A stretch of 64,000 nucleotides of DNA from positions 1-64,000 of the forward strand of contig JAETSX010000011.1 of assembly GCA_021769425.1 (NCBI GenBank), in the 5' to 3' direction. Shown piece after piece: positions 1 through 64,000 of the stretch. The notes below the pieces were generated by a model. It was not told the origin of the DNA. It saw only the letters and a list, made by a program, of their open reading frames with translations, and did no database searches. The number at the start of each line of letters is the position of its first letter. The stretch's first letter is position 1. The position numbers and the translations under genes were made by a program. This DNA comes from Eubacterium sp. (GTDB taxonomy: Bacteria > Bacillota > Clostridia > Lachnospirales > Lachnospiraceae).

Positions 1-94
1 TCTAACCGCTTCCCGTAAATAATTCAAAAATAAGCATTTTTTATTCCTCCCCATCACACGCATTTATATAGTATATTTTTTCTCTGGTTTTTCA

Positions 95-916
95 TTGAGT
101 TTCCGAGACTACACCTACTGCACCTTTTCCTGCTTTGCCTTTTTTCCCCATACGCTTCAGGAAGATCCCCGCAATATTCCCGGAATCCTGTGCCTGATGA
201 TCACCATGCCCATATCTTATATTGTGGCGCTCCGATATATTGAAAGCGATTCCAAAAGGCAGGACATCTACTGGAAAAACGTACTTTTTGAGACTTATAT
301 CAAAGGCCTGGAAGATCAGTATAACCTGGTGGAACAATCAGAAAAAAACATCCGTATCCTGCGCCACGACATCAGACATTACACCAGCATGATTGACCAG
401 CTTCTGGATGAAGAAAAATACGGGGAAATCCGCAATATTACCGCTCATATCACCGCCGCGGCAGATGATGGCAGAATCGTGAAATACTGCGACAACTTAA
501 TTGTCAATTCCATTATTTCCAAGCTGATGGAACAGGCCAAAGTTTCAGATATACAAACAAATCTGGAGCTTCAGATTCCCAGAATAATCCCGGTTAATCA
601 TTACGAGCTTGCTGCAGTGATTGCCAATCTCTTCGAAAACGCAATTATCTGCGTCAAAAATTACGAGAAAGAGAAACGGTATATTGATATCAGAATCCAA
701 TGCAGCGGGGAACATCTGCTGATTCAAATGAAAAATGAATGTCGGAAAGAACTGATCATAAACCCTGCCACCGGCCTTCCCAAAAGCAGCAAAGGAAAAG
801 AGCATGGCCTTGGAATGCAGAGTATTCTGGCCTTTTCTGAAAAAATCGATGGAAATATCGATTGTTTCTTAGAAAACGGAGTTTTCTGGATTATTCTCTT
901 TGCCAGGTTTCCGTAA
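95..916 (+). CDS. GHKL-type sensor histidine kinase, N-terminus uncertain
   Basis: The C-terminal part is a GHKL (AgrC/CitA-like) kinase. A dimerisation region carries LRHDIRHYTSMID with the likely phospho-acceptor His, and an ATPase domain carries the N box (VIANLFENAI) and a G box (KGKEHGLGMQSI). Members normally start with five or six membrane helices; here only one weak hydrophobic stretch (about residues 30-48) precedes the kinase core. The reading frame is open only from base 23, after an in-frame stop at 20-22. The only start near the front of the ORF is TTG at 95, without a good ribosome site. It is either a 5'-truncated gene or one frameshifted near the window edge. No response regulator is visible next to it. 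Family assignment is firm; intactness is doubtful. Confidence 0.7.
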   Translation: MSFRDYTYCTFSCFAFFPHTLQEDPRNIPGILCLMITMPISYIVALRYIESDSKRQDIYWKNVLFETYIKGLEDQYNLVEQSEKNIRILRHDIRHYTSMIDQLLDEEKYGEIRNITAHITAAADDGRIVKYCDNLIVNSIISKLMEQAKVSDIQTNLELQIPRIIPVNHYELAAVIANLFENAIICVKNYEKEKRYIDIRIQCSGEHLLIQMKNECRKELIINPATGLPKSSKGKEHGLGMQSILAFSEKIDGNIDCFLENGVFWIILFARFP

Positions 917-966
917 ATTTCCTTTCCTGTTACAAAATAACACGTTTTTGTGCAATATTAAATCCC

Positions 967-992
967 TTGAATTACCTCAAAAATGGTATAAT
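967..992 (+). promoter_or_regulatory. Extended -10 promoter of the GGDEF gene
   Basis: TGGTATAAT at 984-992 is a perfect extended -10 box. The nearest -35-like hexamer, TTGAAT at 967-972, is only 14 bases away, so the extended -10 must carry most of the activity. The palindrome ATACT-TAAG-AGTAT (991-1004) starts inside the -10 and covers the expected start site, an operator-like position. The same 14 bases recur at 3068-3081. Confidence 0.55.
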
Positions 993-1029
993 ACTTAAGA
1001 GTATTTTTTAAACCATGGAGGATATTTTC

Positions 1030-2946
1030 ATGCAGAAAATTTTTATCCGCTATACTTTCGCGATCATGACAGCTGCGATTTTACTGATATTTTTCATTAA
1101 CTTTATAGTTACCCTTCATTCTTTAGAATCCCAGCAATTTAACACTTTCCAAACCAAAACGGATCAGATTATCCACACATTGGAGATGAACCAGGAAGAA
1201 CTTGAAATTATCGGGGAAAATCTGGACGAGGATTACCTCACCCGCGCCAAAGCTGCCGCTTACGTCTTAGACCGGGAAGATGATTTATCCCTGAACGTAA
1301 AGGAAATGAAATATCTTGCCAATCTACTCAATGTAGACGAAGTTCATGTCATTGATGAAAACGGAATTATCGTGGCCGGCTCTGTCTCTCAATATATCGG
1401 CATTGATATGGCGGATCATAAGCAGACCCGGGCTTTTCTCGCTCTTTTGGAAAGCGATGATGAGAACGCTTATTTGATTCAGGACTCACAGCCCAACGCC
1501 GCTGAAAATAAAGTGATGCAGTATGTAGGCGTTGTCCGGAAGGCCAAAAAGGGCGTGGTCCAGGTAGGATTTAAGCCCACCAGGCAGATGGAAGCTCAGG
1601 CAAGAAACACCTACGACTCCATTTTCACCCTGTTTCCGGCAGACGTGGGAGAAGAATTTTTTATCATAGACGGCACAACCGGAACTATTCTGGGACACTC
1701 CAACGGCCTGGAACAACCCTTTGACGCAGAATGTTATCAATTAGAGCAGCTGGAGGGCTGTGCCCAGGGAGACTATTTAAAAGGAGAAAACGGCAGAATC
1801 ATGTACGTCACCTCCACTCCCTATGAAGGCAAACTAATCTGCGCCGCCCTGCCCCGGGATGTCCTCTTTGAAAAACTCTGGAAACAGATTTTCACCACAT
1901 TCCTGTACCTCCTTCTCATTGAAGCAGTGGTACTGGCGCTGTTAAACCATTTGGTCAGGCAAAAAGCCGTGAACGGCATTCACCAGATTATGGAAAACCT
2001 TACAGCCATCACCAACGGCCATCTGGACACGGAAGTGCATGTAGGCGGAAACCAGGAATTTGAAGCGCTGAGCAGCGGAATCAACACAATGGTAAAAAGC
2101 ATTGTCACCAGTGCAGACCGCATCTCAGCAATCATTGAAATCAGCGGAATTCCCCTAGCCGCCTTTGAATATGAACGGGGACTGAACCACGTATTCAATA
2201 CTTCCGGCCTGAAGAAACTACTGGGTATTCCGGAACAAATGGCGGAACGCTTTTTCAGCAATTCTGTCCTGTTCGACCGATATATCCGTGAAATCATGAC
2301 GGATCCGATTTCCGGAGAAACCGATATTTTCCGGATTCGGGAATCCAAGTATGTCCGCATCCACATTTCCGAATCCTCCGGAAAATATCTGGGCGTGGTA
2401 ATGGATGCAAGCAGCGACATTCAGAAAAAGCAGCAGATGCATTACGAGAATACCCATGATTCTCTGACCGGACTGTGCAAATTCCCCTATTTCAAGCAGC
2501 TCGCCTCGGAAACATTGCGAAACATGCAGGAGTATCAGATCTGCGCCATTGTCATGTTAGACCTGGATTATTTTAAATCCATCAATGACACCTACGGCCA
2601 TGATGTGGGAGACGCATATCTGCAGAGTTTTTCGGCTGTGATGCAGTCTATGCCCCAAGATCATTTTCTGACCGCAAGGCGTTCCGGAGATGAGTTCTGT
2701 ATGATAATTTTCGGCTGCAGCAGCCATGAAGAGATTATCGGTTATTTAGATCAATTTTATGAAGCTTTAAAAGAGCATCCGGCAGCGCTTGGGCCGGAGG
2801 AAACCAAGGTCATCAGCGCATCCAGCGGCTTTGCCTGGACTTCTGATCCTTCCGGCAGTATCCATAAACTTCTGTCTCAGGCCGATGAAGCATTATACAA
2901 TATTAAGCGCCAGACCAAAGGATGTTATGGGGAATATGGCAAATAG
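1030..2946 (+). CDS. Membrane-bound diguanylate cyclase (sensor-HAMP-PAS-like-GGDEF)
   Basis: Predicted to make cyclic di-GMP from GTP in response to an extracellular signal. A TM helix near residues 8-30 is followed by a long extracellular sensor region (about 35-280), a second TM (about 283-305), a HAMP-like linker, a PAS-like region and a C-terminal GGDEF domain (about 480-635) starting at DSLTGL. The active-site loop reads RRSGDEF, so the first Gly is Ser; SGDEF is found in active cyclases. I see no RxxD inhibitory site five residues upstream. The start at 1030 is preferred to the ATG at 1015, because GGAGG at 1017-1021 sits 8 bases before 1030 and overlaps the upstream ATG. It is a single-gene unit with its own promoter and a strong terminator after it. 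Confidence 0.9.
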   Translation: MQKIFIRYTFAIMTAAILLIFFINFIVTLHSLESQQFNTFQTKTDQIIHTLEMNQEELEIIGENLDEDYLTRAKAAAYVLDREDDLSLNVKEMKYLANLLNVDEVHVIDENGIIVAGSVSQYIGIDMADHKQTRAFLALLESDDENAYLIQDSQPNAAENKVMQYVGVVRKAKKGVVQVGFKPTRQMEAQARNTYDSIFTLFPADVGEEFFIIDGTTGTILGHSNGLEQPFDAECYQLEQLEGCAQGDYLKGENGRIMYVTSTPYEGKLICAALPRDVLFEKLWKQIFTTFLYLLLIEAVVLALLNHLVRQKAVNGIHQIMENLTAITNGHLDTEVHVGGNQEFEALSSGINTMVKSIVTSADRISAIIEISGIPLAAFEYERGLNHVFNTSGLKKLLGIPEQMAERFFSNSVLFDRYIREIMTDPISGETDIFRIRESKYVRIHISESSGKYLGVVMDASSDIQKKQQMHYENTHDSLTGLCKFPYFKQLASETLRNMQEYQICAIVMLDLDYFKSINDTYGHDVGDAYLQSFSAVMQSMPQDHFLTARRSGDEFCMIIFGCSSHEEIIGYLDQFYEALKEHPAALGPEETKVISASSGFAWTSDPSGSIHKLLSQADEALYNIKRQTKGCYGEYGK

Positions 2947-3008
2947 CGCTTTTCCCGACAGCCTTTTTGCGCAATGAACATGGTCGCTTTAGTGACATCA
3001 TACTTCAA

Positions 3009-3044
3009 GGGCTGTCCCGAAAAATTCCGGGACAGTCCTTTCTA
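3009..3044 (+). terminator. Rho-independent terminator after the GGDEF gene
   Basis: An 11-base stem GGGCTGTCCCG pairs with CGGGACAGTCC around a short A/T loop and is followed by TTTCT. It lies about 60 bases after the stop codon at 2946. The stem could also act on transcripts from nifJ on the other strand, though that side lacks a clear T run. Confidence 0.75.
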
Positions 3045-3067
3045 TTGAATCCTGCATACAGGATTTT

Positions 3068-3151
3068 ATACTTAAGAGTATACTTATTTGCAGAATGATT
3101 TGCTTGTTTTCTTGAAACAGCGAAAACTTGTTGCCAAATCATTTCGCTCAC
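3068..3151 (+). repeat. 84 bp dispersed intergenic repeat, copy 1
   Basis: It starts with the palindrome ATACTTAAGAGTAT and ends GCTCAC. The whole segment aligns with the reverse complement of 26996-27079, with roughly four-fifths of bases shared; the blocks ATACTTATTTGC and GTGAAAACTTGTTG/GCGAAAACTTGTTG are nearly exact. Internal arms AATGATTTGC and CAAATCATT form an inverted repeat, so it can fold. It lies between the convergent GGDEF gene and nifJ. A third, partial copy lies near 56282-56316. Confidence 0.75.
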
Positions 3152-3160
3152 AGGTATATC

Positions 3161-6100
3161 TTAGTTCTCGCCGTAAAGAGTAATCAGTTTATTCAGATAC
3201 TCATAACGCTCTTTTGCATGTTTCTCGGATACTGCAAACAACTTCTCCGCTCTTTCCGGATTGAATCTTGCAAGTGCATTGTAACGAACTTCGCCGTTCA
3301 GGAATGCCTTGTAGTCTCCGGTAGGAGCCTTGCTGTCTAAGGAGAATGCTGCCTTTCCTTCTTCCTTCAATGCAGGATTGAAGCGGAAGTTATGCCAGTA
3401 ACCAGCTTCCACAGCGTTCTTCTCTTCAGTCTGAGCTTTGCTCATGCCGACTTTAATACCGTGGTTGATACATGGAGCGTAAGCAATAATCAGGGATGGT
3501 CCCGGATATGCTTCTGCCTCTGCAAGAGCTTTGATACACTGGTTATAGTCAGCGCCCATTGCAATCTGTGCAACGTATACATAGCCATAGCTCATTGCGA
3601 TAGAAGCAAGGTCTTTCTTCTTCACTTCTTTTCCGCCTGCTGCGAACTGTGCGATTGCACCGGTAGGAGTAGCCTTGGAAGACTGTCCGCCTGTGTTGGA
3701 GTAAACCTCGGTATCAAATACCATTACATTGATATCCTGTCCGCTTGCCAGAACATGGTCAACGCCGCCGAATCCAATATCGTATGCCCATCCGTCACCG
3801 CCGAAGATCCACTGGGATTTCTTAGCCAGGAAATCTTTCTCTTCCAGGATTTCTTTGGAAGCGTCGCATCCGCATGCTTCTAAAGCTGCCACTAATTTAT
3901 CTGTAGCTGTTCCGTTTACAGCGCCGATTCCGTAAGTGTCAAGCCACTCTTTTCCTGCTGCTGCAACGTCTGCATTCTTGCCTTCTGCTACCAATGCTTC
4001 TACTTTGGTTCTTAATTTCTCTCTGATTGCCTTCTGAGCCAGCAGCATACCATAGCCGAACTCTGCGGCATCTTCGAATAAGGAGTTAGACCATGCAGGG
4101 CCATGTCCTTTTTCATTTACCGTATAAGGTGTGGACGGTGAAGAGTTGCCCCAGATAGAAGAGCATCCGGTTGCATTGGCAATGTACATTCTGTCACCAA
4201 ACAACTGTGTAATCAATTTTGCATAAGGCGTCTCACCGCATCCGCCGCAGGCTCCGGAGAACTCAAGCAACGGCTGTTTGAACTGAGAACCTTTCACGGT
4301 TGTCTCTTTGAATTTCTCTACTACGTCTACCTTCTTCTCTGTGGTTAAACCATAGTCAAAAAATGCCTGCTCTCCAACATTTGCTTCGCAGTTCTGCATG
4401 GTAAGAGCTTTCTCACCCTTCTTGCCCGGGCATACATTTGCACAGGAACCGCATCCGGTACAGTCAAGGGCAGAAATCGTCATACTGAACTTGTACTCCG
4501 GCATTCCGGTCATTGGAAGCATCTGCATTCCTTCCGGCGCATTGGATGCTTCTGCCTCTGTCATTGCCACCGGACGGATTACTGCGTGGGGGCATACATA
4601 AGAGCAGATGTTACACTGGATACAATTCTCCGGATTCCATACAGGAACGTCAACTGCGATGCCGCGCTTCTCATATGCAGCGGATCCGGAAGGAGTCTGT
4701 CCGTTTTCATACTTCTTCACAACAGATACAGGAATCTTATTTCCTTCCTGTCCGTTTACAGGAATCTGAATGTCATTTACGAAATCAACTACGTCTTTTC
4801 TGTCTCCGGTTGCAACTTTTGCAAAGCTTTCATCCTGAGCGTCTTTCCAGCTTGCAGGCACTTCGATCTTAACAACTCCGGTTGCTCCGGCGTCGATTGC
4901 GTCATAGTTCATCTGTACAATCTTGTCGCCCTTCTTACCGTAGGTTGCCTTAGCGGCAGCCTTCATCAGTTCGATGGCTCTCTCCTCCGGAATAATTGCA
5001 GCCAGTTTGAAGAACGCAGACTGAAGCACGGTGTTGATACGTCCGCCGAGTCCGATTTCCTTACCAATCTTAATACCGTCAATGGTATAGAACTGAATGT
5101 CATTCTCAGCGATATATCTCTTTACCTGTCCGGGAAGATGTGTTTCCAGCTCTTCCGGGCTCCAGGAGCAGTTCAGAAGGAAAGTTCCGCCCGGCACTAA
5201 TTCCTGAACCATGTTGTATTTACGCACATAAGAAGGATTGTGGCATGCTACGAAATTCGCCTGTTTGATTAAGTAAGTGGACTTAATTGCCTTCTTACCA
5301 AAACGCAGGTGAGACATGGTAACGCCGCCGGATTTCTTGGAATCATAATCAAAATATGCCTGCGCATACATGTCTGTGTTGTCACCAATAATCTTGATGG
5401 AGTTCTTGTTTGCTCCAACGGTACCGTCAGCGCCAAGTCCCCAGAACTTGCAGTTGATGGTTCCTTCCGGAGTAGTTACCGGATCTTCTTTCACTTCCAG
5501 GGAAAGGTTGGTCACATCATCGTAGATACCGATGGTGAATCTCTCTTTCTCTGTGTTGTTGTATACAGCGATAATCTGTCCCGGTGTGGTATCCTTGGAA
5601 CCTAATCCATAACGGCCGCTTGTAATCTTAACAGCGTCGAATTTGGTTCCCTTCAATGCTGCTACAACGTCCAGGTATAACGGCTCTCCGAGAGATCCGG
5701 GCTCTTTGGTTCTGTCTAATACAGCGATTGTCTTAACAGTGTCAGGAATTGCCGCAATCAATGCGTCCTTGCTGAACGGACGGTACAGACGTACTTTTAC
5801 AACGCCCACTTTCTCGCCCTTTGCCATTAAGTAATCAATGGTCTCGTCAATGGTATCGCATACGGAACCCATAGCGATGATGATTCTGTCAGCATCAGCG
5901 GCTCCGTAATAGTTGAACAGCTTATAGTCTGTGCCGATCTTCTCGTTAACCTTGTCCATATATTTCTGGACAATTGCCGGAAGCGCATCATAAGTGGAGT
6001 TGCAGGACTCTCTAGTCTGGAAGAAAATATCCGGGTTCTGTGCGGAACCGTCCTGACGGGGATGGTTTGGATTCAGTGCATTTTTGCGGAATGCTGCGAT

Positions 6101-6697
6101 AGCATCCAAATCTACCATGTCTTTCAGATCTTCATAATCCCATGTTTCAATTTTCTGAATCTCATGAGAAGTACGGAATCCATCAAAGAAATTAATGAAA
6201 GGAAGATGTCCTTCTAATCCAGCGCAGTGCGCTACCGGAGTTAAGTCCATAACTTCCTGTACGGAAGATTCGCATAGCATTGCTGCACCGGTCTGACGAC
6301 AGGCATATACGTCAGAGTGATCACCGAAGATGTTCAGCGCATGGGTTGCCACACAGCGTGCAGATACGTTGAATACGCCCGGAAGCCCTTCACCGGCAAT
6401 CTTGTACAGATTGGGGATCATCAGCAGCAGTCCCTGAGATGCGGTATAGGTGGTTGTCAATGCGCCTGCTGCCAGGGAACCGTGCACCGTGCCCGCTGCA
6501 CCTGCCTCAGACTGCATCTCTGTTACCTGAACAGTCTGTCCGAAAATGTTCTTTCTTCCCTGTGTTGCCCATTCGTCGGTAGCTTCTGCCATAACAGAAG
6601 ACGGTGTGATGGGGTAGATGGCTGCAACATCGGTGTATGCATAAGATGCATGCGCTGCTGCATGATTTCCATCCATGGTTTTCATAGATCTTTTCAT
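3161..6697 (-). CDS. nifJ: Pyruvate:ferredoxin (flavodoxin) oxidoreductase
   Basis: A single-chain homodimeric PFOR of 1178 residues, full length for the family. It oxidises pyruvate with CoA to acetyl-CoA and CO2 and passes electrons to ferredoxin, the central step of anaerobic pyruvate use. The N-terminus carries the pyrimidine-binding domain (AAHASYAYTDVAAIYPITPSS), followed by the gamma domain (about 410-600). Two ferredoxin-type clusters follow at about 690-770 (CIQCNICSYVCPH and CTGCGSCANVCPG). The C-terminal TPP domain has a single cluster region (GACGGCGETPY) and GDGWAYDIGFGG with SNTGGQSSKATPTGA. The start at 6697 follows GGAGG by nine bases. It is monocistronic, with its own promoter at 6816-6844. 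Its acetyl-CoA would feed acetate kinase (ackA in this window). Confidence 0.98.
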   Translation of the reverse strand: MKRSMKTMDGNHAAAHASYAYTDVAAIYPITPSSVMAEATDEWATQGRKNIFGQTVQVTEMQSEAGAAGTVHGSLAAGALTTTYTASQGLLLMIPNLYKIAGEGLPGVFNVSARCVATHALNIFGDHSDVYACRQTGAAMLCESSVQEVMDLTPVAHCAGLEGHLPFINFFDGFRTSHEIQKIETWDYEDLKDMVDLDAIAAFRKNALNPNHPRQDGSAQNPDIFFQTRESCNSTYDALPAIVQKYMDKVNEKIGTDYKLFNYYGAADADRIIIAMGSVCDTIDETIDYLMAKGEKVGVVKVRLYRPFSKDALIAAIPDTVKTIAVLDRTKEPGSLGEPLYLDVVAALKGTKFDAVKITSGRYGLGSKDTTPGQIIAVYNNTEKERFTIGIYDDVTNLSLEVKEDPVTTPEGTINCKFWGLGADGTVGANKNSIKIIGDNTDMYAQAYFDYDSKKSGGVTMSHLRFGKKAIKSTYLIKQANFVACHNPSYVRKYNMVQELVPGGTFLLNCSWSPEELETHLPGQVKRYIAENDIQFYTIDGIKIGKEIGLGGRINTVLQSAFFKLAAIIPEERAIELMKAAAKATYGKKGDKIVQMNYDAIDAGATGVVKIEVPASWKDAQDESFAKVATGDRKDVVDFVNDIQIPVNGQEGNKIPVSVVKKYENGQTPSGSAAYEKRGIAVDVPVWNPENCIQCNICSYVCPHAVIRPVAMTEAEASNAPEGMQMLPMTGMPEYKFSMTISALDCTGCGSCANVCPGKKGEKALTMQNCEANVGEQAFFDYGLTTEKKVDVVEKFKETTVKGSQFKQPLLEFSGACGGCGETPYAKLITQLFGDRMYIANATGCSSIWGNSSPSTPYTVNEKGHGPAWSNSLFEDAAEFGYGMLLAQKAIREKLRTKVEALVAEGKNADVAAAGKEWLDTYGIGAVNGTATDKLVAALEACGCDASKEILEEKDFLAKKSQWIFGGDGWAYDIGFGGVDHVLASGQDINVMVFDTEVYSNTGGQSSKATPTGAIAQFAAGGKEVKKKDLASIAMSYGYVYVAQIAMGADYNQCIKALAEAEAYPGPSLIIAYAPCINHGIKVGMSKAQTEEKNAVEAGYWHNFRFNPALKEEGKAAFSLDSKAPTGDYKAFLNGEVRYNALARFNPERAEKLFAVSEKHAKERYEYLNKLITLYGEN

Positions 6698-6815
6698 TAC
6701 ATTTTTCCTCCTGCCTGAATTTAATCTATTACTGTATTAATCTGTTACTGCTCCCTTCCCAGCTGGAATATGGCTCCGCGCCGACACAGAAAACCGTAAC
6801 AAATTCTTCCTTTAT

Positions 6816-6844
6816 ACTATAATAATTATAGCCAAAAAAATCAA
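6816..6844 (-). promoter_or_regulatory. Sigma-A-type promoter of nifJ
   Basis: Reading the minus strand, TTGATT and TATAGT are separated by exactly 17 bases. They lie about 120 bases upstream of the nifJ start, leaving a sizeable 5' untranslated region in which I recognise no known riboswitch. Confidence 0.6.
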
Positions 6845-6855
6845 TAGTTTTCAGC

Positions 6856-8658
6856 TTATTTCATGTATTTTTCTTGAAACACCTGAATGGGCATCGGAGG
6901 GTCAAACAAAAATCCCTGCCCAAACCGAAACCCGCAGTCTACCAGGAACTCCCGCTGCTCTTCCGTCTCAATTCCTTCAAAAATCACTTCTTCTTTCACG
7001 CTTTCAATCAATTTACCCATATGCTGAATAAATTCCTTTTCATTTTCATGGTTCTCCCGGTTCAGAAAACTCCGGTCAATCTTCACAATATCCGCCGGAA
7101 TGTCAAGGAGCATTCCAAGAGAAGAATACCCTGTTCCGAAGTCATCAATCGCTACCCGAAATCCCGCCTCACGAAGCTGCTTCATTTCCGCTTTCACCAG
7201 TTCGTACCCGGTGGCAAACAGACTCTCCGTGATCTCAATTTCTATGTATCTCGGTTCAATCCGATACGCTTTTGTCAGCGACATAATCCGCCGGTAAATT
7301 CCCTCCCGCTCAAAATGGCTTCTGGAGAAATTCACAGAAATTACCGGAGGCTCTTTCCCTGCTTCCAGCCAACTCTGCATATAAGCCAAAACCTGCTCAT
7401 ACACATAGAAATCCAGTTCCACCACATAGCCGGAGCGCTCCAGGATGGGAATAAACAATGAGGGAGATTCTATCCTGCCGTCCTTCTTCCTCCAGCGCAC
7501 CAGCGCCTCCCCGCCGGAAATTTCAAATCCAGACAGGTAAAATTTGGGCTGCACATATACCTGAAATCCCCCTTCTTTCAGAGTTCCCTGAAACTCGGCC
7601 AACACTTGTTTTTCCTCTTCCCTCCGGATTCTCATCTTACTCTCATACACCCGGCAGAATGCGCTGGCGTTGCCCTTGATGCTCTTCCTGGTAAGATTGG
7701 CATTCTCTATGGCAATAGCCAAATTCTCATCTTTCTCTTCCATAAAATAAATTCCGGTAGTCAGCCTGATGTTGCAGGAGGGATAAATCTCTTTCTGTCT
7801 TTTGCTGAAAGCCAGACTGGTATTTACGATTTTCTGCAGAATGGTATCCCGATCGGTATCCCAGAAAAATGTGACAAACAAATCAGAATACAGCCGGCAG
7901 GAGATTTTGTTTTCGCTTTCGCGTATCAAATCTGCAAAAGCCTTTAAAATCGCATTCCCCGCTGCATAACCGAAATTGTCGTTAATATAGGAAAAATCAT
8001 TGATATCCGTATAAATAATGGCGTAGTCCCTGTCCTCTCTCCAGTTCTTAAGCTCCTCCTTCACCTTGCTTTTAAACGCCTCTCCCATATAAAGCCCTGT
8101 CAGCGGATCCCGCCGCTTCAGATCCATAATCTGCCTCTGTTCCTCTTTCTTATGGTTCCGCAGCGCCACCAAAAAGGAAATCATGCGGGCCAATTCCTGC
8201 AGAGTCTCCTTCTCAAAATCGGTCCATTCCCCCGTTTCTTCCCTGCCGCAGAACAATAAGCTGCATTCCTCTGACCCTCTGAAAAGCCCTTCCCGGCCCT
8301 GGCAGTAAGGCTGTCCGTATGTTCCGTTTTCAGGCAGGAGAAGCTGCGGGGAACATCCATGCTTCAGCCCGCTGTCCGTCAGAATTCCTTTTTCCAGGCT
8401 CCAGCAGTTAGTCCATGTCCGTTCTTTTTTCTCTCCCCCGTACTCCAACACTGCCACAAATCTTAACGCATACTGTTTGCCAATCCGCTCCAAGGTATGA
8501 TTCAGAGAATCATCCACATCACTGCCCTGATGAAACAGCTTCACAAATTCCTGATTAATCTCTTTGATTAAATTGTACCTTTCGTTCTGCAGGCACAGCG
8601 TTTCTTCCAGCTCTTCTTTCTTTTGGATATTTTCTATGCCCATTTGCTTTTCTTTCAT
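6856..8658 (-). CDS. GAF-like/degenerate GGDEF/EAL protein, predicted c-di-GMP phosphodiesterase
   Basis: A cytoplasmic 600-residue protein without membrane helices. Residues about 20-175 look like a GAF-type sensor. A GGDEF domain (about 180-345) starts DPLTGLY, but its active-site loop reads RLYSDLF instead of GGDEF, so cyclase activity is very unlikely. The EAL domain (about 345-595) keeps the expected catalytic residues: EALVRW, VNFSRSHF, EIEITES, DDFGTGYSSL, KIDRSFL and EGIETEEQ. Hydrolysis of c-di-GMP is therefore expected, with the dead GGDEF perhaps sensing GTP. Together with the cyclase at 1030-2946 this gives a make-and-break pair within 8 kb. The start is moderately sure, because the ribosome site is weak. 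Confidence 0.9.
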   Translation of the reverse strand: MKEKQMGIENIQKKEELEETLCLQNERYNLIKEINQEFVKLFHQGSDVDDSLNHTLERIGKQYALRFVAVLEYGGEKKERTWTNCWSLEKGILTDSGLKHGCSPQLLLPENGTYGQPYCQGREGLFRGSEECSLLFCGREETGEWTDFEKETLQELARMISFLVALRNHKKEEQRQIMDLKRRDPLTGLYMGEAFKSKVKEELKNWREDRDYAIIYTDINDFSYINDNFGYAAGNAILKAFADLIRESENKISCRLYSDLFVTFFWDTDRDTILQKIVNTSLAFSKRQKEIYPSCNIRLTTGIYFMEEKDENLAIAIENANLTRKSIKGNASAFCRVYESKMRIRREEEKQVLAEFQGTLKEGGFQVYVQPKFYLSGFEISGGEALVRWRKKDGRIESPSLFIPILERSGYVVELDFYVYEQVLAYMQSWLEAGKEPPVISVNFSRSHFEREGIYRRIMSLTKAYRIEPRYIEIEITESLFATGYELVKAEMKQLREAGFRVAIDDFGTGYSSLGMLLDIPADIVKIDRSFLNRENHENEKEFIQHMGKLIESVKEEVIFEGIETEEQREFLVDCGFRFGQGFLFDPPMPIQVFQEKYMK

Positions 8659-8813
8659 AAAATCATTCCCTATCTTACAGTTCCGGCAGGATTCCTGCTT
8701 TTTCTGGTTATAACGCTTCCATTATTTTCTATCATACCAAATTATTAACTTAATTTCAATGAATTTTTGACTGAGCATGATGGGAGTTTATTATAGAAGC
8801 AGATAACTTTTCC

Positions 8814-8841
8814 TTGAAAATACGACAGTTTTATGTATAAT
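8814..8841 (+). promoter_or_regulatory. Promoter of the ABC-F gene
   Basis: TTGAAA (8814-8819) and TATAAT (8836-8841) are separated by 16 bases, 65 bases before the ATG at 8906. Confidence 0.65.
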
Positions 8842-8905
8842 AGATAGGCAAGGGCAAAGGCTCCCTAAAACAGAAAGAAAATTCAGAAAATATGAGGATT
8901 TCAAT

Positions 8906-10546
8906 ATGATTAGTGCAAACAACGTAACATTAAGAATCGGAAAAAAAGCTTTATTTGAAGATGTGAACATTAAGTTCACAGAGGGAAACTGCTACGGGCT
9001 GATCGGCGCCAACGGCGCCGGCAAATCCACCTTTCTCAAAATTTTAAACGGACAGCTGGAACCCACCAAAGGCGATGTGTTTATCACCCCGGGCCAGCGT
9101 CTCTCTTTTCTGCAGCAGGATCATTTTAAATATGATGAATTCTCTGCGCTGGACACTGTCATAATGGGCAATCAGCGGCTGTATGACATTATGAAAGAAA
9201 AAGACGCTATCTATATGAAAGAAGATTTTACCGACGAGGACGGAATCCGCGCCAGCGAGCTGGAGGCGGAATTTGCAGAAATGGACGGCTGGAACGCCGA
9301 ATCCGATGCTGCGCAGCTCCTAAACGGCCTGGGCATTGAAACGGAATATCACGATTCCCTGATGAAAGACCTGACCGGAGAACTGAAGGTGAAGATCCTG
9401 CTGGCCCAGGCTTTGTTCGGCAATCCGGACATTCTTCTCTTAGACGAGCCTACCAACCACCTGGATCTGGATGCAATTGCGTGGCTGGAAGAATTTTTGA
9501 TTAACTTTGACAACACTGTCATTGTGGTATCCCATGACCGGTACTTTTTAAATAAGGTCTGCACCCATACTGCCGATATCGACTATGCCAAAATCCAGCT
9601 CTATGCCGGAAATTATGACTTCTGGTATGAATCCAGCCAGCTTTTAATCAAACAGATGAAGGAAGCCAACAAGAAGAAAGAGGAGAAAATCAAAGAGCTT
9701 CAGGAATTTATTTCCCGTTTCTCCGCAAATGCCTCCAAGTCCAAGCAGGCAACCTCCCGAAAGAAAGCGCTGGAGAAAATACAGTTAGACGAAATCAAGC
9801 CCTCCAGCCGGAAATATCCCTACATTGATTTCCGCCCCAACCGTGAAATCGGAAATGAAGTGCTTACAGTGGAGAATTTAAGCAAAACCATTGACGGGGT
9901 AAAAGTGCTGGACAATGTATCTTTCATTGTGGGACATGATGATAAAATTGCCTTTGTGGGAAGCAATGAAACTGCAAAAACCACCCTGTTTAAAATCCTT
10001 GCGGGGGAACTGGAACCGGATGAGGGCAACTACAAATGGGGCGTCACCACCAGCCAGTCTTATTTTCCCAAAGACAATACGGAAATTTTCGACAACGATC
10101 TGCAGATTGTAGAATGGCTGACGCAGTTTTCTGAAATCAAAGACGCCACTTATGTGAGAGGCTTTCTGGGCAGAATGCTGTTTGCCGGAGATGACGGCGT
10201 TAAGAAAATGAAGGTTCTTTCCGGCGGAGAGAAAGTGCGCGTCCTTCTGTCAAGGATGATGATTACCGGGGCAAATGTCCTGATTCTGGATGAACCTACG
10301 GACCACCTGGATATGGAATCCATTACCGCCTTAAATAACGGACTGATGAAATTTACCGGCGTGATTTTATTCGCTTCCAGGGATCATCAGGTGGTGCAGA
10401 CCACAGCCAACCGGATTATTGAATTTCTGCCTAACGGAAGTATGATTGATAAGATTACCACTTACGATGAATATCTGGAAAACGATGAAATGGCAAGAAA
10501 ACGTCAGGTGTACTCCACCAGCAACGCTCAAGAGGAGGACGATTAA
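8906..10546 (+). CDS. ABC-F family ATPase with atypical nucleotide-binding motifs
   Basis: A soluble protein of 546 residues with two ABC ATPase domains and no membrane segments, the architecture of ABC-F translation factors (YbiT/EttA group). Domain 1 has Walker A GANGAGKST, Walker B ILLLDEPTNHLDL and VSHDRYF. The charged linker (about 250-300, KEANKKKEEKIKELQEF) matches the P-site tRNA-interaction motif region. Several key motifs are unusual: the first signature reads LTGELKVK rather than LSGG, the second Walker A reads GSNETAKTT with Ala in place of the invariant Gly, and the second Walker B and switch read DEPTDHLD and FASRDHQ, where His is expected in the switch. Some changes may be normal for a Firmicutes subfamily; the Asp and Arg changes look like decay or specialisation. 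It is monocistronic. Confidence 0.88.
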   Translation: MISANNVTLRIGKKALFEDVNIKFTEGNCYGLIGANGAGKSTFLKILNGQLEPTKGDVFITPGQRLSFLQQDHFKYDEFSALDTVIMGNQRLYDIMKEKDAIYMKEDFTDEDGIRASELEAEFAEMDGWNAESDAAQLLNGLGIETEYHDSLMKDLTGELKVKILLAQALFGNPDILLLDEPTNHLDLDAIAWLEEFLINFDNTVIVVSHDRYFLNKVCTHTADIDYAKIQLYAGNYDFWYESSQLLIKQMKEANKKKEEKIKELQEFISRFSANASKSKQATSRKKALEKIQLDEIKPSSRKYPYIDFRPNREIGNEVLTVENLSKTIDGVKVLDNVSFIVGHDDKIAFVGSNETAKTTLFKILAGELEPDEGNYKWGVTTSQSYFPKDNTEIFDNDLQIVEWLTQFSEIKDATYVRGFLGRMLFAGDDGVKKMKVLSGGEKVRVLLSRMMITGANVLILDEPTDHLDMESITALNNGLMKFTGVILFASRDHQVVQTTANRIIEFLPNGSMIDKITTYDEYLENDEMARKRQVYSTSNAQEEDD

Positions 10547-10571
10547 GAACCTACAGAAAGGAAGTGTTATT

Positions 10572-10743
10572 ATGACCCCTGCACAACCCACACTTTACAG
10601 AGAGTCTGATTAATTACAATCTACCGAAGGATGGCAGGGCGGAACTGATTGACGGACAGATTTATTATCAGGCAGCTCCCAGCCGAATTCATCAGAGAAT
10701 CTTAAGTGAACTGGCAGCTTATACCTTTCAGGATAAAATCTAA
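10572..10743 (+). pseudogene. Remnant of a Uma2 (DUF820) family nuclease gene
   Basis: After the ATG at 10572 the frame hits a stop within 14 codons. A shifted frame then encodes LPKDGRAELIDGQIYYQAAP followed by SRIHQRILSELAAYTF and a stop at 10741-10743. That string is the conserved N-terminal core of Uma2-type putative endonucleases (AELIDG, AAPS..HQ.I...L). The remaining two thirds of the family's usual length is missing, so this is a frameshifted, truncated remnant at the start of the accessory island. Confidence 0.6.
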
Positions 10744-10987
10744 ACGTTGATTTATGATGATTGATGGATTGATTTTCAAAAATTGGATTTGTAACTGCCT
10801 GAGATAAATTGATGGTGAGGAAGGGCTGTCTGAAAATAAAGTCTGCACAAAAGATACATTGTAATCGTAGAAACCTTTCACCCTACATTTTGTTAGGTAA
10901 TGTAAACAAGTTTGTGTTTTTTGGAAATCAACGGCTCCTTTTTGGTAAGAATTAAAATATAAAAATTTTTATCGAAAAGGAGTATTT

Positions 10988-11720
10988 TTGCGACAATTGC
11001 AAAAACAAATTCGACAGATTGTTTCTGGAAACAACATCAACCATGTTTCAGACGTTTACGAATTGCTCTGGGACAACTTCAAAGTCATTCTGCACGAACT
11101 TCTGGAAGCAGAACTGGGCATCACTCTGGGCTACGGAAAGAATCACACAGGGAACCTGACGACGGATAATAAAAATAACGGCCATTCTCCTAAAACCCTC
11201 AAAAGCCAAGATGGGGAATTCCAGATCGACGTGCCAAGAACCACAACGGGGAGTTTGAGTTAAATCTAACACACATATATACAGCGAGACATCTCCAAGA
11301 TTGAAAACCATTTGATTTCCCTGTATGCGCACGGGATGAGCATCCGTAACATCACGACCAACTCAATGATTTATATGGGATTGAGATGCCCACAAAAATA
11401 GTCAACAAAATCACAGACAAAATCATTCCGAAAGTCAAAGAATAGCCGTTATGCCCACTGAATCCAGTCTATCCCTTTGCATTCATAAACTGCATCCATT
11501 ACAAAGTCCGGGAAAATGGGCAAATATTAAGCCATACCGTTTATGTTATGTGACGTTAGGCATTACCGTAGGCGGGTATAAGGAAATCCTAGACATTACT
11601 GTATAAATGTTCCAGACTGATTTCAAAAAATTGACACCGATGTACCGCAATTGGGATCAAGCGTTGAACCAACTGATGATATTATACGGGGAGCGCCTGG
11701 CAGACTGTCTGCAAAAAGGC
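10988..11720 (+). pseudogene. Degraded IS256 (mutator) family transposase
   Basis: The first ORF (to 11263) matches the N-terminus of IS256-type transposases: LLEAELGITLGYGKNH, KTLKSQDGEFQIDVPR. Further fragments in other frames continue the family in order (around 11290 a stretch like ISLYAHGMSIRNI, around 11460-11580 NPVYPF/HYKVRE-like and GGYKEIL-like pieces). The end (YRNWDQALNQLMILYGERL at about 11634-11700) matches the C-terminus. Several stops and an internal deletion separate the pieces. No intact ends were identified. It marks the left side of the island and is certainly non-functional. Confidence 0.75.
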
Positions 11721-11961
11721 AGGGATAGAGACAATAAAAAACTGCCATCCCAGCCTTATTCCATTGGCATCTGTAGCATTGCAAAAAACAAGCCTTATTC
11801 CGAAGATCGGGCTTGGACAGAGTAACGGAAAAACAACCTTACATAGATGCCAGTTTGTCATGCAAAAAAATGTATAAACTCCACTCAACTGGTAATACTA
11901 TAGTATAGAATAAATCACCCAACAGCATTTTCCCATAACCCCGCCCAAAAAACGGTCAGGG

Positions 11962-12549
11962 CTATTTTTCCATAAGTCTTTTATTTACGCTATATTTTAC
12001 AACGCCAATACACTGGGAAATGAATACAATCAAGGCTGTCAGCGCAACTAATGATACCATCTCAACCATGTTACAAACAGTGCAGAATCCTGCAAACGCC
12101 AGAATCCCAATGATGATTTTCATTGTTACCTTCTTACAGTGTGCCTTTTCCTCTCTGTCAAGTTCCCGGCTAATGCTTTCTACTGGTGCAAGTCTCCATA
12201 TCAAAATGGATATTGCCAGAATGATAACCCACGCATCTGTCATGGGGAACTGATACCTGCTACTTACCACCAATGACACCGTCTGTACTACAACTGAACA
12301 CAGAAAACATGCACTAAAGCTGTCCAAATGAACACCACCTGCATAAGTCCTCAGTAACATGAATATTACTGTAAAAACTATGAATTCAAGAATCATATGC
12401 AAATATATCGATATGCTTAAACAAACCACAAAACAGCACAACATTTCCAGTCCAATTTGAAAACCATATTGATATACTGCATATAATTCTTCCGAAACCG
12501 CACCAGCACTTATAACATATCCCGTTAATTTTTCCGATAACCGCCGCAT
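11962..12549 (-). CDS. agrB: AgrB-type cysteine protease (accessory gene regulator B)
   Basis: An integral membrane protein of 195 residues, about six TM segments, of the AgrB family. It cuts the C-terminal tail from AgrD and forms the thiolactone of the autoinducing peptide. The signature RTYAGGVHLDSFSAC is present, with the catalytic His and a Cys seven residues later, the usual spacing. The start ATG at 12549 follows the stop of the preceding 49-residue AgrD gene by a single base, so the two are co-translated. The product of one would be the substrate of the other. Nothing follows it except the IS256 remnant. Confidence 0.95.
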   Translation of the reverse strand: MRRLSEKLTGYVISAGAVSEELYAVYQYGFQIGLEMLCCFVVCLSISIYLHMILEFIVFTVIFMLLRTYAGGVHLDSFSACFLCSVVVQTVSLVVSSRYQFPMTDAWVIILAISILIWRLAPVESISRELDREEKAHCKKVTMKIIIGILAFAGFCTVCNMVEMVSLVALTALIVFISQCIGVVKYSVNKRLMEK

Positions 12550-12550
12550 A

Positions 12551-12700
12551 TTAAAGCTTTTTCATCGTTTTCAGGGCTTCCGGCATCTTCGGTTGATGAT
12601 AGATATAACAGCATGCACTGTCTGCTGACATTTTGCTAAGTTTCAGAGATACATTTGCCAGTATTATTGCCGGCTGAGCTTTTACATTTTTAGATTTCAT
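12551..12700 (-). CDS. agrD: AgrD-type cyclic lactone autoinducer precursor (49 aa)
   Basis: A short ORF directly upstream of agrB, with AAAGGGGA eight bases before its ATG (12700). It encodes a typical AgrD layout: a Lys-containing amphipathic N-terminus (MKSKNVKAQPAIILANVSLK), a middle part with the ring-forming Cys region (SADSACCYIYH) and a charged tail (QPKMPEALKTMKKL). QPKxPEALK is the conserved motif right after the signal part in clostridial AgrD proteins. The ring would be a five-residue thiolactone made from one of the two adjacent Cys residues (CYIYH or CCYIY); which one is used cannot be decided from sequence. Two adjacent Cys at this place is not usual. Confidence 0.88.
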   Translation of the reverse strand: MKSKNVKAQPAIILANVSLKLSKMSADSACCYIYHQPKMPEALKTMKKL

Positions 12701-12787
12701 AATAGGAATCCCCTTTCATTTATTTTCCTAATACTATATTACAAAAAAAACGCCTATTCGCTTTTATTGTAAAAAAACCGAGTGTTC

Positions 12788-12828
12788 ATGTAACTTTTTC
12801 TAAAAGTATGACTGCCTTTTCTAAAAAG
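12788..12828 (-). promoter_or_regulatory. Direct-repeat operator candidate in front of agrD
   Basis: Two imperfect direct repeats stand one helix-turn pair apart: on the plus strand, ATGTAACTTTTTCTAAAAG (12788-12806) and ATGACTGCC-TTTTCTAAAAAG (12808-12828). LytTR regulators such as AgrA bind paired direct repeats of this spacing. The site lies 90-130 bases upstream of agrD, where the LytTR regulator encoded in the same locus would be expected to act. Binding is inference. Confidence 0.45.
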
Positions 12829-12849
12829 CTATAACCTTCCTAAACATTA

Positions 12850-13246
12850 CTATTTCCCTCCGGATTCATATTTTTTTAAATACCAGTTCCATAAAATGAG
12901 ATCCTCTATTTTTTTCTGATATTTCTGCAAATTATCCGTCGTTTCTATATAATCGTATACACCTGTTTCCAACACCGAAAAAATATCCTGTGCAGTTCCC
13001 CCCCTCTATAATTGCTAGAATCGGTATCGAATGTCCCAATTTTCCTTTTATCCTTATAATCGGCTCAAATATTCCCTTTTTCGTTCTCTCTCTATCAAAA
13101 TGCATAATAACGACATCTGCCAATGGATATCTATTCATTTCAAGCCGATGATAGGTACACCATATCAACTCATATTTCTCTTCTGCTATTCGATTCGTAA
13201 TCCCAAACAATTTTTCATCATCGCTACATAATAATACCTTATCCAT
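12850..13246 (-). pseudogene. Receiver-like (CheY-fold) protein, split by a 7-G tract
   Basis: From ATG 13246 (GGAG eight bases upstream) the frame encodes MDKVLLCSDDEKLFGITNRI and continues in the pattern of a receiver domain (ADVVIMHFD at the phospho-acceptor strand, HSIPILAII at the next). At a run of seven G (12998-13004) the frame shifts and soon ends at 12932. Dropping one G restores a clear receiver ending, GTAQDIFSVLETGVYDYIET, and runs to a stop at 12850, giving 131 residues. The run may be a sequencing error, a recent mutation or a phase-variable switch. The gene lies between the kinase and agrD on the same strand. The usual acidic pocket is incomplete, so phosphorylation is doubtful. 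Confidence 0.6.
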
Positions 13247-13344
13247 ATAAAATCTCCACAGCACTTGAATTACTAATTCATCTTTTTATTCCACCATTTT
13301 TCCTCATATAATTTTTCATGTAATTATACCTAGTTTTCATGTGA

Positions 13345-14652
13345 TTATCCATGATCTCCATATAGTAATACACGGATTCTAAACTGCTTCGGAACAGAAT
13401 CTTCGATTATTACAGTTCCATGATATTTTGCGACTGCCCTGTATACAGAAGATAATCCAATGCCATGGTTCCTGGCATCAGGTTTTGTTGATTTTAGCCT
13501 CTGATTCTTCGTTTTTATCAGTTTTCCTTCATAACTATTCGTTACAAACAGTAGCAAATTATTTTTGTCATACTTCATTTTGACTTTTATGTATTTCTCC
13601 CCTTCTGCCTTATGTGCAGCTTCCACTGCGTTCTCCAACAAATTGCCAAGAATTAAGCAAATATCTGCACCTTTAAATGGCATTATCATGGGAATACATA
13701 TATTAATCAAAAAATCTATTTCTTTCTCTTTGGCAGCTACATACCAATATCCAATCAGGGAATCAATGACAATGTTCCCACTGTTTGAAATCTCAGCGAT
13801 AATCATTCCACTCTCACCTATGATTTCATTAACAAAACCAATAATCTTTTCATATTCTCTTTTTTCCGCATAGGCAAGAATTGATATAAGATTATTCTTC
13901 ATATTGTGTTTTACATCCCTTAATTGAAGCATAGAGATTTCCCTTTCCTGCTGATGACGATTACATAGTTCCAATTGCTGTTCATATACGGACATCATAC
14001 GTCTCAATCGTAAATCATCTGTCAGTTTCATATAAATGTAGAAAATCAGTACGTTCATTCCTAGCAAGATGATTACTGTAATCGCTGAATTAAGGCGGGT
14101 ATGATCACTATTTACCATAAATCCAAGCATAAATATATTGTTCATAATATAGATGCTTCCTGTTGGAATCAATACAAGCATAATACTGTACTTGGCTGTC
14201 AGTTCTTCCATTTCATCATCCGTAAATACCTTTTTCAGTGCAATAATCACCACAAGGAAAAATGCCTTTGAGATAAATGAGCCGCCAGGCTGAACAAAAG
14301 CATACTTCTCACAATAAATCATCAATATGTAACTGCATAGGGTTTCCATCAGCATCCAGATTGCATTAAATGCAATTACAAACACACACTTATTCCACCA
14401 CATTCCTTCATAAACAGTTACAACTGCAAACATCGTAACTATAACTGTAATAGCAATATTGATATATGCCGGAAAACTAATAGGCATTGGAATTGACAAC
14501 TGCCATAAGACAAACATCGCCATACCAGCTATAGCCAGCCTTTTATCGCTTTTCCTTGTAAAAAATATATCAAAATAATAAAGAAACAAATATACCGCAA
14601 ACATACTCAGCAATATATCTCCCCCATAAGATAAAGCCTTACACATCCACAT
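13345..14652 (-). CDS. AgrC-like sensor histidine kinase (GHKL)
   Basis: 435 residues. The N-terminal half (about 1-220) has six or more membrane helices, the sensing part that in AgrC binds the peptide lactone. A coiled dimerisation region with LRDVKHNMKNNLISIL carries the phospho-acceptor His. The GHKL ATPase domain has the N box (ILGNLLENAVEAA) and G box (KPDARNHGIGLSSVYRAV). The start overlaps the response regulator gene by 14 bases, showing a common transcript. Expected ligand: the cyclic peptide from agrD in the same locus. Confidence 0.93.
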   Translation of the reverse strand: MWMCKALSYGGDILLSMFAVYLFLYYFDIFFTRKSDKRLAIAGMAMFVLWQLSIPMPISFPAYINIAITVIVTMFAVVTVYEGMWWNKCVFVIAFNAIWMLMETLCSYILMIYCEKYAFVQPGGSFISKAFFLVVIIALKKVFTDDEMEELTAKYSIMLVLIPTGSIYIMNNIFMLGFMVNSDHTRLNSAITVIILLGMNVLIFYIYMKLTDDLRLRRMMSVYEQQLELCNRHQQEREISMLQLRDVKHNMKNNLISILAYAEKREYEKIIGFVNEIIGESGMIIAEISNSGNIVIDSLIGYWYVAAKEKEIDFLINICIPMIMPFKGADICLILGNLLENAVEAAHKAEGEKYIKVKMKYDKNNLLLFVTNSYEGKLIKTKNQRLKSTKPDARNHGIGLSSVYRAVAKYHGTVIIEDSVPKQFRIRVLLYGDHG

Positions 14653-15373
14653 AAAATGTGTCCTCCATTGAGCAATATTGTTCGCTAATTATTTTCCGTC
14701 TATCTTCACTAATGGAAATCTTTTTCCCATTGTCCATTACTACAAAATCATAAGCCTGTCCCTTTATATGCTTATAATTTACAAGAAAAGATTGGTGAAC
14801 ACGCAAAAAAGAAACCTTACAAGCTTTCAAGCTATTCTCTATCTCATTTAATTTTCCATATAACTCGAAGGTCTCTTTTTCCGTCACAATAAATACTTTC
14901 CGTTTATTACTTTCAAAATAAAGAATATCTCGAACTGTTACTTTATGGTTCATACGCTGGTAACTGTACCGGAAATAAAAGTCCCCGCTGTTTATATCCT
15001 CATAGGCCGCCTTAAAACATGTTTCCATTTGTATCTCGCTTACTGGTTTTACCAGAAACTGAAATGGACGCACCGCAAAGGATTCCTTCATGTAGTTCTC
15101 GTGACTGGTAATATAAGTAATCAAAACATTTTTATCATATGTCCTGATTCTCTTAGCTACTGAAATCCCATCCTCTTTTTCCATTTCTATATCCAGATAA
15201 ATGATATCAAAACTTTCCCCTGTCGCAACCGTATCTGCCAAACTTTCTCCATTCCAAAATACTTCTATATCTGTATCTACAAAATTCCGCTTCGCTATCT
15301 TCTGGAGCAACATTTCCAGCCTACCTGTTGTTTGAATATCATCATCACAAATTGCTATACTCAGCATTCTCAT
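14639..15373 (-). CDS. LytTR response regulator (AgrA-like)
   Basis: The receiver domain (about 1-120) has the acidic pair CDDD near the N-terminus, phospho-acceptor Asp in IIYLDIEME, Thr/Ser at TYITSHE and the Lys in FLVKP. The C-terminal LytTR DNA-binding domain (about 140-240) starts HKVTVRDILYFES and includes the typical FLRVHQSFLVNYKHI. The start chosen is ATG 15373, which overlaps the stop of the XRE gene (TGATG); the ATG six bases further in is also possible. It is the partner of the adjacent kinase and the likely activator of agrDB. Confidence 0.94.
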   Translation of the reverse strand: MRMLSIAICDDDIQTTGRLEMLLQKIAKRNFVDTDIEVFWNGESLADTVATGESFDIIYLDIEMEKEDGISVAKRIRTYDKNVLITYITSHENYMKESFAVRPFQFLVKPVSEIQMETCFKAAYEDINSGDFYFRYSYQRMNHKVTVRDILYFESNKRKVFIVTEKETFELYGKLNEIENSLKACKVSFLRVHQSFLVNYKHIKGQAYDFVVMDNGKKISISEDRRKIISEQYCSMEDTFYVDV

Positions 15374-15756
15374 CAACTCTCTTCCCTGTCATCCTTTTGT
15401 CTATCGTCCTTTTTTCGCCTTTCGCTTGCTTTCTTAACTGTTTGTATCATTGACCATATCATTTCTTGGTCATATGGATCTAAATCTTTATATATTTCAA
15501 CTAAGTCGTAGTACTCGTCCAATATTTCATTCATTTTCATCTGCCTTTGTATATCCCTTTTTACATCCGAAACCCCCAACAAATAATCAGTTGTCACATT
15601 AAAATACACCGCTATTTTCTTAAGAATATCCACCTTAATCAATGTGATATCCCTCTCATATTTACTAAGCATTTGTTGTGTTATTCCCAATTCTGCTGCA
15701 AGAATATCTTGTATTAGCCCTCGTTTATTCCGAAGCTGTTTGATACGACTCTCCAT
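15373..15756 (-). CDS. XRE-family helix-turn-helix regulator
   Basis: 127 residues. The N-terminal Cro/C1-type HTH (about 3-60: IKQLRNKRGLIQDILAAELG, then QQMLSKYERD and TTDYLLGVSD) is followed by an acidic helix and a very basic C-terminus (KKASERRKKDDRQKDD). It is the first gene of the operon with the LytTR regulator and AgrC-like kinase, with a one-base overlap. It probably controls this operon or the RiPP genes 360 bases upstream; the target is unknown. Confidence 0.9.
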   Translation of the reverse strand: MESRIKQLRNKRGLIQDILAAELGITQQMLSKYERDITLIKVDILKKIAVYFNVTTDYLLGVSDVKRDIQRQMKMNEILDEYYDLVEIYKDLDPYDQEMIWSMIQTVKKASERRKKDDRQKDDREES

Positions 15757-16118
15757 AATTACTTACCTCTTAAATGTACTGTAGTTCTATGCTACTCCAA
15801 TTTTATTGTCACAATACAAATAATAGAAGTAATAAATTATAATTTTAAGGCAAATACAAAGGCAAGCAGTGCAAATGCACTGCTCACTTTCTACCGCTTT
15901 TAAAAACTCATAAATTTTCAATAAAAAATAACTGACTTTCAACAAATAATACCACTATTTCATGTTGGCTTACTGATTGCCTTTTAATACTAATCCGCTG
16001 CCTCCATTAATTTTCCCTTACAATATATTCCTCTGTTACGGATTCTGAAGCAAAAAACAATTTTCCAGAGTATTTTCTCCTTCCTATCCATTTATAAATA
16101 TATCTTCTACATTCTTTT
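15757..16118. other. Intergenic region between the agr and RiPP operons
   Basis: A 362-base AT-rich gap. It holds a perfect 7 bp hairpin GCAGTGC-AAAT-GCACTGC at 15866-15883, usable as a weak terminator for the RiPP operon. The promoter of the XRE-agr operon must also lie here, but no convincing -35/-10 pair stands out. An open stretch of about 38 codons follows the radical SAM stop on the minus strand, without a start or ribosome site. Confidence 0.5.
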
Positions 16119-17441
16119 TTAATTATGAACAAATACATTGTTATACATATCTTCCACTATCATATTTGTAACATTACAAAAAGTTTTTTCCATTTTGCCT
16201 TTTAAGCTGCCACTTTCGAGTAAAGCTCTGGCCCTACATCCTCCCTTACAATTTTCACTAGCCGGACAATTCGCGCATCCTTCAAGATCTTCTTTCTTCA
16301 GATTTCGTAATTCAATAAACACCTTACTCTTACGCCAAATTTCCAAAAGGTCTTCGCTAAAAACATTACCTGCACAATATTCGCTATTATTTGAAAACAA
16401 ATTACAAGGATACACATCCCCATTAATATCTATAAAAATATTCGTTGTTCCAGCAGAGCAAATATATTCCGGTCCTTTTTTGTACCTATATAATCCCATT
16501 CCCTTTCTAAATGCTTTTGAAATTGAGAAACCTTTTAACGTGTTAATCCTGAAATCCTTTGATTGTTTTTCAGAAAGCATCAATGATGAAATATCTGGAT
16601 CCTGATTTACATTCAAAATTTCACTCATTTCTATCTCATCTGCATGCATATCCTCTGCTAACTGCAACATATCACAAAAATACTTCTCATTTTTATTATT
16701 AATAGTAAATGAATAGCCTATCGATAAATTATTTTCTCTGCATACATTGCTAAATTCCATGGCCTTTTTTAAAGTTCCCGCTCCACGTATAAAATCATTC
16801 ATCTCTTCGTTATGTCCTTCTACGCTTATCCGTATCAAAACATTCATATTTGACAGTTTTCTAATTGTCTCATCCTGTATAATCTGACCATTCGTAAAGA
16901 TCACTACTCTAATATTCCAATCATTAAAAGCTTCTACAATCTCAACTAAATTAGGATGTAAAAATGGCTCTCCCCCAGTTAATACCACCGCAAGAGTACC
17001 TAATTCTCCCAATTTTGATGCAATTAAATGCGCCTTATTCAAATTCAGTATTGATTGCTCATTTACATGCTCCCCCTGATAACAATGTTTGCAGTTTAAA
17101 TTACAATTTTGTGTAATCTCTATAGATGCAGTTTCCAATGAAGTTACTAATCCAATAAGACTAACAAAAGCTGCATTCTCAGGCTCATCGGTAAAATATG
17201 GCGTCGCGAATATTGTATTACAGCATTCCATAACATCTCCATACAATTCATCGTATTCGCATTCCTGATTTTCAATCTGTAAATTCATCGCTATTTTTTG
17301 ATGCTCATTTTTATAAACCAATACTTCTTTGAGAATTCTAGAACTTGTTTCATTCAAAGTTAACATAGAATCATTTTCCAAATCATATAAAACCGATTCT
17401 CTATCATAATTTTTCCATACTACACCTTTTCTCAAAAGCAT
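16119..17441 (-). CDS. RiPP maturase: PqqD-like domain + radical SAM + SPASM
   Basis: 440 residues. The N-terminus (1-100) resembles a PqqD-type peptide-recognition domain (YDLENDSMLTLNETSSRILK). The radical SAM core has the cluster motif CNLNCKHC at Cys113, Cys117 and Cys120, followed by VVLTGGEPFLHP. The C-terminal SPASM domain has Cys328, 346, 356, 389, 392, 398, 402 and 422 (CANCPASENCKGGC), enough for two auxiliary [4Fe-4S] clusters. Enzymes of this build make thioether, ether or C-C crosslinks or epimerise residues in a peptide. Which reaction occurs here cannot be told; the precursor has a single Cys, at its very end. GGAGG stands seven bases before the start. It is the last gene of the operon. 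Confidence 0.93.
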   Translation of the reverse strand: MLLRKGVVWKNYDRESVLYDLENDSMLTLNETSSRILKEVLVYKNEHQKIAMNLQIENQECEYDELYGDVMECCNTIFATPYFTDEPENAAFVSLIGLVTSLETASIEITQNCNLNCKHCYQGEHVNEQSILNLNKAHLIASKLGELGTLAVVLTGGEPFLHPNLVEIVEAFNDWNIRVVIFTNGQIIQDETIRKLSNMNVLIRISVEGHNEEMNDFIRGAGTLKKAMEFSNVCRENNLSIGYSFTINNKNEKYFCDMLQLAEDMHADEIEMSEILNVNQDPDISSLMLSEKQSKDFRINTLKGFSISKAFRKGMGLYRYKKGPEYICSAGTTNIFIDINGDVYPCNLFSNNSEYCAGNVFSEDLLEIWRKSKVFIELRNLKKEDLEGCANCPASENCKGGCRARALLESGSLKGKMEKTFCNVTNMIVEDMYNNVFVHN

Positions 17442-17494
17442 AATTTACCTCCAATCTAACCGTATCTCTAGTGTTAGTCCATTGTATTATTCCT

Positions 17495-17824
17495 TTATTT
17501 ATAAAAAATAATTTTATAATATGCCTTGATCATCTTATATTTAAACGTTCCCTTCACCAGAATAATATTAACTCTTGCAAGACTTATAACCAGATCAATT
17601 AAATCCTGAACAATATTTTCAGGCGCTTCTTCATATCTTTGCGCTATAATAATAGAGATATCCCTTATTGACTTAATTCCATCAAATTCAAGGAACATTT
17701 CATAAGCTATTGAACTTAGCACAAACCTCTGTTCAAGCAAATAATCATACAAAATTATATTGTCTTCCATTAATTTCATCTCTACAAAGCTTGGCTTCTC
17801 CACTACAAATTCATCTGTAATCAT
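17495..17824 (-). CDS. Small PqqD-family (peptide-recognition) protein
   Basis: 109 residues. The region FVLSSIAYEMFLEFDGIKSI, then a helix with RYEEAPENIVQDLIDLV, has the winged-helix pattern of PqqD proteins (a long hydrophobic strand, W/F.L..G..S, a two-helix end). Such proteins bind the leader peptide of a RiPP precursor and deliver it to a radical SAM enzyme. The start at 17824 is preferred because AAGGAG lies just upstream; the ATG at 17848 overlaps the upstream gene and has no ribosome site. It lies between the two radical SAM genes. Confidence 0.75.
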   Translation of the reverse strand: MITDEFVVEKPSFVEMKLMEDNIILYDYLLEQRFVLSSIAYEMFLEFDGIKSIRDISIIIAQRYEEAPENIVQDLIDLVISLARVNIILVKGTFKYKMIKAYYKIIFYK

Positions 17825-17837
17825 AACACTCCTTCTA

Positions 17838-19139
17838 TTATGATGCATATGTGGCCCATGCCTTCATATATAAATTCTGCAACTGTCTCCTATTAAGATT
17901 TTTTGTTTCCATTACTGTATCAAAGAAAGTATAATTATCCCAATTTTCGGTGAGAAGCTTAATACCTAAATCATCCTTTCTTTCATATACAGGCGTCCCG
18001 GGCAAAGGAGTCAAAATAGCAAATTTACAAGATGTATATCCACCAGATATTGTTTTTAAATATTTACCAAATCGTATCGTTTTTTCACAAGTTTCCATAT
18101 TATCATCTGGATGTCCCAAAATAAAAGAACAGACCACTGTTATTCCATGTTTCAAAAAAATTCTAACTGCTCTTTCAATAGTATCCGTTGTAACATTTTT
18201 ACCAATTTTCTTTAATATTTCATTATCACCAGACTCAGCGCCAATCTGCACATGATGACACCCAGCTTTTGCCATTTCTTCAGCAACTTGATCCGTAACT
18301 GTATTTGCACGGGCCTCTGCTTGCCACGCAATATTCAAATTTCTATTTCGTATTTCCCTGCAAATCTCAATACAATGTTTTTCACTAGCAGTAAATGTGT
18401 CGTCTGCAATAAATATTTTCTTTATCCCATACGTTTTGTGCAGCAACTCAATCTCATCTACTACATTTTTTACGCTTCTCATTCTATACCTGCCACCTGC
18501 TATCGCTCCGGCTGAACAAAAAATACATTTATAAGGACAACCTCTTCCTGTCAAGACAATTCCTGGTTCCTGATATTTATCAATTTTAAACAAATCCCAT
18601 GCCGGGAAATCAATGGAATCTAAATCCTGAATAGGTAATCTAGACTCAGTTTTTATTACTTCTCCATCTTTATTAACAAATGCAATTCCGGCAACATCTG
18701 ACAAATCCCCGCCTTCCTTAATACAGCCCAGTAACTCAACAATCGTTTTTTCCCCTTCAAAAATGGATACAATATCAACATCTCCTTGCTTCAGCACTTC
18801 TTCATAAACAAACGAAGCCTGGGGACCCCCCATTATAACTACGACTTGATTTCCAAACTGTTTCTTTATTTCACATGCAATTCTCAAGCCATTCCCATGA
18901 TTTGCTATAAAAGAACTAATTCCCACTATTTTGGCTTCGCATTCAATAATCCGATTAATTATTCCAGCAATCGTTAATTTATCAATTCCTACATCAACCA
19001 AATCCACAGAATAGCCCGCATTTCTAGCAGCTGAAGCCAAATATCCTAATCCCAAAGGCGGATTAGCATACATTAAATTTTCTGCAAATAAATCTTTCAT
19101 CACTACCGGCTGCGGATTAATTAATAAAATGTCTGTCAT
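17838..19139 (-). CDS. Cobalamin-binding radical SAM enzyme, RiPP-modifying
   Basis: 433 residues. An N-terminal B12-binding fold (about 1-140: ILLINPQPV, YANPPLGLGYLASAAR, VVIMGGPQASF) is followed by a radical SAM core with CPYKCIFC (Cys201, 205, 208) and a C-terminal part with LTPLPGTPVYE. This is the class that methylates unactivated carbons, and some members catalyse other chemistry. The start at 19139 is supported by GGAGG eight bases upstream and overlaps the upstream PqqD gene by ATGA (translational coupling). A carbon-methylated core, as in the Ala/Val-rich proteusins, is a reasonable guess given the Ala-rich precursor, but this is inference. Confidence 0.92.
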   Translation of the reverse strand: MTDILLINPQPVVMKDLFAENLMYANPPLGLGYLASAARNAGYSVDLVDVGIDKLTIAGIINRIIECEAKIVGISSFIANHGNGLRIACEIKKQFGNQVVVIMGGPQASFVYEEVLKQGDVDIVSIFEGEKTIVELLGCIKEGGDLSDVAGIAFVNKDGEVIKTESRLPIQDLDSIDFPAWDLFKIDKYQEPGIVLTGRGCPYKCIFCSAGAIAGGRYRMRSVKNVVDEIELLHKTYGIKKIFIADDTFTASEKHCIEICREIRNRNLNIAWQAEARANTVTDQVAEEMAKAGCHHVQIGAESGDNEILKKIGKNVTTDTIERAVRIFLKHGITVVCSFILGHPDDNMETCEKTIRFGKYLKTISGGYTSCKFAILTPLPGTPVYERKDDLGIKLLTENWDNYTFFDTVMETKNLNRRQLQNLYMKAWATYAS

Positions 19140-19555
19140 ACTAAACTCCTCCAATTCATATCTATCACATTTTTTTGATCACATTCCGCTATAAATTCAA
19201 GACAATCTTTTACTGCCGTTTCCTGAGCCACATCATATTCTTTTACAATATAATCAACAATATCTTTAAGTGTATTTGAGCCATCACACAATTCCCAAAT
19301 TCTTGCAGAAACATTTTCAAGCAATACACTAATGCCACCGTCACTTATATCAGGGTTTTCCCCTAATAATTTCACTTCTTCTTTATTTTTTAGCACTTCT
19401 TCCTTGTTAACTGCGAATTCTCCCGAAAGAGCAAGCGCTCTCCCTTTGGAAATTCCATAAACAAAAATAGAATCATCTTCATCACTTTTATAACGCCAAA
19501 GGATTGATTTCCTTTTCGGAGTTAACATCAGAAGTTCTCCTGTTTCATTTTTCAT
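19136..19555 (-). CDS. PqqD-like protein with N-terminal extension
   Basis: 139 residues. The C-terminal half (about 65-139) matches PqqD: GGISVLLENVSARIWELCDG, then SNTLKDIVDYIVKEYDVAQE and LEFIAECDQKNVI. The N-terminal 60 residues (RRKSILWRYKS..., a domain of unknown role) are not part of the PqqD fold. The start at 19555 has AAGGGGG nine bases upstream; the gene overlaps the end of the M50 protease gene by 11 bases and the B12 radical SAM gene by four. Probably the recognition partner of the B12 enzyme encoded right after it. Confidence 0.85.
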   Translation of the reverse strand: MKNETGELLMLTPKRKSILWRYKSDEDDSIFVYGISKGRALALSGEFAVNKEEVLKNKEEVKLLGENPDISDGGISVLLENVSARIWELCDGSNTLKDIVDYIVKEYDVAQETAVKDCLEFIAECDQKNVIDMNWRSLV

Positions 19556-20216
19556 TATCTTTGCCCCCTTTTTCTTGTACTTCAATTTTTTTATCAATTG
19601 GCATTACCAATTTAAATCCAAACATATATAAAATATATACCAAAATAGACATCATACACAATGAGAATGCCTTAAATCCCATTTTTTTAAAAATCTCATA
19701 TGCTCGTCCGCCATCGCATTTTTTATTGGGTAACAATGACAATACATTTATTAGTAAAAATGCACCTATGAAAATAATACTTACAGGACTATTTAACCAT
19801 TTAATGGAAAGCAAAAGAGCAACTAGGCCTATCCCTGTCAGTATTACAGGCGCCGACAATAAAATGCCTGTCTTGTCTAGATTTTCAATTTTCCTGGAAC
19901 GCTCAAAATGTGTTCTAGCTCCAAATGTATATGGAAGAAAGCTCACAAAAATTGGCTCATACGATAAAAATCTTGCAAATGATATATGTATAGATTCATG
20001 CCATGCAATAGAGAAAAAAATCATTTGCATTATCAGGAATATGTATGCATAATAGCAAATACTTACATCCAAGAAAAGCAATAACGCACTTGAAAATACT
20101 GTTACAACAATCATTTGAGGATAATATATTCTATTTATCATCAGAAATATTTTCATAATTAAATGCACATTTGACTGTTCTTTTTCAATATTTAATATAA
20201 TTCCTCTTTCTACCAC
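19545..20216 (-). CDS. M50-type intramembrane zinc metalloprotease
   Basis: 223 residues with about five or six membrane helices. Zinc motif HESIH (73-77, HExxH) lies in a TM helix, and the second conserved M50 motif is present as LLPNKKCDGGRAY (about 161-173, the N/P..DG type). Site-2 protease relatives accompany several radical SAM RiPPs, such as the epipeptide system of Bacillus, and are proposed to cut or release the modified peptide. The GTG start at 20216 has GGAGG six bases upstream; the nearby ATG is followed at once by a stop. It is the first gene after the precursor in the operon. Confidence 0.88.
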   Translation of the reverse strand: MVERGIILNIEKEQSNVHLIMKIFLMINRIYYPQMIVVTVFSSALLLFLDVSICYYAYIFLIMQMIFFSIAWHESIHISFARFLSYEPIFVSFLPYTFGARTHFERSRKIENLDKTGILLSAPVILTGIGLVALLLSIKWLNSPVSIIFIGAFLLINVLSLLPNKKCDGGRAYEIFKKMGFKAFSLCMMSILVYILYMFGFKLVMPIDKKIEVQEKGGKDNEK

Positions 20217-20249
20217 TTCATACCTCCACAGAATAAACGCAGTGTCAGA

Positions 20250-20273
20250 ATACTATTCATTAGTTAATAGTAT
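20250..20273 (-). terminator. Hairpin between precursor and protease genes
   Basis: ATACTATT-(8)-AATAGTAT is a perfect 8 bp stem just after the precursor gene and before the protease ribosome site. It has no T run, so it is more likely a leaky terminator or 3' protection element that raises precursor mRNA over enzyme mRNA. Confidence 0.45.
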
Positions 20274-20288
20274 CTATTGTTATAAAAC

Positions 20289-20471
20289 TTAGCACCATTT
20301 AGCCAATGCAGCCGCTGCTACCGTAGCTCCTGCCGATGCGGCTGGTGTAATTGCTGGTGTAAATGCAGGAATTGCTGCCGCACTATAAGCTTCATCGATT
20401 TCAAAGTGATTCTCATCCAACTTAACTTCCGGTTTAATATAGGGTTTTAAATTACGTTTTTTTTCAGACAT
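20289..20471 (-). CDS. RiPP precursor peptide (60 aa, Ala/Pro-rich core ending in KWC)
   Basis: A 60-residue ORF with a strong ribosome site (TAGGAGGA), directly upstream of the maturation genes. The leader part (about 1-30) is charged: MSEKKRNLKPYIKPEVKLDE then NHFEIDEAYS. The C-terminal part is almost only Ala, Pro, Thr, Ile, Val and Gly (AAAIPAFTPAITPAASAGAT, then VAAAALAKWC), with one aromatic Phe37, one Trp59 and a single terminal Cys60. There is no repeat of a Cys motif as in sactipeptides and no Ser/Thr/Cys pattern of a lanthipeptide. The core is hydrophobic and could insert into membranes. The cut site may be near AYSAAA. Function (antimicrobial or signal) is unknown. The role as precursor follows from size, composition and neighbours. 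Confidence 0.85.
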   Translation of the reverse strand: MSEKKRNLKPYIKPEVKLDENHFEIDEAYSAAAIPAFTPAITPAASAGATVAAAALAKWC

Positions 20472-20645
20472 AAAATTATCCTCCTAATTCTTTCTATTCT
20501 GACACTGCATATTCTGACCTGATTAAGCACATCAGGATTTTGTTATGATAAACTATTGGATATTTGTCATCACTATTATGTACACTCTCAATTTTACCAA
20601 AAACGAAAGTTTACCATAGAATTCTGAATGCTAATACTAATAGTG

Positions 20646-20676
20646 ACTAAAAACAAATATCAACCTCGTTTTTAGT
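20646..20676 (-). terminator. A/T stem-loop after the zinc-ribbon gene
   Basis: ACTAAAAAC and GTTTTTAGT form a perfect 9 bp stem with a 13-base loop, 15 bases after the stop of the zinc-ribbon gene. It probably ends that transcript, so the precursor operon would have its own promoter in the 170 bases that follow. No consensus promoter is clear there. Confidence 0.5.
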
Positions 20677-20690
20677 TCCTCTATTACGTC

Positions 20691-20885
20691 TTATTCCTTT
20701 AACAAGTTGACGTTTTCAATAAAAAAAGAAATTTCTCCACATTTTGGGCAAACAGCAATCTGAGGTTTTACTATCTTTTTACCAAATATTCCTTTCCGAG
20801 TAACGCTTATCCCATAACTTTGCATATCAACTTTTATTTCCAATTCTTCTTTCATTTCATTATTGCATCTTACACATTTACGCAT
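20691..20885 (-). CDS. Small zinc-ribbon protein
   Basis: 64 residues with two Cys pairs, CVRCNNEM near the start and CPKCGEISFF near the end, the layout of a zinc ribbon. The middle (DMQSYGISVTRKGIFGKKIV) is basic. GAGGTG stands five bases upstream of the ATG. Small proteins of this kind occur beside many Firmicutes gene clusters as presumed nucleic-acid-binding proteins; a role in the RiPP cluster is not shown. It is divergent from gntR. Confidence 0.7.
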   Translation of the reverse strand: MRKCVRCNNEMKEELEIKVDMQSYGISVTRKGIFGKKIVKPQIAVCPKCGEISFFIENVNLLKE

Positions 20886-21100
20886 TTCATCACCTCATTC
20901 CTATTTATTTTTGGTATATAGTTAATTTGATGCTGGTACTAATATACTCTACTATCTGCTTCCTTTTTTCTTCGTGTAAAAAAATCGTTTTATGGTGTAA
21001 CTTTTCCTTTATGTTGCTTCTATACATCATTTTCCCTCAAATTTTGATGCCACTGATATTATGCCAGATCAATCTTTAGTATTTGAATTTCAGTTTTTTA

Positions 21101-21129
21101 TTGACATGTGTTCTGTACAGTGCTATACT
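21101..21129 (+). promoter_or_regulatory. Consensus promoter of the gntR-ABC operon with operator-like repeats
   Basis: TTGACA (21101-21106), 17 bases, then TATACT (21124-21129). Half-sites GTTCTGT within the spacer and its inverted partner ACAGAAC (21162-21168) after the -10 bracket the start site, the usual arrangement for self-regulation by a YtrA-type GntR repressor. Confidence 0.8.
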
Positions 21130-21181
21130 GTTATTGTTTATACTATACACACAAATATAGCACAGAACGGTGGTGATTCAT

Positions 21182-21559
21182 TTGGAAATAATAGTAAGTA
21201 ATAAATCAAGCCACCCTCTCTATGAACAGATTGCCGACCAAATAAAAAAGGCTATTATGAACGGAGAATTACAAGCAGGAGAAGCAATACCTTCTGTACG
21301 TTCCTTAGCAAAATCATTGCATATCAGCGTTTTAACTGTTCAAAAGGCCTATGCAACATTACAAGACGACGGTTTCATTGAGACAACTGCAGGGAAAGGG
21401 TGTTATGTATCTGCACAAAACCAGGATTTTTACCTCGAAGAACAGCAAAAAAAAATTGAGGAATATTTTCTCAAAGCTATAGAGATTGCACGCATGAGCG
21501 GAATAACCTTTGAAAGATTAGTTGATTTGCTCACACTTTTATGTCAGGAGGATGAATAA
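21182..21559 (+). CDS. GntR-family (YtrA subfamily) transcriptional repressor
   Basis: About 125 residues. The N-terminal winged HTH has PLYEQIADQIKKAIMNGELQ, then AGEAIPSVRSLAKSLHISVL and AGKGCYV. The short C-terminal helix region without a large effector domain is typical of YtrA. The TTG start at 21182 gives the usual N-terminus (M-E-I-I-V-S-N); GTG at 21170 is the alternative. The downstream ABC genes follow without a gap. YtrA regulators usually repress such transporters until cell-wall stress or a peptide antibiotic appears. Confidence 0.9.
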   Translation: MEIIVSNKSSHPLYEQIADQIKKAIMNGELQAGEAIPSVRSLAKSLHISVLTVQKAYATLQDDGFIETTAGKGCYVSAQNQDFYLEEQQKKIEEYFLKAIEIARMSGITFERLVDLLTLLCQEDE

Positions 21560-22423
21560 ATGGGAGATAATACTTTAGAAATCCAAAATTTATCAAAAAA
21601 TTTCAAAGATTTTAACCTAAATAATTTGAATCTTATAATCCCTCGAGGTGTAATAATGGGATTAATTGGAGAGAACGGAGCGGGAAAATCCACAACCATT
21701 AATTGTATTCTTAATGAAATCAAAAAAACTGATGGCGATATTTATATCTTCGGAAAAGATCACATCACTGCTGAGACTGAAATTAAAGATAAAATAGGTG
21801 TTGTATTTGATGAAAATCACTTTCCGGATATTTTTACTCCAAAAGAAATTGGTAAATGTATGTCCGGAATTTATTCGAATTGGGAATGGTCAACATATAA
21901 TAGTTATTTAAAACAATTTGAATTGCCTGAAAATAAAAATATAAAAGATTTTTCTAAGGGGATGAAGGTAAAATTAGCTTTTTCCGTTGCACTTTCCCAC
22001 AAAGCTGAATTTTTAATTCTGGACGAAGCTACCAGCGGTCTCGATCCTATAGTGCGCGATGATATCCTTGATATTTTAATTGATTTCGTCCATGATGAAA
22101 ACCACTCTGTATTAGTATCCTCTCATATAACAAGTGACTTAGAAAAAATTGCAGACTATATCACTTTTCTTCACAAAGGGAAAATAGTTTTTAGTCACAT
22201 GAAAGATGATCTTATTGATAATTATGGTATCCTTAGTTGTGGAGCATTTATATTTGATTCACTCGACAAATCAGAAATCATTGCCTACCGTAAAGAAGAT
22301 TACCAGTATAAAATTCTCGTTAAAGACAGAAAAAAAGCCACTCGAAAGTACCCAGAAGCAATTATTGAACCTGCAACCCTCGAAGAAATCATGCTATTTT
22401 ATGTAAAGGGGGAATTACAATGA
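21560..22423 (+). CDS. ABC transporter ATP-binding protein
   Basis: 287 residues, with Walker A GENGAGKST (about 38-46), signature DFSKGMKVKLAF, Walker B FLILDEATSGLD and switch His in VSSHITSDLE, all intact. The C-terminal extension of about 80 residues is common in the antibiotic-resistance/YtrB group. The ATG follows the gntR stop at once, and the gene overlaps the permease gene by four bases. A likely role is export of, or self-protection from, the RiPP next door, or response to external peptides. Confidence 0.93.
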   Translation: MGDNTLEIQNLSKNFKDFNLNNLNLIIPRGVIMGLIGENGAGKSTTINCILNEIKKTDGDIYIFGKDHITAETEIKDKIGVVFDENHFPDIFTPKEIGKCMSGIYSNWEWSTYNSYLKQFELPENKNIKDFSKGMKVKLAFSVALSHKAEFLILDEATSGLDPIVRDDILDILIDFVHDENHSVLVSSHITSDLEKIADYITFLHKGKIVFSHMKDDLIDNYGILSCGAFIFDSLDKSEIIAYRKEDYQYKILVKDRKKATRKYPEAIIEPATLEEIMLFYVKGELQ

Positions 22424-23064
22424 AAGGACTATTGATCAAAGATTTTTTAACACTCAAGAAAAAATATGGCATTACAAGAGTAATTATAGATCTTGCCATT
22501 ATAATCGCTCTCATGATTGTTCTGGAAAGCGCTGGTTCCATTTATATAAGTTTCCTTCTTCTTCCTCTTGAAATTACATCTATGATAATTTCACTAACTA
22601 CATGTGATGAAGAATGGAAGTGGAACAAATATGCAATATCATTACCAATTACTAAAACAAAAATTGTAAAAAGCAGGTATCTCTTGGCAGGAATTTTATC
22701 GCTTATTGGATTAATAATCGCTATTATGGTAAATACAATTTCTTACTTTTGCTTTCCAAAATACAAATACGGCTTTTATCTTTTCATAGCCTTTGCCTCC
22801 TTTGCCGTTATACTCTTATTTTTGGCCTTTATATTACCGTCAACTTATTCTTTAGGAGTTAATGCAGGATTTGCCGTTATGATAGTACTATTGGCAATAC
22901 TTTTAGGATTAGGATTTTGGTCTAGATTAACTAACAATTCGATTATGTGGTTTGTAGTTGACAACTTTGAGTATTGCATTGTTATCGGATTTATATTAGA
23001 CATATTGATATGTATATTGTCATATATTCTTTCAAAAACTTTTTTCAAGAAAAAACATATCTAG
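22420..23064 (+). CDS. ABC-2 type transporter permease
   Basis: 214 residues with six predicted membrane helices and the N-terminus MKGLLIKDFLTLKKKYG typical of small ABC-2 permeases paired with YtrA-type regulators. CDEEWKWNKYAISLPITKTK is the conserved cytoplasmic loop after the second helix. It shares ATGA with the ATPase gene. One permease and one ATPase gene would give a homodimeric pair. Confidence 0.9.
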   Translation: MKGLLIKDFLTLKKKYGITRVIIDLAIIIALMIVLESAGSIYISFLLLPLEITSMIISLTTCDEEWKWNKYAISLPITKTKIVKSRYLLAGILSLIGLIIAIMVNTISYFCFPKYKYGFYLFIAFASFAVILLFLAFILPSTYSLGVNAGFAVMIVLLAILLGLGFWSRLTNNSIMWFVVDNFEYCIVIGFILDILICILSYILSKTFFKKKHI

Positions 23065-23320
23065 TTTCAGGAAATCATTTATATTGTATGTAAATTTCAT
23101 TTCCCAACGGCCCCATTCTCATCAATAATAGGGATGGGGTCCATTCTATGACTCTTTAACACTTCCCCTGTATTATGCACCGAATAAATCAGTAACGGTG
23201 TGAAACCGCATAGTTCCTTGACACTTTGATACGTTTGCTTTCATCTATCAAGTGATAGAAAAAGAGCTTCTGATTTAGTATAACTAAGGCGCCAAAAACA
23301 ATACCATAAAGAGAAGCTCT

Positions 23321-24492
23321 ATGAATAGATTAAAAGATACCGCTCTGAAAAGCAACCACTATATGAAAATAAATTTTGGAGGCGGCGACTCTCCTCCGAT
23401 GCCGGACTCCTTTTGAACAGGGAGTTCGCTGTTAAACTCGGGCTAATCAAACTCATATATCGTCTGTTTCAGCCAAATGTTACAGCCACTTTCCGTATTC
23501 ACATGGAGCCTGAAAACCTGTCGCAGATGATTTTTCAGACAATTGCAGCGTATTTTGATGATGACTGTGCAGATAAACTTACGGTTAATCCTGTATTTAC
23601 AGCAATCCTCGAATAAGAAGTCCTTGCCTCACAGCCGACGGTTTCCAGGTTTTTCCATCATATGGACGAATCCACACTCAAACAGTTCAACGTGATAAAG
23701 CGGAAGATGCGGGATATTGTATACGCTATTCAACCGCTGAAACAAATGGTTTTTGATCTTGTTTTAATCCTACTCAATACTTACGGAGGAGGGGGAAGCT
23801 TTCAATTATCATTACCAGGCACACGGCTATCATCCACTGCAGTGTTTTGACGGAATTACCGGCGATCTTCTTAAAAAGGAACTACAGGATGAAACCCATT
23901 ATTGCAGTAAGGATGCCGATCAGTTTATACTCTCCTTATAATACCGAACAAAACATCCATCTCTTCCCATGCAATAAAAGAAAATATGGTTGAATATGCG
24001 GTCACATATGGCGAGTTTGAATAACAGGCAGGTATCTGGCCGCATCCCCGCCGCGCGGTGTTCAAGATAGCGTATCCGGCCAACCAGATGGTTTTCATGT
24101 ACACATTTGTCATAACAGCCATGGAGTCTGGGCCGCATCAGATCATCCGATTTTACTGCGAGTGCGGCAAAATGGAAAACTTCATCAAGGAGAGCAAAAA
24201 CGGTTTTGATTTTTCCGCTGTCAGCAACAGTTCAATGCCCGTCAATGCAAATCGGCTTCAGCTGCATTTGCTTGCCTATAATTTGTTCAACTGGCTTCAC
24301 CATTTAGCGCTTACGGCAAAAATGAAAAGACTACAAATTGACGCCGTCCACCTTAAATTCCTTAAAATAACCGCAAGAGTGGCTCGCTCTGCAAGACATA
24401 CGACTTTCACGCTTTGTAGCGGCTGTCCACATAAGAGTGAGTTTTCCGAAACGCTGCAAAATATTCAGCAACTACAGCCACAGCTGGAATAA
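23321..24492 (+). pseudogene. Degraded IS1380-family transposase
   Basis: Fragments in several frames follow an IS1380 transposase in order: NFGGGDSPPMPDSF, then NREFAVKLGLIKLIYRLFQP, HHMDESTLKQFNVIKRKMRD, LLNTYGG, ENMVEYAVTYGEFE, FKIAYPANQMVFMYTFVIT and finally NFIKESKNGFDFSAVSNSSM to LQNIQQLQPQLE with a stop at 24492. Nonsense changes (for example at 23614-23616), frameshifts and an internal deletion of roughly 40-60 codons around 23940-23970 inactivate it. It marks the right side of the accessory island. Confidence 0.88.
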
Positions 24493-24654
24493 CAACAATT
24501 TTTCAATGCAATTTTACAGCTTTATCTGACATTTTTGTAGTTTAAGGGAAAAGTGTCCCCTTTTTTATGGACACTATCAGGGTTGTCAGATAGAACTGTT
24601 TAAAATAGCAACCTGAAGACGAGAAATTATTTTTACTGTGTCTCCATGAATAAT

Positions 24655-24750
24655 TCAGGCTTCCCATTCATCTTTCACAAAATAATCAATCACCGGCACA
24701 TCATCTAGCGCAACTTTTTTCTGCATTGGTTCGGCATATCTCCATTTCAT
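24655..24750 (-). CDS. Small ORF or gene fragment of unknown function
   Basis: 31 residues from ATG 24750: MKWRYAEPMQKKVALDDVPV then IDYFVKDEWEA. The frame stays open upstream for about 15 more codons with coding-like composition (AGSGEIFIPAAPNL), so this is probably the C-terminal remnant of a longer gene. No ribosome site is visible. It lies just after the M42 peptidase gene on the same strand. I do not recognise the family. Confidence 0.3.
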   Translation of the reverse strand: MKWRYAEPMQKKVALDDVPVIDYFVKDEWEA

Positions 24751-24803
24751 CAGATTTGGTGCGGCAGGAATGAATATTTCACCACTTCCTGCCGGGAGCG
24801 TTC

Positions 24804-25853
24804 TTATGGCTGCAGCAGATATGCTTTCAGCAGCTCCACCGCTGCTTTTACCCCATCCACATGTGCCCTCTCGTATCCATGGGAAGCATATACCCCGGGG
24901 CCAATCAGCCCGTGTCTGCAGTCATATCCGGCTTCCAGGGCCGCATCCGCATCGGAGCCGTAATGGGGATAGATGTCCACGGCAAAATCAATTTCATGCT
25001 CCTTTGCCGCTTTTACCAGATCCGTTACTACCTGGTAATGGTAAGGTCCCACACTGTCTTTGGCGCAGATGGATACCTGATGCTCCGTACAGTCCAGTCC
25101 GTCTCCCACGCATCCCATATCCACAGACAGAATCTCTGACACGCCTCTGGGCACTGTGCCGCAGGCCCCGTGTCCCACTTCTTCAAATACAGTGGCATGC
25201 TGGTATACTTTCCGCTTCAGGGCGGCCTTTTCCTCTTTCAGATATTTTGCAAATCCAAGGAAAATTCCCACGCTCAGTTTATCATCCAGAAAACGGCTCT
25301 TAATATACCCCTGCTTCGTTATGACAGTCCTGGGTTCAAAAGCTACAATATCTCCCACCATAATTCCCAGCTTCTTTGTCTCGTCTTTGGAATTTACCTT
25401 TTCATCCAGCACCACTTCCATCGTGTCAAAGCTGCGCTTTGTCTCATCATAGTTATCGTTTACATGGATGGATGCATTTTCCAACTGGAACGTGCCTTCA
25501 TATGTTCCATTCAGCCTGGTAATCACCCTGCAGTTTTCCGTTTCCGTATTGATGGGATTTAAACCTCCCAGCGGTGACACTTTCAGCCTTCCGTTTTCCT
25601 TAATCTCCCGCACCATGGCTCCAAGGGTATCCAGGTGGGCTTCCAGCAAAAGGGCATTCTCCCCTTCCTGGCCGCCTAAATCCACCAATATACCGCCTTT
25701 TACAGTTTTTGTCGGCTGATAGCCCAGGGAACGGTATTCCTCCATCAGATAATCCGACGCTTTTTCTGTATAACCGGTAGGGCTGTCAATGGCCAGCAAC
25801 TGTTTGGTCTGTTCTAAAATATATTCCATGATTTTATCCATCGTTTTCACCAT
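24804..25853 (-). CDS. M42 family metallo-aminopeptidase
   Basis: 349 residues, the length of M42 (glutamyl/deblocking aminopeptidase, FrvX/YsdC-like) enzymes that remove N-terminal residues from peptides in the cytosol. Metal and catalytic residues are visible: LLEAHLDTLGAMV (His and Asp), FEEVGHGACG (the Glu pair region, HEEVG-type), SVDMGCVGD (Asp) and the C-terminal SHGYERAHVDG (His). The N-terminus is MVKTMDKIMEYILEQ; starts at 25853 or 25841 are both possible since the ribosome site AAAGGA lies very close to the first ATG. Confidence 0.93.
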   Translation of the reverse strand: MVKTMDKIMEYILEQTKQLLAIDSPTGYTEKASDYLMEEYRSLGYQPTKTVKGGILVDLGGQEGENALLLEAHLDTLGAMVREIKENGRLKVSPLGGLNPINTETENCRVITRLNGTYEGTFQLENASIHVNDNYDETKRSFDTMEVVLDEKVNSKDETKKLGIMVGDIVAFEPRTVITKQGYIKSRFLDDKLSVGIFLGFAKYLKEEKAALKRKVYQHATVFEEVGHGACGTVPRGVSEILSVDMGCVGDGLDCTEHQVSICAKDSVGPYHYQVVTDLVKAAKEHEIDFAVDIYPHYGSDADAALEAGYDCRHGLIGPGVYASHGYERAHVDGVKAAVELLKAYLLQP

Positions 25854-26059
25854 TCCTTTCCAAAGTACAAATAAATTGCGAAAAATTTATCAAATTCTTT
25901 CACTCTTGTTTCTTTTGAATCTATTATTTTTTGATTTTATTGAAATACGGACAGAAATTTAAGAGCGACCATGAATGGTTTGCTTTAAGAAAAGGCTCTC
26001 CTGAATTTCCTGGGTATCAAAATATACATATGCTATTTATTATATGCTGAATATATGTT

Positions 26060-26929
26060 TTATTTTAAACATATAAACGCTCCCAGATTTCCTCGCTTTC
26101 CATGGCTTGCCCGGTGGGAAAACAGCAGCTTATGGTTGCAGCAGGTGCATAAACTTGTAACTGCCAGATGTTCCTGTCTTACGCCGGCTTCTAATAGAAC
26201 AATTTCATTGGCCCGCCACAGATCCAGCTGATATTTTCCATTGCCTTTATCCTGCAAAAGTTCATTTTCATGCCCGGGAAATTCCCGCTGAAATTCTGCT
26301 GCCACATCTTCGCTGATTTCATAACAGCTCTGGCAAATAGAGGGTCCGACGGCACAGAGTACGTCCTCCGGCTCTGTCTGAAATTCCCTTTTCATGGCAA
26401 GGAGCGTTTCTCTTCCCATGCGTCTTACCGTCCCCCGCCAGCCGGAATGGGACAATCCGACAGCACGGCGCTTGGGATCTACAAAATAAAGTGGCACACA
26501 GTCTGCATAAAAAGCAGACAGCGCCAGCCCCGGTTCATTCGTAATCAGGCCGTCTATATCGGAATAATCCCGTTTTCTGACAAGCCCCTTCCCGGCGTCT
26601 TTTCTGCCCACACGTCTCACATTGGCGGTGTGAGTCTGATCCGTGAACACAAAGTTCTCATAATCTGTTCCAAGGGCAAGGGACACCCGGCGGAAATTCT
26701 CTTTTACCGCTTCCCTGTCATCTCCTCTGGTAAAACTTAGATTCAGGCTCTCAAAACATCCCTGGCTCACTCCTCCCATTCTGGTGGTAAAACAGTGCTT
26801 CACTATCCCTGTTTCCTCTAACATGGGAAAATACAGATAAGGAAAGTCCCTGCCCTCTGCTTTCACCCGCCGAAGTTCCGGCATTTGTACGCCGGTTTTT
26901 GTTTGAAATTCTATAGTGGTATCTTCCAT
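26060..26929 (-). CDS. pgeF: Laccase-domain purine nucleoside phosphorylase/deaminase (YfiH/PgeF)
   Basis: 289 residues of the multicopper-oxidase-like DUF152 family, now known as a cytosolic enzyme acting on adenosine and related purine nucleosides. Zinc ligands and conserved blocks are present: TRMGGVSQGCFESLNLSF, TDQTHTANV, FYADCVPLYF, GLSHSGWRGTV, AVGPSICQSCYEI and a C-terminal CTCCNHKLLFSHRAS. The start at 26929 has GGAG five bases upstream. A longer reading to 27019 would run into the dispersed repeat at 26996-27079 and is not supported. Confidence 0.93.
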   Translation of the reverse strand: MEDTTIEFQTKTGVQMPELRRVKAEGRDFPYLYFPMLEETGIVKHCFTTRMGGVSQGCFESLNLSFTRGDDREAVKENFRRVSLALGTDYENFVFTDQTHTANVRRVGRKDAGKGLVRKRDYSDIDGLITNEPGLALSAFYADCVPLYFVDPKRRAVGLSHSGWRGTVRRMGRETLLAMKREFQTEPEDVLCAVGPSICQSCYEISEDVAAEFQREFPGHENELLQDKGNGKYQLDLWRANEIVLLEAGVRQEHLAVTSLCTCCNHKLLFSHRASHGKRGNLGAFICLK

Positions 26930-26995
26930 TTCCGCTCCTTTCAGTTCGGACTGCAGTAGGCGGCTGCAAAACATATACTTCCCGCAATTATACCC

Positions 26996-27079
26996 GTGAG
27001 CAAAATGATTTGCCAACAAGTTTTCACTATTTCAAAAAGAGCCGCAAATCATTTGGCAAATAAGTATTCTCTTGAGTAT
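26996..27079 (-). repeat. 84 bp dispersed intergenic repeat, copy 2
   Basis: The reverse complement matches copy 1 (3068-3151) along its whole length, starting ATACTCAAGAG and ending GCTCAC. The inverted arms GATTTGCC and GGCAAATC are kept. It lies in the promoter region of pgeF, between it and yraN. Confidence 0.75.
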
Positions 27080-27114
27080 AACAAAATTTGCAATTGTCTG
27101 CAGGTTATCGGTTA

Positions 27115-27483
27115 TTACTCCTGAAAGGAAAATGCATCCTCCACATGGATGATTTCTTCTCCCAGAATTCCGATTATATCAAAACGGCAGGGCGTATATT
27201 CCCCGTATCCAAAGCGCAGACAGTAATAAACTGCCGTTTTGCAGATGCGCCGCTGTTTTCTTTTGTCCACTGCCTCTAAGGGATGGCCGCCTGTCTCATT
27301 CTTCCGGTATTTCACTTCTAGGAACACCAGGGTTCTTCCCTGCCTGGCCACCAGATCGATTTCCCCGTATCGGCTGTAAAAGTTCCTGTGTAAAATCTGA
27401 TATCCCTGCGCTTCCAGAAATTCCGCCGCCTGCTGTTCATAATCCATTCCCCGGCGGCGGTTCTGGTTCCCTGTTTTTGCCAA
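27115..27483 (-). CDS. YraN family (UPF0102) putative endonuclease
   Basis: 122 residues with the restriction-endonuclease-like core of YraN: the N-terminal GMDYEQQAAEFLEAQGYQIL then HRNFYSRYGEIDLVARQGRT with the E-I-D catalytic motif and LVFLEVKYRKNE. The C-terminus has KRKQRRICKTAVYYC. The exact function is unknown, with DNA processing proposed. It follows the usual Firmicutes neighbourhood with rnhB and the FlhB-like gene. Confidence 0.93.
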   Translation of the reverse strand: MAKTGNQNRRRGMDYEQQAAEFLEAQGYQILHRNFYSRYGEIDLVARQGRTLVFLEVKYRKNETGGHPLEAVDKRKQRRICKTAVYYCLRFGYGEYTPCRFDIIGILGEEIIHVEDAFSFQE

Positions 27484-27517
27484 TATAATACTCCTCTTTC
27501 CCTCTCTTCTATATATA

Positions 27518-27819
27518 TTACTCCGGCGGTTAAATATCGCAGTTTTTACTTGTCTAAATTTCCATCTGCCACGTTGTGCCCGATAAAGCGGGACAGACCC
27601 TCATCAATCGTTGTAACTCTCGCTACAACTCATTCTTCCGCCTTGCAGATGAAAATTTATCCTATATATTTGGCGATTAAAAACTGCCAAATATATAAAC
27701 CTCCGGGGGATGCGCACTCGCACGAATATGTATATGCCGTAAAGCGGCCGTGCTCGGCGCAGATGGCGATAATGCCATCTATATACGTAAAATTCTGCGA
27801 TATTTAACTGCCGGCGTAA
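27518..27819. mobile_element. MITE-like element with 25 bp terminal inverted repeats
   Basis: The left end (27518-27542) reads TTACTCCGGCGGTTAAATAT plus CGCAG. The right end (27795-27819) is its reverse complement with two differences (23 of 25 match). The 302 bp interior has three hairpins: GTTGTA/TACAAC near 27610-27630, TATATTTGGC/GCCAAATATA at about 27664-27697, and AGATGGC/GCCATCT near 27760-27785. No gene is credible inside. Relatives occur at 59144-59253 (interior) and 60094-60160 (end plus hairpin). It fills most of the gap between yraN and the FlhB-like gene. Confidence 0.7.
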
Positions 27820-27891
27820 AACATATCAGCCTGCGACTTCACTGTTACGGAATCTTCCCATTCTAAGCCGCCTGCGGCGAGAAGCAGATTT

Positions 27892-28230
27892 CTATTTCAG
27901 TTTTTCCCGCATTCGTTCCATGTCATCCACAAATACCAGAATTTCCGCCACCACCTCATACAGTTCCGGCGGTATCATGTCTCCGATTTCCAGCTTGGAA
28001 AGGGTCTTTGCCAGTTTATCATCCCGGTAAAAGGGAATATTCTCTTCCTTCGCCTTTTCAATAATCTTCTCTGCCAGGTGTCCCTTTCCGGTTGCGATAA
28101 TTTTCGGCGCAGTCTCCCCTGGATTGTATGCGATGGCCACAGCCATTTTCTGCTTCTGTCCCTTCAGGGTCTCCATGGTTACCAGTTCCTGTGTATTCTT
28201 ATATCTTGTTTCTGCCATAGATTTCTTCAT
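27892..28230 (-). CDS. FlhB C-terminal-domain-like protein (YlqH/FhlB type)
   Basis: 112 residues resembling the cytosolic C-terminal domain of flagellar export protein FlhB: MAVAIAYNPGETAPKIIATG, then KAKEENIPFYRDDKLAKTLS and GDMIPPELYEVVAEILVFV. The autocleavage motif NPTH is here NPGE, so self-cleavage is not expected. It pairs with the FliK-like gene upstream, a conserved Firmicutes pair near rnhB. Starts at 28230 and 28218 are both possible. Its role is uncertain; no flagellar genes are seen in the window. Confidence 0.85.
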   Translation of the reverse strand: MKKSMAETRYKNTQELVTMETLKGQKQKMAVAIAYNPGETAPKIIATGKGHLAEKIIEKAKEENIPFYRDDKLAKTLSKLEIGDMIPPELYEVVAEILVFVDDMERMREKLK

Positions 28231-28320
28231 GCCCCCTGTGTTGCGGTTATGCAGGCGCGTGAATGGGAACCGCCGTCTTCGACGATGGATTTCTTCACGC
28301 TTCCTGGGTTACTGTTATGC
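28217..28320. repeat. Partial tandem duplication around the FlhB-like start
   Basis: A 36-base block at 28217-28252 is repeated at 28285-28320 with about 80 percent identity (shared: GATTTCTTCA, CCTG.GTT, GTTATGC). The block contains the start and first codons of the FlhB-like gene and the end of the FliK-like gene, so the 3' end of the latter may have been replaced by the duplication. Confidence 0.5.
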
Positions 28321-30324
28321 TTTTACATCAAAGGAATATCGGTGAAGTTTTCCGGCCGGTTTCTCCTGTTCCAGAAAATCCTGCACAGAATTCTTCTTAA
28401 GTTTCCGGTTTTCCACATGAACTTCGCAGCTATATCCCTTCTCTTTCAAACGCTCCGCCAATTGCCCAGTAAAATTGCCGATTAAGCGAAAAGACAAATG
28501 ATCCTCCAGATAAAAGTCCGTCTGCACAGAAGAACCATGCATTTTTACATAGATATCGGTGGAACCCAAATGTTCCAAGTCCAGATGCAGCAAAGCGGAC
28601 AAATCCCCTTTTTTATCCCTGAGATTTTTCTTATTGGTATACACATACAAATCACTGTGGGCATTCTGCTGCTGCAGCTTCAGCGGGAGCTGTACATAAG
28701 TGTAAACCTGGTTCAATTGATTCATAAACTCCAGATTGCCCTGCACAGCCTGGATAGTTCTGGCAAGGGCCGTTCCCTCTTTTCCCGCCTGGGAAAGCGC
28801 CTGCTGCAGCTCTGACATCTGCCTGGTCAAACGCTGGTACAGTTCCTTCACCGCTCCCTCTTCTTTTAATTGCTCCGGCCTAAGCATCCACTGCTCAGTC
28901 ATCGCCTGCTTCATCAGTCCCTTAAATTCCTTGGAAGTAAACAGTTTTTTCACATCATTTCCATTCAGATTCCCGCTATTTTCCAAAGATTTCATAATCT
29001 GCTGCAGCATCTCTCCTGCAGAAAGGCTGGTATTTAACTGTCCCTGGGGCAAAAGCTGCTCATTTCCTGCCGCTCCTGGAAACCCTTTCAGCATATTAGC
29101 CAGGTTTCCCTGCTGCTCCCTGCTTAAAACTGCATCTATCGGACTCTGCTGGGACTGACCTCCGACGGCAGCCGCCTCCGGATTCTGCTGAGACGGATTA
29201 GAAACTGTCTGGCTCTGTCCGGCGTTTCCTTCCTGCAATGGCTGATTCCGAACTGACTGGGCGGACTGCTCTCCGGTTGTGGCTGCCTTCCCGGATTGCC
29301 CGCCATCTTGAACCGCATCCGCAGATTGCCCGCCGTCTTGGGCTGCCTGCATAAGTTCCCCATTCTGGACTCCGTTTTGATTTACCGCTTCCCCATTCTG
29401 TAAAAGCTGGTTCTGCAGCCCCGGGGCTTCCTGAGTTCCGTTTAAAATGGCCTGGGCGCCATTAGGGCTTCCCGCTTCGCCGTTCTGCAAAATCTGTCCG
29501 GGCTGCCCTTCGCCCTTCTGATTTACCGCTTCATTATTTTGAACTTCCCCAGCTTTTTGCCCTCCCAGAAGAATTCCAAGAAGCTGCCGCTGCAGCCCCA
29601 ATAACTGCCCCGTTTCCGGGCTCTGGCCGCTTTCCGCCGCCGGATTTCCCAGTGTAAAATTCTCGGAAAAAACTGTATTCTGGCCAATTCCTTCTTTCCC
29701 GAACAATTGTTCCGGAAGGTTGGCAATCCCCTCCATCAGCTCCAGCATCTGGGGCAAAACCGCCTGCTGGCCGTTCTGATAATTCTGAAACTGATTCAGG
29801 GAATTCTCCGTAATGGCAATTCCCAGCTTCTGCATCTGCACCAGAATCTGCATATTTGCCTCCGGAAAGCTGGCCGCTGCCCGGGCCATCTGCATCAGGC
29901 TGTTTTTATCAATGGGAAGCTGTTCCATCATCATCTCATTGACCATGGACAGATTCCGGGGCGTTACCTTTAATCCCGCCGCCTCCAACGCTTTCATCAA
30001 TGTGGGGTTCTGCGCGCTTTCCAAGGTAACCGGGCGGATGGAAATCTGATCCCCCGTATTTGCCTTCACCTCAAACAGCATGGGCTGGCCCTTTTCCAGG
30101 CTCACCCCTGCCTCCATCCTGGCTGATATGGTTCTGCCGTCGCTTAATCCCAATGTTACCTGGCCGTTCTTTATGTCTGTTACCATTCCTTCAAAAACTT
30201 TTCCCGGCATCAGCTCTTGAGCCTGAGCTGCAGGCCTTGCCGCAATTGTCTCTTTTACGCTGCCCAAAGTCTGCGTATTTGACGCCGTATTGGTTTGATA
30301 CTGTAAAATGCCTCCTAACGACAT
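28315..30324 (-). CDS. Large FliK-like protein with Gln/Gly-rich centre
   Basis: 669 residues, soluble. The N-terminal region (about 30-100) has VFEGMVTDIKNGQVTLGLSD, an OB-like fold seen in this family. The centre (about 230-420) is low-complexity and rich in Gln, Gly, Asn and Ala with imperfect repeats (QNGEAVNQNG, DGGQSADAVQ). The C-terminal domain (about 520-669: SALLHLDLEHLGSTDIYVKM, LSFRLIGNFTGQLAERLKEK) resembles the C-terminal domain of flagellar hook-length protein FliK. The partner gene encodes an FlhB-like domain, the known interaction partner of FliK. The function outside flagella is unknown. Confidence 0.75.
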   Translation of the reverse strand: MSLGGILQYQTNTASNTQTLGSVKETIAARPAAQAQELMPGKVFEGMVTDIKNGQVTLGLSDGRTISARMEAGVSLEKGQPMLFEVKANTGDQISIRPVTLESAQNPTLMKALEAAGLKVTPRNLSMVNEMMMEQLPIDKNSLMQMARAAASFPEANMQILVQMQKLGIAITENSLNQFQNYQNGQQAVLPQMLELMEGIANLPEQLFGKEGIGQNTVFSENFTLGNPAAESGQSPETGQLLGLQRQLLGILLGGQKAGEVQNNEAVNQKGEGQPGQILQNGEAGSPNGAQAILNGTQEAPGLQNQLLQNGEAVNQNGVQNGELMQAAQDGGQSADAVQDGGQSGKAATTGEQSAQSVRNQPLQEGNAGQSQTVSNPSQQNPEAAAVGGQSQQSPIDAVLSREQQGNLANMLKGFPGAAGNEQLLPQGQLNTSLSAGEMLQQIMKSLENSGNLNGNDVKKLFTSKEFKGLMKQAMTEQWMLRPEQLKEEGAVKELYQRLTRQMSELQQALSQAGKEGTALARTIQAVQGNLEFMNQLNQVYTYVQLPLKLQQQNAHSDLYVYTNKKNLRDKKGDLSALLHLDLEHLGSTDIYVKMHGSSVQTDFYLEDHLSFRLIGNFTGQLAERLKEKGYSCEVHVENRKLKKNSVQDFLEQEKPAGKLHRYSFDVKA

Positions 30325-30341
30325 ATTTCATCACGCCTTCC

Positions 30342-31097
30342 TTATTTTATAAACGTTCTTCGGTGGATCGGAGAGGGACCGTGCACCCGTATCGCCTCCA
30401 TATGCTCCTTTGTGCCGTAGCCTTTGTTTTTTGCAAACCCGTATTCCGGCATAATTTTATCATATTCCGCCATCAGTCTGTCCCTGGTGACTTTTGCAAG
30501 GATGCTTGCCGCACCGATGGAAATACTTTTTGCATCCCCTTTAATAATAGGAACCTGGGGAATGGATATCTGCGGAATCGTCACCGCGTCATTTAATAAT
30601 ATATCGGGCGTCAGAGACAAATTTTGAATAGCCTCACGCATTGCCTCATAGGTTGCCTGCAGAATATTGATTTCATCAATCCGCTGGGGACTGGCCATCC
30701 CAATCCCGGCTGCCAGAGCCTCTTTCATAATCACATCATACAATTCCTCCCTCTTCTTCTCACTGAGTTTCTTGGAATCATTGATATACAAAATACTGCA
30801 GTCTTTGGGCAGTATCACTGCGCCGGCAACCACCGGCCCTGCCAGCGGACCCCTTCCTGCTTCATCAATTCCGCACACCAGGCCCGCGCTTTCATATTGT
30901 CTTTCGTACTCCTTTAATTTCCAAATCCGCTGTCTCTCTTTTTCCAGAGCTTCTATGCGGTTTCTCGCCTGCTGTACCAGTTTCCGGACGCCGGCCCTCT
31001 CGTCTTCTTCATATTTGGATATAAAAGAAGGCAGCATCGTCTCCTCTGCCGCCTGTAATTCTTCTTTCATCAAACTGATTTTCTTTCGTTCCTCCAC
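30342..31097 (-). CDS. rnhB: Ribonuclease HII
   Basis: 251 residues; removes RNA from RNA-DNA hybrids and misincorporated ribonucleotides. The catalytic motif CGIDEAGRGPLAGPVVAGAV has the Asp-Glu pair, and further conserved parts are NDSKKLSEKKRE, ILNDAVTIPQ and IGAASILAKVTRDRLM with KNKGYGTKEHMEAI. The first 75 residues are a charged helical extension often seen in Clostridia. It follows lepB by 11 bases on the same strand. Confidence 0.97.
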   Translation of the reverse strand: MEERKKISLMKEELQAAEETMLPSFISKYEEDERAGVRKLVQQARNRIEALEKERQRIWKLKEYERQYESAGLVCGIDEAGRGPLAGPVVAGAVILPKDCSILYINDSKKLSEKKREELYDVIMKEALAAGIGMASPQRIDEINILQATYEAMREAIQNLSLTPDILLNDAVTIPQISIPQVPIIKGDAKSISIGAASILAKVTRDRLMAEYDKIMPEYGFAKNKGYGTKEHMEAIRVHGPSPIHRRTFIK

Positions 31098-31108
31098 TTG
31101 ATTCTCCT

Positions 31109-31741
31109 CTACTGATGTTTGATAAACCCAATACTGTCAAAGGGATAAATCCGAAGCCAGGCCCTGCCGATAATGTCTTTTCCGTGCACCACACCCACTC
31201 TGGGGTCTCTGCTGTCGGAACTTGCATTCCGGTTATCGCCCAGCACGAAATATTCATCCTCTCCCAATTCGATGGGCTCTGCCGCCTGTCCCTGATCCAG
31301 CATCACTTCTCTGCCGTAGGATTCCTCTAACACCTGGCCGTCGATAAAAATACTGCCTGCCTCGTCAATCTGCACTGTTTCTCCCGGAAGTCCGATAATC
31401 CTCTTAATATAGTAGGTATCCTCTTCATGCTGAAAGGGAAATACTATGATATCAAATCGTTCCGGTGCATGGAACCGGTAGCTGATTTTATCCACAATCA
31501 GATTATCCCCGTCACTGAGTGTATATTCCATAGAAGTTCCGCTTACCTGGGTTCTCTGTCCTACATAGTGTATCACCAGATAGGTGGCCAGAAACACAAT
31601 GGCTATATACAGAATAAAACTGACTGTCTCTTTCATTACGCCTGATTTTCCTTCTGAAGAGCCCTTCTTTCTTTCCCGCTTCTCTTCCATGTTATTGTCA
31701 TCTTCCCTTTTACTCATATCTATAATTTCTCTTCCCGCCAT
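31109..31741 (-). CDS. lepB: Signal peptidase I (first copy)
   Basis: 210 residues. The N-terminal cytoplasmic charged segment is followed by one TM helix (about 35-57), then the catalytic domain with Ser in SGTSMEYTL and Lys in YYIKRIIGLPGETVQI. DNRNASSDSRDPRVGVV is the conserved end box. It cleaves signal peptides of exported proteins outside the membrane. A second signal peptidase gene lies 1.2 kb upstream, separated by rbgA. Confidence 0.96.
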   Translation of the reverse strand: MAGREIIDMSKREDDNNMEEKRERKKGSSEGKSGVMKETVSFILYIAIVFLATYLVIHYVGQRTQVSGTSMEYTLSDGDNLIVDKISYRFHAPERFDIIVFPFQHEEDTYYIKRIIGLPGETVQIDEAGSIFIDGQVLEESYGREVMLDQGQAAEPIELGEDEYFVLGDNRNASSDSRDPRVGVVHGKDIIGRAWLRIYPFDSIGFIKHQ

Positions 31742-31767
31742 CCGCTAAAATTTATAATATTCCGCTG

Positions 31768-32029
31768 ATTCCGGCATCTGCCAAAATGCACATGCTTCTT
31801 ATAATTCCGATATCTGCCGGAATCCTCATGCTTCTTATGAGCCCGGCATCTGCCGGAATCCTCATGCTTCTTATAATTCCGATACCTGCCGGAATCCTCA
31901 TGCTTCTTATAATTCCGATATCTGCCGGAATCCTCATGCTTCTTACGATTCCGGCATCTGCCGGAATGCGCATGCTTCTTATGAACCCGGCATCTGCCGG
32001 AATCCTCATGCTTCTTATAAGCCCGGCAA
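31768..32029. repeat. Minisatellite: seven 36 bp units
   Basis: A 36 bp unit (on the plus strand GCCGGAATCCTCATGCTTCT plus TATAATTCCGATATCT) repeats seven times with few changes between rbgA and lepB. Because 36 is a multiple of three, both strands stay open; on the minus strand it reads as repeats of IRSMRIPADIGI. There is no ribosome site or start suited to a gene, so I treat it as a non-coding tandem repeat. Confidence 0.85.
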
Positions 32030-32063
32030 TCCGCAGAATTCTTACTGTTTCCACACTGTTATT

Positions 32064-32915
32064 TTACCGCTGCTCTTCTGGAAATTCAAGAGTTATTTTC
32101 CCCAATCGCCCGCTGCGGAATTCATCCAGCGTTAAAGCGGCCGCTTTGCTGTAATCCAGTTCGCTTCCTTTTTTCACACAGTTTCTGTTCTCTGCAATCT
32201 GCATTAAAATGTCCGGCGGTTCGGCTTCCTCTGCCACATCATACCGCTCTGCTAAAATTCCGGGATAATTTTCTTTCAGAATCTTAATTAATTCTAAGGA
32301 AAGCTCGTCGATGTTCAATATCTCATCCTTAATGGAACCAATCAAAGCCAGATACAGCCCCACTCGCTGATCCTCGAACTTGGGCCACAAGATTCCCGGC
32401 GTATCCAGAAGCTCCACGTTCTTATTGAGCCGAATCCACTGTTTTCCCTTGGTTACGCCCGGCTTATTTCCGGTTTTCGTACAGGCTTTTCCTGCAAAAG
32501 TATTGATAAACGTAGACTTTCCCACATTGGGAATTCCAACCACCATCGCCCGTACCGGACGGTTCTTAATGCCCCGCTTCCTATCCCGTTCCATTTTCTC
32601 CCGGCAGGCTTCCATAATCACATCATTGATGCCTTTCATTCCTGACCTGGTTCTGGCGTCTAATTTCACCACAAAATATCCCTTATTCCGGAAGAAATCA
32701 GACCAGCGCCGGGTCTGATTCTCACTGGCCAGATCTGCCTTATTCATCAAAATCAGCCTTGCTTTCTGCCGCCCCAGCTCGTCAATATCAGGATTGCGGC
32801 TGCTTAAGGGAATTCTGGCGTCCACCAGTTCAATTACCAAATCTATCAACTTCATATCTTCCTGCATCTGACGTTTGGCTTTCGTCATATGCCCGGGATA
32901 CCACTGAAAATTCAT
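32064..32915 (-). CDS. rbgA: Ribosome biogenesis GTPase (YlqF/RbgA)
   Basis: 283 residues; helps late assembly of the 50S subunit. It is a circularly permuted GTPase: the order is G4 (LMNKADL), G1 (GIPNVGKST), G2/G3 (DTPG). The start WYPGHMTKAKRQM and the C-terminal helical RNA-binding part (about 180-283) are typical. It lies in the conserved group with rplS, lepB and rnhB. Confidence 0.97.
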   Translation of the reverse strand: MNFQWYPGHMTKAKRQMQEDMKLIDLVIELVDARIPLSSRNPDIDELGRQKARLILMNKADLASENQTRRWSDFFRNKGYFVVKLDARTRSGMKGINDVIMEACREKMERDRKRGIKNRPVRAMVVGIPNVGKSTFINTFAGKACTKTGNKPGVTKGKQWIRLNKNVELLDTPGILWPKFEDQRVGLYLALIGSIKDEILNIDELSLELIKILKENYPGILAERYDVAEEAEPPDILMQIAENRNCVKKGSELDYSKAAALTLDEFRSGRLGKITLEFPEEQR

Positions 32916-32925
32916 CTTTTCTCCT

Positions 32926-33507
32926 TTATTTTAACAATCCAAACCGGTTCCAGGGATACACAATGCACCATGCCTTCCCTACAATATATTCCTTTTTTAC
33001 ATTGCCGATGCTGGCGTACCGGCTGTCTTCGCTGTTATTGCGGTTGTCCCCCAATACAAAATATTCATCTTCCCCTACCACAATCTCCTCTTCCGCCAGC
33101 AGCGGATTCTCAATGGCAGAAACTTCTATTTTCTCCTCAAAAGGTTCTCCATTGATATAGATAATGCCGTCCTTGATCTGTACCCGGTCTCCCGGCAGGC
33201 CGATGACGCGCTTGATATAATAATGGGACTTTTCATTTCCGTTGGGCAAAAAAACAATCAGATCGTTCTGGCCCGGGCCGAACAGCTTGCAGCTTATGCG
33301 GTTTACCAGAATCTTTTCCCCGTTCTCTAAGGTAGGCGACATGGAAGGCCCAACCACAGTAACGCGAAAGCCCACAGACAGTACAAAAAGCATTGCCAGC
33401 GCAATCGTCAAAAGAATCTCTCCAATCCAGACAATCACTTCCTGCACCAGCCCGGTATTTACTTTTTTCTTTTTCCGATTAAAATTCAATCCCGATGTTC
33501 TTCTCAT
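32926..33507 (-). CDS. lepB: Signal peptidase I (second copy)
   Basis: 193 residues, one TM helix (about 25-48), catalytic Ser in GPSMSPTLENGE, Lys in YYIKRVIGLPGDRVQI and the conserved DNRNNSEDSRYASIGNV. It is clearly a paralogue of the protein at 31109-31741, with different N-termini. Two signal peptidases in one conserved ribosomal neighbourhood is common in Lachnospiraceae. Confidence 0.96.
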   Translation of the reverse strand: MRRTSGLNFNRKKKKVNTGLVQEVIVWIGEILLTIALAMLFVLSVGFRVTVVGPSMSPTLENGEKILVNRISCKLFGPGQNDLIVFLPNGNEKSHYYIKRVIGLPGDRVQIKDGIIYINGEPFEEKIEVSAIENPLLAEEEIVVGEDEYFVLGDNRNNSEDSRYASIGNVKKEYIVGKAWCIVYPWNRFGLLK

Positions 33508-33658
33508 AGTTTTCTCTATTCAACGGCCCTTTCTGCCAGTTTTCGGACCTGCATGTATACAAAGCAAGGGACAACTACCATCGTATTTGTCCCTTGCTTC
33601 CTTCCTGCGAAAACCTGCTCTAAAGCTGTCCTCATACAGGTACCTGCTTCTGCATGAA

Positions 33659-34012
33659 TTATTTCATCAGTTCTTTTACCTTAGCTCTCTTACCTACGCG
33701 TCCTCTCAGGTAATTCAGCTTCGCACGTCTTACTTTACCGCGGCGAACCACCTCAATCTTCTCTACATTGGGAGAATGCAGCGGCCATGTCTTCTCTACG
33801 CCGATGCCGTTGGAAAACTTTCTTACAGTAAAAGTCTCTCTGTTGCTTCCGCCCTGTCTCTTTAATACAATTCCTTCAAAAACCTGAATTCTCTCACGGT
33901 TTCCTTCTTTAATCTTACCATAAACTTTCACGGTATCGCCCACACGGAATTCGTCCACTTCTGCCTTTAACTGTTCCTGTTCAATGCTTCTGATAATATC
34001 TGTTGCGTTCAT
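33659..34012 (-). CDS. rplS: 50S ribosomal protein L19
   Basis: 117 residues, normal length. It matches L19 throughout: [60 protein letters not shown] and [19 protein letters not shown] lies a few bases upstream of the ATG. It has its own promoter (34091-34119) and a leader of about 75 bases, where an L19-type autoregulatory leader would be expected. Confidence 0.98.
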
Positions 34013-34090
34013 TTGTGACCTCCTGATTCATTTAGATGTTCTTAATACACTTCGTAACAGAGGACCATCATTTTCTTCTCACAGATTTGT

Positions 34091-34119
34091 ATTATAGCAC
34101 AGCCCCAAAGGAAATGCAA
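34091..34119 (-). promoter_or_regulatory. Promoter of rplS
   Basis: Minus strand: TTGCAT, 17 bases, TATAAT, with the extended TGC just before the -10. It lies between the MITE-like element at 34148-34341 and rplS, so rplS does not rely on read-through from trmD across the element. Confidence 0.75.
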
Positions 34120-34147
34120 GAAATTTTTACTTCTCTCCGGCCGAAAC

Positions 34148-34341
34148 GTAACAGTTCAGCCTTCGTCTTCACTGTTACGGAATCTGCCCATTCCAAATGC
34201 CTACGTTCCACTCCGGTCGGCGCTGGACAAACGTCCCCGGACATTTAGCGCCCTGCAGCGAGGGGCAGAGTCCCTTCTGGCCGAATTTACGCGTTCTTAC
34301 GGGCTTTGCAGCCAGTGCAAAGTCCTGGGCTGAACTGTTAC
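34148..34341. mobile_element. Short element with perfect 14 bp terminal inverted repeats
   Basis: GTAACAGTTCAGCC at 34148-34161 and its exact reverse complement at 34328-34341 bound a GC-rich 194 bp stretch without a gene. The left side also forms a small hairpin (GTAACAGT/ACTGTTAC). The right end contains the stop codon of trmD. A 43-base piece (CAGCCTTCGTCTTCACTGTT, ACGGAATCTGCCCATTC) recurs at about 27826-27868, and part of it at 53885-53906. Confidence 0.6.
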
Positions 34342-35087
34342 CCCGAAACATCCCGAAGCTCAGCTTCTTTCAACCAATTCCACTCTTCTTCCGTCAGTTC
34401 TGCCTTCTCCAGCAAATCCGGCCTTCTCCTGCCGGTCAGTAAGATGGACTGCTGCCTGCGCCACCTTTCAATATTTTTGTGATGGCCGGACAAAAGAACC
34501 GGAGGCACTTTTCTGCCGTTCCATTCCTCCGGCCTGGAATATTGGGGATATTCCAGTAAATTTCCCTCAAAAGATTCCGAAGAGCCGGACTCCTCATTCC
34601 CCAGCACCCCCGGCACCATCCGGGAAACGGCGTCTACCATCACCATAGCCGGAAGTTCCCCGCCGGTGAGCACGTAATCTCCGATGGACCTATAATCTGT
34701 CACAATTTCTTCCAGTACCCGTTCATCAATTCCCTCATAATGGCCGCACAAAAGAATCAGATCTTCTTCTTTTGCAAAATCTTTGGCATCCTGCTGGGTA
34801 AAAGTTCTGCCCTGGGGCGTTGCATAAACACACCGGGGCTTTTTGCCGATCCGCTCCACCACAGACCGCCATGCGTCATATACCGGCTGGGCCTGCATCA
34901 GCATTCCTGCTCCGCCGCCATAGGGATAATCGTCTACCTTCTGATGCTTATTCGCCGAATAGTCACGGATATTTACTGCTTCTATCTGCAGAAGGCCCGC
35001 ATCGGCCGCCCGGCCGATAATACTGGTATTCAATCCGTTTACGACCATTTCCGGAAACAATGTTAAAATATAAAAATTCATACTCAT
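34338..35087 (-). CDS. trmD: tRNA (guanine-37-N1)-methyltransferase
   Basis: 249 residues; methylates G37 of tRNAs using SAM. It has a trefoil-knot fold with [33 protein letters not shown] and [20 protein letters not shown]. Its ATG overlaps the rimM stop (ATGA). The last residues (RDVSG) and the TAA stop lie in the terminal repeat of the element at 34148-34341, so the original C-terminus may have been slightly changed. Confidence 0.98.
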
Positions 35088-35638
35088 TCCATTCCTTCTT
35101 CCAGCAATCCCGCCATCAGATGCACCTGCATGGTTCTGTCAGCCAAATCAATGTTCCGGATACATTCCTGAATGGCAGGAAGCAAAAGCTCTTTCTTCTT
35201 ATCTGATACTCTGGATGCATAGGGGGAATCTGCGTCTACCTGAATCACATACACATCATTGGCTCCGGTTTGCAGCACATCTTTCACTTTCCCTAATAAC
35301 TGCCCGTCCTCTGTCTTAGCCTTAAGGCCAATCAAATCTGCGATAAAATATTCCCCTTCCTCACATTTTACCGCCTGTTCCCTTGAGATCAGAAGGCTTT
35401 TTCCTTTATACTTTTCCACGTCATTTATATTTTCAATGCCCCGAAACTTCAGAATCACCAGATTTTTAAAAAACCTTACCTGGCTGATTTCCAACGGAAG
35501 TTTTTCTTTTCCTGTGTCCAGCAATACCCTTTTCAGCTTTTTAAACCGTGCCGGATCATCGGTAGTAGGAAATACCTTTACCTCCCCCCGCACTCCGTGG
35601 GTAGTCGTAATCACACCCACCTGAAACAAATCTTCCAT
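35084..35638 (-). CDS. rimM: 16S rRNA processing protein RimM
   Basis: 184 residues; a 30S maturation factor that binds S19. The N-terminal RimM domain has [20 protein letters not shown], and the C-terminal PRC barrel has [20 protein letters not shown] and LLPAIQECI. It sits between khpA and trmD with a four-base overlap to trmD. Confidence 0.97.
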
Positions 35639-35713
35639 AAAACTTCCTTTCCCAAAAAAATCGCAATGAGCCAGAACTCACTGCGATTCTTCTGCATACA
35701 GCCACTTATTGCT

Positions 35714-35944
35714 TTACTGCATGATATCCACTACTACTTTCTTATCACTTTTAGCTGCTGCTGCTTTCACAACGGAACGAATTGCTTTGGCAATCCGTCC
35801 CTGCTTCCCGATTACCTTTCCCATATCTGCCTGGGCAACACGTAACTCTATCACAATGGATTTGTCATTCTCAGTCTCTGTAACTGCAACTTCTTCCGGA
35901 TAATCCACAAGCGCTCTTGCAATTACTTCTACTAATTCTTTCAT
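35714..35944 (-). CDS. khpA: KH-domain RNA-binding protein KhpA (YlqC)
   Basis: 76 residues, a single KH domain: IELRVAQADMGKVIGKQGRI with the GxxG loop GKQG. It usually acts with KhpB on RNA metabolism and cell elongation. It lies between rpsP and rimM, its standard place. Confidence 0.96.
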   Translation of the reverse strand: MKELVEVIARALVDYPEEVAVTETENDKSIVIELRVAQADMGKVIGKQGRIAKAIRSVVKAAAAKSDKKVVVDIMQ

Positions 35945-35962
35945 TACGTCACCTCACGAAGA

Positions 35963-36205
35963 TTATTTTTCGATACCGGCTGCCTTAAAGATCTTCCCTA
36001 CTACTTCCGTAGGCTGCGCACCATTTGCTAACCATTTTTTCGCCAATTCTTCATTTACATGAAATTCACTTGGATCTTTCGTTGGATCGTAAGTTCCGAT
36101 CTCTTCGATAAACTTGCCGTCTCTCGGAGATCTGGAATCAGCAACAATGATTCTATAGAAAGGAGCTTTCTTCTGGCCCATTCTCTTTAATCTGATCTTT
36201 ACCAT
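35963..36205 (-). CDS. rpsP: 30S ribosomal protein S16
   Basis: 80 residues, normal length: [49 protein letters not shown] stands right upstream of the ATG. It follows ffh in the same direction. Confidence 0.98.
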
Positions 36206-36363
36206 CGCATATCACCTCCTGATTGATATCTTTCTATTTATTTTGTAATCAGAACATACTGTCCTGTTACTGACTATGAAAACTTCTGCCCATCATCCAA
36301 ATTCTTTCAGCAAGCCCAAACATTTCCGAAAAAAGGCAAATAATCATATTCCTGTGCATCACT

Positions 36364-37722
36364 TTAAAAACCAAAGGGCAATTTAAATCCGCCGCCTCTG
36401 CGCCTGCCTTTGCCGCCCATCAATCCCGGGATCTGCTTCATCATCTTCCGGCTCTGTTCGAACTGCTTCACCAGCCGGTTTACTTCACTGAGTTCCACAC
36501 CAGCGCCATTGGCAATTCTGCGCTTTCTGCTGGGGTTCAGAATTGAGGGATTCGCCCGTTCTTTGGGAGTCATGGAATAGATAATTCCTTCAATCCTTGC
36601 CATCTTCTTTTCATCCATGGCATTCTCAATCTCGGCAATCTGGGAACCTCCGATTCCGGGCATCATGCTGAGCAGACTGGAAATTCCGCCCATCTTCTTC
36701 ATCTGGTTCATGGATTCCAGATAATCATCGAAGCCGAATTCCGCCTTCTTCATCTTCTGTTCCAGTTCCTTAGCCTTCTCTTCGTCGATGGTCTCCTGGG
36801 CCTTCTCAATGAGGGTCAGAACGTCTCCCATCCCCAGAATCCGGTTTGTCATCCGATCCGGGTAAAACTGTTCCAAATCAGATAATTTCTCACCCATGCC
36901 AACGTACAGCAGGGGTTTGCCGGTAACTGCCCGGATGGACAATGCCGCTCCGCCTCTGGTATCTCCGTCCAGCTTGGTAAGAATTACCCCGTCAATGCCG
37001 ATTTTATCATTGAAAGTTGTGGCTACGTTCACAGCATCCTGACCTGTCATGGCATCCACCACCAGAATGGTCTGATGCACTTCCACCTGCTCCTTAATCT
37101 CCTGCAGCTCCTGCATCATCTCTTCATCCACATGAAGACGTCCGGCGGTATCCAGAATCACAGTGTTAAATCCCTTGGCCCTGGCATGCTCTATGGCTGC
37201 TTTGGCAATATTGGCAGGCTTATGGCTGTCGCCCATGGAAAACACTTCCACGCCCTGTTTCTCACCGTTAATCTGAAGCTGCTGAATCGCCGCAGGACGG
37301 TAAATATCGCAGGCGGTCAGAAGAGGTTTCCTGCCTTTCTGCTTCAGCTTCCCTGCAATCTTAGCGGTAGTGGTAGTCTTACCGGCTCCCTGCAGACCTG
37401 CCATCATGATCACTGTCACTTCATTGCCCGGCCTTAAGGCAATCTCCGTTGTCTCAGACCCCATCAGGGCAACCAGTTCCTCATTTACAATCTTAATTAC
37501 CATCTGTCCCGGGTTCAGGCCGTTCATCACATCCTGTCCTACCGCCCGCTCCTGTACAGATTTCACAAACTGTTTCACGACCTTAAAGTTGACATCCGCT
37601 TCCAGCAACGCAAGCTTTACTTCCTTCAATGCTGTCTTCACATCGTCTTCTGTCAAAAGTCCCTTGCTCCGCAAAGATTTGAATACATTCTGTAATTTCT
37701 CCGATAAGCTGTCAAATGCCAT
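36364..37722 (-). CDS. ffh: Signal recognition particle protein Ffh
   Basis: 452 residues with N-domain, GTPase G-domain (GLQGAGKTTTTAKIAGKL, DTAGRLHVDEEMM, TKLDGDTRGGAAL) and C-terminal methionine-rich M domain ending MKQIPGLMGGKGRRRGGG. It guides membrane proteins to FtsY, which is also in this window (45936-46892). It follows ylxM by one base. Confidence 0.98.
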   Translation of the reverse strand: MAFDSLSEKLQNVFKSLRSKGLLTEDDVKTALKEVKLALLEADVNFKVVKQFVKSVQERAVGQDVMNGLNPGQMVIKIVNEELVALMGSETTEIALRPGNEVTVIMMAGLQGAGKTTTTAKIAGKLKQKGRKPLLTACDIYRPAAIQQLQINGEKQGVEVFSMGDSHKPANIAKAAIEHARAKGFNTVILDTAGRLHVDEEMMQELQEIKEQVEVHQTILVVDAMTGQDAVNVATTFNDKIGIDGVILTKLDGDTRGGAALSIRAVTGKPLLYVGMGEKLSDLEQFYPDRMTNRILGMGDVLTLIEKAQETIDEEKAKELEQKMKKAEFGFDDYLESMNQMKKMGGISSLLSMMPGIGGSQIAEIENAMDEKKMARIEGIIYSMTPKERANPSILNPSRKRRIANGAGVELSEVNRLVKQFEQSRKMMKQIPGLMGGKGRRRGGGFKLPFGF

Positions 37723-37723
37723 C

Positions 37724-38068
37724 TTATAACTCCTCTAATATCTCATTGGAAATAGCTTCAATCTCTGCCATCACCACGGCTTCTTTCTGTTCCTGATAAT
37801 TCCGGCTAAGCGACTGGATTCTGCTGACCTTCTCTTTCGTGCTTAAAAACCGCTCTAACAAATGCAGCTTTTCCTCATATCCTTCCAATATTCTGTCACA
37901 GCGTTTCACCAGATCATGCACACCCTGGCGGCTGATTCCCTCTTCCTGCGCAATCTCACTGAGGGATAAATCATTCAGCACAAAATCCCCGTAAACTTCT
38001 CTCTGGTGATCCGTCAGCAGCTCTCCATAAAAATCATACAGATAAGTCTGCATCACTTTTCTTTCCAT
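37724..38068 (-). CDS. ylxM: YlxM family SRP-associated HTH protein
   Basis: 114 residues. A sigma-70 region 4-like [23 protein letters not shown] then [20 protein letters not shown]. YlxM binds the SRP RNA and stimulates the SRP GTPase. The start at 38068 has AAGGTG six bases upstream; a longer reading to 38113 would cross the promoter. It is the first gene of the ffh operon. Confidence 0.93.
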
Positions 38069-38084
38069 TTCTATCACCTTGGGT

Positions 38085-38113
38085 ATCATACTATAAAAAA
38101 AAGCGGGCGTCAA
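38085..38113 (-). promoter_or_regulatory. Promoter of the ylxM-ffh operon, touching the element end
   Basis: Minus strand: TTGACG (38113-38108), 17 bases, TATGAT (38090-38085). The -35 box shares its last bases with the 16 bp repeat at 38110-38125 that ends the integrated element, so integration left the promoter intact but replaced the DNA upstream of -35. Confidence 0.75.
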
Positions 38114-38125
38114 GTATTTTTTCTT
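38110..38125 (+). repeat. Attachment-site core, left copy
   Basis: TCAAGTATTTTTTCTT, identical to 42908-42923; flanking bases differ on both sides, so the repeat is exactly 16 bp. Confidence 0.75.
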
Positions 38126-38261
38126 TACGAACTATTGTTCGTGTTGTTTTGTCTTGTGTTATTCTTGTTTATTTCAATACTGCCGCCTAAAAGGGTACTT
38201 TTATCATAGTCTATCTTTTTCCGTCTTTCTTCTCGAATTTGTCACAGATTTGTCACAACAA

Positions 38262-39466
38262 TTATGATATTCTAACCGTCTGCGCCACCGCTTCCTGCTC
38301 TTTCTTTTTATCCTCTGTCAGATGCGTATATGTGTCCAGTGTCACGGATGTAGAAGCGTGTCCGAGGTTCCGGCTCACAATCTTCACATCAGCCCCGGCA
38401 GAGTAAGCAAGGCTTGTGTAAGTATGTCGAACCATGTGCAGACAAAAATTCTCAATCTTTTCTGTATGGTTTTCTTCTGCATCCTTGTTGTTCCGCTCCA
38501 TAATCCTTTTTATTAGTTCCCGGAATCCCGGCTCATTCCATACATTCCCGGATGTATTCACGAACAGAAAGCCGGATATATGCCCCCTGATATTCCCGGG
38601 ATCATCCACATAAGGCAATTTTGCAGCAGGGGGTACACTTTGCATTTTCAGCTTCAGGAGCGTTTTTCTTACTACGCTATTCATTGCAATACTACGAATG
38701 GAAGTCTTGCTTTTGGGAGAAGCTACTGCCATAGTGAAATCATAATCCGCTTTTCTGTATCGGTTCACGGTCTTATTTATGGTATTATCCTTGAAATTCA
38801 CATCATCCCATGTCAATGCTGCCATTTCCCCGATTCTCATGCCCGAATTAAACAGAACAACAAACGCCGGGTAACTGTATGAATACCGCTCACTATTCCT
38901 GACATATCCCATAAACAAATCAATCTGATGCTGTTCTATTGCTGTTCGTTTCTTACTCTCTGTCTGTGGCACTTGCAAATTCTTTGCAGGATTCTTGATA
39001 ATAATATCATCATCCAAAGCGCATTCAAATACAATATTCAAACAGCTTTTAAGTTTGGACATAGTAGAGTGCTTTTTGCCGTCCTGAACCATTTCATTTA
39101 TAATTCTCTGACAGTCAGCTTTTGTAATCTTCGCAATCTGCTTTTTCCCGATAGTATCCTTGATATAAGTATTGTAATATGATTTATAATTTGTACAAGT
39201 TGTGGCTTTCCTGCCGCTCTTTGCAAAAGTTTCCATCCAAAAATCAAAATAGGCGTTTAATGTCATTCTGGCATTCAGCTTATTGCCCGGTCAATCCTGC
39301 ATAGCAAATCATTTTCCTGTTTCCGCAATTCTACCAAATCAGGAGCGGTAATTGTGATGCGTTCGCCGTCAATCATCTTTCGGAACATATACCGCTTATT
39401 CTTTGAGTCGTAGTATTCGCCAGTTTTGAGATTTCTGCCCCGGTTGTCTTTTCTCTCTTCTGCCAT
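38262..39466 (-). pseudogene. Tyrosine recombinase/integrase, split by a one-base frameshift
   Basis: The N-terminal part (ATG 39466 to stop 39275) encodes the AP2-like arm-binding domain (MAEERKDNRGRNLKTGEYYD, YMFRKMIDGERITI). The rest runs from about 39287 to 38262 in another frame and holds the SAM-like core-binding domain and the catalytic domain with Arg (NSGMRIGEMAALTWDD), Lys region, HMVRHTY, the second Arg, GHAST and Tyr in LDTYTHL. One extra base at the GGG (39286-39288) would join them smoothly as IDRGNKLNARMTLNAYFD. All catalytic residues are intact. It is a sequencing error, a recent inactivation or a frameshift-controlled integrase. Confidence 0.85.
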
Positions 39467-39482
39467 AATAAGCACCGCCTTT

Positions 39483-39842
39483 CTATAATGTGGGACAGGG
39501 CAGCAGGCATATAAGCCGCCGCCCACTCAATTCCGTTACCTGATAAACCACATTACCGCCTGAATGATGTTTGCGGCCAGTGAGATAATAAGTGCAATCC
39601 GGCAAATTATAAGCCGCCGCTTTACCATGTAAATAATCTCTGTCGCAAGTGGTAAATTCTTTTTCTGCTTCGCCATTATGCCGCCCCTCCCATTTCAGCT
39701 TTCCACTTCCCAACAGATAGCCCATAAAGTAAATATATGCCTGATCTGTACTCCATTCCTTGAATTTGTACTGTCCTTTGTCTGCCAGATGCGACATAGC
39801 TTTTAAGAGTTCATCACAATAGGGAATTGACGGCTTTTTCAC
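39483..39842 (-). CDS. Unknown protein of the integrative element (119 aa)
   Basis: Starts GTG with AAGGA close upstream and overlaps the preceding gene by 29 bases. Visible features: IYFMGYLLGSGKLKWEGRHN, TTCDRDYLHGKAAAYNLPDC and several Cys. There are no membrane segments. I do not recognise the family; similar short proteins occur next to integrases of small elements and may be directionality factors, but this is a guess. Confidence 0.6.
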   Translation of the reverse strand: MKKPSIPYCDELLKAMSHLADKGQYKFKEWSTDQAYIYFMGYLLGSGKLKWEGRHNGEAEKEFTTCDRDYLHGKAAAYNLPDCTYYLTGRKHHSGGNVVYQVTELSGRRLICLLPCPTL

Positions 39843-40131
39843 GTCCTTTTTTCAAGTATGCGCTGTGTGCTTCATGGATTTCGTTGTAAACCGCAAAACC
39901 GTACTTGTTATAAATGCTGTCCATAGTTCTGTTATTGATAAATTTCTTGTCGCTCTCAATCAGAGATATAAACCGCTCAATCTCTTTTTCCGGCAAATCG
40001 TTATAATAAAGCATGTCTTTGTTGCTCCATATCGCAAGCCTGTACTCTCCTACTGGAATCTTTTCACAATAGAGAACGTGCATTTGCATAGCATCCGGCA
40101 ATTCTTCAAATGTGCATTTTTTAATAATCAT
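39814..40131 (-). CDS. Unknown protein of the integrative element (105 aa)
   Basis: A soluble charged protein, MIIKKCTFEELPDAMQMHVL near its start and LPEKEIERFISLIESDKKFI in the middle. The start at 40131 has GAGGA seven bases upstream. It overlaps the next gene, which suggests co-translation. No family recognised. Confidence 0.65.
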   Translation of the reverse strand: MIIKKCTFEELPDAMQMHVLYCEKIPVGEYRLAIWSNKDMLYYNDLPEKEIERFISLIESDKKFINNRTMDSIYNKYGFAVYNEIHEAHSAYLKKGREKAVNSLL

Positions 40132-40205
40132 TGTCATTTCCTCTCTTTACTCCGGGCAGAGGGAATGTTATAATTTGTCCATGCCCGATTTACTAAGTTT
40201 CCGGG

Positions 40206-40373
40206 TTACTCGCTCCTACCAGTACCGCAAATATTGATAGGAGCATTTTTTTTGTAACGGCTCTGTATTGCATCAGCCATTTCCATAATCTCGTTGTGCC
40301 GCTCCATAAACTCCGGGCTATTCACTCCAAGACGCTTTTCCTCTGCGGCCGTCAACGCCGCCATATCTTCCAT
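40206..40373 (-). CDS. Small unknown protein of the integrative element
   Basis: About 55 residues, acidic helix MEDMAALTAAEEKRLGVNSP, EFMERHNEIMEMADAIQSRY. The start is uncertain: ATG 40373 follows a GGGAGGTGG by a rather long gap; ATG 40397 contains the ribosome site. First gene of the leftward operon, divergent from the XRE gene. Confidence 0.5.
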   Translation of the reverse strand: MEDMAALTAAEEKRLGVNSPEFMERHNEIMEMADAIQSRYKKNAPINICGTGRSE

Positions 40374-40613
40374 TGATAGCAGATTACCACCTCCCATATT
40401 TTTGTTTGGCTGTCAGATAAACAGATAAGAAAATCCTTATTACCACTAAGAAAAAGCAGTGAATTGAACTTTTCGATTATATTATATAACTTGCGAATTG
40501 AAATATCAACGTATTTTTGAACTTTTAAGTTATATATTGCAATCTTTCAGATTGACTATTCAACCCAAAAGATTTATCATGGTTCTTATTAAAAGAAGAT
40601 AGGAGGACTAACT

Positions 40614-40826
40614 ATGTCAATGACCGAAAAAATAAAAATAATGCTCGTTAAAAGAAAAATGTCTGCTGTTGACCTCGCAAAAGCGCTTGAATGTTCCCCG
40701 ACAAATGTATATAACAAGCTAAAGCGTGATAATTTCAGCGAAAAGGAACTAAACCAGATAGCCGACATTCTAAACTGTGATTTCAAGGGAACTTTTGTAA
40801 TGAGAGATACCAGAGAGGAAATATAA
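40614..40826 (+). CDS. Small XRE-type repressor of the integrative element
   Basis: 70 residues, an almost bare HTH: KIKIMLVKRKMSAVDLAKAL, ECSPTNVYNKLKRDNFSEKE, LNQIADILNCDF. GGAGG lies seven bases before the ATG. Divergently placed to the int operon, as expected for the element's repressor. The 215-base gap upstream is very AT-rich and must hold both promoters. Confidence 0.88.
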   Translation: MSMTEKIKIMLVKRKMSAVDLAKALECSPTNVYNKLKRDNFSEKELNQIADILNCDFKGTFVMRDTREEI

Positions 40827-41025
40827 TCCCACATTATAACTGCGCTATCTGCCCCATATCGGGCTTGTGCTGCCTTGCCTAAAATTACCGTCTATGCCAT
40901 TACAACGCAAAATAGGGGCTTGTGGACGTTTCTAAGGGTATTCTGAAAAGTGGAATCACCTGATAAAAGAATGGGGCAGGCAGACAGCTTTTGCAATCGC
41001 ATTACAATAAACGTGTGTTTGGTGC

Positions 41026-41054
41026 TTGAAACCTGCCGCCGGATGTGCTATATT
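41026..41054 (+). promoter_or_regulatory. Promoter of the antisense (antitoxin) RNA
   Basis: TTGAAA (41026-41031), 17 bases, TATATT (41049-41054), with TGTGC before the -10. No ORF with a ribosome site follows, and a terminator stands 75 bases further on. Confidence 0.75.
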
Positions 41055-41060
41055 ATAGAC

Positions 41061-41167
41061 AGAAAAAGGGAAAGCCATAGAAGCGGCTCTACCCCACAAC
41101 ATTAAGCAAATACCTCTGGTTAGAGGTCAGCCGTCACTATTGCGAGTAGTGGCGGCTATTTCTTTTT
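41061..41167 (+). ncRNA. Antisense RNA antitoxin (RatA-like), about 105 nt
   Basis: Bounded by the promoter at 41026-41054 and a terminator: stem AGCCGTCACTA (41129-41139) with TAGTGGCGGCT (41147-41157), then ATTTCTTTTT. Its 3' end overlaps the end of the toxin gene on the other strand (stop at 41156), the layout of Bacillus txpA/ratA in which the two RNAs pair tail to tail. Size and ends are read from sequence; function is inferred. Confidence 0.7.
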
Positions 41168-41248
41168 ACCCTTGAAGATTGTATAGCATAATCCCACAAG
41201 GGCAACAATGAATATTCCAGTCTGAATCAGATCGGAGTATGTAACCAT
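41156..41248 (-). CDS. Putative holin-like toxin, type I toxin-antitoxin (30 aa)
   Basis: MVTYSDLIQTGIFIVALVGL then CYTIFKGKKK: one TM helix with a short N-terminus and a basic tail, the pattern of Hol_Tox (TxpA/BsrG-type) membrane peptides. AGGAGG is eight bases upstream of ATG 41248. Overproduction of such peptides damages the membrane. Its mRNA starts near 41342 (promoter 41349-41377), so the leader is about 90 bases. It may stabilise the integrative element. Confidence 0.85.
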   Translation of the reverse strand: MVTYSDLIQTGIFIVALVGLCYTIFKGKKK

Positions 41249-41348
41249 TAAATCACCCTCCTTTCTTTCGTCTGGAGGGCTACTTGAACCCTCCGATAAA
41301 ACAAGAGGGGTAAAGCCGCCTTTGGCTCTATGGTTTTCCCATGTCCGA

Positions 41349-41377
41349 AGTATAGCACACATTTCCTTGTCAGGCAA
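41349..41377 (-). promoter_or_regulatory. Promoter of the toxin gene
   Basis: Minus strand TTGCCT, 17 bases, TATACT, with TGTGC before the -10 as in the antitoxin promoter. The following 45 bases also resemble those after the antitoxin promoter. Confidence 0.65.
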
Positions 41378-41409
41378 TCACAATATGCTTTTTACTCAAT
41401 TTCCGGCAA

Positions 41410-42123
41410 TTACCAAACTGTAGGCTTTGCCTGCACATATTCAACCGGGAAATCCTGTTCAACGGTATTAAAGTTTTCATCCCCGAATGGCTTCATCCTT
41501 GTAAGAGAATCTTTCGCAAGATAGTTATAATAATCCTGCCTTGATGCAAAATCAACGGCGCCATTTCTCGGCATGGAACTATAAGTGCATGAATTGCGGA
41601 TTGTCTTAGTGAACTTTTCAAAATTTTCTGCCCTGTTCTGCAGTATCTGCCCGAACTGCACAAATGTTAAGCCATTGTTTTTCTGTCCCATTGTCAAGCT
41701 GTTTCCATCGCTTTTCGGTCTGTTTGCGTTATACCGCTCACGGAGAATCCGTGTCATGACATAATTATCCTTATAAGTGTTCGCCAGTTCCTGCCAATCT
41801 TCGTTTGTAAGCTGCAAACTGCTGTTCAGCAACGCCATTGTGCCGCTGTCAATTTTTGCGCCATCCAGCCGCCCCAGTTCCTGCATTTCTGTGGCGTATT
41901 CTTCGCCAACTTTATCAATAAGGCTCAACGCTCCCTCCATCTTAGCATCCCTCTCCTGTGCCAGCTTTTCAAGCTGCTCCTTATAACCGTTTTCTCCCAA
42001 AATTCCGCCATCAAACGCATTCTTCGTAAGTTCATGCTCATAAGCCAACTTAGCCGCCTCGATACTCTCCCTTGCGTTCAATGCCCTTGTGATTGCTTTC
42101 TTGTAATAATCAACTGTTTTCAT
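41410..42123 (-). CDS. Unknown phage-like protein (237 aa)
   Basis: Soluble, strongly helical: N-terminal half KKAITRALNARESIEAAKLA, LEKLAQERDAKMEGALSLID looks like a coiled coil; the C-terminal half has YVMTRILRERYNANRPKSDG and ends VEYVQAKPTVW. Similar proteins occur in small phage-related elements; no function can be assigned. It follows the next upstream gene by 17 bases. Confidence 0.7.
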   Translation of the reverse strand: MKTVDYYKKAITRALNARESIEAAKLAYEHELTKNAFDGGILGENGYKEQLEKLAQERDAKMEGALSLIDKVGEEYATEMQELGRLDGAKIDSGTMALLNSSLQLTNEDWQELANTYKDNYVMTRILRERYNANRPKSDGNSLTMGQKNNGLTFVQFGQILQNRAENFEKFTKTIRNSCTYSSMPRNGAVDFASRQDYYNYLAKDSLTRMKPFGDENFNTVEQDFPVEYVQAKPTVW

Positions 42124-42140
42124 GGTAATCCTCCATTTTC

Positions 42141-42407
42141 TTAATTTTCATAATCTGCAATATTCCTGTTTGGTACCGGATTCCTTACAATATCTGCAAG
42201 TGGCTTTTCCATTGCCTCTAAGGCTTCTCCCATGCTCACTCCTGCGCCTGTCTGCCCCGTGAATCCATCATCCAACACAATTTTTTGCGGCTTAGCATAT
42301 TTCTTTTCCGTCAATAATTCAACCTGAAAAAGCGGCTCTCCCCTGTCCGTGTGGTCTTTGCGGAAATTTTTATTTACCTCTGCAAATGTGAAATAAGCAT
42401 CTACCAT
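42141..42407 (-). CDS. Unknown protein of the integrative element (88 aa)
   Basis: Starts MVDAYFTFAEVNKNFRKDHT and contains FQVELLTEKKYAKPQKIVLD. Same strand and probable operon with the 237-residue gene. Soluble, no recognised family. Confidence 0.65.
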   Translation of the reverse strand: MVDAYFTFAEVNKNFRKDHTDRGEPLFQVELLTEKKYAKPQKIVLDDGFTGQTGAGVSMGEALEAMEKPLADIVRNPVPNRNIADYEN

Positions 42408-42438
42408 ATTAGATGCCTTTATATCATCGCCAGAATAT

Positions 42439-42750
42439 ATGGAGTATGACGAAAATTCTTTGTACTTCCTAGAATTGAAGTTTGAAAATTTTCAGCAAGA
42501 TGTGAAAAAATATATTGAAATTTGCAAGACTTACGGAAATACAGACGAAAAAGACTATGATGAAAGAGAACGACTTATAAAATTAGTTGATAAATTGGAA
42601 CTGCATTTTGAAATCAATCTTCAACATATAGAAAGTTTCGGATATAGGGAAACCTTTATTTTTGAAAAATTTCTTGATGAATATAAAAAGAAGTTAGCCG
42701 TGAAATATGAATATGATAAATTTAAGGAAATGCTCCACGATAAAATTTAA
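42439..42750 (+). CDS. Unknown helical protein of the integrative element (103 aa)
   Basis: A highly charged, Glu/Lys-rich helical protein: FENFQQDVKKYIEICKTYGN, RERLIKLVDKLELHFEINLQ. Divergent from the 88-residue gene. It has no clear ribosome site, and base composition is very AT-rich. A terminator-like inverted repeat, AAAGCGC/GCGCTTT, follows near 42765-42800. Confidence 0.55.
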   Translation: MEYDENSLYFLELKFENFQQDVKKYIEICKTYGNTDEKDYDERERLIKLVDKLELHFEINLQHIESFGYRETFIFEKFLDEYKKKLAVKYEYDKFKEMLHDKI

Positions 42751-42907
42751 ACCTAATAATCAGAAAGCGCCCGATACCTATTAAGGTATTGAGCGCTTTC
42801 CCTGATCTAAAATCCTACTTTCTTCTGAATTTGTCACAACATTGTCACAAATCCGTGTTGCCAATCTCTGAAAATGGCTTATTTACTGTATTCTTACAAA
42901 AAATATA

Positions 42908-42923
42908 TCAAGTATTTTTTCTT
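42908..42923 (+). repeat. Attachment-site core, right copy
   Basis: TCAAGTATTTTTTCTT, identical to 38110-38125, 14 bases before the end of the chemoreceptor gene. Confidence 0.75.
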
Positions 42924-42936
42924 GACACCTGATCTT

Positions 42937-44661
42937 TTACAAATTCTGAAACTTCTCCACCTCTTCTTTCAGGGTATTGGAAATCCTGGTATTGGCGTCC
43001 ATATTTTCATGGATGGTTCCCATGGAATCCACAAGCCCTGCGGCGCCTGCCGCCACTGACTCAATGGCCCTTGCACTGTCGTCAATGGTAGCGGCAATGG
43101 AACTGACAGATCCTACCATGGAATTCATGGTATCCTGCAGGCCGGCCGTTTCAGCAGAAAAATGCTCCATTACGGAAGCAAACATCCCTGCGTCCGCATC
43201 GTATTGTTCCCCGGTATGTACCAATGCGCCGTAATCCTCCATCACATTCCTGTTTAAGTATTCCATCATTTCATTGGCATTTGCCGCCAGTTCCTCTACT
43301 GCCTCCGTAACGATCCGGCTGATTTCCTGAATGCTGCCGGCCGTATTCCGGCTGCTGTCCGCCAGCTGACGGATTTCATCCGCCACAACTGCAAATCCCC
43401 TTCCCGCCTCTCCGGCCCTGGCCGCCTCAATGGAAGCGTTCAGCGCCAGCAGATTTGTCTGGCTGGCAATTTCCAGAATCTCTTCCGTCAAATCATTTAT
43501 CATAGCGACTTTACTGCTGTTTTCCACAGAAGCTTTCAAAATCCCTGTCATATCCGCAACCATGCTGCCGGTATTCTTTTTGCTGGCGTCGGCATTCTCT
43601 TTCAGCTCATTGGCTCGCTTTCGCACCTCCATGGCATACTCCGCCGTTTCCCGGGCCTCCTTCTGCATTCTCTGAACTGTTTCACTGACTTCCTCCAGCT
43701 GATCGCTGATCCCCAGAGAAGTTGCCGATACCTCCTGCATACTGGCAGACAATTCCTCTGTTGCCGCAGAGGTGTCATTGACGCTGCAGGATACCACAGC
43801 CACCTGGCCGTTCACTGCCTCCACGGAATTCTTAAGCTCCAGGGAATAGCCCTTTACGTCCTTCATAATATGCTGCAGATTGTCAATAAACGTATTAATT
43901 CCCCGCACCATCTGCCCGGTTTCATCCCTGGATCTGGTTTCCACCCGAAGGGTCAAATCTCCCTCGCCCCTCTGGATTTTCCCGATAATTCCATCCAACT
44001 GCTTTGTTGCGCTGCGCATGGGCCTTGCCACGCCGCACACCACATAAGCCACCCCTGCAGCGGCTGCCGCAAGAAAAACAGCTATACAGAGAACGAGGGT
44101 CTGATAAGCCGTCCGGATTCCCTCATTCTGTTCCTCTACTGCAAGATCCATAGCCCCGGTAATCAGACTGTCCAACTCAGCCAGATCAGCCTTTACCATC
44201 TCGTCAAATTCCACCAGCTTGGAGGTGGCCGTCCGAAAAGCCGCCTGACTGCCGATTTCTCCGGAGCTTCTCTTCTGAATCCGCTTGTAAATCTTATCGT
44301 AGGCAGCCATATTCAGTTCTATATGCCCTGCAATTTTACTTCCTTCTTCATCCGGAAAAGCTTCTTTGATATCTTCCATTTTTTCCGCCAGTCCCAGATC
44401 CAAGGCTTCGATCTGACTGTTCAGCTCCTGTATCTGATCCTCTTTGCTGGTCATCATCATCTCATACAGCAGGGTTTCCTTTTCCTGATATGAACTCCGG
44501 AATTCATTTACCAGATACACATTCGGCACCTGCCTGGCTGTGATTCCCTCGCTTTTCTCCTGAATCATCCTGATTTGTCCAAGATTACACACTATACTGA
44601 CCCCAAATACAAGAGAAAGCCCTGCCAGTACGGCAATCATTTTTGCAGTGATTCTCCTCAT
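42937..44661 (-). CDS. Methyl-accepting chemotaxis protein
   Basis: 574 residues. TM1 (about 7-29), an extracellular four-helix bundle (about 30-190), TM2 (about 190-212), HAMP (about 213-265) and the cytoplasmic signalling domain with the conserved tip [20 protein letters not shown] and [17 protein letters not shown]. It would sense a small molecule and act on CheA/CheW; the window also encodes a CheV (62979-63905). Its 3' end lies 14 bases from the end of the integrative element. Confidence 0.95.
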
Positions 44662-44722
44662 ACTCCGTCACACCCTTCTTCGTATTCTGCATACTGCCCG
44701 CAATTCCCCGGCCGGAACGCTT

Positions 44723-45934
44723 CTACAGACTGGTTCTTACCGTCTTGGGCTGATACCCTTTCTGCTCCAGCGCCTTCAAAATCTGCTCCTTATGATCTGT
44801 TCCAAAGGCTTCCATCGTGATGCGGAGCTCCACAGCCGCATTCCGGTTAGTGGATATAAACTGGTTATGCTCTAATTTTATAACATTTCCCTGCTCTTTG
44901 GCAATGGTATCTGCAACTTTGCACAATTCTCCCGGCTTGTCCGGCAAAAGAACCGACACAGTAAAAATCCGATCCCGGAAAATCAAGCCCTGCTGCACAA
45001 CGGAAGACATTGTAATCACGTCCATATTGCCGCCGCTTAAAATCGCAACCACACGCTTATTTTCCACCTTCAGATGGCGCAGCGCCGCCACCGTTAAAAG
45101 CCCGGAATTTTCCACTACCATTTTGTGGTTTTCCACCATATCCAGAAAGGCCACAACCAGTTCATCATCCTCTACCGTGATAATTCCGTCCAGATTTTCC
45201 CGAATATAAGGGAAAATCTGCTCTCCCGGCGTCTTTACTGCAGTGCCGTCTGCAATGGTGCTGACCCCGGACAGAGTGGTGACTTTTCCTGCTTTGATAG
45301 ATTCCTCCATACAGTTTGCCCCGGCAGGCTCCACGCCGATGACTTTGATTTTGGGATTCAAAAGCTTGGCAAGAACAGAAATTCCTGTGGCAAGCCCGCC
45401 TCCTCCGATAGGAACCAGAATATATTCCACCAATGGCAGCTCCTTAAAAATCTCCATTGCAATGGTTCCCTGCCCGGTAGCCACCGCCAGATCGTCAAAG
45501 GGATGGATAAAAGTATACCCATGCTCTTCTGCCAGTTCATAGGCCTTCTGACAGGACTCATCGTACACATCCCCGTAGAGAATTACTTCTGCGCCGTATC
45601 CCTTGGTCCGGTTTACCTTAATCAATGGCGTGGTGGTAGGCATCACGATGGTAGCCTTCACTCCGTAGCATTTTGCCGCATAAGCCACCCCCTGGGCGTG
45701 GTTGCCGGCAGAGGCAGTGATCAGGCCCTTTTCCCTTTCCTCTTCCGTCAGGGTACTCATTTTATAATAAGCCCCCCGCACCTTATAAGCTCCGGTAAAC
45801 TGCATATTTTCCGGTTTCAGATAAACCTTGTTCCCGGTCTGCTCACTGAGGAAGTCACTGTATACCAGCTTTGTTTCCAAAGTTACCTCTCTCACAATTT
45901 TACTTGCTTCTTCAAATCTCTCCAGAGTCAACAT
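44723..45934 (-). CDS. ilvA: Threonine ammonia-lyase with ACT domain
   Basis: 403 residues; PLP-dependent conversion of threonine to 2-oxobutyrate and ammonia. The PLP Lys is in FTGAYKVRGAYYKM; SAGNHAQGVAYAAK and the Gly loop GGGGLATG bind the cofactor. A single C-terminal ACT domain (about 325-403: FTVSVLLPDKPGELCKVADT) suggests the short form of the enzyme found in Firmicutes. The start at 45934 follows GAGGAGG; the gene begins one base after ftsY ends. Confidence 0.95.
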   Translation of the reverse strand: MLTLERFEEASKIVREVTLETKLVYSDFLSEQTGNKVYLKPENMQFTGAYKVRGAYYKMSTLTEEEREKGLITASAGNHAQGVAYAAKCYGVKATIVMPTTTPLIKVNRTKGYGAEVILYGDVYDESCQKAYELAEEHGYTFIHPFDDLAVATGQGTIAMEIFKELPLVEYILVPIGGGGLATGISVLAKLLNPKIKVIGVEPAGANCMEESIKAGKVTTLSGVSTIADGTAVKTPGEQIFPYIRENLDGIITVEDDELVVAFLDMVENHKMVVENSGLLTVAALRHLKVENKRVVAILSGGNMDVITMSSVVQQGLIFRDRIFTVSVLLPDKPGELCKVADTIAKEQGNVIKLEHNQFISTNRNAAVELRITMEAFGTDHKEQILKALEQKGYQPKTVRTSL

Positions 45935-45935
45935 T

Positions 45936-46892
45936 TTATTCCTCCTCGGTTTTATCGCCTGTGTCAAACAGCGCTTTTACAAACTGTTCAGAATCAAATT
46001 TCTGTAAATCATCAATGGTTTCGCCCACTCCGATATATTTTACCGGAATGCCCAGCTCTGACTGAATGGCCACGGCGATGCCACCTCTGGCCGTCCCGTC
46101 CATTTTGGTCAGGATAATTCCTGAGATGTCTGCCACCTCCGAAAACTGTCTTGCCTGAGAAAGGGCATTCTGGCCTGTGGTTCCATCCAATACCACCAAA
46201 GTTTCCCGAAAAGCCTCGGGATATTCCTTTTCCAGAATCCGATGAATTTTCTTTAGCTCTTCCATCAAATTTTTTTTGTTGTGAAGACGGCCGGCAGTGT
46301 CGCACAGCAGCACATCTGCATTCCTGGCCCTTGCCGCCGCCACAGCGTCATAGACCACCGCCCCGGGATCTGCCCCCTCCTGTCCGCCGATCATTTCCAC
46401 CCCGGCCCGGTTGGCCCATTCGCTGAGCTGCTCTCCTGCGGCCGCGCGGAACGTATCTGCCGCTGCAAGCACCACGCGCTTGCCCTGGGCCTTTAACTTG
46501 CCGGCCAGTTTGCCGACAGAAGTGGTTTTGCCCACGCCGTTTACGCCGATGACCAGCACCACGGATTTCTCATTTTCAAACCGATAGGCCGTTTCTCCCA
46601 CATTCATCTGTTCCTGAATGCTGGAAATCAGCAGTTCCTTGCACTGGGCAGGCTCTTTGATATGCTGCTCCTTCACCTTCACTTTCAGATTTTCAATAAT
46701 TTCTTCTGTGGCATGAACCCCCAGATCTCCCATGATGAGAATCTCTTCAATCTCCTCGTAAAATTCATCGTCAATGCTGGAAAATCCGCTGAAAATAGAA
46801 TCTATTCCGGATACAATATTATCTCTGGTTTTGGTCAGTCCCTGCACCAGCCGTTTAAAAAAACCTTTCTTTTCTTTCTCTTCGCTTCCCAT
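45936..46892 (-). CDS. ftsY: Signal recognition particle receptor FtsY
   Basis: 318 residues. NG-domain GTPase: [58 protein letters not shown]. Only a short A-domain. The start at 46892 has GGAG nine bases upstream and overlaps the end of smc by 38 bases, a typical smc-ftsY arrangement. Partner of Ffh (36364-37722). Confidence 0.97.
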
Positions 46893-49800
46893 TTCTGTTC
46901 TCTCCTTCCTCAGTCTCCAAATCTTCTTCAATTAAGTTGACGGATACCAGGGTGGACACTCCCTTCTCCTGCATGGTAATTCCATACAGCCGATCCGCAG
47001 CCGCCATGGTTCCCCGCCTGTGGGTAATGACAATAAACTGGGTATGCCTGGTCAGCTTATGGAGATACCTGGCGAATCGCCCCACATTGGAATCGTCCAG
47101 AGCCGCCTCAATCTCATCCAGCAGGCAGAAAGGCGAGGGCTTCAGATTCTGAATGGCAAACAGCAGTGAAATAGCCGTTAAGGATTTCTCCCCGCCGGAA
47201 AGCTGCATCATATTCTGCAGCTTCTTTCCCGGCGGCTGGGCAATGATACGGATGCCGCATTCCAGGATATCCTCATCCTCCACCAGTTCCAGCGTTCCTT
47301 TTCCGCCGCCGAACAATTCCTTGAACACCTTGTCAAATTCCTTTTGAATCTGGGCAAACTTCTCCATAAACTGCCGGCGCATTCCGGTATCCAGCTCCTC
47401 GATAATGTCCAGCAGCGTTTTTTCCGCTTCTACCAAATCGTCATGCTGGGTTTTCATGAACACATACCGTTCCGACAGGTTCCGGTAATCCTCGATGGCA
47501 TTCACATTCACATCCCCCAGCCTTCGGATCTCATCTTTGATTTCGGCAATCCTCTTTTTCATTTCTCCCGGGTTGTCCAGTTCTTCCCTGCGCAGCGCCA
47601 TGGCATTGTGAAAGGTCAGTTCATATTCTTCCCACATATAGCTGGTCTGATGTTCCACCGATTCATTCAGTTTCTCTTTCTGGCTGCTCAGCCGGTACAT
47701 TTCTTTATCCAGGTCATTGATGCGTTTAGAAAGCTCCTCCTGTTTCTGGAAAAAGCCCTTGTATTTCACCGACATCTCTTCCCTGGCTTTCTGTCCTTCG
47801 GCGATCTGTTCTTCCAGCCTCTGACGTCTGGTTTCCGATTCCTCCATCGCCGCTGTAATCTCTTCAATTTCCTGCTCTTTTCGCCGGATATCTGTCTGGG
47901 ACTGGCTCTTCTCCTGCTCTGCTTCCCGCAAATCTTCTTCCAGTTTACGGATTTCTGATGAAATACGGGAGAGATTTTCCTGCTGGAACTCTGCTTTCTG
48001 CTGGAAGTTAGCTTCCTCTAACTGCACTCGGGAAACATCATTCTGACTCTCCTCGGCAAATTTATTCTGCCTCTCCAGAATCTGCTGGTATTCCCTGGTT
48101 TCTTCTTCGATTTCCCGTTCCCTTCGGCCGGCCGCCTGAATCTCTTCCCGAATCTGCTCCCGGCTCTCATTGATTTCCAATAACTGACGTTCAATTTCTC
48201 TGTTTTCCAACTGCAGGGAAGTAAACCGGCTGTCATTTTCCGTTTTCTGCTCTCTGACCCGTTCCAGGTTCATTTCTTCCGTATTCTGCTTCAGCAGCGC
48301 CTGCTTCAATTCTTCTTCTGTCTCTCGGATCTCTTCTTTCAGCAGCTCTCTGGCTGTACTGATATCCTCCAGGCGGCTTTTGTGCCCGGCCAGAGCGCGC
48401 TCTAATTTCTCCGTTTCCCGCTGCAGATCTTCAATTTCCCGTTTTCTTCCCAGCAGATTGCTGGTATTTTTAAAAGCTCCGCCTGTCATGGAACCGCCGG
48501 GGCTTAAGGATTCTCCCTCCAAAGTCACAATCCGCAGGCTGTACTGGTATTTTCTTGCCAGCAAAACGGCATGATCGATGGTATCTACCACATAAGTCCT
48601 GCCCAGAAGATACGTTTTCAGTCCCGCAAACCGGCTGTCCGCCTGCACCAAATCGCTGCCGATTCCTATCACGCCGGGCTCTTTTAATGCAGCCTGATTG
48701 ACTGAAACCGGCCGCTTGCCCACACTGGTTAAGGGTAAAAAGGTGGCCCGTCCCAACCGGTTCTGTTTCAGATAGCCGATCATTTTCTTGGCCGTATTTT
48801 CATCAGCGGTGACAATATTCTGGATACTGTAGCCCAGGGCCGTTTCAATGGCAATTTCATACTGCTTGTCCACCTGAATCAGATCTGCCACTACCCCAAG
48901 CAGTCCGGGCTCTGTTTCTTTTTTCTCCATTACCCGGCGGATGGAATTGCCGTAGCCGTCATAGCGTTCTGCAATGTTAATCAACGACTCCAGACGGGAT
49001 TTTTCTCTGTGGTAACGGGCATTTTCCTGTTCCATCCGCTCCAATGTCTCCGCTCGTTTGGTCTGCCATTCCCGGTTTTTTTCTTCCGATTTCTGCAGCT
49101 CTGCTTCCAGTCTGCGGCAGGCCTCCTGCGCTTTTTGATAGCTCTGCTCATACTCCCCCAGCATGGACTGCAGTTCTTCTTCCTCGCCCTTTTGCTCTAA
49201 CAGCCGTTTGTTCAACTGGGCTTTACGGATATTTATCTGTTCCTGCATGGTGTCATAACGCTGCTGCCTGGCCTTGATGGAGGCTTTATTATTCAAAAGT
49301 TCAATAATCTCGCTTTTCCCATCTTCAATTTTCCGGGTGCATCGGGCAATTTCCTCCTGGATTTCCTGGTATTTGGCCATCACCTGACTTTTCTGCTCTT
49401 CCAAAGACTTCATCTGATCGTCAAGCTGCAGCTTTTCCTTCCGGCAGGACGCCTGCTGCTTTAACCGTTCCTGACGGTCCTTTTCAATGGCCTGCTGTCT
49501 GGTCTGAAAATGCTCTTCACTCTGTCTGGCTCCGTGAATCTGTTCTTTCAGCACATTGATCTGCCCTTCCAGTTTTCCCTTCTGCACGGCAGTATCTCCC
49601 AGTTCCTCCCGAAGGGAGGAAAGCCTGCCGTCTGCCTGCTGCATGTCCTGTTCCATCTGGTCATACTCTGCCCGGATATTGGTATAGGAACGGTTGGATT
49701 CCTGCAAATCCTGTTCCACGATCTCCGCTTTTTCCCCCAGGGATTTCAAATCTTCCTGGATGCGCTCCATATCCATCAGAAACATGTTCACGTCATATTC

Positions 49801-50469
49801 TTTCAGTTCTTCTCTCTTTTTCAGGTAAAGCCTGGCTTTTTCCGCCTGCTTCTCCAACGGCCCCACCTGCTTCTCCAACTCGGCAAGAATATCGTTGACG
49901 CGCAGAAGATTCTGACGCTCGTCCTCTAATTTCTTCTGGGCCGTGGCCTTCCTCCGCTTGAATTTGACAATTCCTGCCGCTTCATCAAACAGCTCCCGCC
50001 GTTCTTCCGGCTTGCCGCTTAAGATCCGCTCGATCTGGCCCTGGCCAATGATGGAATACCCTTCCTTCCCGATTCCTGTGTCATAAAATAGCTCATTGAC
50101 GTCTTTCAGGCGGCAGGCTGTCCCATTGATCAGATATTCACTTTCTCCGGAACGGTAAACCCGCCTAGCCACCGTCACTTCATTGTAATCCACATTTAAC
50201 TGCCGATCTCCGTTGTCCAATGTAATTGCCACATAAGCATAGCTTAAGGGTCTGCGGTTTTCAGTGCCGGAAAAAATAACGTCCTGCATACTGGCGCCCC
50301 GAAGCTGTTTCACCCGCTGTTCTCCCAGCACCCAGCGCACAGCGTCCGCAACATTGCTTTTCCCGCTTCCGTTCGGCCCCACAATCCCGGTGATTCCATT
50401 GTGGAATTCAAACAGAATCTTATTGGCAAATGACTTAAATCCATGAACTTCTATACTCTTTAAATACAT
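46855..50469 (-). CDS. smc: Chromosome segregation protein SMC
   Basis: 1204 residues. The N-terminal ATPase half with Walker A GPNGSGKSNVADAVRWVLGE, a long coiled coil, a hinge (about 500-690, LLGVVADLIQVDKQYEIAIE), the return coiled coil and the C-terminal half with MQLSGGEKSLTAISLLFAIQ and Walker B SPFCLLDEIEAALDD. It condenses and separates chromosomes with ScpA/B (not in the window). It lies between rnc and ftsY, the standard order. Confidence 0.98.
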   Translation of the reverse strand: MYLKSIEVHGFKSFANKILFEFHNGITGIVGPNGSGKSNVADAVRWVLGEQRVKQLRGASMQDVIFSGTENRRPLSYAYVAITLDNGDRQLNVDYNEVTVARRVYRSGESEYLINGTACRLKDVNELFYDTGIGKEGYSIIGQGQIERILSGKPEERRELFDEAAGIVKFKRRKATAQKKLEDERQNLLRVNDILAELEKQVGPLEKQAEKARLYLKKREELKEYDVNMFLMDMERIQEDLKSLGEKAEIVEQDLQESNRSYTNIRAEYDQMEQDMQQADGRLSSLREELGDTAVQKGKLEGQINVLKEQIHGARQSEEHFQTRQQAIEKDRQERLKQQASCRKEKLQLDDQMKSLEEQKSQVMAKYQEIQEEIARCTRKIEDGKSEIIELLNNKASIKARQQRYDTMQEQINIRKAQLNKRLLEQKGEEEELQSMLGEYEQSYQKAQEACRRLEAELQKSEEKNREWQTKRAETLERMEQENARYHREKSRLESLINIAERYDGYGNSIRRVMEKKETEPGLLGVVADLIQVDKQYEIAIETALGYSIQNIVTADENTAKKMIGYLKQNRLGRATFLPLTSVGKRPVSVNQAALKEPGVIGIGSDLVQADSRFAGLKTYLLGRTYVVDTIDHAVLLARKYQYSLRIVTLEGESLSPGGSMTGGAFKNTSNLLGRKREIEDLQRETEKLERALAGHKSRLEDISTARELLKEEIRETEEELKQALLKQNTEEMNLERVREQKTENDSRFTSLQLENREIERQLLEINESREQIREEIQAAGRREREIEEETREYQQILERQNKFAEESQNDVSRVQLEEANFQQKAEFQQENLSRISSEIRKLEEDLREAEQEKSQSQTDIRRKEQEIEEITAAMEESETRRQRLEEQIAEGQKAREEMSVKYKGFFQKQEELSKRINDLDKEMYRLSSQKEKLNESVEHQTSYMWEEYELTFHNAMALRREELDNPGEMKKRIAEIKDEIRRLGDVNVNAIEDYRNLSERYVFMKTQHDDLVEAEKTLLDIIEELDTGMRRQFMEKFAQIQKEFDKVFKELFGGGKGTLELVEDEDILECGIRIIAQPPGKKLQNMMQLSGGEKSLTAISLLFAIQNLKPSPFCLLDEIEAALDDSNVGRFARYLHKLTRHTQFIVITHRRGTMAAADRLYGITMQEKGVSTLVSVNLIEEDLETEEGENRNGKRRERKERFF

Positions 50470-50483
50470 CTGTCCCTCCGACG

Positions 50484-51200
50484 CTATTCCGCCAAATTGC
50501 GGGGAATCTTAATGTTTTTTTGCTTCCTAAGCATAAGCAGCGTTTCATAGGCCGCCTCCTGTTCTGCGCTCTTTTTCGTTCTTCCGCAGCCTTTTCCCCA
50601 GGATTCATCGTCAATTCTCGCTTCCACAATAAACTTTTTATCGTGATCCGGACCTTCTTCCGCCAGAAGGCAATAGTTAAGCCCTTCCCCAAAATTAGCC
50701 TGCACCACTTCCTGCAGGATAGTCTTGCTATCATAAAAGAGCTGTTTGTGCTCAATATCGTTTAACACAAAGCGGTGCACAAACTCTTTTGCACTAGCAA
50801 AACCACCATCCAAATAAATTGCCCCGATCAATGCCTCTAACACATCGGACAATACTGATTTCCGCTCTCTTCCTCCGGTCTGGGCTTCCCCTTTCCCCAG
50901 CAGAAGGTATCTGCCCAGTTCCAATTCCCTGGTGCAAAACGCCAGGGTAGGCTCACAGACGATGCTGGCCCGCATTCTGGTTAATTCTCCCTCGGGATTC
51001 CTGGGATATCTGTGAAACAGAAACTCACTGGTTACAATCTCCAGCACCGCATCCCCCAGAAATTCCAGCCGCTCATAATCCGCCAGCCTGCTCATATGGT
51101 GCTCGTTCACATAGGAACTGTGGGTCAGAGCCTGAGACAGCAGCCTGCCGTTCTGAAAATGATACCCTATTTTTTCTTCCAATTCTTTCTGCAATTTCAT
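50484..51200 (-). CDS. rnc: Ribonuclease III
   Basis: 238 residues; cuts double-stranded RNA such as rRNA precursors. The catalytic motif ERLEFLGDAVLEIVTSEFLF and the second acidic residue in DVLEALIGAIYLDGG are present. The dsRNA-binding domain lies at about 155-228 (TILQEVVQANFGEGLNYCLL, KKSAEQEAAYETLL). The start at 51200 has GGAGG seven bases upstream; a longer ORF to 51308 reads through hairpins and is rejected. Five stem-loops precede it (51226-51419). Confidence 0.97.
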   Translation of the reverse strand: MKLQKELEEKIGYHFQNGRLLSQALTHSSYVNEHHMSRLADYERLEFLGDAVLEIVTSEFLFHRYPRNPEGELTRMRASIVCEPTLAFCTRELELGRYLLLGKGEAQTGGRERKSVLSDVLEALIGAIYLDGGFASAKEFVHRFVLNDIEHKQLFYDSKTILQEVVQANFGEGLNYCLLAEEGPDHDKKFIVEARIDDESWGKGCGRTKKSAEQEAAYETLLMLRKQKNIKIPRNLAE

Positions 51201-51225
51201 CTTAAACCTCCAATGCATTTTTATA

Positions 51226-51419
51226 CTGCACGGCAAAAAGATTTGCCGTGCAGCTGCGCCAGCCGCACGCCGCAAAGCGGCAATTTTCCTTTGTGCGGCT
51301 GTGTGCATATTGTTATACTAAGCGTCAGTTTTTTGGCGCTTAGTATAACCAAATGCAACCACTTCCCGCAAAATGTGAAAGTGGTTGTCATCTGACATTG
51401 CCTGTTGCATACAGGCAAT
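51226..51419. repeat. Five consecutive perfect stem-loops between acpP and rnc
   Basis: In order on the plus strand: CTGCACGGCAAA/TTTGCCGTGCAG (51226-51253, 12 bp); AGCCGCAC/GTGCGGCT with inner GCCGC/GCGGC (51261-51300); GTTATACTAAGCG/CGCTTAGTATAAC (51312-51349, 13 bp); CAACCACTT/AAGTGGTTG (51356-51387); ATTGCCTGT/ACAGGCAAT (51397-51419). All lie in the leader of rnc if acpP-rnc is one transcript. No gene fits in this stretch. Confidence 0.85.
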
Positions 51420-51450
51420 TAATCTTTATGCTCACTGTACGGTTCTTCCA

Positions 51451-51681
51451 TCAGTTTGTCGCATTCTTAATCTGCTCTACTGCATCTGCCACCGTTACGA
51501 TCTTTTCTGCTTCTTCGTTGGCTATTTCAATGTCAAACTCTTCTTCCAGTCCCATGATAATCTGGAAAATATCCAGAGAATCCGCCCCCAGATCATCTAC
51601 AAATGTAGTATCCATTGTAATCTCATCCACATCAACGTTTAATACTTCTGCAATGATTTTTTTTAATTTTTCAAACTCCAT
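51451..51681 (-). CDS. acpP: Acyl carrier protein
   Basis: 76 residues; carries fatty-acid intermediates on phosphopantetheine attached to Ser in [15 protein letters not shown]. The rest matches ACP ([20 protein letters not shown]). It stands between plsX and rnc. This ACP has Ile-Phe after DSLD rather than the usual Val-Glu. Confidence 0.97.
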
Positions 51682-51693
51682 GCTCGTTCCTTT

Positions 51694-52713
51694 CTACTCC
51701 TCCATGGGAGATGTTCCAATATTCTTTCTGATTTTTTCATTAATTTCCTGCTCACTGAAAGTAACGCACTGGATGATGGAATTAGTCACTTCCTTCGCCC
51801 TGGCGCTTCCGTGAGTCTTAACTACCAGACCATTCAGCCCCAACAGCGGAGCGCCGCCGTATTCTGTAGCATCAAAGGCTTTCAGGGTCTTTTTCAAAGA
51901 TGGTTTCACAAGCAGCGCGCCAATCTTGCTTCTGAGACTCGCCATCATTCCCCGCTTTATAATGCTGACCAGCGTCCCGCTCAATCCCTCATAAAGCTTT
52001 AAAATGACATTGCCGGTAAATGCCTCGCACACAATCACGTCTGCTTTTCCATGAGGAATCTCTCTCGCTTCAATGCTTCCCGTAAAATTGATGTCCGGGC
52101 AATTCTTCAGCAGAGGAAATGTTTCTTTTACCAGTGCATTTCCTTTTTCTTCCTCTGCACCAATATTGACAATCGCCACCTTCGGCTTCTTAACGCCCAG
52201 CACATTTTCCATGTAAATGGAGCCCATCTTTGCAAACTGAACCAGATGCGAAGCTCTGGCGTCTACATTTGCACCGCAGTCAATCAGTAAAGACACTCCC
52301 TGTTCTGTAGGAATTAACGGCGCCAGCGGCGGGCGTTCCACACCCTTAATCCTTCCGACAATAACTTGTCCGCCTACCAGTATGGCCCCGGAACTTCCTG
52401 CCGACACGAAAGCGTCTGCCTTCTTCTCCTTCACCATATTCAATCCCACTACAATGGATGACTGTTTTTTCTTTCGAATTGCCATCACTGGAGGTTCTGC
52501 GGTTCCAATTACCTCTTCGGCGTGAATTACCTCAATCTGCTTCCCGTTATAGGAATGCTTCGCCAGCTCTTCCTTTACCAAATCCTGGCTGCCAATCAGA
52601 TATACCTTAATGTCCCGCCGCAGCGTAACAGCATTGATTGCCCCTTTTACCATTTCGGCGGGTGCGTAATCTCCGCCCATGGCGTCGACTGCTACTTTTA
52701 TCATTTCCTGCAT
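51694..52713 (-). CDS. plsX: Phosphate acyltransferase PlsX
   Basis: 339 residues; makes acyl-phosphate from acyl-ACP for phospholipid synthesis. The start KVAVDAMGGDYAPAEMVKGA, SAGSSGAILVGG and LIDCGANVDARASHLVQFA match the family. AGGAGG lies eight bases before ATG 52713. The next gene on this strand is acpP, whose product is its substrate carrier. Confidence 0.97.
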   Translation of the reverse strand: MQEMIKVAVDAMGGDYAPAEMVKGAINAVTLRRDIKVYLIGSQDLVKEELAKHSYNGKQIEVIHAEEVIGTAEPPVMAIRKKKQSSIVVGLNMVKEKKADAFVSAGSSGAILVGGQVIVGRIKGVERPPLAPLIPTEQGVSLLIDCGANVDARASHLVQFAKMGSIYMENVLGVKKPKVAIVNIGAEEEKGNALVKETFPLLKNCPDINFTGSIEAREIPHGKADVIVCEAFTGNVILKLYEGLSGTLVSIIKRGMMASLRSKIGALLVKPSLKKTLKAFDATEYGGAPLLGLNGLVVKTHGSARAKEVTNSIIQCVTFSEQEINEKIRKNIGTSPMEE

Positions 52714-52824
52714 GAAAATTCCTCCTTATGGCTCGCAAACAGGTAACTCCTGTCAAAAATTTCCTGTTTATCGAATACCCACCTAAGAATATACTATAAG
52801 TATCCGGAGAAATCAACATAAAAA

Positions 52825-53493
52825 TCATTGAACTGATCTATCATCGTCCTCTTTATATTTGGCGTCCTCCGCTTTGCGGTCTTCTTCACTCATATATTTG
52901 CGGAAAATCCGCTCCAGTACATAACTCTGAAGCCAGACGTAAACGGAAGGAATGATAAAGATCACAAAGGGCGCCAGATAGAGCACAAACCCTGTGGCCG
53001 CAGCAATCACCAGCATCAGCGCTGTCATAGGCAGATGGGCAATTACCATCAAAATGGCATTCTTCATGGACTGTTTCCTGGTATTCTCAAAACGCGCCAT
53101 ATAAGGGAACAGATAGGTAATCCAAGCAAACCAGATCACAAGCCCCAGAAAACTTACGGCGGAAAGGGCGGAAAAATAAGTGACAGACGCCGCATAAAAA
53201 TTCGCAATCTGCAAATCCAGCCCCATTACAACCCCAATGGCCAGAGCAGCCAGCCATACCGGAGTGGTCTGCTTAAAATTATCCCGGAAAGAAGTAACAT
53301 AGTCCCGAAACATATATCCCCTGTCATGGCGGAGCACCTTATGTACCGTGTAGTACAATGCCGTGGAGGCAGTTCCTATGGTGACAATGGGAATACAACT
53401 TACGAAAAACAGCAGGCTCAAACAGATGCAGTCCGTAAACTTGGATAAAGATCTCATAATGCCGCTGTCCGGATTAAAAAGCTTCATGGGCAA
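52825..53493 (-). CDS. YesL family (DUF624) membrane protein
   Basis: 222 residues with five predicted TM helices: MKLFNPDSGIMRSLSKFTDC is the typical start (FN.dsgl.r.l..l.dl), then CLSLLFFVSCIPIVTIGTAS. Proteins of this family are common near carbohydrate genes in Firmicutes, with no known activity. The C-terminus is highly charged (RKAEDAKYKEDDDRSVQ). It is separated from plsX by 110 bases. Confidence 0.85.
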   Translation of the reverse strand: MPMKLFNPDSGIMRSLSKFTDCICLSLLFFVSCIPIVTIGTASTALYYTVHKVLRHDRGYMFRDYVTSFRDNFKQTTPVWLAALAIGVVMGLDLQIANFYAASVTYFSALSAVSFLGLVIWFAWITYLFPYMARFENTRKQSMKNAILMVIAHLPMTALMLVIAAATGFVLYLAPFVIFIIPSVYVWLQSYVLERIFRKYMSEEDRKAEDAKYKEDDDRSVQ

Positions 53494-53586
53494 ATTCCTC
53501 TCTCTTTTTTATTTTTAGTTCTATCACCTATTCTTACCTATTTCCCCCGAAATGTCAATGTCTGTAAGGATAAAAATTTATCTGAA

Positions 53587-53901
53587 CGTAACAGTTCGTT
53601 ACTGTCCGCTCCTGGGCCGCGCACCACGCTGCACGGTTACAGGCCAATACACAGTCGACTTCGGATCAGCGCTTCCGAACGCCGCGCACCACGCTGCACG
53701 GTCACAGGCCAATACAGTATTGGAGCCAGAATCCTGCCTCTTGCCGTAAGGCAGCTTTAAATAGGACGGATCTGTTACTGTGAGTGATTCATCCTGAATA
53801 AGGACAGGGTAACCACCAGCTTTAAATAGGGCGGATCTGTTACTGTGAGCGCCATAGGCGCAAACAGTAACAACAGCTCAGCCTTCGGCTTCACTGTTAC
53901 G
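53587..53901. repeat. Repeat-rich intergenic block bounded by CGTAACAGT inverted ends
   Basis: Outer ends CGTAACAGT (53587-53595) and ACTGTTACG (53893-53901) are exact inverted repeats, as in the element at 34148. Inside are two direct duplications: GCCGCGCACCACGCTGCACG with GTCACAGGCCAATACA (near 53614-53656 and 53680-53720), and AGCTTTAAATAGG.CGGATCT GTTACTGTGAG (near 53751 and 53819). This fills the 474-base gap between the YesL gene and rpmF. No gene is seen in it. Confidence 0.6.
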
Positions 53902-53917
53902 GATTGGAAACGCTGTA

Positions 53918-53953
53918 CCGAAAAAGAACCTTCCCATTGCTGGAAAGGTTCTT
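53918..53953 (-). terminator. Terminator after rpmF
   Basis: Minus strand: AAGAACCTT and AAGGTTCTT arms with a short inner stem and a following T run (TTCTTTTTC), 15 bases after the rpmF stop. Confidence 0.8.
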
Positions 53954-53967
53954 GCCGGTATCCCGGA

Positions 53968-54147
53968 TTAATCCTGAGGGATAATCTCTTTTTTGTTATA
54001 ACTTCCGCAGTTCTTGCATACTCTGTGAGGCATCATTAACTCGCCGCATTTGCTGCATTTTACCAAAGTCGGAGCAGTCATTTTCCAGTTTGCTCTTCTT
54101 CTGTCTCTTCTGCCTTTGGAAGATTTATTTTTTGGACATATTGACAT
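53968..54147 (-). CDS. rpmF: 50S ribosomal protein L32
   Basis: 59 residues: MSICPKNKSSKGRRDRRRAN and the zinc ribbon CSKCGELMMPHRVCKNCG with all four Cys. The start at 54147 has AGGAGG seven bases upstream; GTG 54153 lies in that site and is rejected. It follows yceD by two bases, its standard partner. Confidence 0.97.
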   Translation of the reverse strand: MSICPKNKSSKGRRDRRRANWKMTAPTLVKCSKCGELMMPHRVCKNCGSYNKKEIIPQD

Positions 54148-54149
54148 GG

Positions 54150-54671
54150 TCACACCTCCTTAAATTTGTTAAAAATATCCTGGATTGCTGCCATTCTTGG
54201 ATCAGGTTCTGTTTTCTGGCACTGACATTCTGCCTGATTCAGATTTGCTCCGCACCGTTTGCAGATGCCTTTGCAATCTTCTCTGCACAGAACCTTCATT
54301 GGCCAACTCACCAAAATTTCTCCAAAAATAAGTTGATCTACATCCAGACTTGTTCCTGTCATATAACTCAGATTCTCCATGCTCAGTTCTTCATTGCTTC
54401 CGGTAAGGTCAATTTCCTTGTCCAACGCAATGGAAAACGTCCGGCTCACTTCTTCCAGACAGCGATCGCACGGAATTCCGATTGCAACTTCTGTTTCCCC
54501 CTGAATCAACAAGCGCTTACCGTCTTCATTGGCAAACTTCATTGCAAAGGGCTGCTTCGTCCGAATGGGAAATTGCCCCAGTCTGGAATCAAAGGACGAT
54601 AATTCAATTTCTACCTGCTGTGACATTTCCTTATTCTCACAGGAAATTATGTCCGCTAATTCTACTCTCAT
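54150..54671 (-). CDS. YceD family (DUF177) protein, 23S rRNA accumulation factor
   Basis: 173 residues with the two CxxC pairs of the family (CDRCLEEVSRTF and CREDCKGICKRCGANLNQAE). YceD is thought to act in 23S rRNA processing and is nearly always joined to rpmF. Promoter with consensus boxes at 54698-54726. Confidence 0.93.
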   Translation of the reverse strand: MRVELADIISCENKEMSQQVEIELSSFDSRLGQFPIRTKQPFAMKFANEDGKRLLIQGETEVAIGIPCDRCLEEVSRTFSIALDKEIDLTGSNEELSMENLSYMTGTSLDVDQLIFGEILVSWPMKVLCREDCKGICKRCGANLNQAECQCQKTEPDPRMAAIQDIFNKFKEV

Positions 54672-54697
54672 GACAGTCTCCTATCCACACTTGGTAT

Positions 54698-54726
54698 ATT
54701 ATAACTGCCAGAAGATGGTTTGTCAA
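54698..54726 (-). promoter_or_regulatory. Consensus promoter of the yceD-rpmF operon
   Basis: Minus strand TTGACA, exactly 17 bases, TATAAT: both boxes perfect. It starts 13 bases after the ackA stop codon, so this operon is independent of ackA. Confidence 0.88.
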
Positions 54727-54738
54727 TCATTTCTTTTA

Positions 54739-55929
54739 TTATTTTGTCAGTTCCACTGTTTCGCGGGCAATTGCCAGCTCCTCATTGGTAGGCAGGCAAA
54801 GGACAGTCACTTTGGAATCCGGGGCGGAGATAATTTTCTCTTCCCCTCTTACCTGGTTGGCCTCTTCATCCAATTTCACTCCCAGATATCCCAGATAATC
54901 GCAAACGCCCTTTCTGACGCCGGGATCATTCTCACCGATTCCTGCCGTAAAGCAAATCACATCCACGCCGTTCATAGCTGCCACATAAGAACCCACATAT
55001 TTTGCCACCCGGTAAATATAGGTATCCAAAGCCCGGATTCCTCTGGCGTCATTCTTCTCTGCAGCCGCGCCCAAATCACGGAAATCGCTGGAAATATGGG
55101 ACAGGCCCTGTACGCCGGACTTCTTATTTAATACAGCCATAACGCCTTCCAGATCTAGATTTTCCTTCTTCGCCAGATATTCCATGGCTCCCGGATCAAT
55201 GTCGCCGGAACGTGTTCCCATAATCAGCCCCTCCAGGGGAGTCAGGCCCATGGACGTATCTACGGATTCTCCGTTTTTCACCGCGCAGATGGAAGCGCCG
55301 TTTCCAAGATGGCAGACAATGGTTTTCAATTCTCCATAGGGTTTTCCAAGGAGCTCTGCCGCACGTTTGGACACATAACTGTGGGAAGTTCCGTGGAACC
55401 CGTATTTTCTTACTTTGTATTTCTCATAGTAATCATAGTCAATGCCGTACAGGTATGCCTTCTCCGGCATAGTCTGATGGAATGCAGTGTCAAATACGCC
55501 TACCATCGGCACGCCCGGCATCAATTCCTGGCAGGCCCTGACGCCGATTAAATTGGCCGGATTATGCAAAGGAGCCAAATCGCTGCATTCCTCCACAACT
55601 TTCAGCACTTCTTCATTCAATACCGTAGAGCATGCAAATTTCTCTCCGCCGTGCACCAGCCTGTGGCCCACTGCGCCGATTTCTCCAAGGCTCTTCAAAG
55701 CTCCTGTTTTGGGATTCACCAGCGCATCCAATACCATCTGAATGGCCTGCTTGTGGGTGGGCATGTCCGCGTCTGTAATTTCTTTGTCGCAGCCGGCTTT
55801 CTGATACACCAGCCTTCCGTCCAGACCAATCCTCTCGCACAGTCCTTTTGCCAATACTTCCTCAGAATCAGAGTTGATGACCTGATATTTCAGGGAAGAG
55901 CTTCCGCAATTAATTACTAATACATTCAT
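54739..55929 (-). CDS. ackA: Acetate kinase
   Basis: 396 residues; converts acetyl phosphate and ADP to acetate and ATP. MNVLVINCGSSSLKYQVINS, GHRLVHGG, FDTAFHQTMP, GFHGTSHSYV and HLGNGASICAVKNG are the family motifs. The start at 55929 matches the conserved N-terminus and has GGAGAAGG upstream. No pta gene is next to it in this window. It ends the PFOR route for energy. Confidence 0.98.
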   Translation of the reverse strand: MNVLVINCGSSSLKYQVINSDSEEVLAKGLCERIGLDGRLVYQKAGCDKEITDADMPTHKQAIQMVLDALVNPKTGALKSLGEIGAVGHRLVHGGEKFACSTVLNEEVLKVVEECSDLAPLHNPANLIGVRACQELMPGVPMVGVFDTAFHQTMPEKAYLYGIDYDYYEKYKVRKYGFHGTSHSYVSKRAAELLGKPYGELKTIVCHLGNGASICAVKNGESVDTSMGLTPLEGLIMGTRSGDIDPGAMEYLAKKENLDLEGVMAVLNKKSGVQGLSHISSDFRDLGAAAEKNDARGIRALDTYIYRVAKYVGSYVAAMNGVDVICFTAGIGENDPGVRKGVCDYLGYLGVKLDEEANQVRGEEKIISAPDSKVTVLCLPTNEELAIARETVELTK

Positions 55930-55980
55930 TTTCCTTCTCCTCTTCTTTTCCATATTTAAATGACAAAAATGTCTGTTCTT

Positions 55981-56009
55981 ATTATAAACCAATCTAATTT
56001 ATGATACAA
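55981..56009 (-). promoter_or_regulatory. Promoter of ackA
   Basis: Minus strand TTGTAT, 17 bases, TATAAT, about 50 bases upstream of the start codon. Confidence 0.75.
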
Positions 56010-56126
56010 GGGGCTTTTTTCCAGTTAATCCTTGTAAACAGGAACAAAATCCTGTACCATAGTAGAAAGGCATAGCTGAATCATGCATTCTCCACTGCCA
56101 TATCCGTGAAGCGAATGCTTTGACAG

Positions 56127-56316
56127 CAGGTTCCCGCCCTGTTACTGTTCACTGAAAGGGATTTTCAAAAAATGGCAGGAAGAATTTTGACAGCAGGTTC
56201 CCGCCCTGTTACTGTTCACAGCCAAAATGCGCATAAACTGCGCATTTACAGCCCGACACAGCAGATGACAGGAAAAACCGTAAATCGTTCGACAAATAAA
56301 GTATACTCACGAGTAT
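56127..56316. repeat. Intergenic repeats upstream of the MATE gene
   Basis: TTTGACAGCAGGTTCCCGCC followed by CTGTTACTGTTCAC occurs twice, about 70 bases apart (near 56118-56152 and 56186-56220). At 56282-56316 is a partial third copy of the 84 bp repeat family, which on the minus strand reads ATACTCGTGAGTATACTTTA then TTTGTCGAACGATTT. This accounts for most of the 450-base gap between ackA and the MATE gene. Confidence 0.6.
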
Positions 56317-56381
56317 AAATGCACAGATTGAACCAATAAGGAATTCAGCATACCCTGAAAAACATAAGGAGTCGGTTATCT

Positions 56382-57767
56382 ATGGAAAATAAAGAAAAAA
56401 CACAACTTTTTGAACAAATGCCCATTCCAAAAGCGGTGATGACGCTGGCCATCCCTACCATCATCAGCTCTCTGGTTATGGTAATTTACAATCTTGCAGA
56501 CACCTATTTTGTAGGTATGTTAAATGATCCCATCCAGAATGCGGCTGTCACGCTGGCGGCTCCGGTTCTCCTGGCCTTTAACGCAGTCAACAACCTGTTC
56601 GGAATCGGGGCGTCCAGCATGATGAGCCGGGGGCTTGGCCGAAAAGATTACGATACGGTATACCGCAGCTCCGCCTTCGGCTTTTATTTCGCGCTGATGA
56701 GCGGAATCCTGTTTTCTGTTCTCTGTACCGTATTTCAGGCACCTATGCTGACCATGCTTGGCGCAGACAGCCAGACTGCCGCAGCCACCGGGGAATACCT
56801 GAAGTGGACGGTAAACTTCGGTGCGGCGCCATCTATCCTGAATGTGGTTCTGGCCTATCTGGTGCGGGCGGAAGGCTCCTCCCTCCATGCCAGTATCGGC
56901 ACCATGAGCGGATGCCTTTTAAATATTATTCTTGACCCCGTATTTATCCTCCCCCAGGGACTGAATATGGGCGCGGCGGGCGCGGGACTTGCCACTTTTC
57001 TGTCCAACTGCACGGCCTGCGGCTATTTTTTCATTCTGCTGTTTGTAAAGCGGGGACGCACTTATGTTTCCATCCGCCCTTCCCATTTCGGCTTCCGGAA
57101 AATGATTGTCGCCGGAATATTTGCCGTGGGAATTCCCGCTTCCATCCAGAACCTTTTAAATGTAACGGGCATGACTGTGCTGAATAATTTTACTTCCTCT
57201 TACGGCGCAGACGCCGTTGCCGCCATGGGAATTGTACAAAAAATCAATATGGTGCCCCTGAACATTGCATTGGGGCTTTCCCAGGGCATCATGCCCCTGA
57301 TCAGCTATAATTATGCCAGCGGAAATATCAAACGTATGAAAGACACCCTGATTTTTACCATAAAAATCACCCTTTCTTTCATGGCACTTGTATCTGCCGG
57401 TTATTTTCTGGGAGCCGGCCCCCTTACTTCGCTCTTTATGAAAAGCCCTGCGATTGTCGCGTACGGCACCAGATTTTTACGGGGCCTGTGCCTGGGAACG
57501 CCGTTTCTGTGTATGGATTTCCTCGCAGTGGGCGTATTTCAGGCCTGCGGCATGGGGAGGAAATCTTTCCTTTTCGCCATACTCCGCAAGATTGTTCTGG
57601 AAATTCCGGCATTGTTTATACTGAACTACTTTTTCCCGCTGTACGGGCTTGCCTATGCACAGTTAGCGGCTGAATTTATTCTGGCTATCGCCGCTGTCAT
57701 CGTCCTGTTCCGGCTGTTTCGCCAGCTTGAAAAAACCTTCGGCAAGACAGAAAGGAACCCCGCATGA
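56382..57767 (+). CDS. MATE family efflux transporter
   Basis: 461 residues, 12 TM helices; exports drugs or metabolites with a Na+ or H+ gradient. MPIPKAVMTLAIPTIISSLV, then NLADTYFVGML, FGIGASSMMSRGLG and the mirrored second half GIVQKINMVPLNIALGLSQG match the MepA/NorM-like group. It overlaps the next gene by four bases. Confidence 0.95.
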   Translation: MENKEKTQLFEQMPIPKAVMTLAIPTIISSLVMVIYNLADTYFVGMLNDPIQNAAVTLAAPVLLAFNAVNNLFGIGASSMMSRGLGRKDYDTVYRSSAFGFYFALMSGILFSVLCTVFQAPMLTMLGADSQTAAATGEYLKWTVNFGAAPSILNVVLAYLVRAEGSSLHASIGTMSGCLLNIILDPVFILPQGLNMGAAGAGLATFLSNCTACGYFFILLFVKRGRTYVSIRPSHFGFRKMIVAGIFAVGIPASIQNLLNVTGMTVLNNFTSSYGADAVAAMGIVQKINMVPLNIALGLSQGIMPLISYNYASGNIKRMKDTLIFTIKITLSFMALVSAGYFLGAGPLTSLFMKSPAIVAYGTRFLRGLCLGTPFLCMDFLAVGVFQACGMGRKSFLFAILRKIVLEIPALFILNYFFPLYGLAYAQLAAEFILAIAAVIVLFRLFRQLEKTFGKTERNPA

Positions 57768-59059
57768 ATGTACTTGGAATTATTGCAGAATACAACCCTT
57801 TCCACAATGGACATGCCTATCAGATAGAAACTCTGCGAAAAGAAACGGATGCCGATTATGTCATCATTGCCATGAGCGGAAATTTTGTCCAGCGGGGAGT
57901 TCCCGCACTTATGGAAAAGTACAGCCGTGCCCGGATGGCTCTAAGCTGCGGCGCAGACCTGGTACTGGAGCTGCCGGCGCTCTATGCCTGCGCCAGTGCG
58001 GAATATTTTGCGGGAGGCGGCATTGCTTTGCTGGAGGGCGCCGGCGTAGTCACGCATCTGGGATTCGGAACAGAATACGCAGATTTTTCTTTCCTGCAGG
58101 AAATCGCAAATATTCTTTGCCGGGAACCGGAACCCTTTCAGGATATTTTGCAGCAGGAATTGAAAAAGGGGCTGTCCTTTCCCGCTGCACGCGCCCGGGC
58201 GGTAAAGGCCTGTTTTTCGGCACACCTTTCTGCATCCGGCTCTTTCCCTGATTCTCCTAACAACATCCTGGCCGTGGAATACCTGAAAGCTTTGTCCCGC
58301 TGCCATTCTGAGATTACCCCCTCCCCTCTGCTCCGTCGGGGGCAATCCTACCACGATACTGCGCCGGGACAAGTATTTTCATCTGCTTCCGCCATACGGG
58401 CTGAAATTTTAAAAACGGATCTCACATTGAAATATGCCAGTCCGGCCGCAGACTCAGAATCAGACGGTTTCCGGGCCTCTGACTGCACAAAACAGATGCG
58501 CCGCCGGCTCCCGTCTGCTCTTAAAATTTCCATGCCCAAAGCTGCTTTGGATATCATAAAAGAATATCCCCATCCCTTTTTGCAGGAAAATGATTTCTCT
58601 CCGCTGCTTCATTACAAGCTGCTTACGGAATCCTCTGAGCAGCTCGCCCTCTATGCAGACAGTTCCCCGGACCTTGCCCGGCGCATGAAACATGAATCCG
58701 GCGTTTTCCTTTCCTGGAACAGCTACTGCAGCCGTTTAAAAAGTAAAAATTTCACATACACCCGTCTGAACCGGGTGTTTTTGCATACCATACTGAATAT
58801 TTACCAGACGGATTATCAAAATTTCCCAAAGCCTGCCTGCCTGCGGGTACTGGGCTTCCGCAAAAAATCCGCCCCTCTGCTTTCAGCTATCAAAGCCAGC
58901 GGAAACCTGCCGCTTGTCACAAATCCAACCCAATCTTCTCCTGCCCAGCGCCTTCTTTCCCTGGATCTGGCAGCTTCTGATCTGTACCGCGTCGGCCTGG
59001 CTGCCAGAGGGGACAACCGCCTGCAGGATGATTTTAAACAGCCTGTGATTGTACTGTAG
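57764..59059 (+). CDS. tmcAL: tRNA(Met) cytidine acetate ligase (TmcAL/YlbM)
   Basis: 431 residues; uses ATP and acetate to acetylate C34 of elongator tRNA(Met). Nucleotidyltransferase motifs GIIAEYNPFHNGHAYQIETL (HxGH type) and SGNFVQRGVPALMEKYSRAR are at the N-terminus; SASAIRAEI follows in the middle. It is translationally coupled to the MATE gene, an unusual pair. The acetate substrate is the product of ackA nearby. Confidence 0.95.
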   Translation: MNVLGIIAEYNPFHNGHAYQIETLRKETDADYVIIAMSGNFVQRGVPALMEKYSRARMALSCGADLVLELPALYACASAEYFAGGGIALLEGAGVVTHLGFGTEYADFSFLQEIANILCREPEPFQDILQQELKKGLSFPAARARAVKACFSAHLSASGSFPDSPNNILAVEYLKALSRCHSEITPSPLLRRGQSYHDTAPGQVFSSASAIRAEILKTDLTLKYASPAADSESDGFRASDCTKQMRRRLPSALKISMPKAALDIIKEYPHPFLQENDFSPLLHYKLLTESSEQLALYADSSPDLARRMKHESGVFLSWNSYCSRLKSKNFTYTRLNRVFLHTILNIYQTDYQNFPKPACLRVLGFRKKSAPLLSAIKASGNLPLVTNPTQSSPAQRLLSLDLAASDLYRVGLAARGDNRLQDDFKQPVIVL

Positions 59060-59069
59060 ACATTCCCGA

Positions 59070-59118
59070 CTGCCTGTGCACCGGAAACAGCTTTCCAACC
59101 GCACAGGCAGAATTTTCC
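59070..59118 (+). terminator. Terminator after tmcAL
   Basis: CTGCCTGTGC (59070-59079) pairs perfectly with GCACAGGCAG (59101-59110), followed by AATTTTCC. Confidence 0.8.
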
Positions 59119-59143
59119 TGCTTCCGCCGGAGTAATAAACGCA

Positions 59144-59253
59144 GGATAAATTTTCATATGCAAGGCGGAGGAATGAGGCGTAGCGGTGGCTACGTCGATT
59201 GATGAGGGTCTGCCCCGCTTTATCGGGCACAAGCAGCAGATGGAAATTTAGAC
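59144..59253 (-). repeat. Dispersed 110 bp structured repeat, second copy
   Basis: The reverse complement matches 27552-27662 (the inner part of the MITE-like element), from GTCTAAATTTCCATCTGC to AAAATTTATCC. The inner hairpin is CGTAGC/GCTACG here and GTTGTA/TACAAC there: paired changes that keep the stem. Confidence 0.75.
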
Positions 59254-59287
59254 CAGTGAAAGGTACGGTTAATTAGTGTGGGTTATA

Positions 59288-59812
59288 CTAGTGAGTATAA
59301 ATCTGTCCCAACACTTCAAACACCTGATTTCCAAACAGATAGCCGGCTCCTACAAATACAAAATTCCAAACGCAGATTCCCAGAGCCGAGCTTATAGTAT
59401 ATTTCAGAAAATTAAACCGCAACACCCCCGCCGGAATGGAAATCAGCGTCCTTACCATGGGGATCAGCTTGCCCAAGAAAATTCCCAGGCACCCTTTCTT
59501 CCGTATCATCTCAAAATTCCGTTCAATGGCTTCCTGCTGTTTGGGAAATTTCTTTACATATGCTTTCAGAAAAACATTTCCGCCCATTCTTCCGAAAAAA
59601 TACAAAAGCCAGCTTCCCACAATTCCTGCCGATACGGAAACTGCCATGGTAAGCAGAAAACTCAGCTTTCCATTGGCTGCCCAGACTCCTGCCAAGGGCA
59701 TAATAACGCCGGCAGGAAATCCCGGAAGATTCATATATTCCAGCAATACAATGACAAAGATTGCAATCACTCCATAATGCTCAAAATACTGTCCCACTAC
59801 CTCAATACTCAT
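59288..59812 (-). CDS. DedA family membrane protein
   Basis: 174 residues with four or five TM helices; DedA (SNARE-associated/VTT) proteins act as lipid carrier flippases. MNLPGFPAGVIMPLAGVWAA, then GSWLLYFFGRMGG, FLGKLIPMVRTLISIPAGVL with the conserved Arg, and FVGAGYLFG. GGAGG stands seven bases before the ATG. Its last codons (IYTH and TAG) lie in the palindrome TATACTCACTAGTATA (59284-59299). Confidence 0.93.
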   Translation of the reverse strand: MSIEVVGQYFEHYGVIAIFVIVLLEYMNLPGFPAGVIMPLAGVWAANGKLSFLLTMAVSVSAGIVGSWLLYFFGRMGGNVFLKAYVKKFPKQQEAIERNFEMIRKKGCLGIFLGKLIPMVRTLISIPAGVLRFNFLKYTISSALGICVWNFVFVGAGYLFGNQVFEVLGQIYTH

Positions 59813-60093
59813 AGGTGTTCCTCCTGTTCTGCTGTCTGTTTGTCCTGTTGTTTCATATTATACAAATATTTTATCTGCAGATTCTTTCATTTCCCTTGTA
59901 AAATACGAAAGATTTTCTTAGGATTTTGTGATTATTACTTTTGATTTTTGAATACGGAAGGAAATGCAGAGGCGATCCGAACTTCCGTCCTCCGAAGGAT
60001 GTTCCAATCACACAGATGGGCATGTTCTGGAATCACCCCGGAAAAGCTTTTCTATCTATAATAACGAGAAACGCTTATAAATTGTTTCAAATA

Positions 60094-60160
60094 TTACTCC
60101 GGCGGTTAAATATCGCAGAATTTTACGTATATATCTGGCATTAAATAATTGCCAGATATA
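60094..60160 (+). repeat. Solo end of the 27.5 kb element with hairpin
   Basis: TTACTCCGGCGGTTAAATAT plus CGCAGAATTTTACGTATAT matches the right arm of the 27518-27819 element (read on the minus strand) base for base over most of 38 positions. The hairpin ATATATCTGGC/GCCAGATATAT follows. The rest of the element is absent. Confidence 0.7.
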
Positions 60161-60193
60161 TAGAACAAAGAGTTTCCCATGATATAAAAATAA

Positions 60194-60291
60194 GGGGCCG
60201 TTGGAAAATGGAATTTGCACACAATAGATAGTCGTAATTCTGAAAAATCACAACCATATATTGTGGAAATCTACCATTTCCCGACAGCCCC
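60194..60291. repeat. 98 bp imperfect inverted repeat
   Basis: Ends GGGGCCGTTGGAAAATGG and CCATTTCCCGACAGCCCC pair at 15 of 18 positions; inner arms CACAATA/TATTGTG. It could be a MITE or, read as RNA, a large terminator hairpin for the purine genes on the minus strand. Confidence 0.5.
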
Positions 60292-60360
60292 CTGCCTTTT
60301 ATTTATCCATACGTTAATATCGGATTACTTTCCTGCCAAAAACATGAGTAATCCATGCTC

Positions 60361-60515
60361 CGATACACTGGATATACTAATGATGGAATAACCAGGTTCC
60401 GATACACTGGATATACTAACGATGGAATAACCAGGTTCCGATACACTGGATATACTAATGATGGAATAACCAGGTTCCGATACACTGGATATACTAATGA
60501 TGGAATAACCGGATT
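60361..60515. repeat. Minisatellite: four 39 bp units at the 3' end of purH
   Basis: The unit, minus strand CCTGGTTATTCCATCATTAG plus TATATCCAGTGTATCGGAA, occurs four times with single changes. The first unit contains the last codons and TAG stop of the AICAR transformylase gene, so the gene's 3' end has been copied in tandem. Confidence 0.88.
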
Positions 60516-61672
60516 CCGGTAAAGCACATGGCCATATTGTATTTGTTACAAGTTTCAATTACGTGATCATCACGGATAGAGCCGCCCGGCTCCGCCACAT
60601 AGGAAACGCCGCTCTTATGCGCCCGCTCAATATTATCGCCGAATGGGAAAAATGCATCAGAGCCAAGAGAAACCCCGTTCATCTGATCCAGCCATTCCCG
60701 CTTCTCTTCTCTGGTAAACACTTCCGGCTTCACCTTAAAAATCTTCTCCCAGGCGCCGTCGGCCAGAACATCCATATAATCTTCCCCGATGTATAAATCA
60801 ATGGAATTATCTCTGTCTGCCCGGCCGATGCCGTCTACAAACTCCAGTCCCAACACCTTGGGGGACTGACGCAGAAACCAGTTGTCCGCCTTCTGTCCGG
60901 CAAGGCGGGTGCAGTGGATTCTGGACTGCTGGCCTGCCCCGATTCCGATAGCCTGTCCTCCCTTGGCATAGCATACTGAATTAGACTGGGTATATTTCAG
61001 CGTAATCATGGCGATTGCCAAATCAATTTTGGCGGATTCCGGAATCTCTTTGTTCTCCGTCACTACATTTCCAAAGAAATCATTGTCAATCTTCAACTCA
61101 TTCCTGCCCTGTTCAAAGGTGATGCCGAAGACTTCCTTCCGTTCCAGAGGGTTGGGCACATAATCCGGATCTATCTCTATCACGTTGTAGTTGCCTTTCT
61201 TCTTTGCCTTTAAAATTTCCAGCGCTTCCGGCTCATATCCCGGCGCAATCACTCCATCAGAAACTTCCCGCTTAATGATCAAAGCCGTTGCCTTGTCACA
61301 GACATCCGACAGGGAAATAAAATCTCCAAACGACGACATGCGGTCTGCGCCTCTGGCCCTTGCATATGCATTGGCAAGTGGGGTAAACTCCATATCCATA
61401 TCATCTACCCAGTAAATCTTTCTCTCCACATCCGTTAAAGGTAACCCCACCGCTGCGCCGGCAGGAGAAACGTGCTTAAAAGAAGCGGCCGCTGCAAGCC
61501 CTGCAGCGTTCTTTAATTCCTTTACCAACTGCCAGCCATTGAAAGCGTCCAGGAAATTAATATAGCCCGGCTTGCCGTTTAACACTTTAATGGGAAGTTC
61601 TCCATTCTCCATATAGATTCTGGATGGTTTCTGGTTGGGGTTGCAACCATATTTTAATTCTAATTCCTGCAT
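60494..61672 (-). CDS. purH: Stand-alone AICAR formyltransferase
   Basis: 392 residues; transfers formyl to AICAR to give FAICAR, the ninth step of IMP synthesis. It corresponds to the transformylase half only: ELKYGCNPNQKPSRIYMENG, SFKHVSPAGAAVG, KYTQSNSVCYAKGGQAIGIG, GSDAFFPFGDNIERAHKSGV, VAEPGGSIRDDHVIETCNKY, MCFTGIRLFHH. The cyclohydrolase half is missing and supplied by the next gene upstream (61733-62446). The start at 61672 follows GGAGG. Confidence 0.95.
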   Translation of the reverse strand: MQELELKYGCNPNQKPSRIYMENGELPIKVLNGKPGYINFLDAFNGWQLVKELKNAAGLAAAASFKHVSPAGAAVGLPLTDVERKIYWVDDMDMEFTPLANAYARARGADRMSSFGDFISLSDVCDKATALIIKREVSDGVIAPGYEPEALEILKAKKKGNYNVIEIDPDYVPNPLERKEVFGITFEQGRNELKIDNDFFGNVVTENKEIPESAKIDLAIAMITLKYTQSNSVCYAKGGQAIGIGAGQQSRIHCTRLAGQKADNWFLRQSPKVLGLEFVDGIGRADRDNSIDLYIGEDYMDVLADGAWEKIFKVKPEVFTREEKREWLDQMNGVSLGSDAFFPFGDNIERAHKSGVSYVAEPGGSIRDDHVIETCNKYNMAMCFTGIRLFHH

Positions 61673-61732
61673 AATTTCCTCCATTCTGTACTTTCTCAGC
61701 ATTACGTGCCCTATTCCCCGGCACAAACGGAT

Positions 61733-62446
61733 TTATTTATTCTTATTAATAATAACAGTTTCATAGCTTCCTGTTTCAATTTCAATATATCTGACAAAAA
61801 GGGACACTTTATTTTCTTCGTTCAGGCTGTCCCAGATTTTCCGGGCGAAGTCATGAATCTCCCCTTCCAGTTCCACCAGCTTCGGCTCACCTTCAAAACT
61901 GGGCAATGGATTTCCGTCTCCCATATAAGTATGGATAAAACGTCCCTCCCCGGCTGCAGGATTCTCATAGGCAAAGGTATAGCGGTTACAGGAATCAGGA
62001 TTCCCGTTATTGCTCTTTAAAATAGACATTGCATAATTGTAGCTGCCATGCTCCACATGCATAATGCCGGAAATCCGCGGGGTATAGTTGGGAGCGTCCG
62101 GCTCAAATTCCCTGGTGCGCAATGACTGTTCAAAGGTCTGCTGCTTGTCCATCAGTTCATAAATCGTATCGGTCTGATCTCCGTTTGTCACAATTGTCTT
62201 ATTGCCAAGCACTCTCACCGGCGCATAGATAATCAGGCTGGGATCCCCTAACTTGGACGGGTCAAATGCCTGGGTGCGGATGCCTTCTCCATCCTCCACA
62301 AAAATGCGGTTCCTGCTGTTCTCACTTCTGCCCATAATAAAATAGGCAGTCACTGCATATTTGCCGTCCGCTGATTTTCCGATTACAATTCCTCTTCCCG
62401 GATAAGAATTACCCTTTAACTCTGTTTCCAACGATAACTTATTCAC
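61733..62446 (-). CDS. purO: IMP cyclohydrolase, PurO-like
   Basis: 237 residues; closes the ring of FAICAR to IMP. NSYPGRGIVIGKSADGKYAV, YFIMGRSENSRNRIF and ISGIMHVEHGSYNYAMSILK match the PurO-type (PF07826) family first known from archaea and present in Clostridia. The GTG start has GGAGG ten bases upstream. It precedes the AICAR transformylase, with 60 bases between, so the two replace the usual bifunctional PurH. Confidence 0.9.
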   Translation of the reverse strand: MNKLSLETELKGNSYPGRGIVIGKSADGKYAVTAYFIMGRSENSRNRIFVEDGEGIRTQAFDPSKLGDPSLIIYAPVRVLGNKTIVTNGDQTDTIYELMDKQQTFEQSLRTREFEPDAPNYTPRISGIMHVEHGSYNYAMSILKSNNGNPDSCNRYTFAYENPAAGEGRFIHTYMGDGNPLPSFEGEPKLVELEGEIHDFARKIWDSLNEENKVSLFVRYIEIETGSYETVIINKNK

Positions 62447-62978
62447 TCCTTGGTATCCTCCTTATGCTTGCTGACTTTGATAGTTCCGATTGCGCCATCT
62501 TCAACGCATATCCGAAAACCCCGTTTCTAAAATGTGAAGCAAGATTTTCGTTTTCTGCAATTTCTGTTATGGCCTATGCCCATTCTACCATGTAGTTTTT
62601 CCCATTACAAGTAAATTGCAAAGTTATTTGCCGATCCAGAACAGAGTGGGCAAGCCCACATCAACTCCCCCTGCCCCTCAATTCCCCAGGGATTGCGCAC
62701 TTTGCGCGCCGAGCACATTTGCGAAGCAATATCTACCTCTTGTGCGAGTACCCTCGCTTTGCTGGGGCAGACTCTGCGCATCCTCGCGGAACGATATCGG
62801 CCTGTGACCCTGCAGCGCAGTGCACGGCCCAGGAATAAACAGTAACGAAAGATTCACTGACAACGCTAAAAACTGCCGAAAGCGTAACCTTCCGGCAGTT
62901 CTTATCTTAAGAATTGTAAAAAAATGCTGCAACTCTGTACTTCCTTCTGGAATATCCAACAACTTCATTCCTATATCC
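62447..62978. other. 532-base intergenic region between purO and cheV
   Basis: It contains the terminator after cheV, a GC-rich stretch (62640-62840) with a small hairpin GTGGGC/GCCCAC, and no credible gene on either strand. The purO promoter should be near 62500-62600, but no clear boxes were found. Confidence 0.5.
62869..62902 (-). terminator. Terminator after cheV
   Basis: Minus strand AACTGCCGGAAGG-TTACG-CTTTCGGCAGTTTTTAG: an 8 bp core stem AACTGCCG/CGGCAGTT and a T run. Confidence 0.78.
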
Positions 62979-63905
62979 TTATCCCTGCCTCTGCTCCAGC
63001 AGTTCTTTTCTTTTGTCCAGAAGTTCATCAATTGCACTGACCAGTTTGCCGATTTCCGGCTTAGTAAGCTGAGCGTCTGCGCCAAGCATCTCACCCTTAC
63101 GTCTCATTTCTTCATTTACCAGAGATGAGAAAATGACAACCGGAATATGCTTAAGTTCATCGTCTTCTTTGATCAGCTTAGTCAGACGATGTCCATCCAT
63201 CAGCGGCATCTCAATATCTGTAATTACCATATGTACTTTGTCATCCAGCTCTCCTGCCTTGCGGAACTCGTTGAGTTTATCCCACAGCTCCTGTCCGTTG
63301 TTATTGACATTCAGCTTGGTATATCCTGACTTCTTCAGGCAGTCCGTAATCAATTTGGACAGCAATGGAGAATCCTCTGCCACCATAATCGGAGAATCGC
63401 TTCTGTTGCGCTCGTCCAGATTCTCCAGATCAGACACCTGCAGTCCTGTTTCCGGACTGATATCCGTTACAATCTTCTCAAAGTCCAGAATTACAATCAG
63501 CCGATCTTCCAGCTTAATCACTCCGGTGGACACACCGTTCTCTTCAATATTAATCGTAGCGTCAGGGGTAATGATATCTGCCCAGGAAAGTCTGTGAATG
63601 CCGCATACCTCATCCACATGGAACGCAATGTTCAGTTTATTAAAATTCGTAATAATAAATAAGCCGTCTCTGTCAATATCTGGAAGCCCCAGGCAATTGC
63701 GCAGATTAATTACACTTATCATGGTATCTCTTGGCATAAATATACCTTCCACACTTGGATGTGCATTAGGAATCGGAGTAACGGGCTGATATGTCAAAAT
63801 TTCCCGTATTTTCGCTACATTGATACCGTAATGATTTCCAGCTAATGTAAATTCTAAAACCTCCAGCTCATTTGTGCCATTCTCCAAAAGAATATTTGTA
63901 TCCAT
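62979..63905 (-). CDS. cheV: Chemotaxis coupling protein CheV (CheW-receiver fusion)
   Basis: 308 residues. The CheW-like domain (about 15-155: LEVLEFTLAGNHYGINVAKI, RDTMISVINLRNCLG) is followed by a receiver (about 175-300) with VAEDSPLL, phospho-acceptor Asp in MVITDIEMPLMDG, SSLV and the Lys in TKPE. It couples receptors to CheA and adapts by phosphorylation; the chemoreceptor at 42937-44661 is a possible partner. The start at 63905 follows GGAGAGGAG. Confidence 0.95.
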   Translation of the reverse strand: MDTNILLENGTNELEVLEFTLAGNHYGINVAKIREILTYQPVTPIPNAHPSVEGIFMPRDTMISVINLRNCLGLPDIDRDGLFIITNFNKLNIAFHVDEVCGIHRLSWADIITPDATINIEENGVSTGVIKLEDRLIVILDFEKIVTDISPETGLQVSDLENLDERNRSDSPIMVAEDSPLLSKLITDCLKKSGYTKLNVNNNGQELWDKLNEFRKAGELDDKVHMVITDIEMPLMDGHRLTKLIKEDDELKHIPVVIFSSLVNEEMRRKGEMLGADAQLTKPEIGKLVSAIDELLDKRKELLEQRQG

Positions 63906-63965
63906 AATAGTAACTCGCTCCTCTCCGGTATATTTCCGTGCAATATTCAAACATGCTTTGCCTAC

Positions 63966-63974
63966 ATTATAGCA
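63966..63974 (-). promoter_or_regulatory. Extended -10 promoter of cheV
   Basis: Minus strand TGCTATAAT, 60 bases upstream of the start. No -35 box is evident. The same TGTGCTATA core is found in front of rplS and the toxin genes. Confidence 0.5.
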
Positions 63975-64000
63975 CATACTTTCTGAAAAATATATAATAT

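Follow-up and report, generated by a model that had tools for sequence, protein, structure and literature searches.

A candidate RiPP cluster combining B12-dependent and SPASM radical SAM enzymes with an Ala/Pro-rich precursor in a Lachnospiraceae genome

C-methylation of aliphatic RiPP residues by radical SAM enzymes is known for PoyC and the BotRMTs (PMC11285071, excerpt), and MgmA, a B12 radical SAM enzyme, makes 2-methylglutamine (PMC11796369, excerpt). Lys-Trp links are made by SuiB and WgkB (PMC9012708, excerpt). In the tmo pathway, the B12 radical SAM enzyme TmoD acts on a Cys-derived residue at the C-terminus of a carrier, and the membrane protease TmoG frees that residue (PMC9303977, excerpt); TglG and TmoG are M50 proteases (PMC10885120, excerpt). 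For the pairing of B12 and SPASM radical SAM enzymes, we found no described product class in the open-licence PMC literature consulted, in agreement with the first-pass annotation of the locus analyzed here, which recognized no known class with this enzyme set and such a core.

The window, that is, the entire 64,000-nucleotide stretch of Eubacterium sp. DNA that was analyzed, contains such a pairing in the following context:

20289..20471, minus strand: precursor P0001, 60 aa, with leader motif Y11-I-K-P14-E-V, an Ala/Pro-rich C-terminal half and the end KWC
19545..20216, minus strand: P0002, M50-like intramembrane metalloprotease by its motifs, starting with GTG; it could cleave off either the leader or the C-terminus
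19136..19555, minus strand: P0003, PqqD-family RiPP recognition protein with an N-terminal extension of ~65-75 aa
17838..19139, minus strand: P0004, B12-dependent radical SAM enzyme (CPYKCIFC; Pfam)
17495..17824, minus strand: P0005, second PqqD-like protein (Pfam PqqD match under the cut-off)
16119..17441, minus strand: P0006, SPASM radical SAM maturase (CNLNCKHC, full SPASM cysteine pattern; Pfam)
20239..20508, no strand: inverted repeat (20239-20263 / 20484-20508), 14 nt perfect, flanking the P0001 gene
21170..23064, plus strand, divergent: GntR regulator, ABC ATPase and ABC2 permease (Pfam)
11962..15756, minus strand: agr-type operon with AgrB, AgrD, GHKL kinase, LytTR regulator and Xre-type regulator (Pfam)

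The six cluster genes all lie on the minus strand between 16119 and 20471, as initially annotated. Their description as overlapping is true for two of the five junctions because the coordinates give overlaps of 11 nt (P0002/P0003) and 4 nt (P0003/P0004) and gaps of 72 nt (P0001/P0002), 13 nt (P0004/P0005) and 53 nt (P0005/P0006). The GC content of the island is low (0.34 vs 0.46), and the island also includes the agr operon and the GntR/ABC genes; the gene set looks acquired. The strong GC deviation, along with the genus search, in which none of the 28 further genomes gave a P0006 match at E 1e-40, would fit a degraded or inactive island of acquired genes that no longer yield a product. However, this explanation is highly improbable given that none of the six frames is interrupted, the catalytic cysteine motifs are intact, and each of the six starts is preceded by a ribosome-site-like sequence, which for the P0001 ATG is AGGAGG with an 8-nt spacer.

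The inverted repeat around P0001, unmatched by any of 500 shuffles at a length of 13 nt or more, is a candidate regulatory or mRNA element. The agr operon, in which AgrD is recognized by TIGR04223 (46.6 bits vs a cut-off of 19), lies on the same strand and in the same island and is a candidate controller of the cluster. Among seven related loci, introduced below, matches to LytTR and a kinase adjoin one (L071), and AgrB is found beside none. The divergent GntR/ABC genes are candidates for export or self-protection. ABC ATPase matches are present at all seven Bacillota relatives, compared to at least 9 of 24 control loci, and the ATPase of the window is 46% identical to the one divergent from the L186 cluster; the permeases of these two loci show no similarity and were rejected as kin.

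The 60-residue precursor reported previously is indeed present. Its last 30 residues comprise 14 Ala and 3 Pro, with the repeat P35-A-F-T-P39-A-I-T-P43-A in the core, and the core was correctly described as nearly free of Cys and Ser: there is one Ser (Ser46), with Ser30 located just upstream, and the sole Cys is Cys60, following Trp59. As is characteristic of RiPP loci, a short precursor gene with a leader adjoins maturases and a peptide-recognition domain. P0001 has no match in Pfam or NCBIfam, so that the finding which the first-pass annotation named as its refutation, precursor homologues in a known RiPP class, did not emerge from these family searches. No nitrile-hydratase or Nif11-like leader of the proteusin type was found with the same family models, and proteusin membership was rejected. 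Searches of plasmids with P0001 and P0002 found nothing.

From the PqqD family assignment, we infer that the leader would be recognized by the PqqD proteins. P0003 matches Pfam PqqD at 1.2e-12 over residues 76-131, P0005 does so at 2.9e-4 (21.5 bits, slightly under the 23.4-bit cut-off), and a weak N-terminal PqqD-like match in P0006 is also under the cut-off (14.9 bits). Among the relatives, PqqD-like matches are adjacent or fused at L047, L186, L187 and L191, of which L186 exceeds the Pfam cut-off; at L071 and L041, the separate proteins called PqqD were assigned by eye, and no Pfam family matches them. The proposed M50 protease was borne out at the level of motifs, as P0002 carries HESIH (residue 73) and LPNKKCDGGR (residue 162) as well as hydrophobic stretches, but not at that of families, where the M50 models of Pfam and NCBIfam gave no match. 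The AlphaFold model of P0002 is poor and uninformative (pLDDT 48). P0020 of L187 was rejected as a homologue of P0002, with no BLAST match and EExxH instead of HExxH.

P0004 matches the Pfam B12-binding (8e-19) and Radical_SAM (5e-29) families. Its best NCBIfam model is BchE (197.8 bits vs a cut-off of 481) rather than a RiPP methyltransferase, and with TIGR03975, a subfamily of RiPP C-methyltransferases, its score is 106 bits (cut-off 282). A B12 radical SAM enzyme in the pbs cluster performs cross-linking (PMC12257519, excerpt), so that methylation, the chemistry originally suggested for P0004, is less supported.

A P0004-related B12 enzyme accompanies a SPASM enzyme at six other Bacillota loci (L041, L071, L185, L186, L187 and L191) and on a Rhizobium plasmid (L009); L041 and L058 are the same locus, with 75 of 80 200-mers in common. 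L047 was not counted as a SPASM locus because its radical SAM partner has no Pfam SPASM match. In the phylum sample of 20 regions, a second radical SAM gene lies in the same operon at L041 and L047, and L038 and L039, where a SPASM-like match is 5-6 kb distant, were left uncounted. Four of the eight neighborhoods viewed in this sample contain cell-wall, lipid or sugar genes, as judged by eye (L033, L037, L040 and L042), and no peptide-maturation partner was seen in the other four. The class sample yielded a SPASM-type enzyme at four of ten fetched regions (L185, L186, L187 and L191). In the two-pattern scan, a strong P0004-type gene is present at L071 and L058 among the best 80 of 161 relatives; from the same 80, the archaeal L085 was left uncounted with its weak P0004-type gene (78 bits). 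Viral loci had no SPASM-type match (0/34), and single-protein pattern scans of viral contigs with P0004 and with P0006 found no relative. The corresponding P0004 scan of an 84,980-species genome collection also returned none and is insensitive, having missed L071, which the collection contains and which only the two-pattern scan recovered.

The B12 enzyme closest to P0004 is that of L185 (53% identity), its sister in the tree with support of 100/100. In this tree, which has long branches at L046, L047, L048 and L191, the 11 rows with RiPP-linked B12 enzymes do not form one clade but imply 5 changes, at least 3 of these forced by starred branches, so that a single origin of all such enzymes was rejected. 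Nevertheless, the labels cluster more than shuffled ones (5 changes vs a mean of 9.8; 1 of 500 shuffles as low). The pairing is thus scattered over the B12 enzyme tree and therefore looks like a recurrent combination rather than one family. The partners themselves, to judge from their sequences, are not orthologues of P0006, the identities being 29% to one L186 enzyme (320 residues) and 28% to that of L185.

Two relatives count among the closest systems. L185, from a genome of the same class as the window, resembles it in having ABC genes and a short putative precursor along with the B12 and SPASM enzymes, but has an S8 rather than an M50 protease, a Cys-rich precursor candidate (Cys at 13, 16, 19 and 22) and no separate PqqD match; its SPASM enzyme is AlbA-like (best model AlbA, 220 bits vs a cut-off of 850). 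L071, from Clostridium frigidicarnis DSM 12271, shares a YMTPEL leader, the B12 and SPASM-type enzymes, ABC genes, a LytTR regulator, a kinase and an aliphatic core ending in Pro/Gly, and differs in having two B12 enzymes (36% and 35% identical to P0004), an S8 protease and a Cys-free precursor.

P0006 matches Pfam Radical_SAM (4e-22) and SPASM (4.7e-13), and the solved folds nearest to its AlphaFold model (pLDDT 70.9) are those of the cross-linking maturases CteB, SuiB and SkfB, at 14-20% identity. Like sactipeptide and ranthipeptide maturases, it has the full SPASM cysteine pattern; among the 25 NCBIfam matches listed (of 80), none reaches its cut-off. A variant of these classes, in which P0006 joins Cys60 to an upstream residue by a thioether, the only one that a single Cys allows, and the B12 enzyme merely decorates, is a less likely alternative. 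It is consistent with the presence of the thioether-forming CteB and SkfB among the nearest folds, a phmmer match to SkfB (5.7e-14), and the AlbA-like enzyme and four-Cys precursor beside the closest B12 enzyme. However, the top NCBIfam score belongs to the Lys-Trp cross-linking WgkB, itself far under its cut-off (157.7 bits vs 650), and the enzyme pair needs no precursor Cys because the L071 precursor has none. That WgkB score and the place of SuiB among the nearest folds point instead to a Lys-Trp cross-link at K58-W59 resembling that of streptide or tryglysin. This we regard as improbable considering the distance from the WgkB cut-off, the adjacency of K58 and W59, in contrast to the spaced Lys and Trp of the streptide and tryglysin motifs, and the lack of Trp in the L186 and L047 precursors. 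Kinship with epipeptides, raised in the first-pass annotation, also lost support, and epipeptide membership was not retained: EpeE chains appear only at ranks 48-50 of the P0006 fold search, and EpeE is absent from the 25 NCBIfam matches listed (of 80).

Small precursor candidates with aliphatic tails were found at five Bacillota loci (L041, L047, L071, L185 and L186), and none was identified at L187 or L191. The share of A/G/V/I/L/T/S/P in the tail is 0.81 in the window and 0.65-0.89 in the five, a comparison that is partly circular because the candidates were picked partly by tail composition, along with position and ribosome site. YxxP near the N-terminus occurs in four of the six precursors, including that of the window, against 5 of 323 control ORFs, and in three of five when L047 is omitted, although YENPEL and YMTPEL had been spotted before this count was made. 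The precursors show no visible alignment. The proteases at these loci are S8 in L071 and L185 and C39 in L041.

A terminal Cys is absent from all five precursors of the relatives, which weakens the previously suggested ring to Cys60. This observation also bears on a pearlin-like alternative, in which the Ala-rich peptide serves solely as a carrier and Cys60, or Trp59-Cys60, undergoes alkylation or rearrangement by the radical enzymes and is freed by the M50-like protease as a product of one or two residues. The position of the only Cys of P0001 as its last residue, the M50-like protease in the cluster and the tmo precedent of TmoD and TmoG all accord with this alternative, but we consider it unlikely. 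In addition to the relatives' C-termini, the genome itself has no DUF692/MNIO match, whereas two control genomes were positive, and the tmo gene list, as excerpted in PMC9303977, includes no SPASM enzyme. A search for the PEARL ligase family PF04738 gave no match in the genome but likewise none in 14 control genomes, and is therefore uninformative; the pearlin-like alternative needs no ligase if the Cys is encoded. A bolder, similarly unlikely form is a small metabolite built on the Ala-rich carrier by pearlin-like chemistry on the encoded Trp59-Cys60 without an aminoacyl-tRNA ligase, where the SPASM and B12 enzymes would rebuild these two residues and the M50-like protease would free them. 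Equally bold, by analogy with MgmA, is the suggestion that P0004 might alpha-methylate many of the 14 core Ala, giving a ribosomal peptaibol-like peptide.

Taken together, the families and the relatives provide good support for annotating the locus as a RiPP cluster in which a B12 and a SPASM radical SAM enzyme are paired, and the product is probably a hydrophobic, C-alkylated, SPASM-modified RiPP. Under this preferred model, PqqD-type proteins would bind the YIKPEV leader segment. P0004 would act on the aliphatic half by alkylating unactivated carbons, for which the P-A-F/I-T repeat and the stretch of Ala residues are candidates. A further modification, most probably the formation of a cross-link or some other bond, would come from P0006, whose likeliest target is the K58-W59-C60 tail. 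Membrane-located removal of the leader would fall to P0002, the M50-like protease, and the product, presumably hydrophobic and probably membrane-directed, would be exported by the ABC system unless this system protects the producer, with the agr circuit plausibly governing production. The locus offers a testable case of B12 and SPASM radical SAM enzymes acting on a core almost devoid of the usual reactive residues, and the same two enzyme types are found together next to other, unrelated small hydrophobic peptides. Should the Ala-rich half prove to be C-methylated, this would be a ribosomal route to helix-stabilized peptides; if the tail alone is altered, carrier-peptide biosynthesis would extend to an encoded residue.

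Compared to the polytheonamide (PoyB/PoyC) and bottromycin (BotRMT) systems, the window shares a B12-binding radical SAM enzyme with a presumed aliphatic, hydrophobic-core target and differs in the SPASM partner, the leader without a family match and the greater proximity of P0004 to BchE. P0006 resembles CteB, SkfB, AlbA, SuiB and WgkB in the radical SAM core and the full SPASM cysteine pattern, whereas P0001, unlike the precursors of sactipeptides, ranthipeptides and Lys-Trp peptides, has neither a Cys-rich nor a WGK/KxxxW core. The pearlin tmo pathway to 3-thiahomoleucine likewise combines a carrier bearing a C-terminal Cys with a B12 radical SAM enzyme and a membrane metalloprotease (PMC9303977, excerpt), but in the window the Cys is encoded, DUF692 is not matched and a SPASM enzyme is present. 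Finally, the epipeptide locus (EpeX, EpeE, EpeP) joins a radical SAM enzyme with an M50 protease (PMC10885120, excerpt), which P0002 resembles in its motifs, and to this arrangement the window adds the B12 enzyme and the separate PqqD proteins.

The proposed hydrophobic RiPP, C-alkylated by a B12 enzyme and modified by a SPASM enzyme, would be the product of the following genes, in order of transcription:

20289-20471, minus strand: precursor P0001, 60 residues, first; no family match
19545-20216, minus strand: M50-like membrane protein P0002, second; motifs only
19136-19555, minus strand: PqqD protein P0003 with an N-terminal extension, third; family firm
17838-19139, minus strand: B12-binding radical SAM enzyme P0004, fourth; family firm
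17495-17824, minus strand: second PqqD-like protein P0005, fifth; marginal (21.5 bits vs a cut-off of 23.4)
16119-17441, minus strand: SPASM radical SAM enzyme P0006, last; family firm

Neither the precursor nor P0002 (as a protease) matched a Pfam or NCBIfam family, and the identification of P0002 as a putative M50-like protease comes solely from the motifs HESIH and LPNKKCDGGR. For P0004, the top-scoring NCBIfam model was BchE, with a score below the cut-off. A motif check of P0006 revealed CNLNCKHC together with the C-x9-15-G-x4-C / CxxCx5Cx3C / C422 pattern, which we take to define the SPASM cysteines, and the nearest folds to its predicted model (pLDDT 70.9) were CteB, SuiB and SkfB.

Under the model that we favor, the PqqD-type proteins would bind the leader, the B12 enzyme would C-alkylate the core, a SPASM-dependent modification would follow, and the peptide would then be cleaved at the membrane, with ABC-linked export or protection as the final step; we consider this order of events likely. 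Methylation is the likely, albeit not certain, chemistry of P0004 by analogy with the RiPP radical SAM enzymes that C-methylate Val, Ile, Phe and Pro (PMC11285071); however, a B12 radical SAM enzyme can also cross-link (PMC12257519). The B12 enzyme may act on the P35-A-F-T-P39-A-I-T-P43-A repeat and the Ala run, and K58-W59-C60 appears to be the likeliest SPASM site because it contains the only Cys and the only Trp of the precursor. Fold likeness and family-model scores, the latter below the cut-offs, are the basis of two rival readings: a sactipeptide or ranthipeptide, in which the SPASM enzyme would link Cys60 by a thioether and the B12 enzyme would only decorate the peptide, is possible although doubtful, and a Lys-Trp cross-link at K58-W59 is unlikely.

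The enzyme pair of the favored model, a B12 and a SPASM-type enzyme, recurs in other genomes. P0004 had matches at 1e-50 in 21 of the 398 genomes of a phylum sample, and a P0004/L071 profile matched 10 of 391 in a class sample at 1e-70 (own genome included in both). A SPASM-type enzyme adjoins the B12 enzyme at L041 among 20 phylum-sample regions, in four of the 10 class-sample regions (L185, L186, L187 and L191), at L071 (Clostridium frigidicarnis DSM 12271) and L058 among the best 80 of 161 relatives, and at L009, on a Rhizobium plasmid; at L047, the adjoining radical SAM partner has no Pfam SPASM match. The L041 genome belongs to the same phylum as that of the window; L058 (Firmicutes bacterium UBA5509) shares 75 of 80 200-mers with L041 and was counted as the same locus, giving six Bacillota loci, with L009 and L047 kept apart.

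The closest B12 enzyme, that of L185 (53% identity over 418 residues), is the sister of P0004 in the tree (support 100/100). The RiPP-linked B12 enzymes do not form one clade (11 rows, 5 changes on the tree, at least 3 of them forced), with a mean of 9.8 changes for shuffled labels and only 1 of 500 shuffles as low as the observed value. The SPASM-type partners share 29% and 28% identity with P0006 in two pairwise tests, and 20-25% when 10 sequences were aligned. At least 9 of 24 control loci likewise have ABC gene matches, and LytTR and kinase matches adjoin one of seven relatives and one of the 24 controls, the latter with a weak LytTR match. Given the scattered B12 enzymes, the BchE-best P0004, the low partner identity and these control matches, the sequences argue for a recurrent combination rather than a demonstrated family.

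Several loci have features of their own. At L187, positions 3445-4428 encode a membrane protein with EEFFH where HExxH is expected and a C-terminal TPR segment; it lies between a SPASM gene and a gene that fuses PqqD to a B12 radical SAM enzyme, and may be an altered M50-like protein. At L186 (7081-14754), two B12/SPASM-type pairs flank an ABC transporter; the locus has a single precursor candidate, whose end, GPLPGPT, resembles that of L071, IPGPAVPG. L188 (9025-13413) carries three consecutive B12 radical SAM genes, adjoined by genes that by eye resemble those for an SDR, a glycosyltransferase and a large NRPS; there is no SPASM-type match at this locus, which is a different pathway. In L009 (Rhizobium acidisoli plasmid pRapFH23a), a single frame at 4613-6541 encodes an aldo/keto reductase, then a long series of 14-residue FAVTPNMAMSPRGA-type repeats and, by eye, a PqqD-like end. 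It adjoins a SPASM gene, a B12 gene and a further radical SAM gene, and looks like an enzyme-precursor fusion.

Precursor candidates were found at L041, L047, L071, L185 and L186 and none at L187 or L191. These candidates had no Pfam match, the best NCBIfam hit being a stray MamC (E 0.012, L041), and the six precursors, that of the window included, show no visible alignment. Nevertheless, small or aliphatic residues make up 0.65-0.89 of the C-terminal 60% of the relatives' precursors and 0.81 in the window, with a fraction of at least 0.68 in 5 of 6 precursors vs 49 of 323 control ORFs. YxxP occurs within the first 20 residues in 4 of 6, including the window, vs 5 of 323 controls; in lasso peptides, leader recognition by RRE proteins is of the YxxP type. 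Cys is the last residue in the window, absent from L071, present once in L041 and L047 and twice in L186, and found four times in L185, at 13-22.

The precursor gene is flanked on both sides by a 25-nt inverted repeat (20239-20263 / 20484-20508; 14 nt perfect). None of 500 shuffles of this region gave a perfect stem of 13 nt or more; across the 64 kb, 14 nt was reached in 2 of 254 sliding windows, neither at the precursor gene, where the step grid cuts the repeat. Just upstream there is an extra GTCAGAATA copy in direct orientation.

Between 12 and 24 kb, GC content is 0.32-0.355 in every 2-kb step, and 0.34 over the whole stretch (12000-24000) vs 0.462 in the rest of the window. This island contains the RiPP cluster, divergent GntR and ABC genes, and an agr operon (AgrB, 2e-31; AgrD, above its own cut-off; a GHKL kinase; a LytTR regulator; an Xre-type regulator). 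In the genus search, none of the 28 further genomes had a P0006 match (E 1e-40); P0006 also had no match among the other 390 of a class sample (1e-45), and five among the other 377 of a family sample (1e-27). P0004 had none at 1e-70 among the other 396 genomes of a family sample. Taken together, the deviant GC content and the near-absence of matches in these samples suggest that the island was probably acquired. A tyrosine recombinase-like gene, recognized by eye from its N-terminus, is located at 38265-39266, inside another local GC dip (38-42 kb).

As far as excerpts of the openly licensed literature were searched, no paper describes a product that B12 and SPASM radical SAM enzymes make together. 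A pearlin-like route, in which the encoded C-terminal Cys (or Trp-Cys) of a carrier peptide would be modified and then released by a protease, deserves little credence given the SPASM enzyme in the cluster, the DUF692 search of the own genome, which gave no match, and the relatives' precursors without a C-terminal Cys. Its attraction lies in the tmo pathway (PMC9303977), which makes 3-thiahomoleucine on a carrier peptide and likewise unites a C-terminal Cys with a B12 radical SAM enzyme, the modified residue being set free by a membrane protease.
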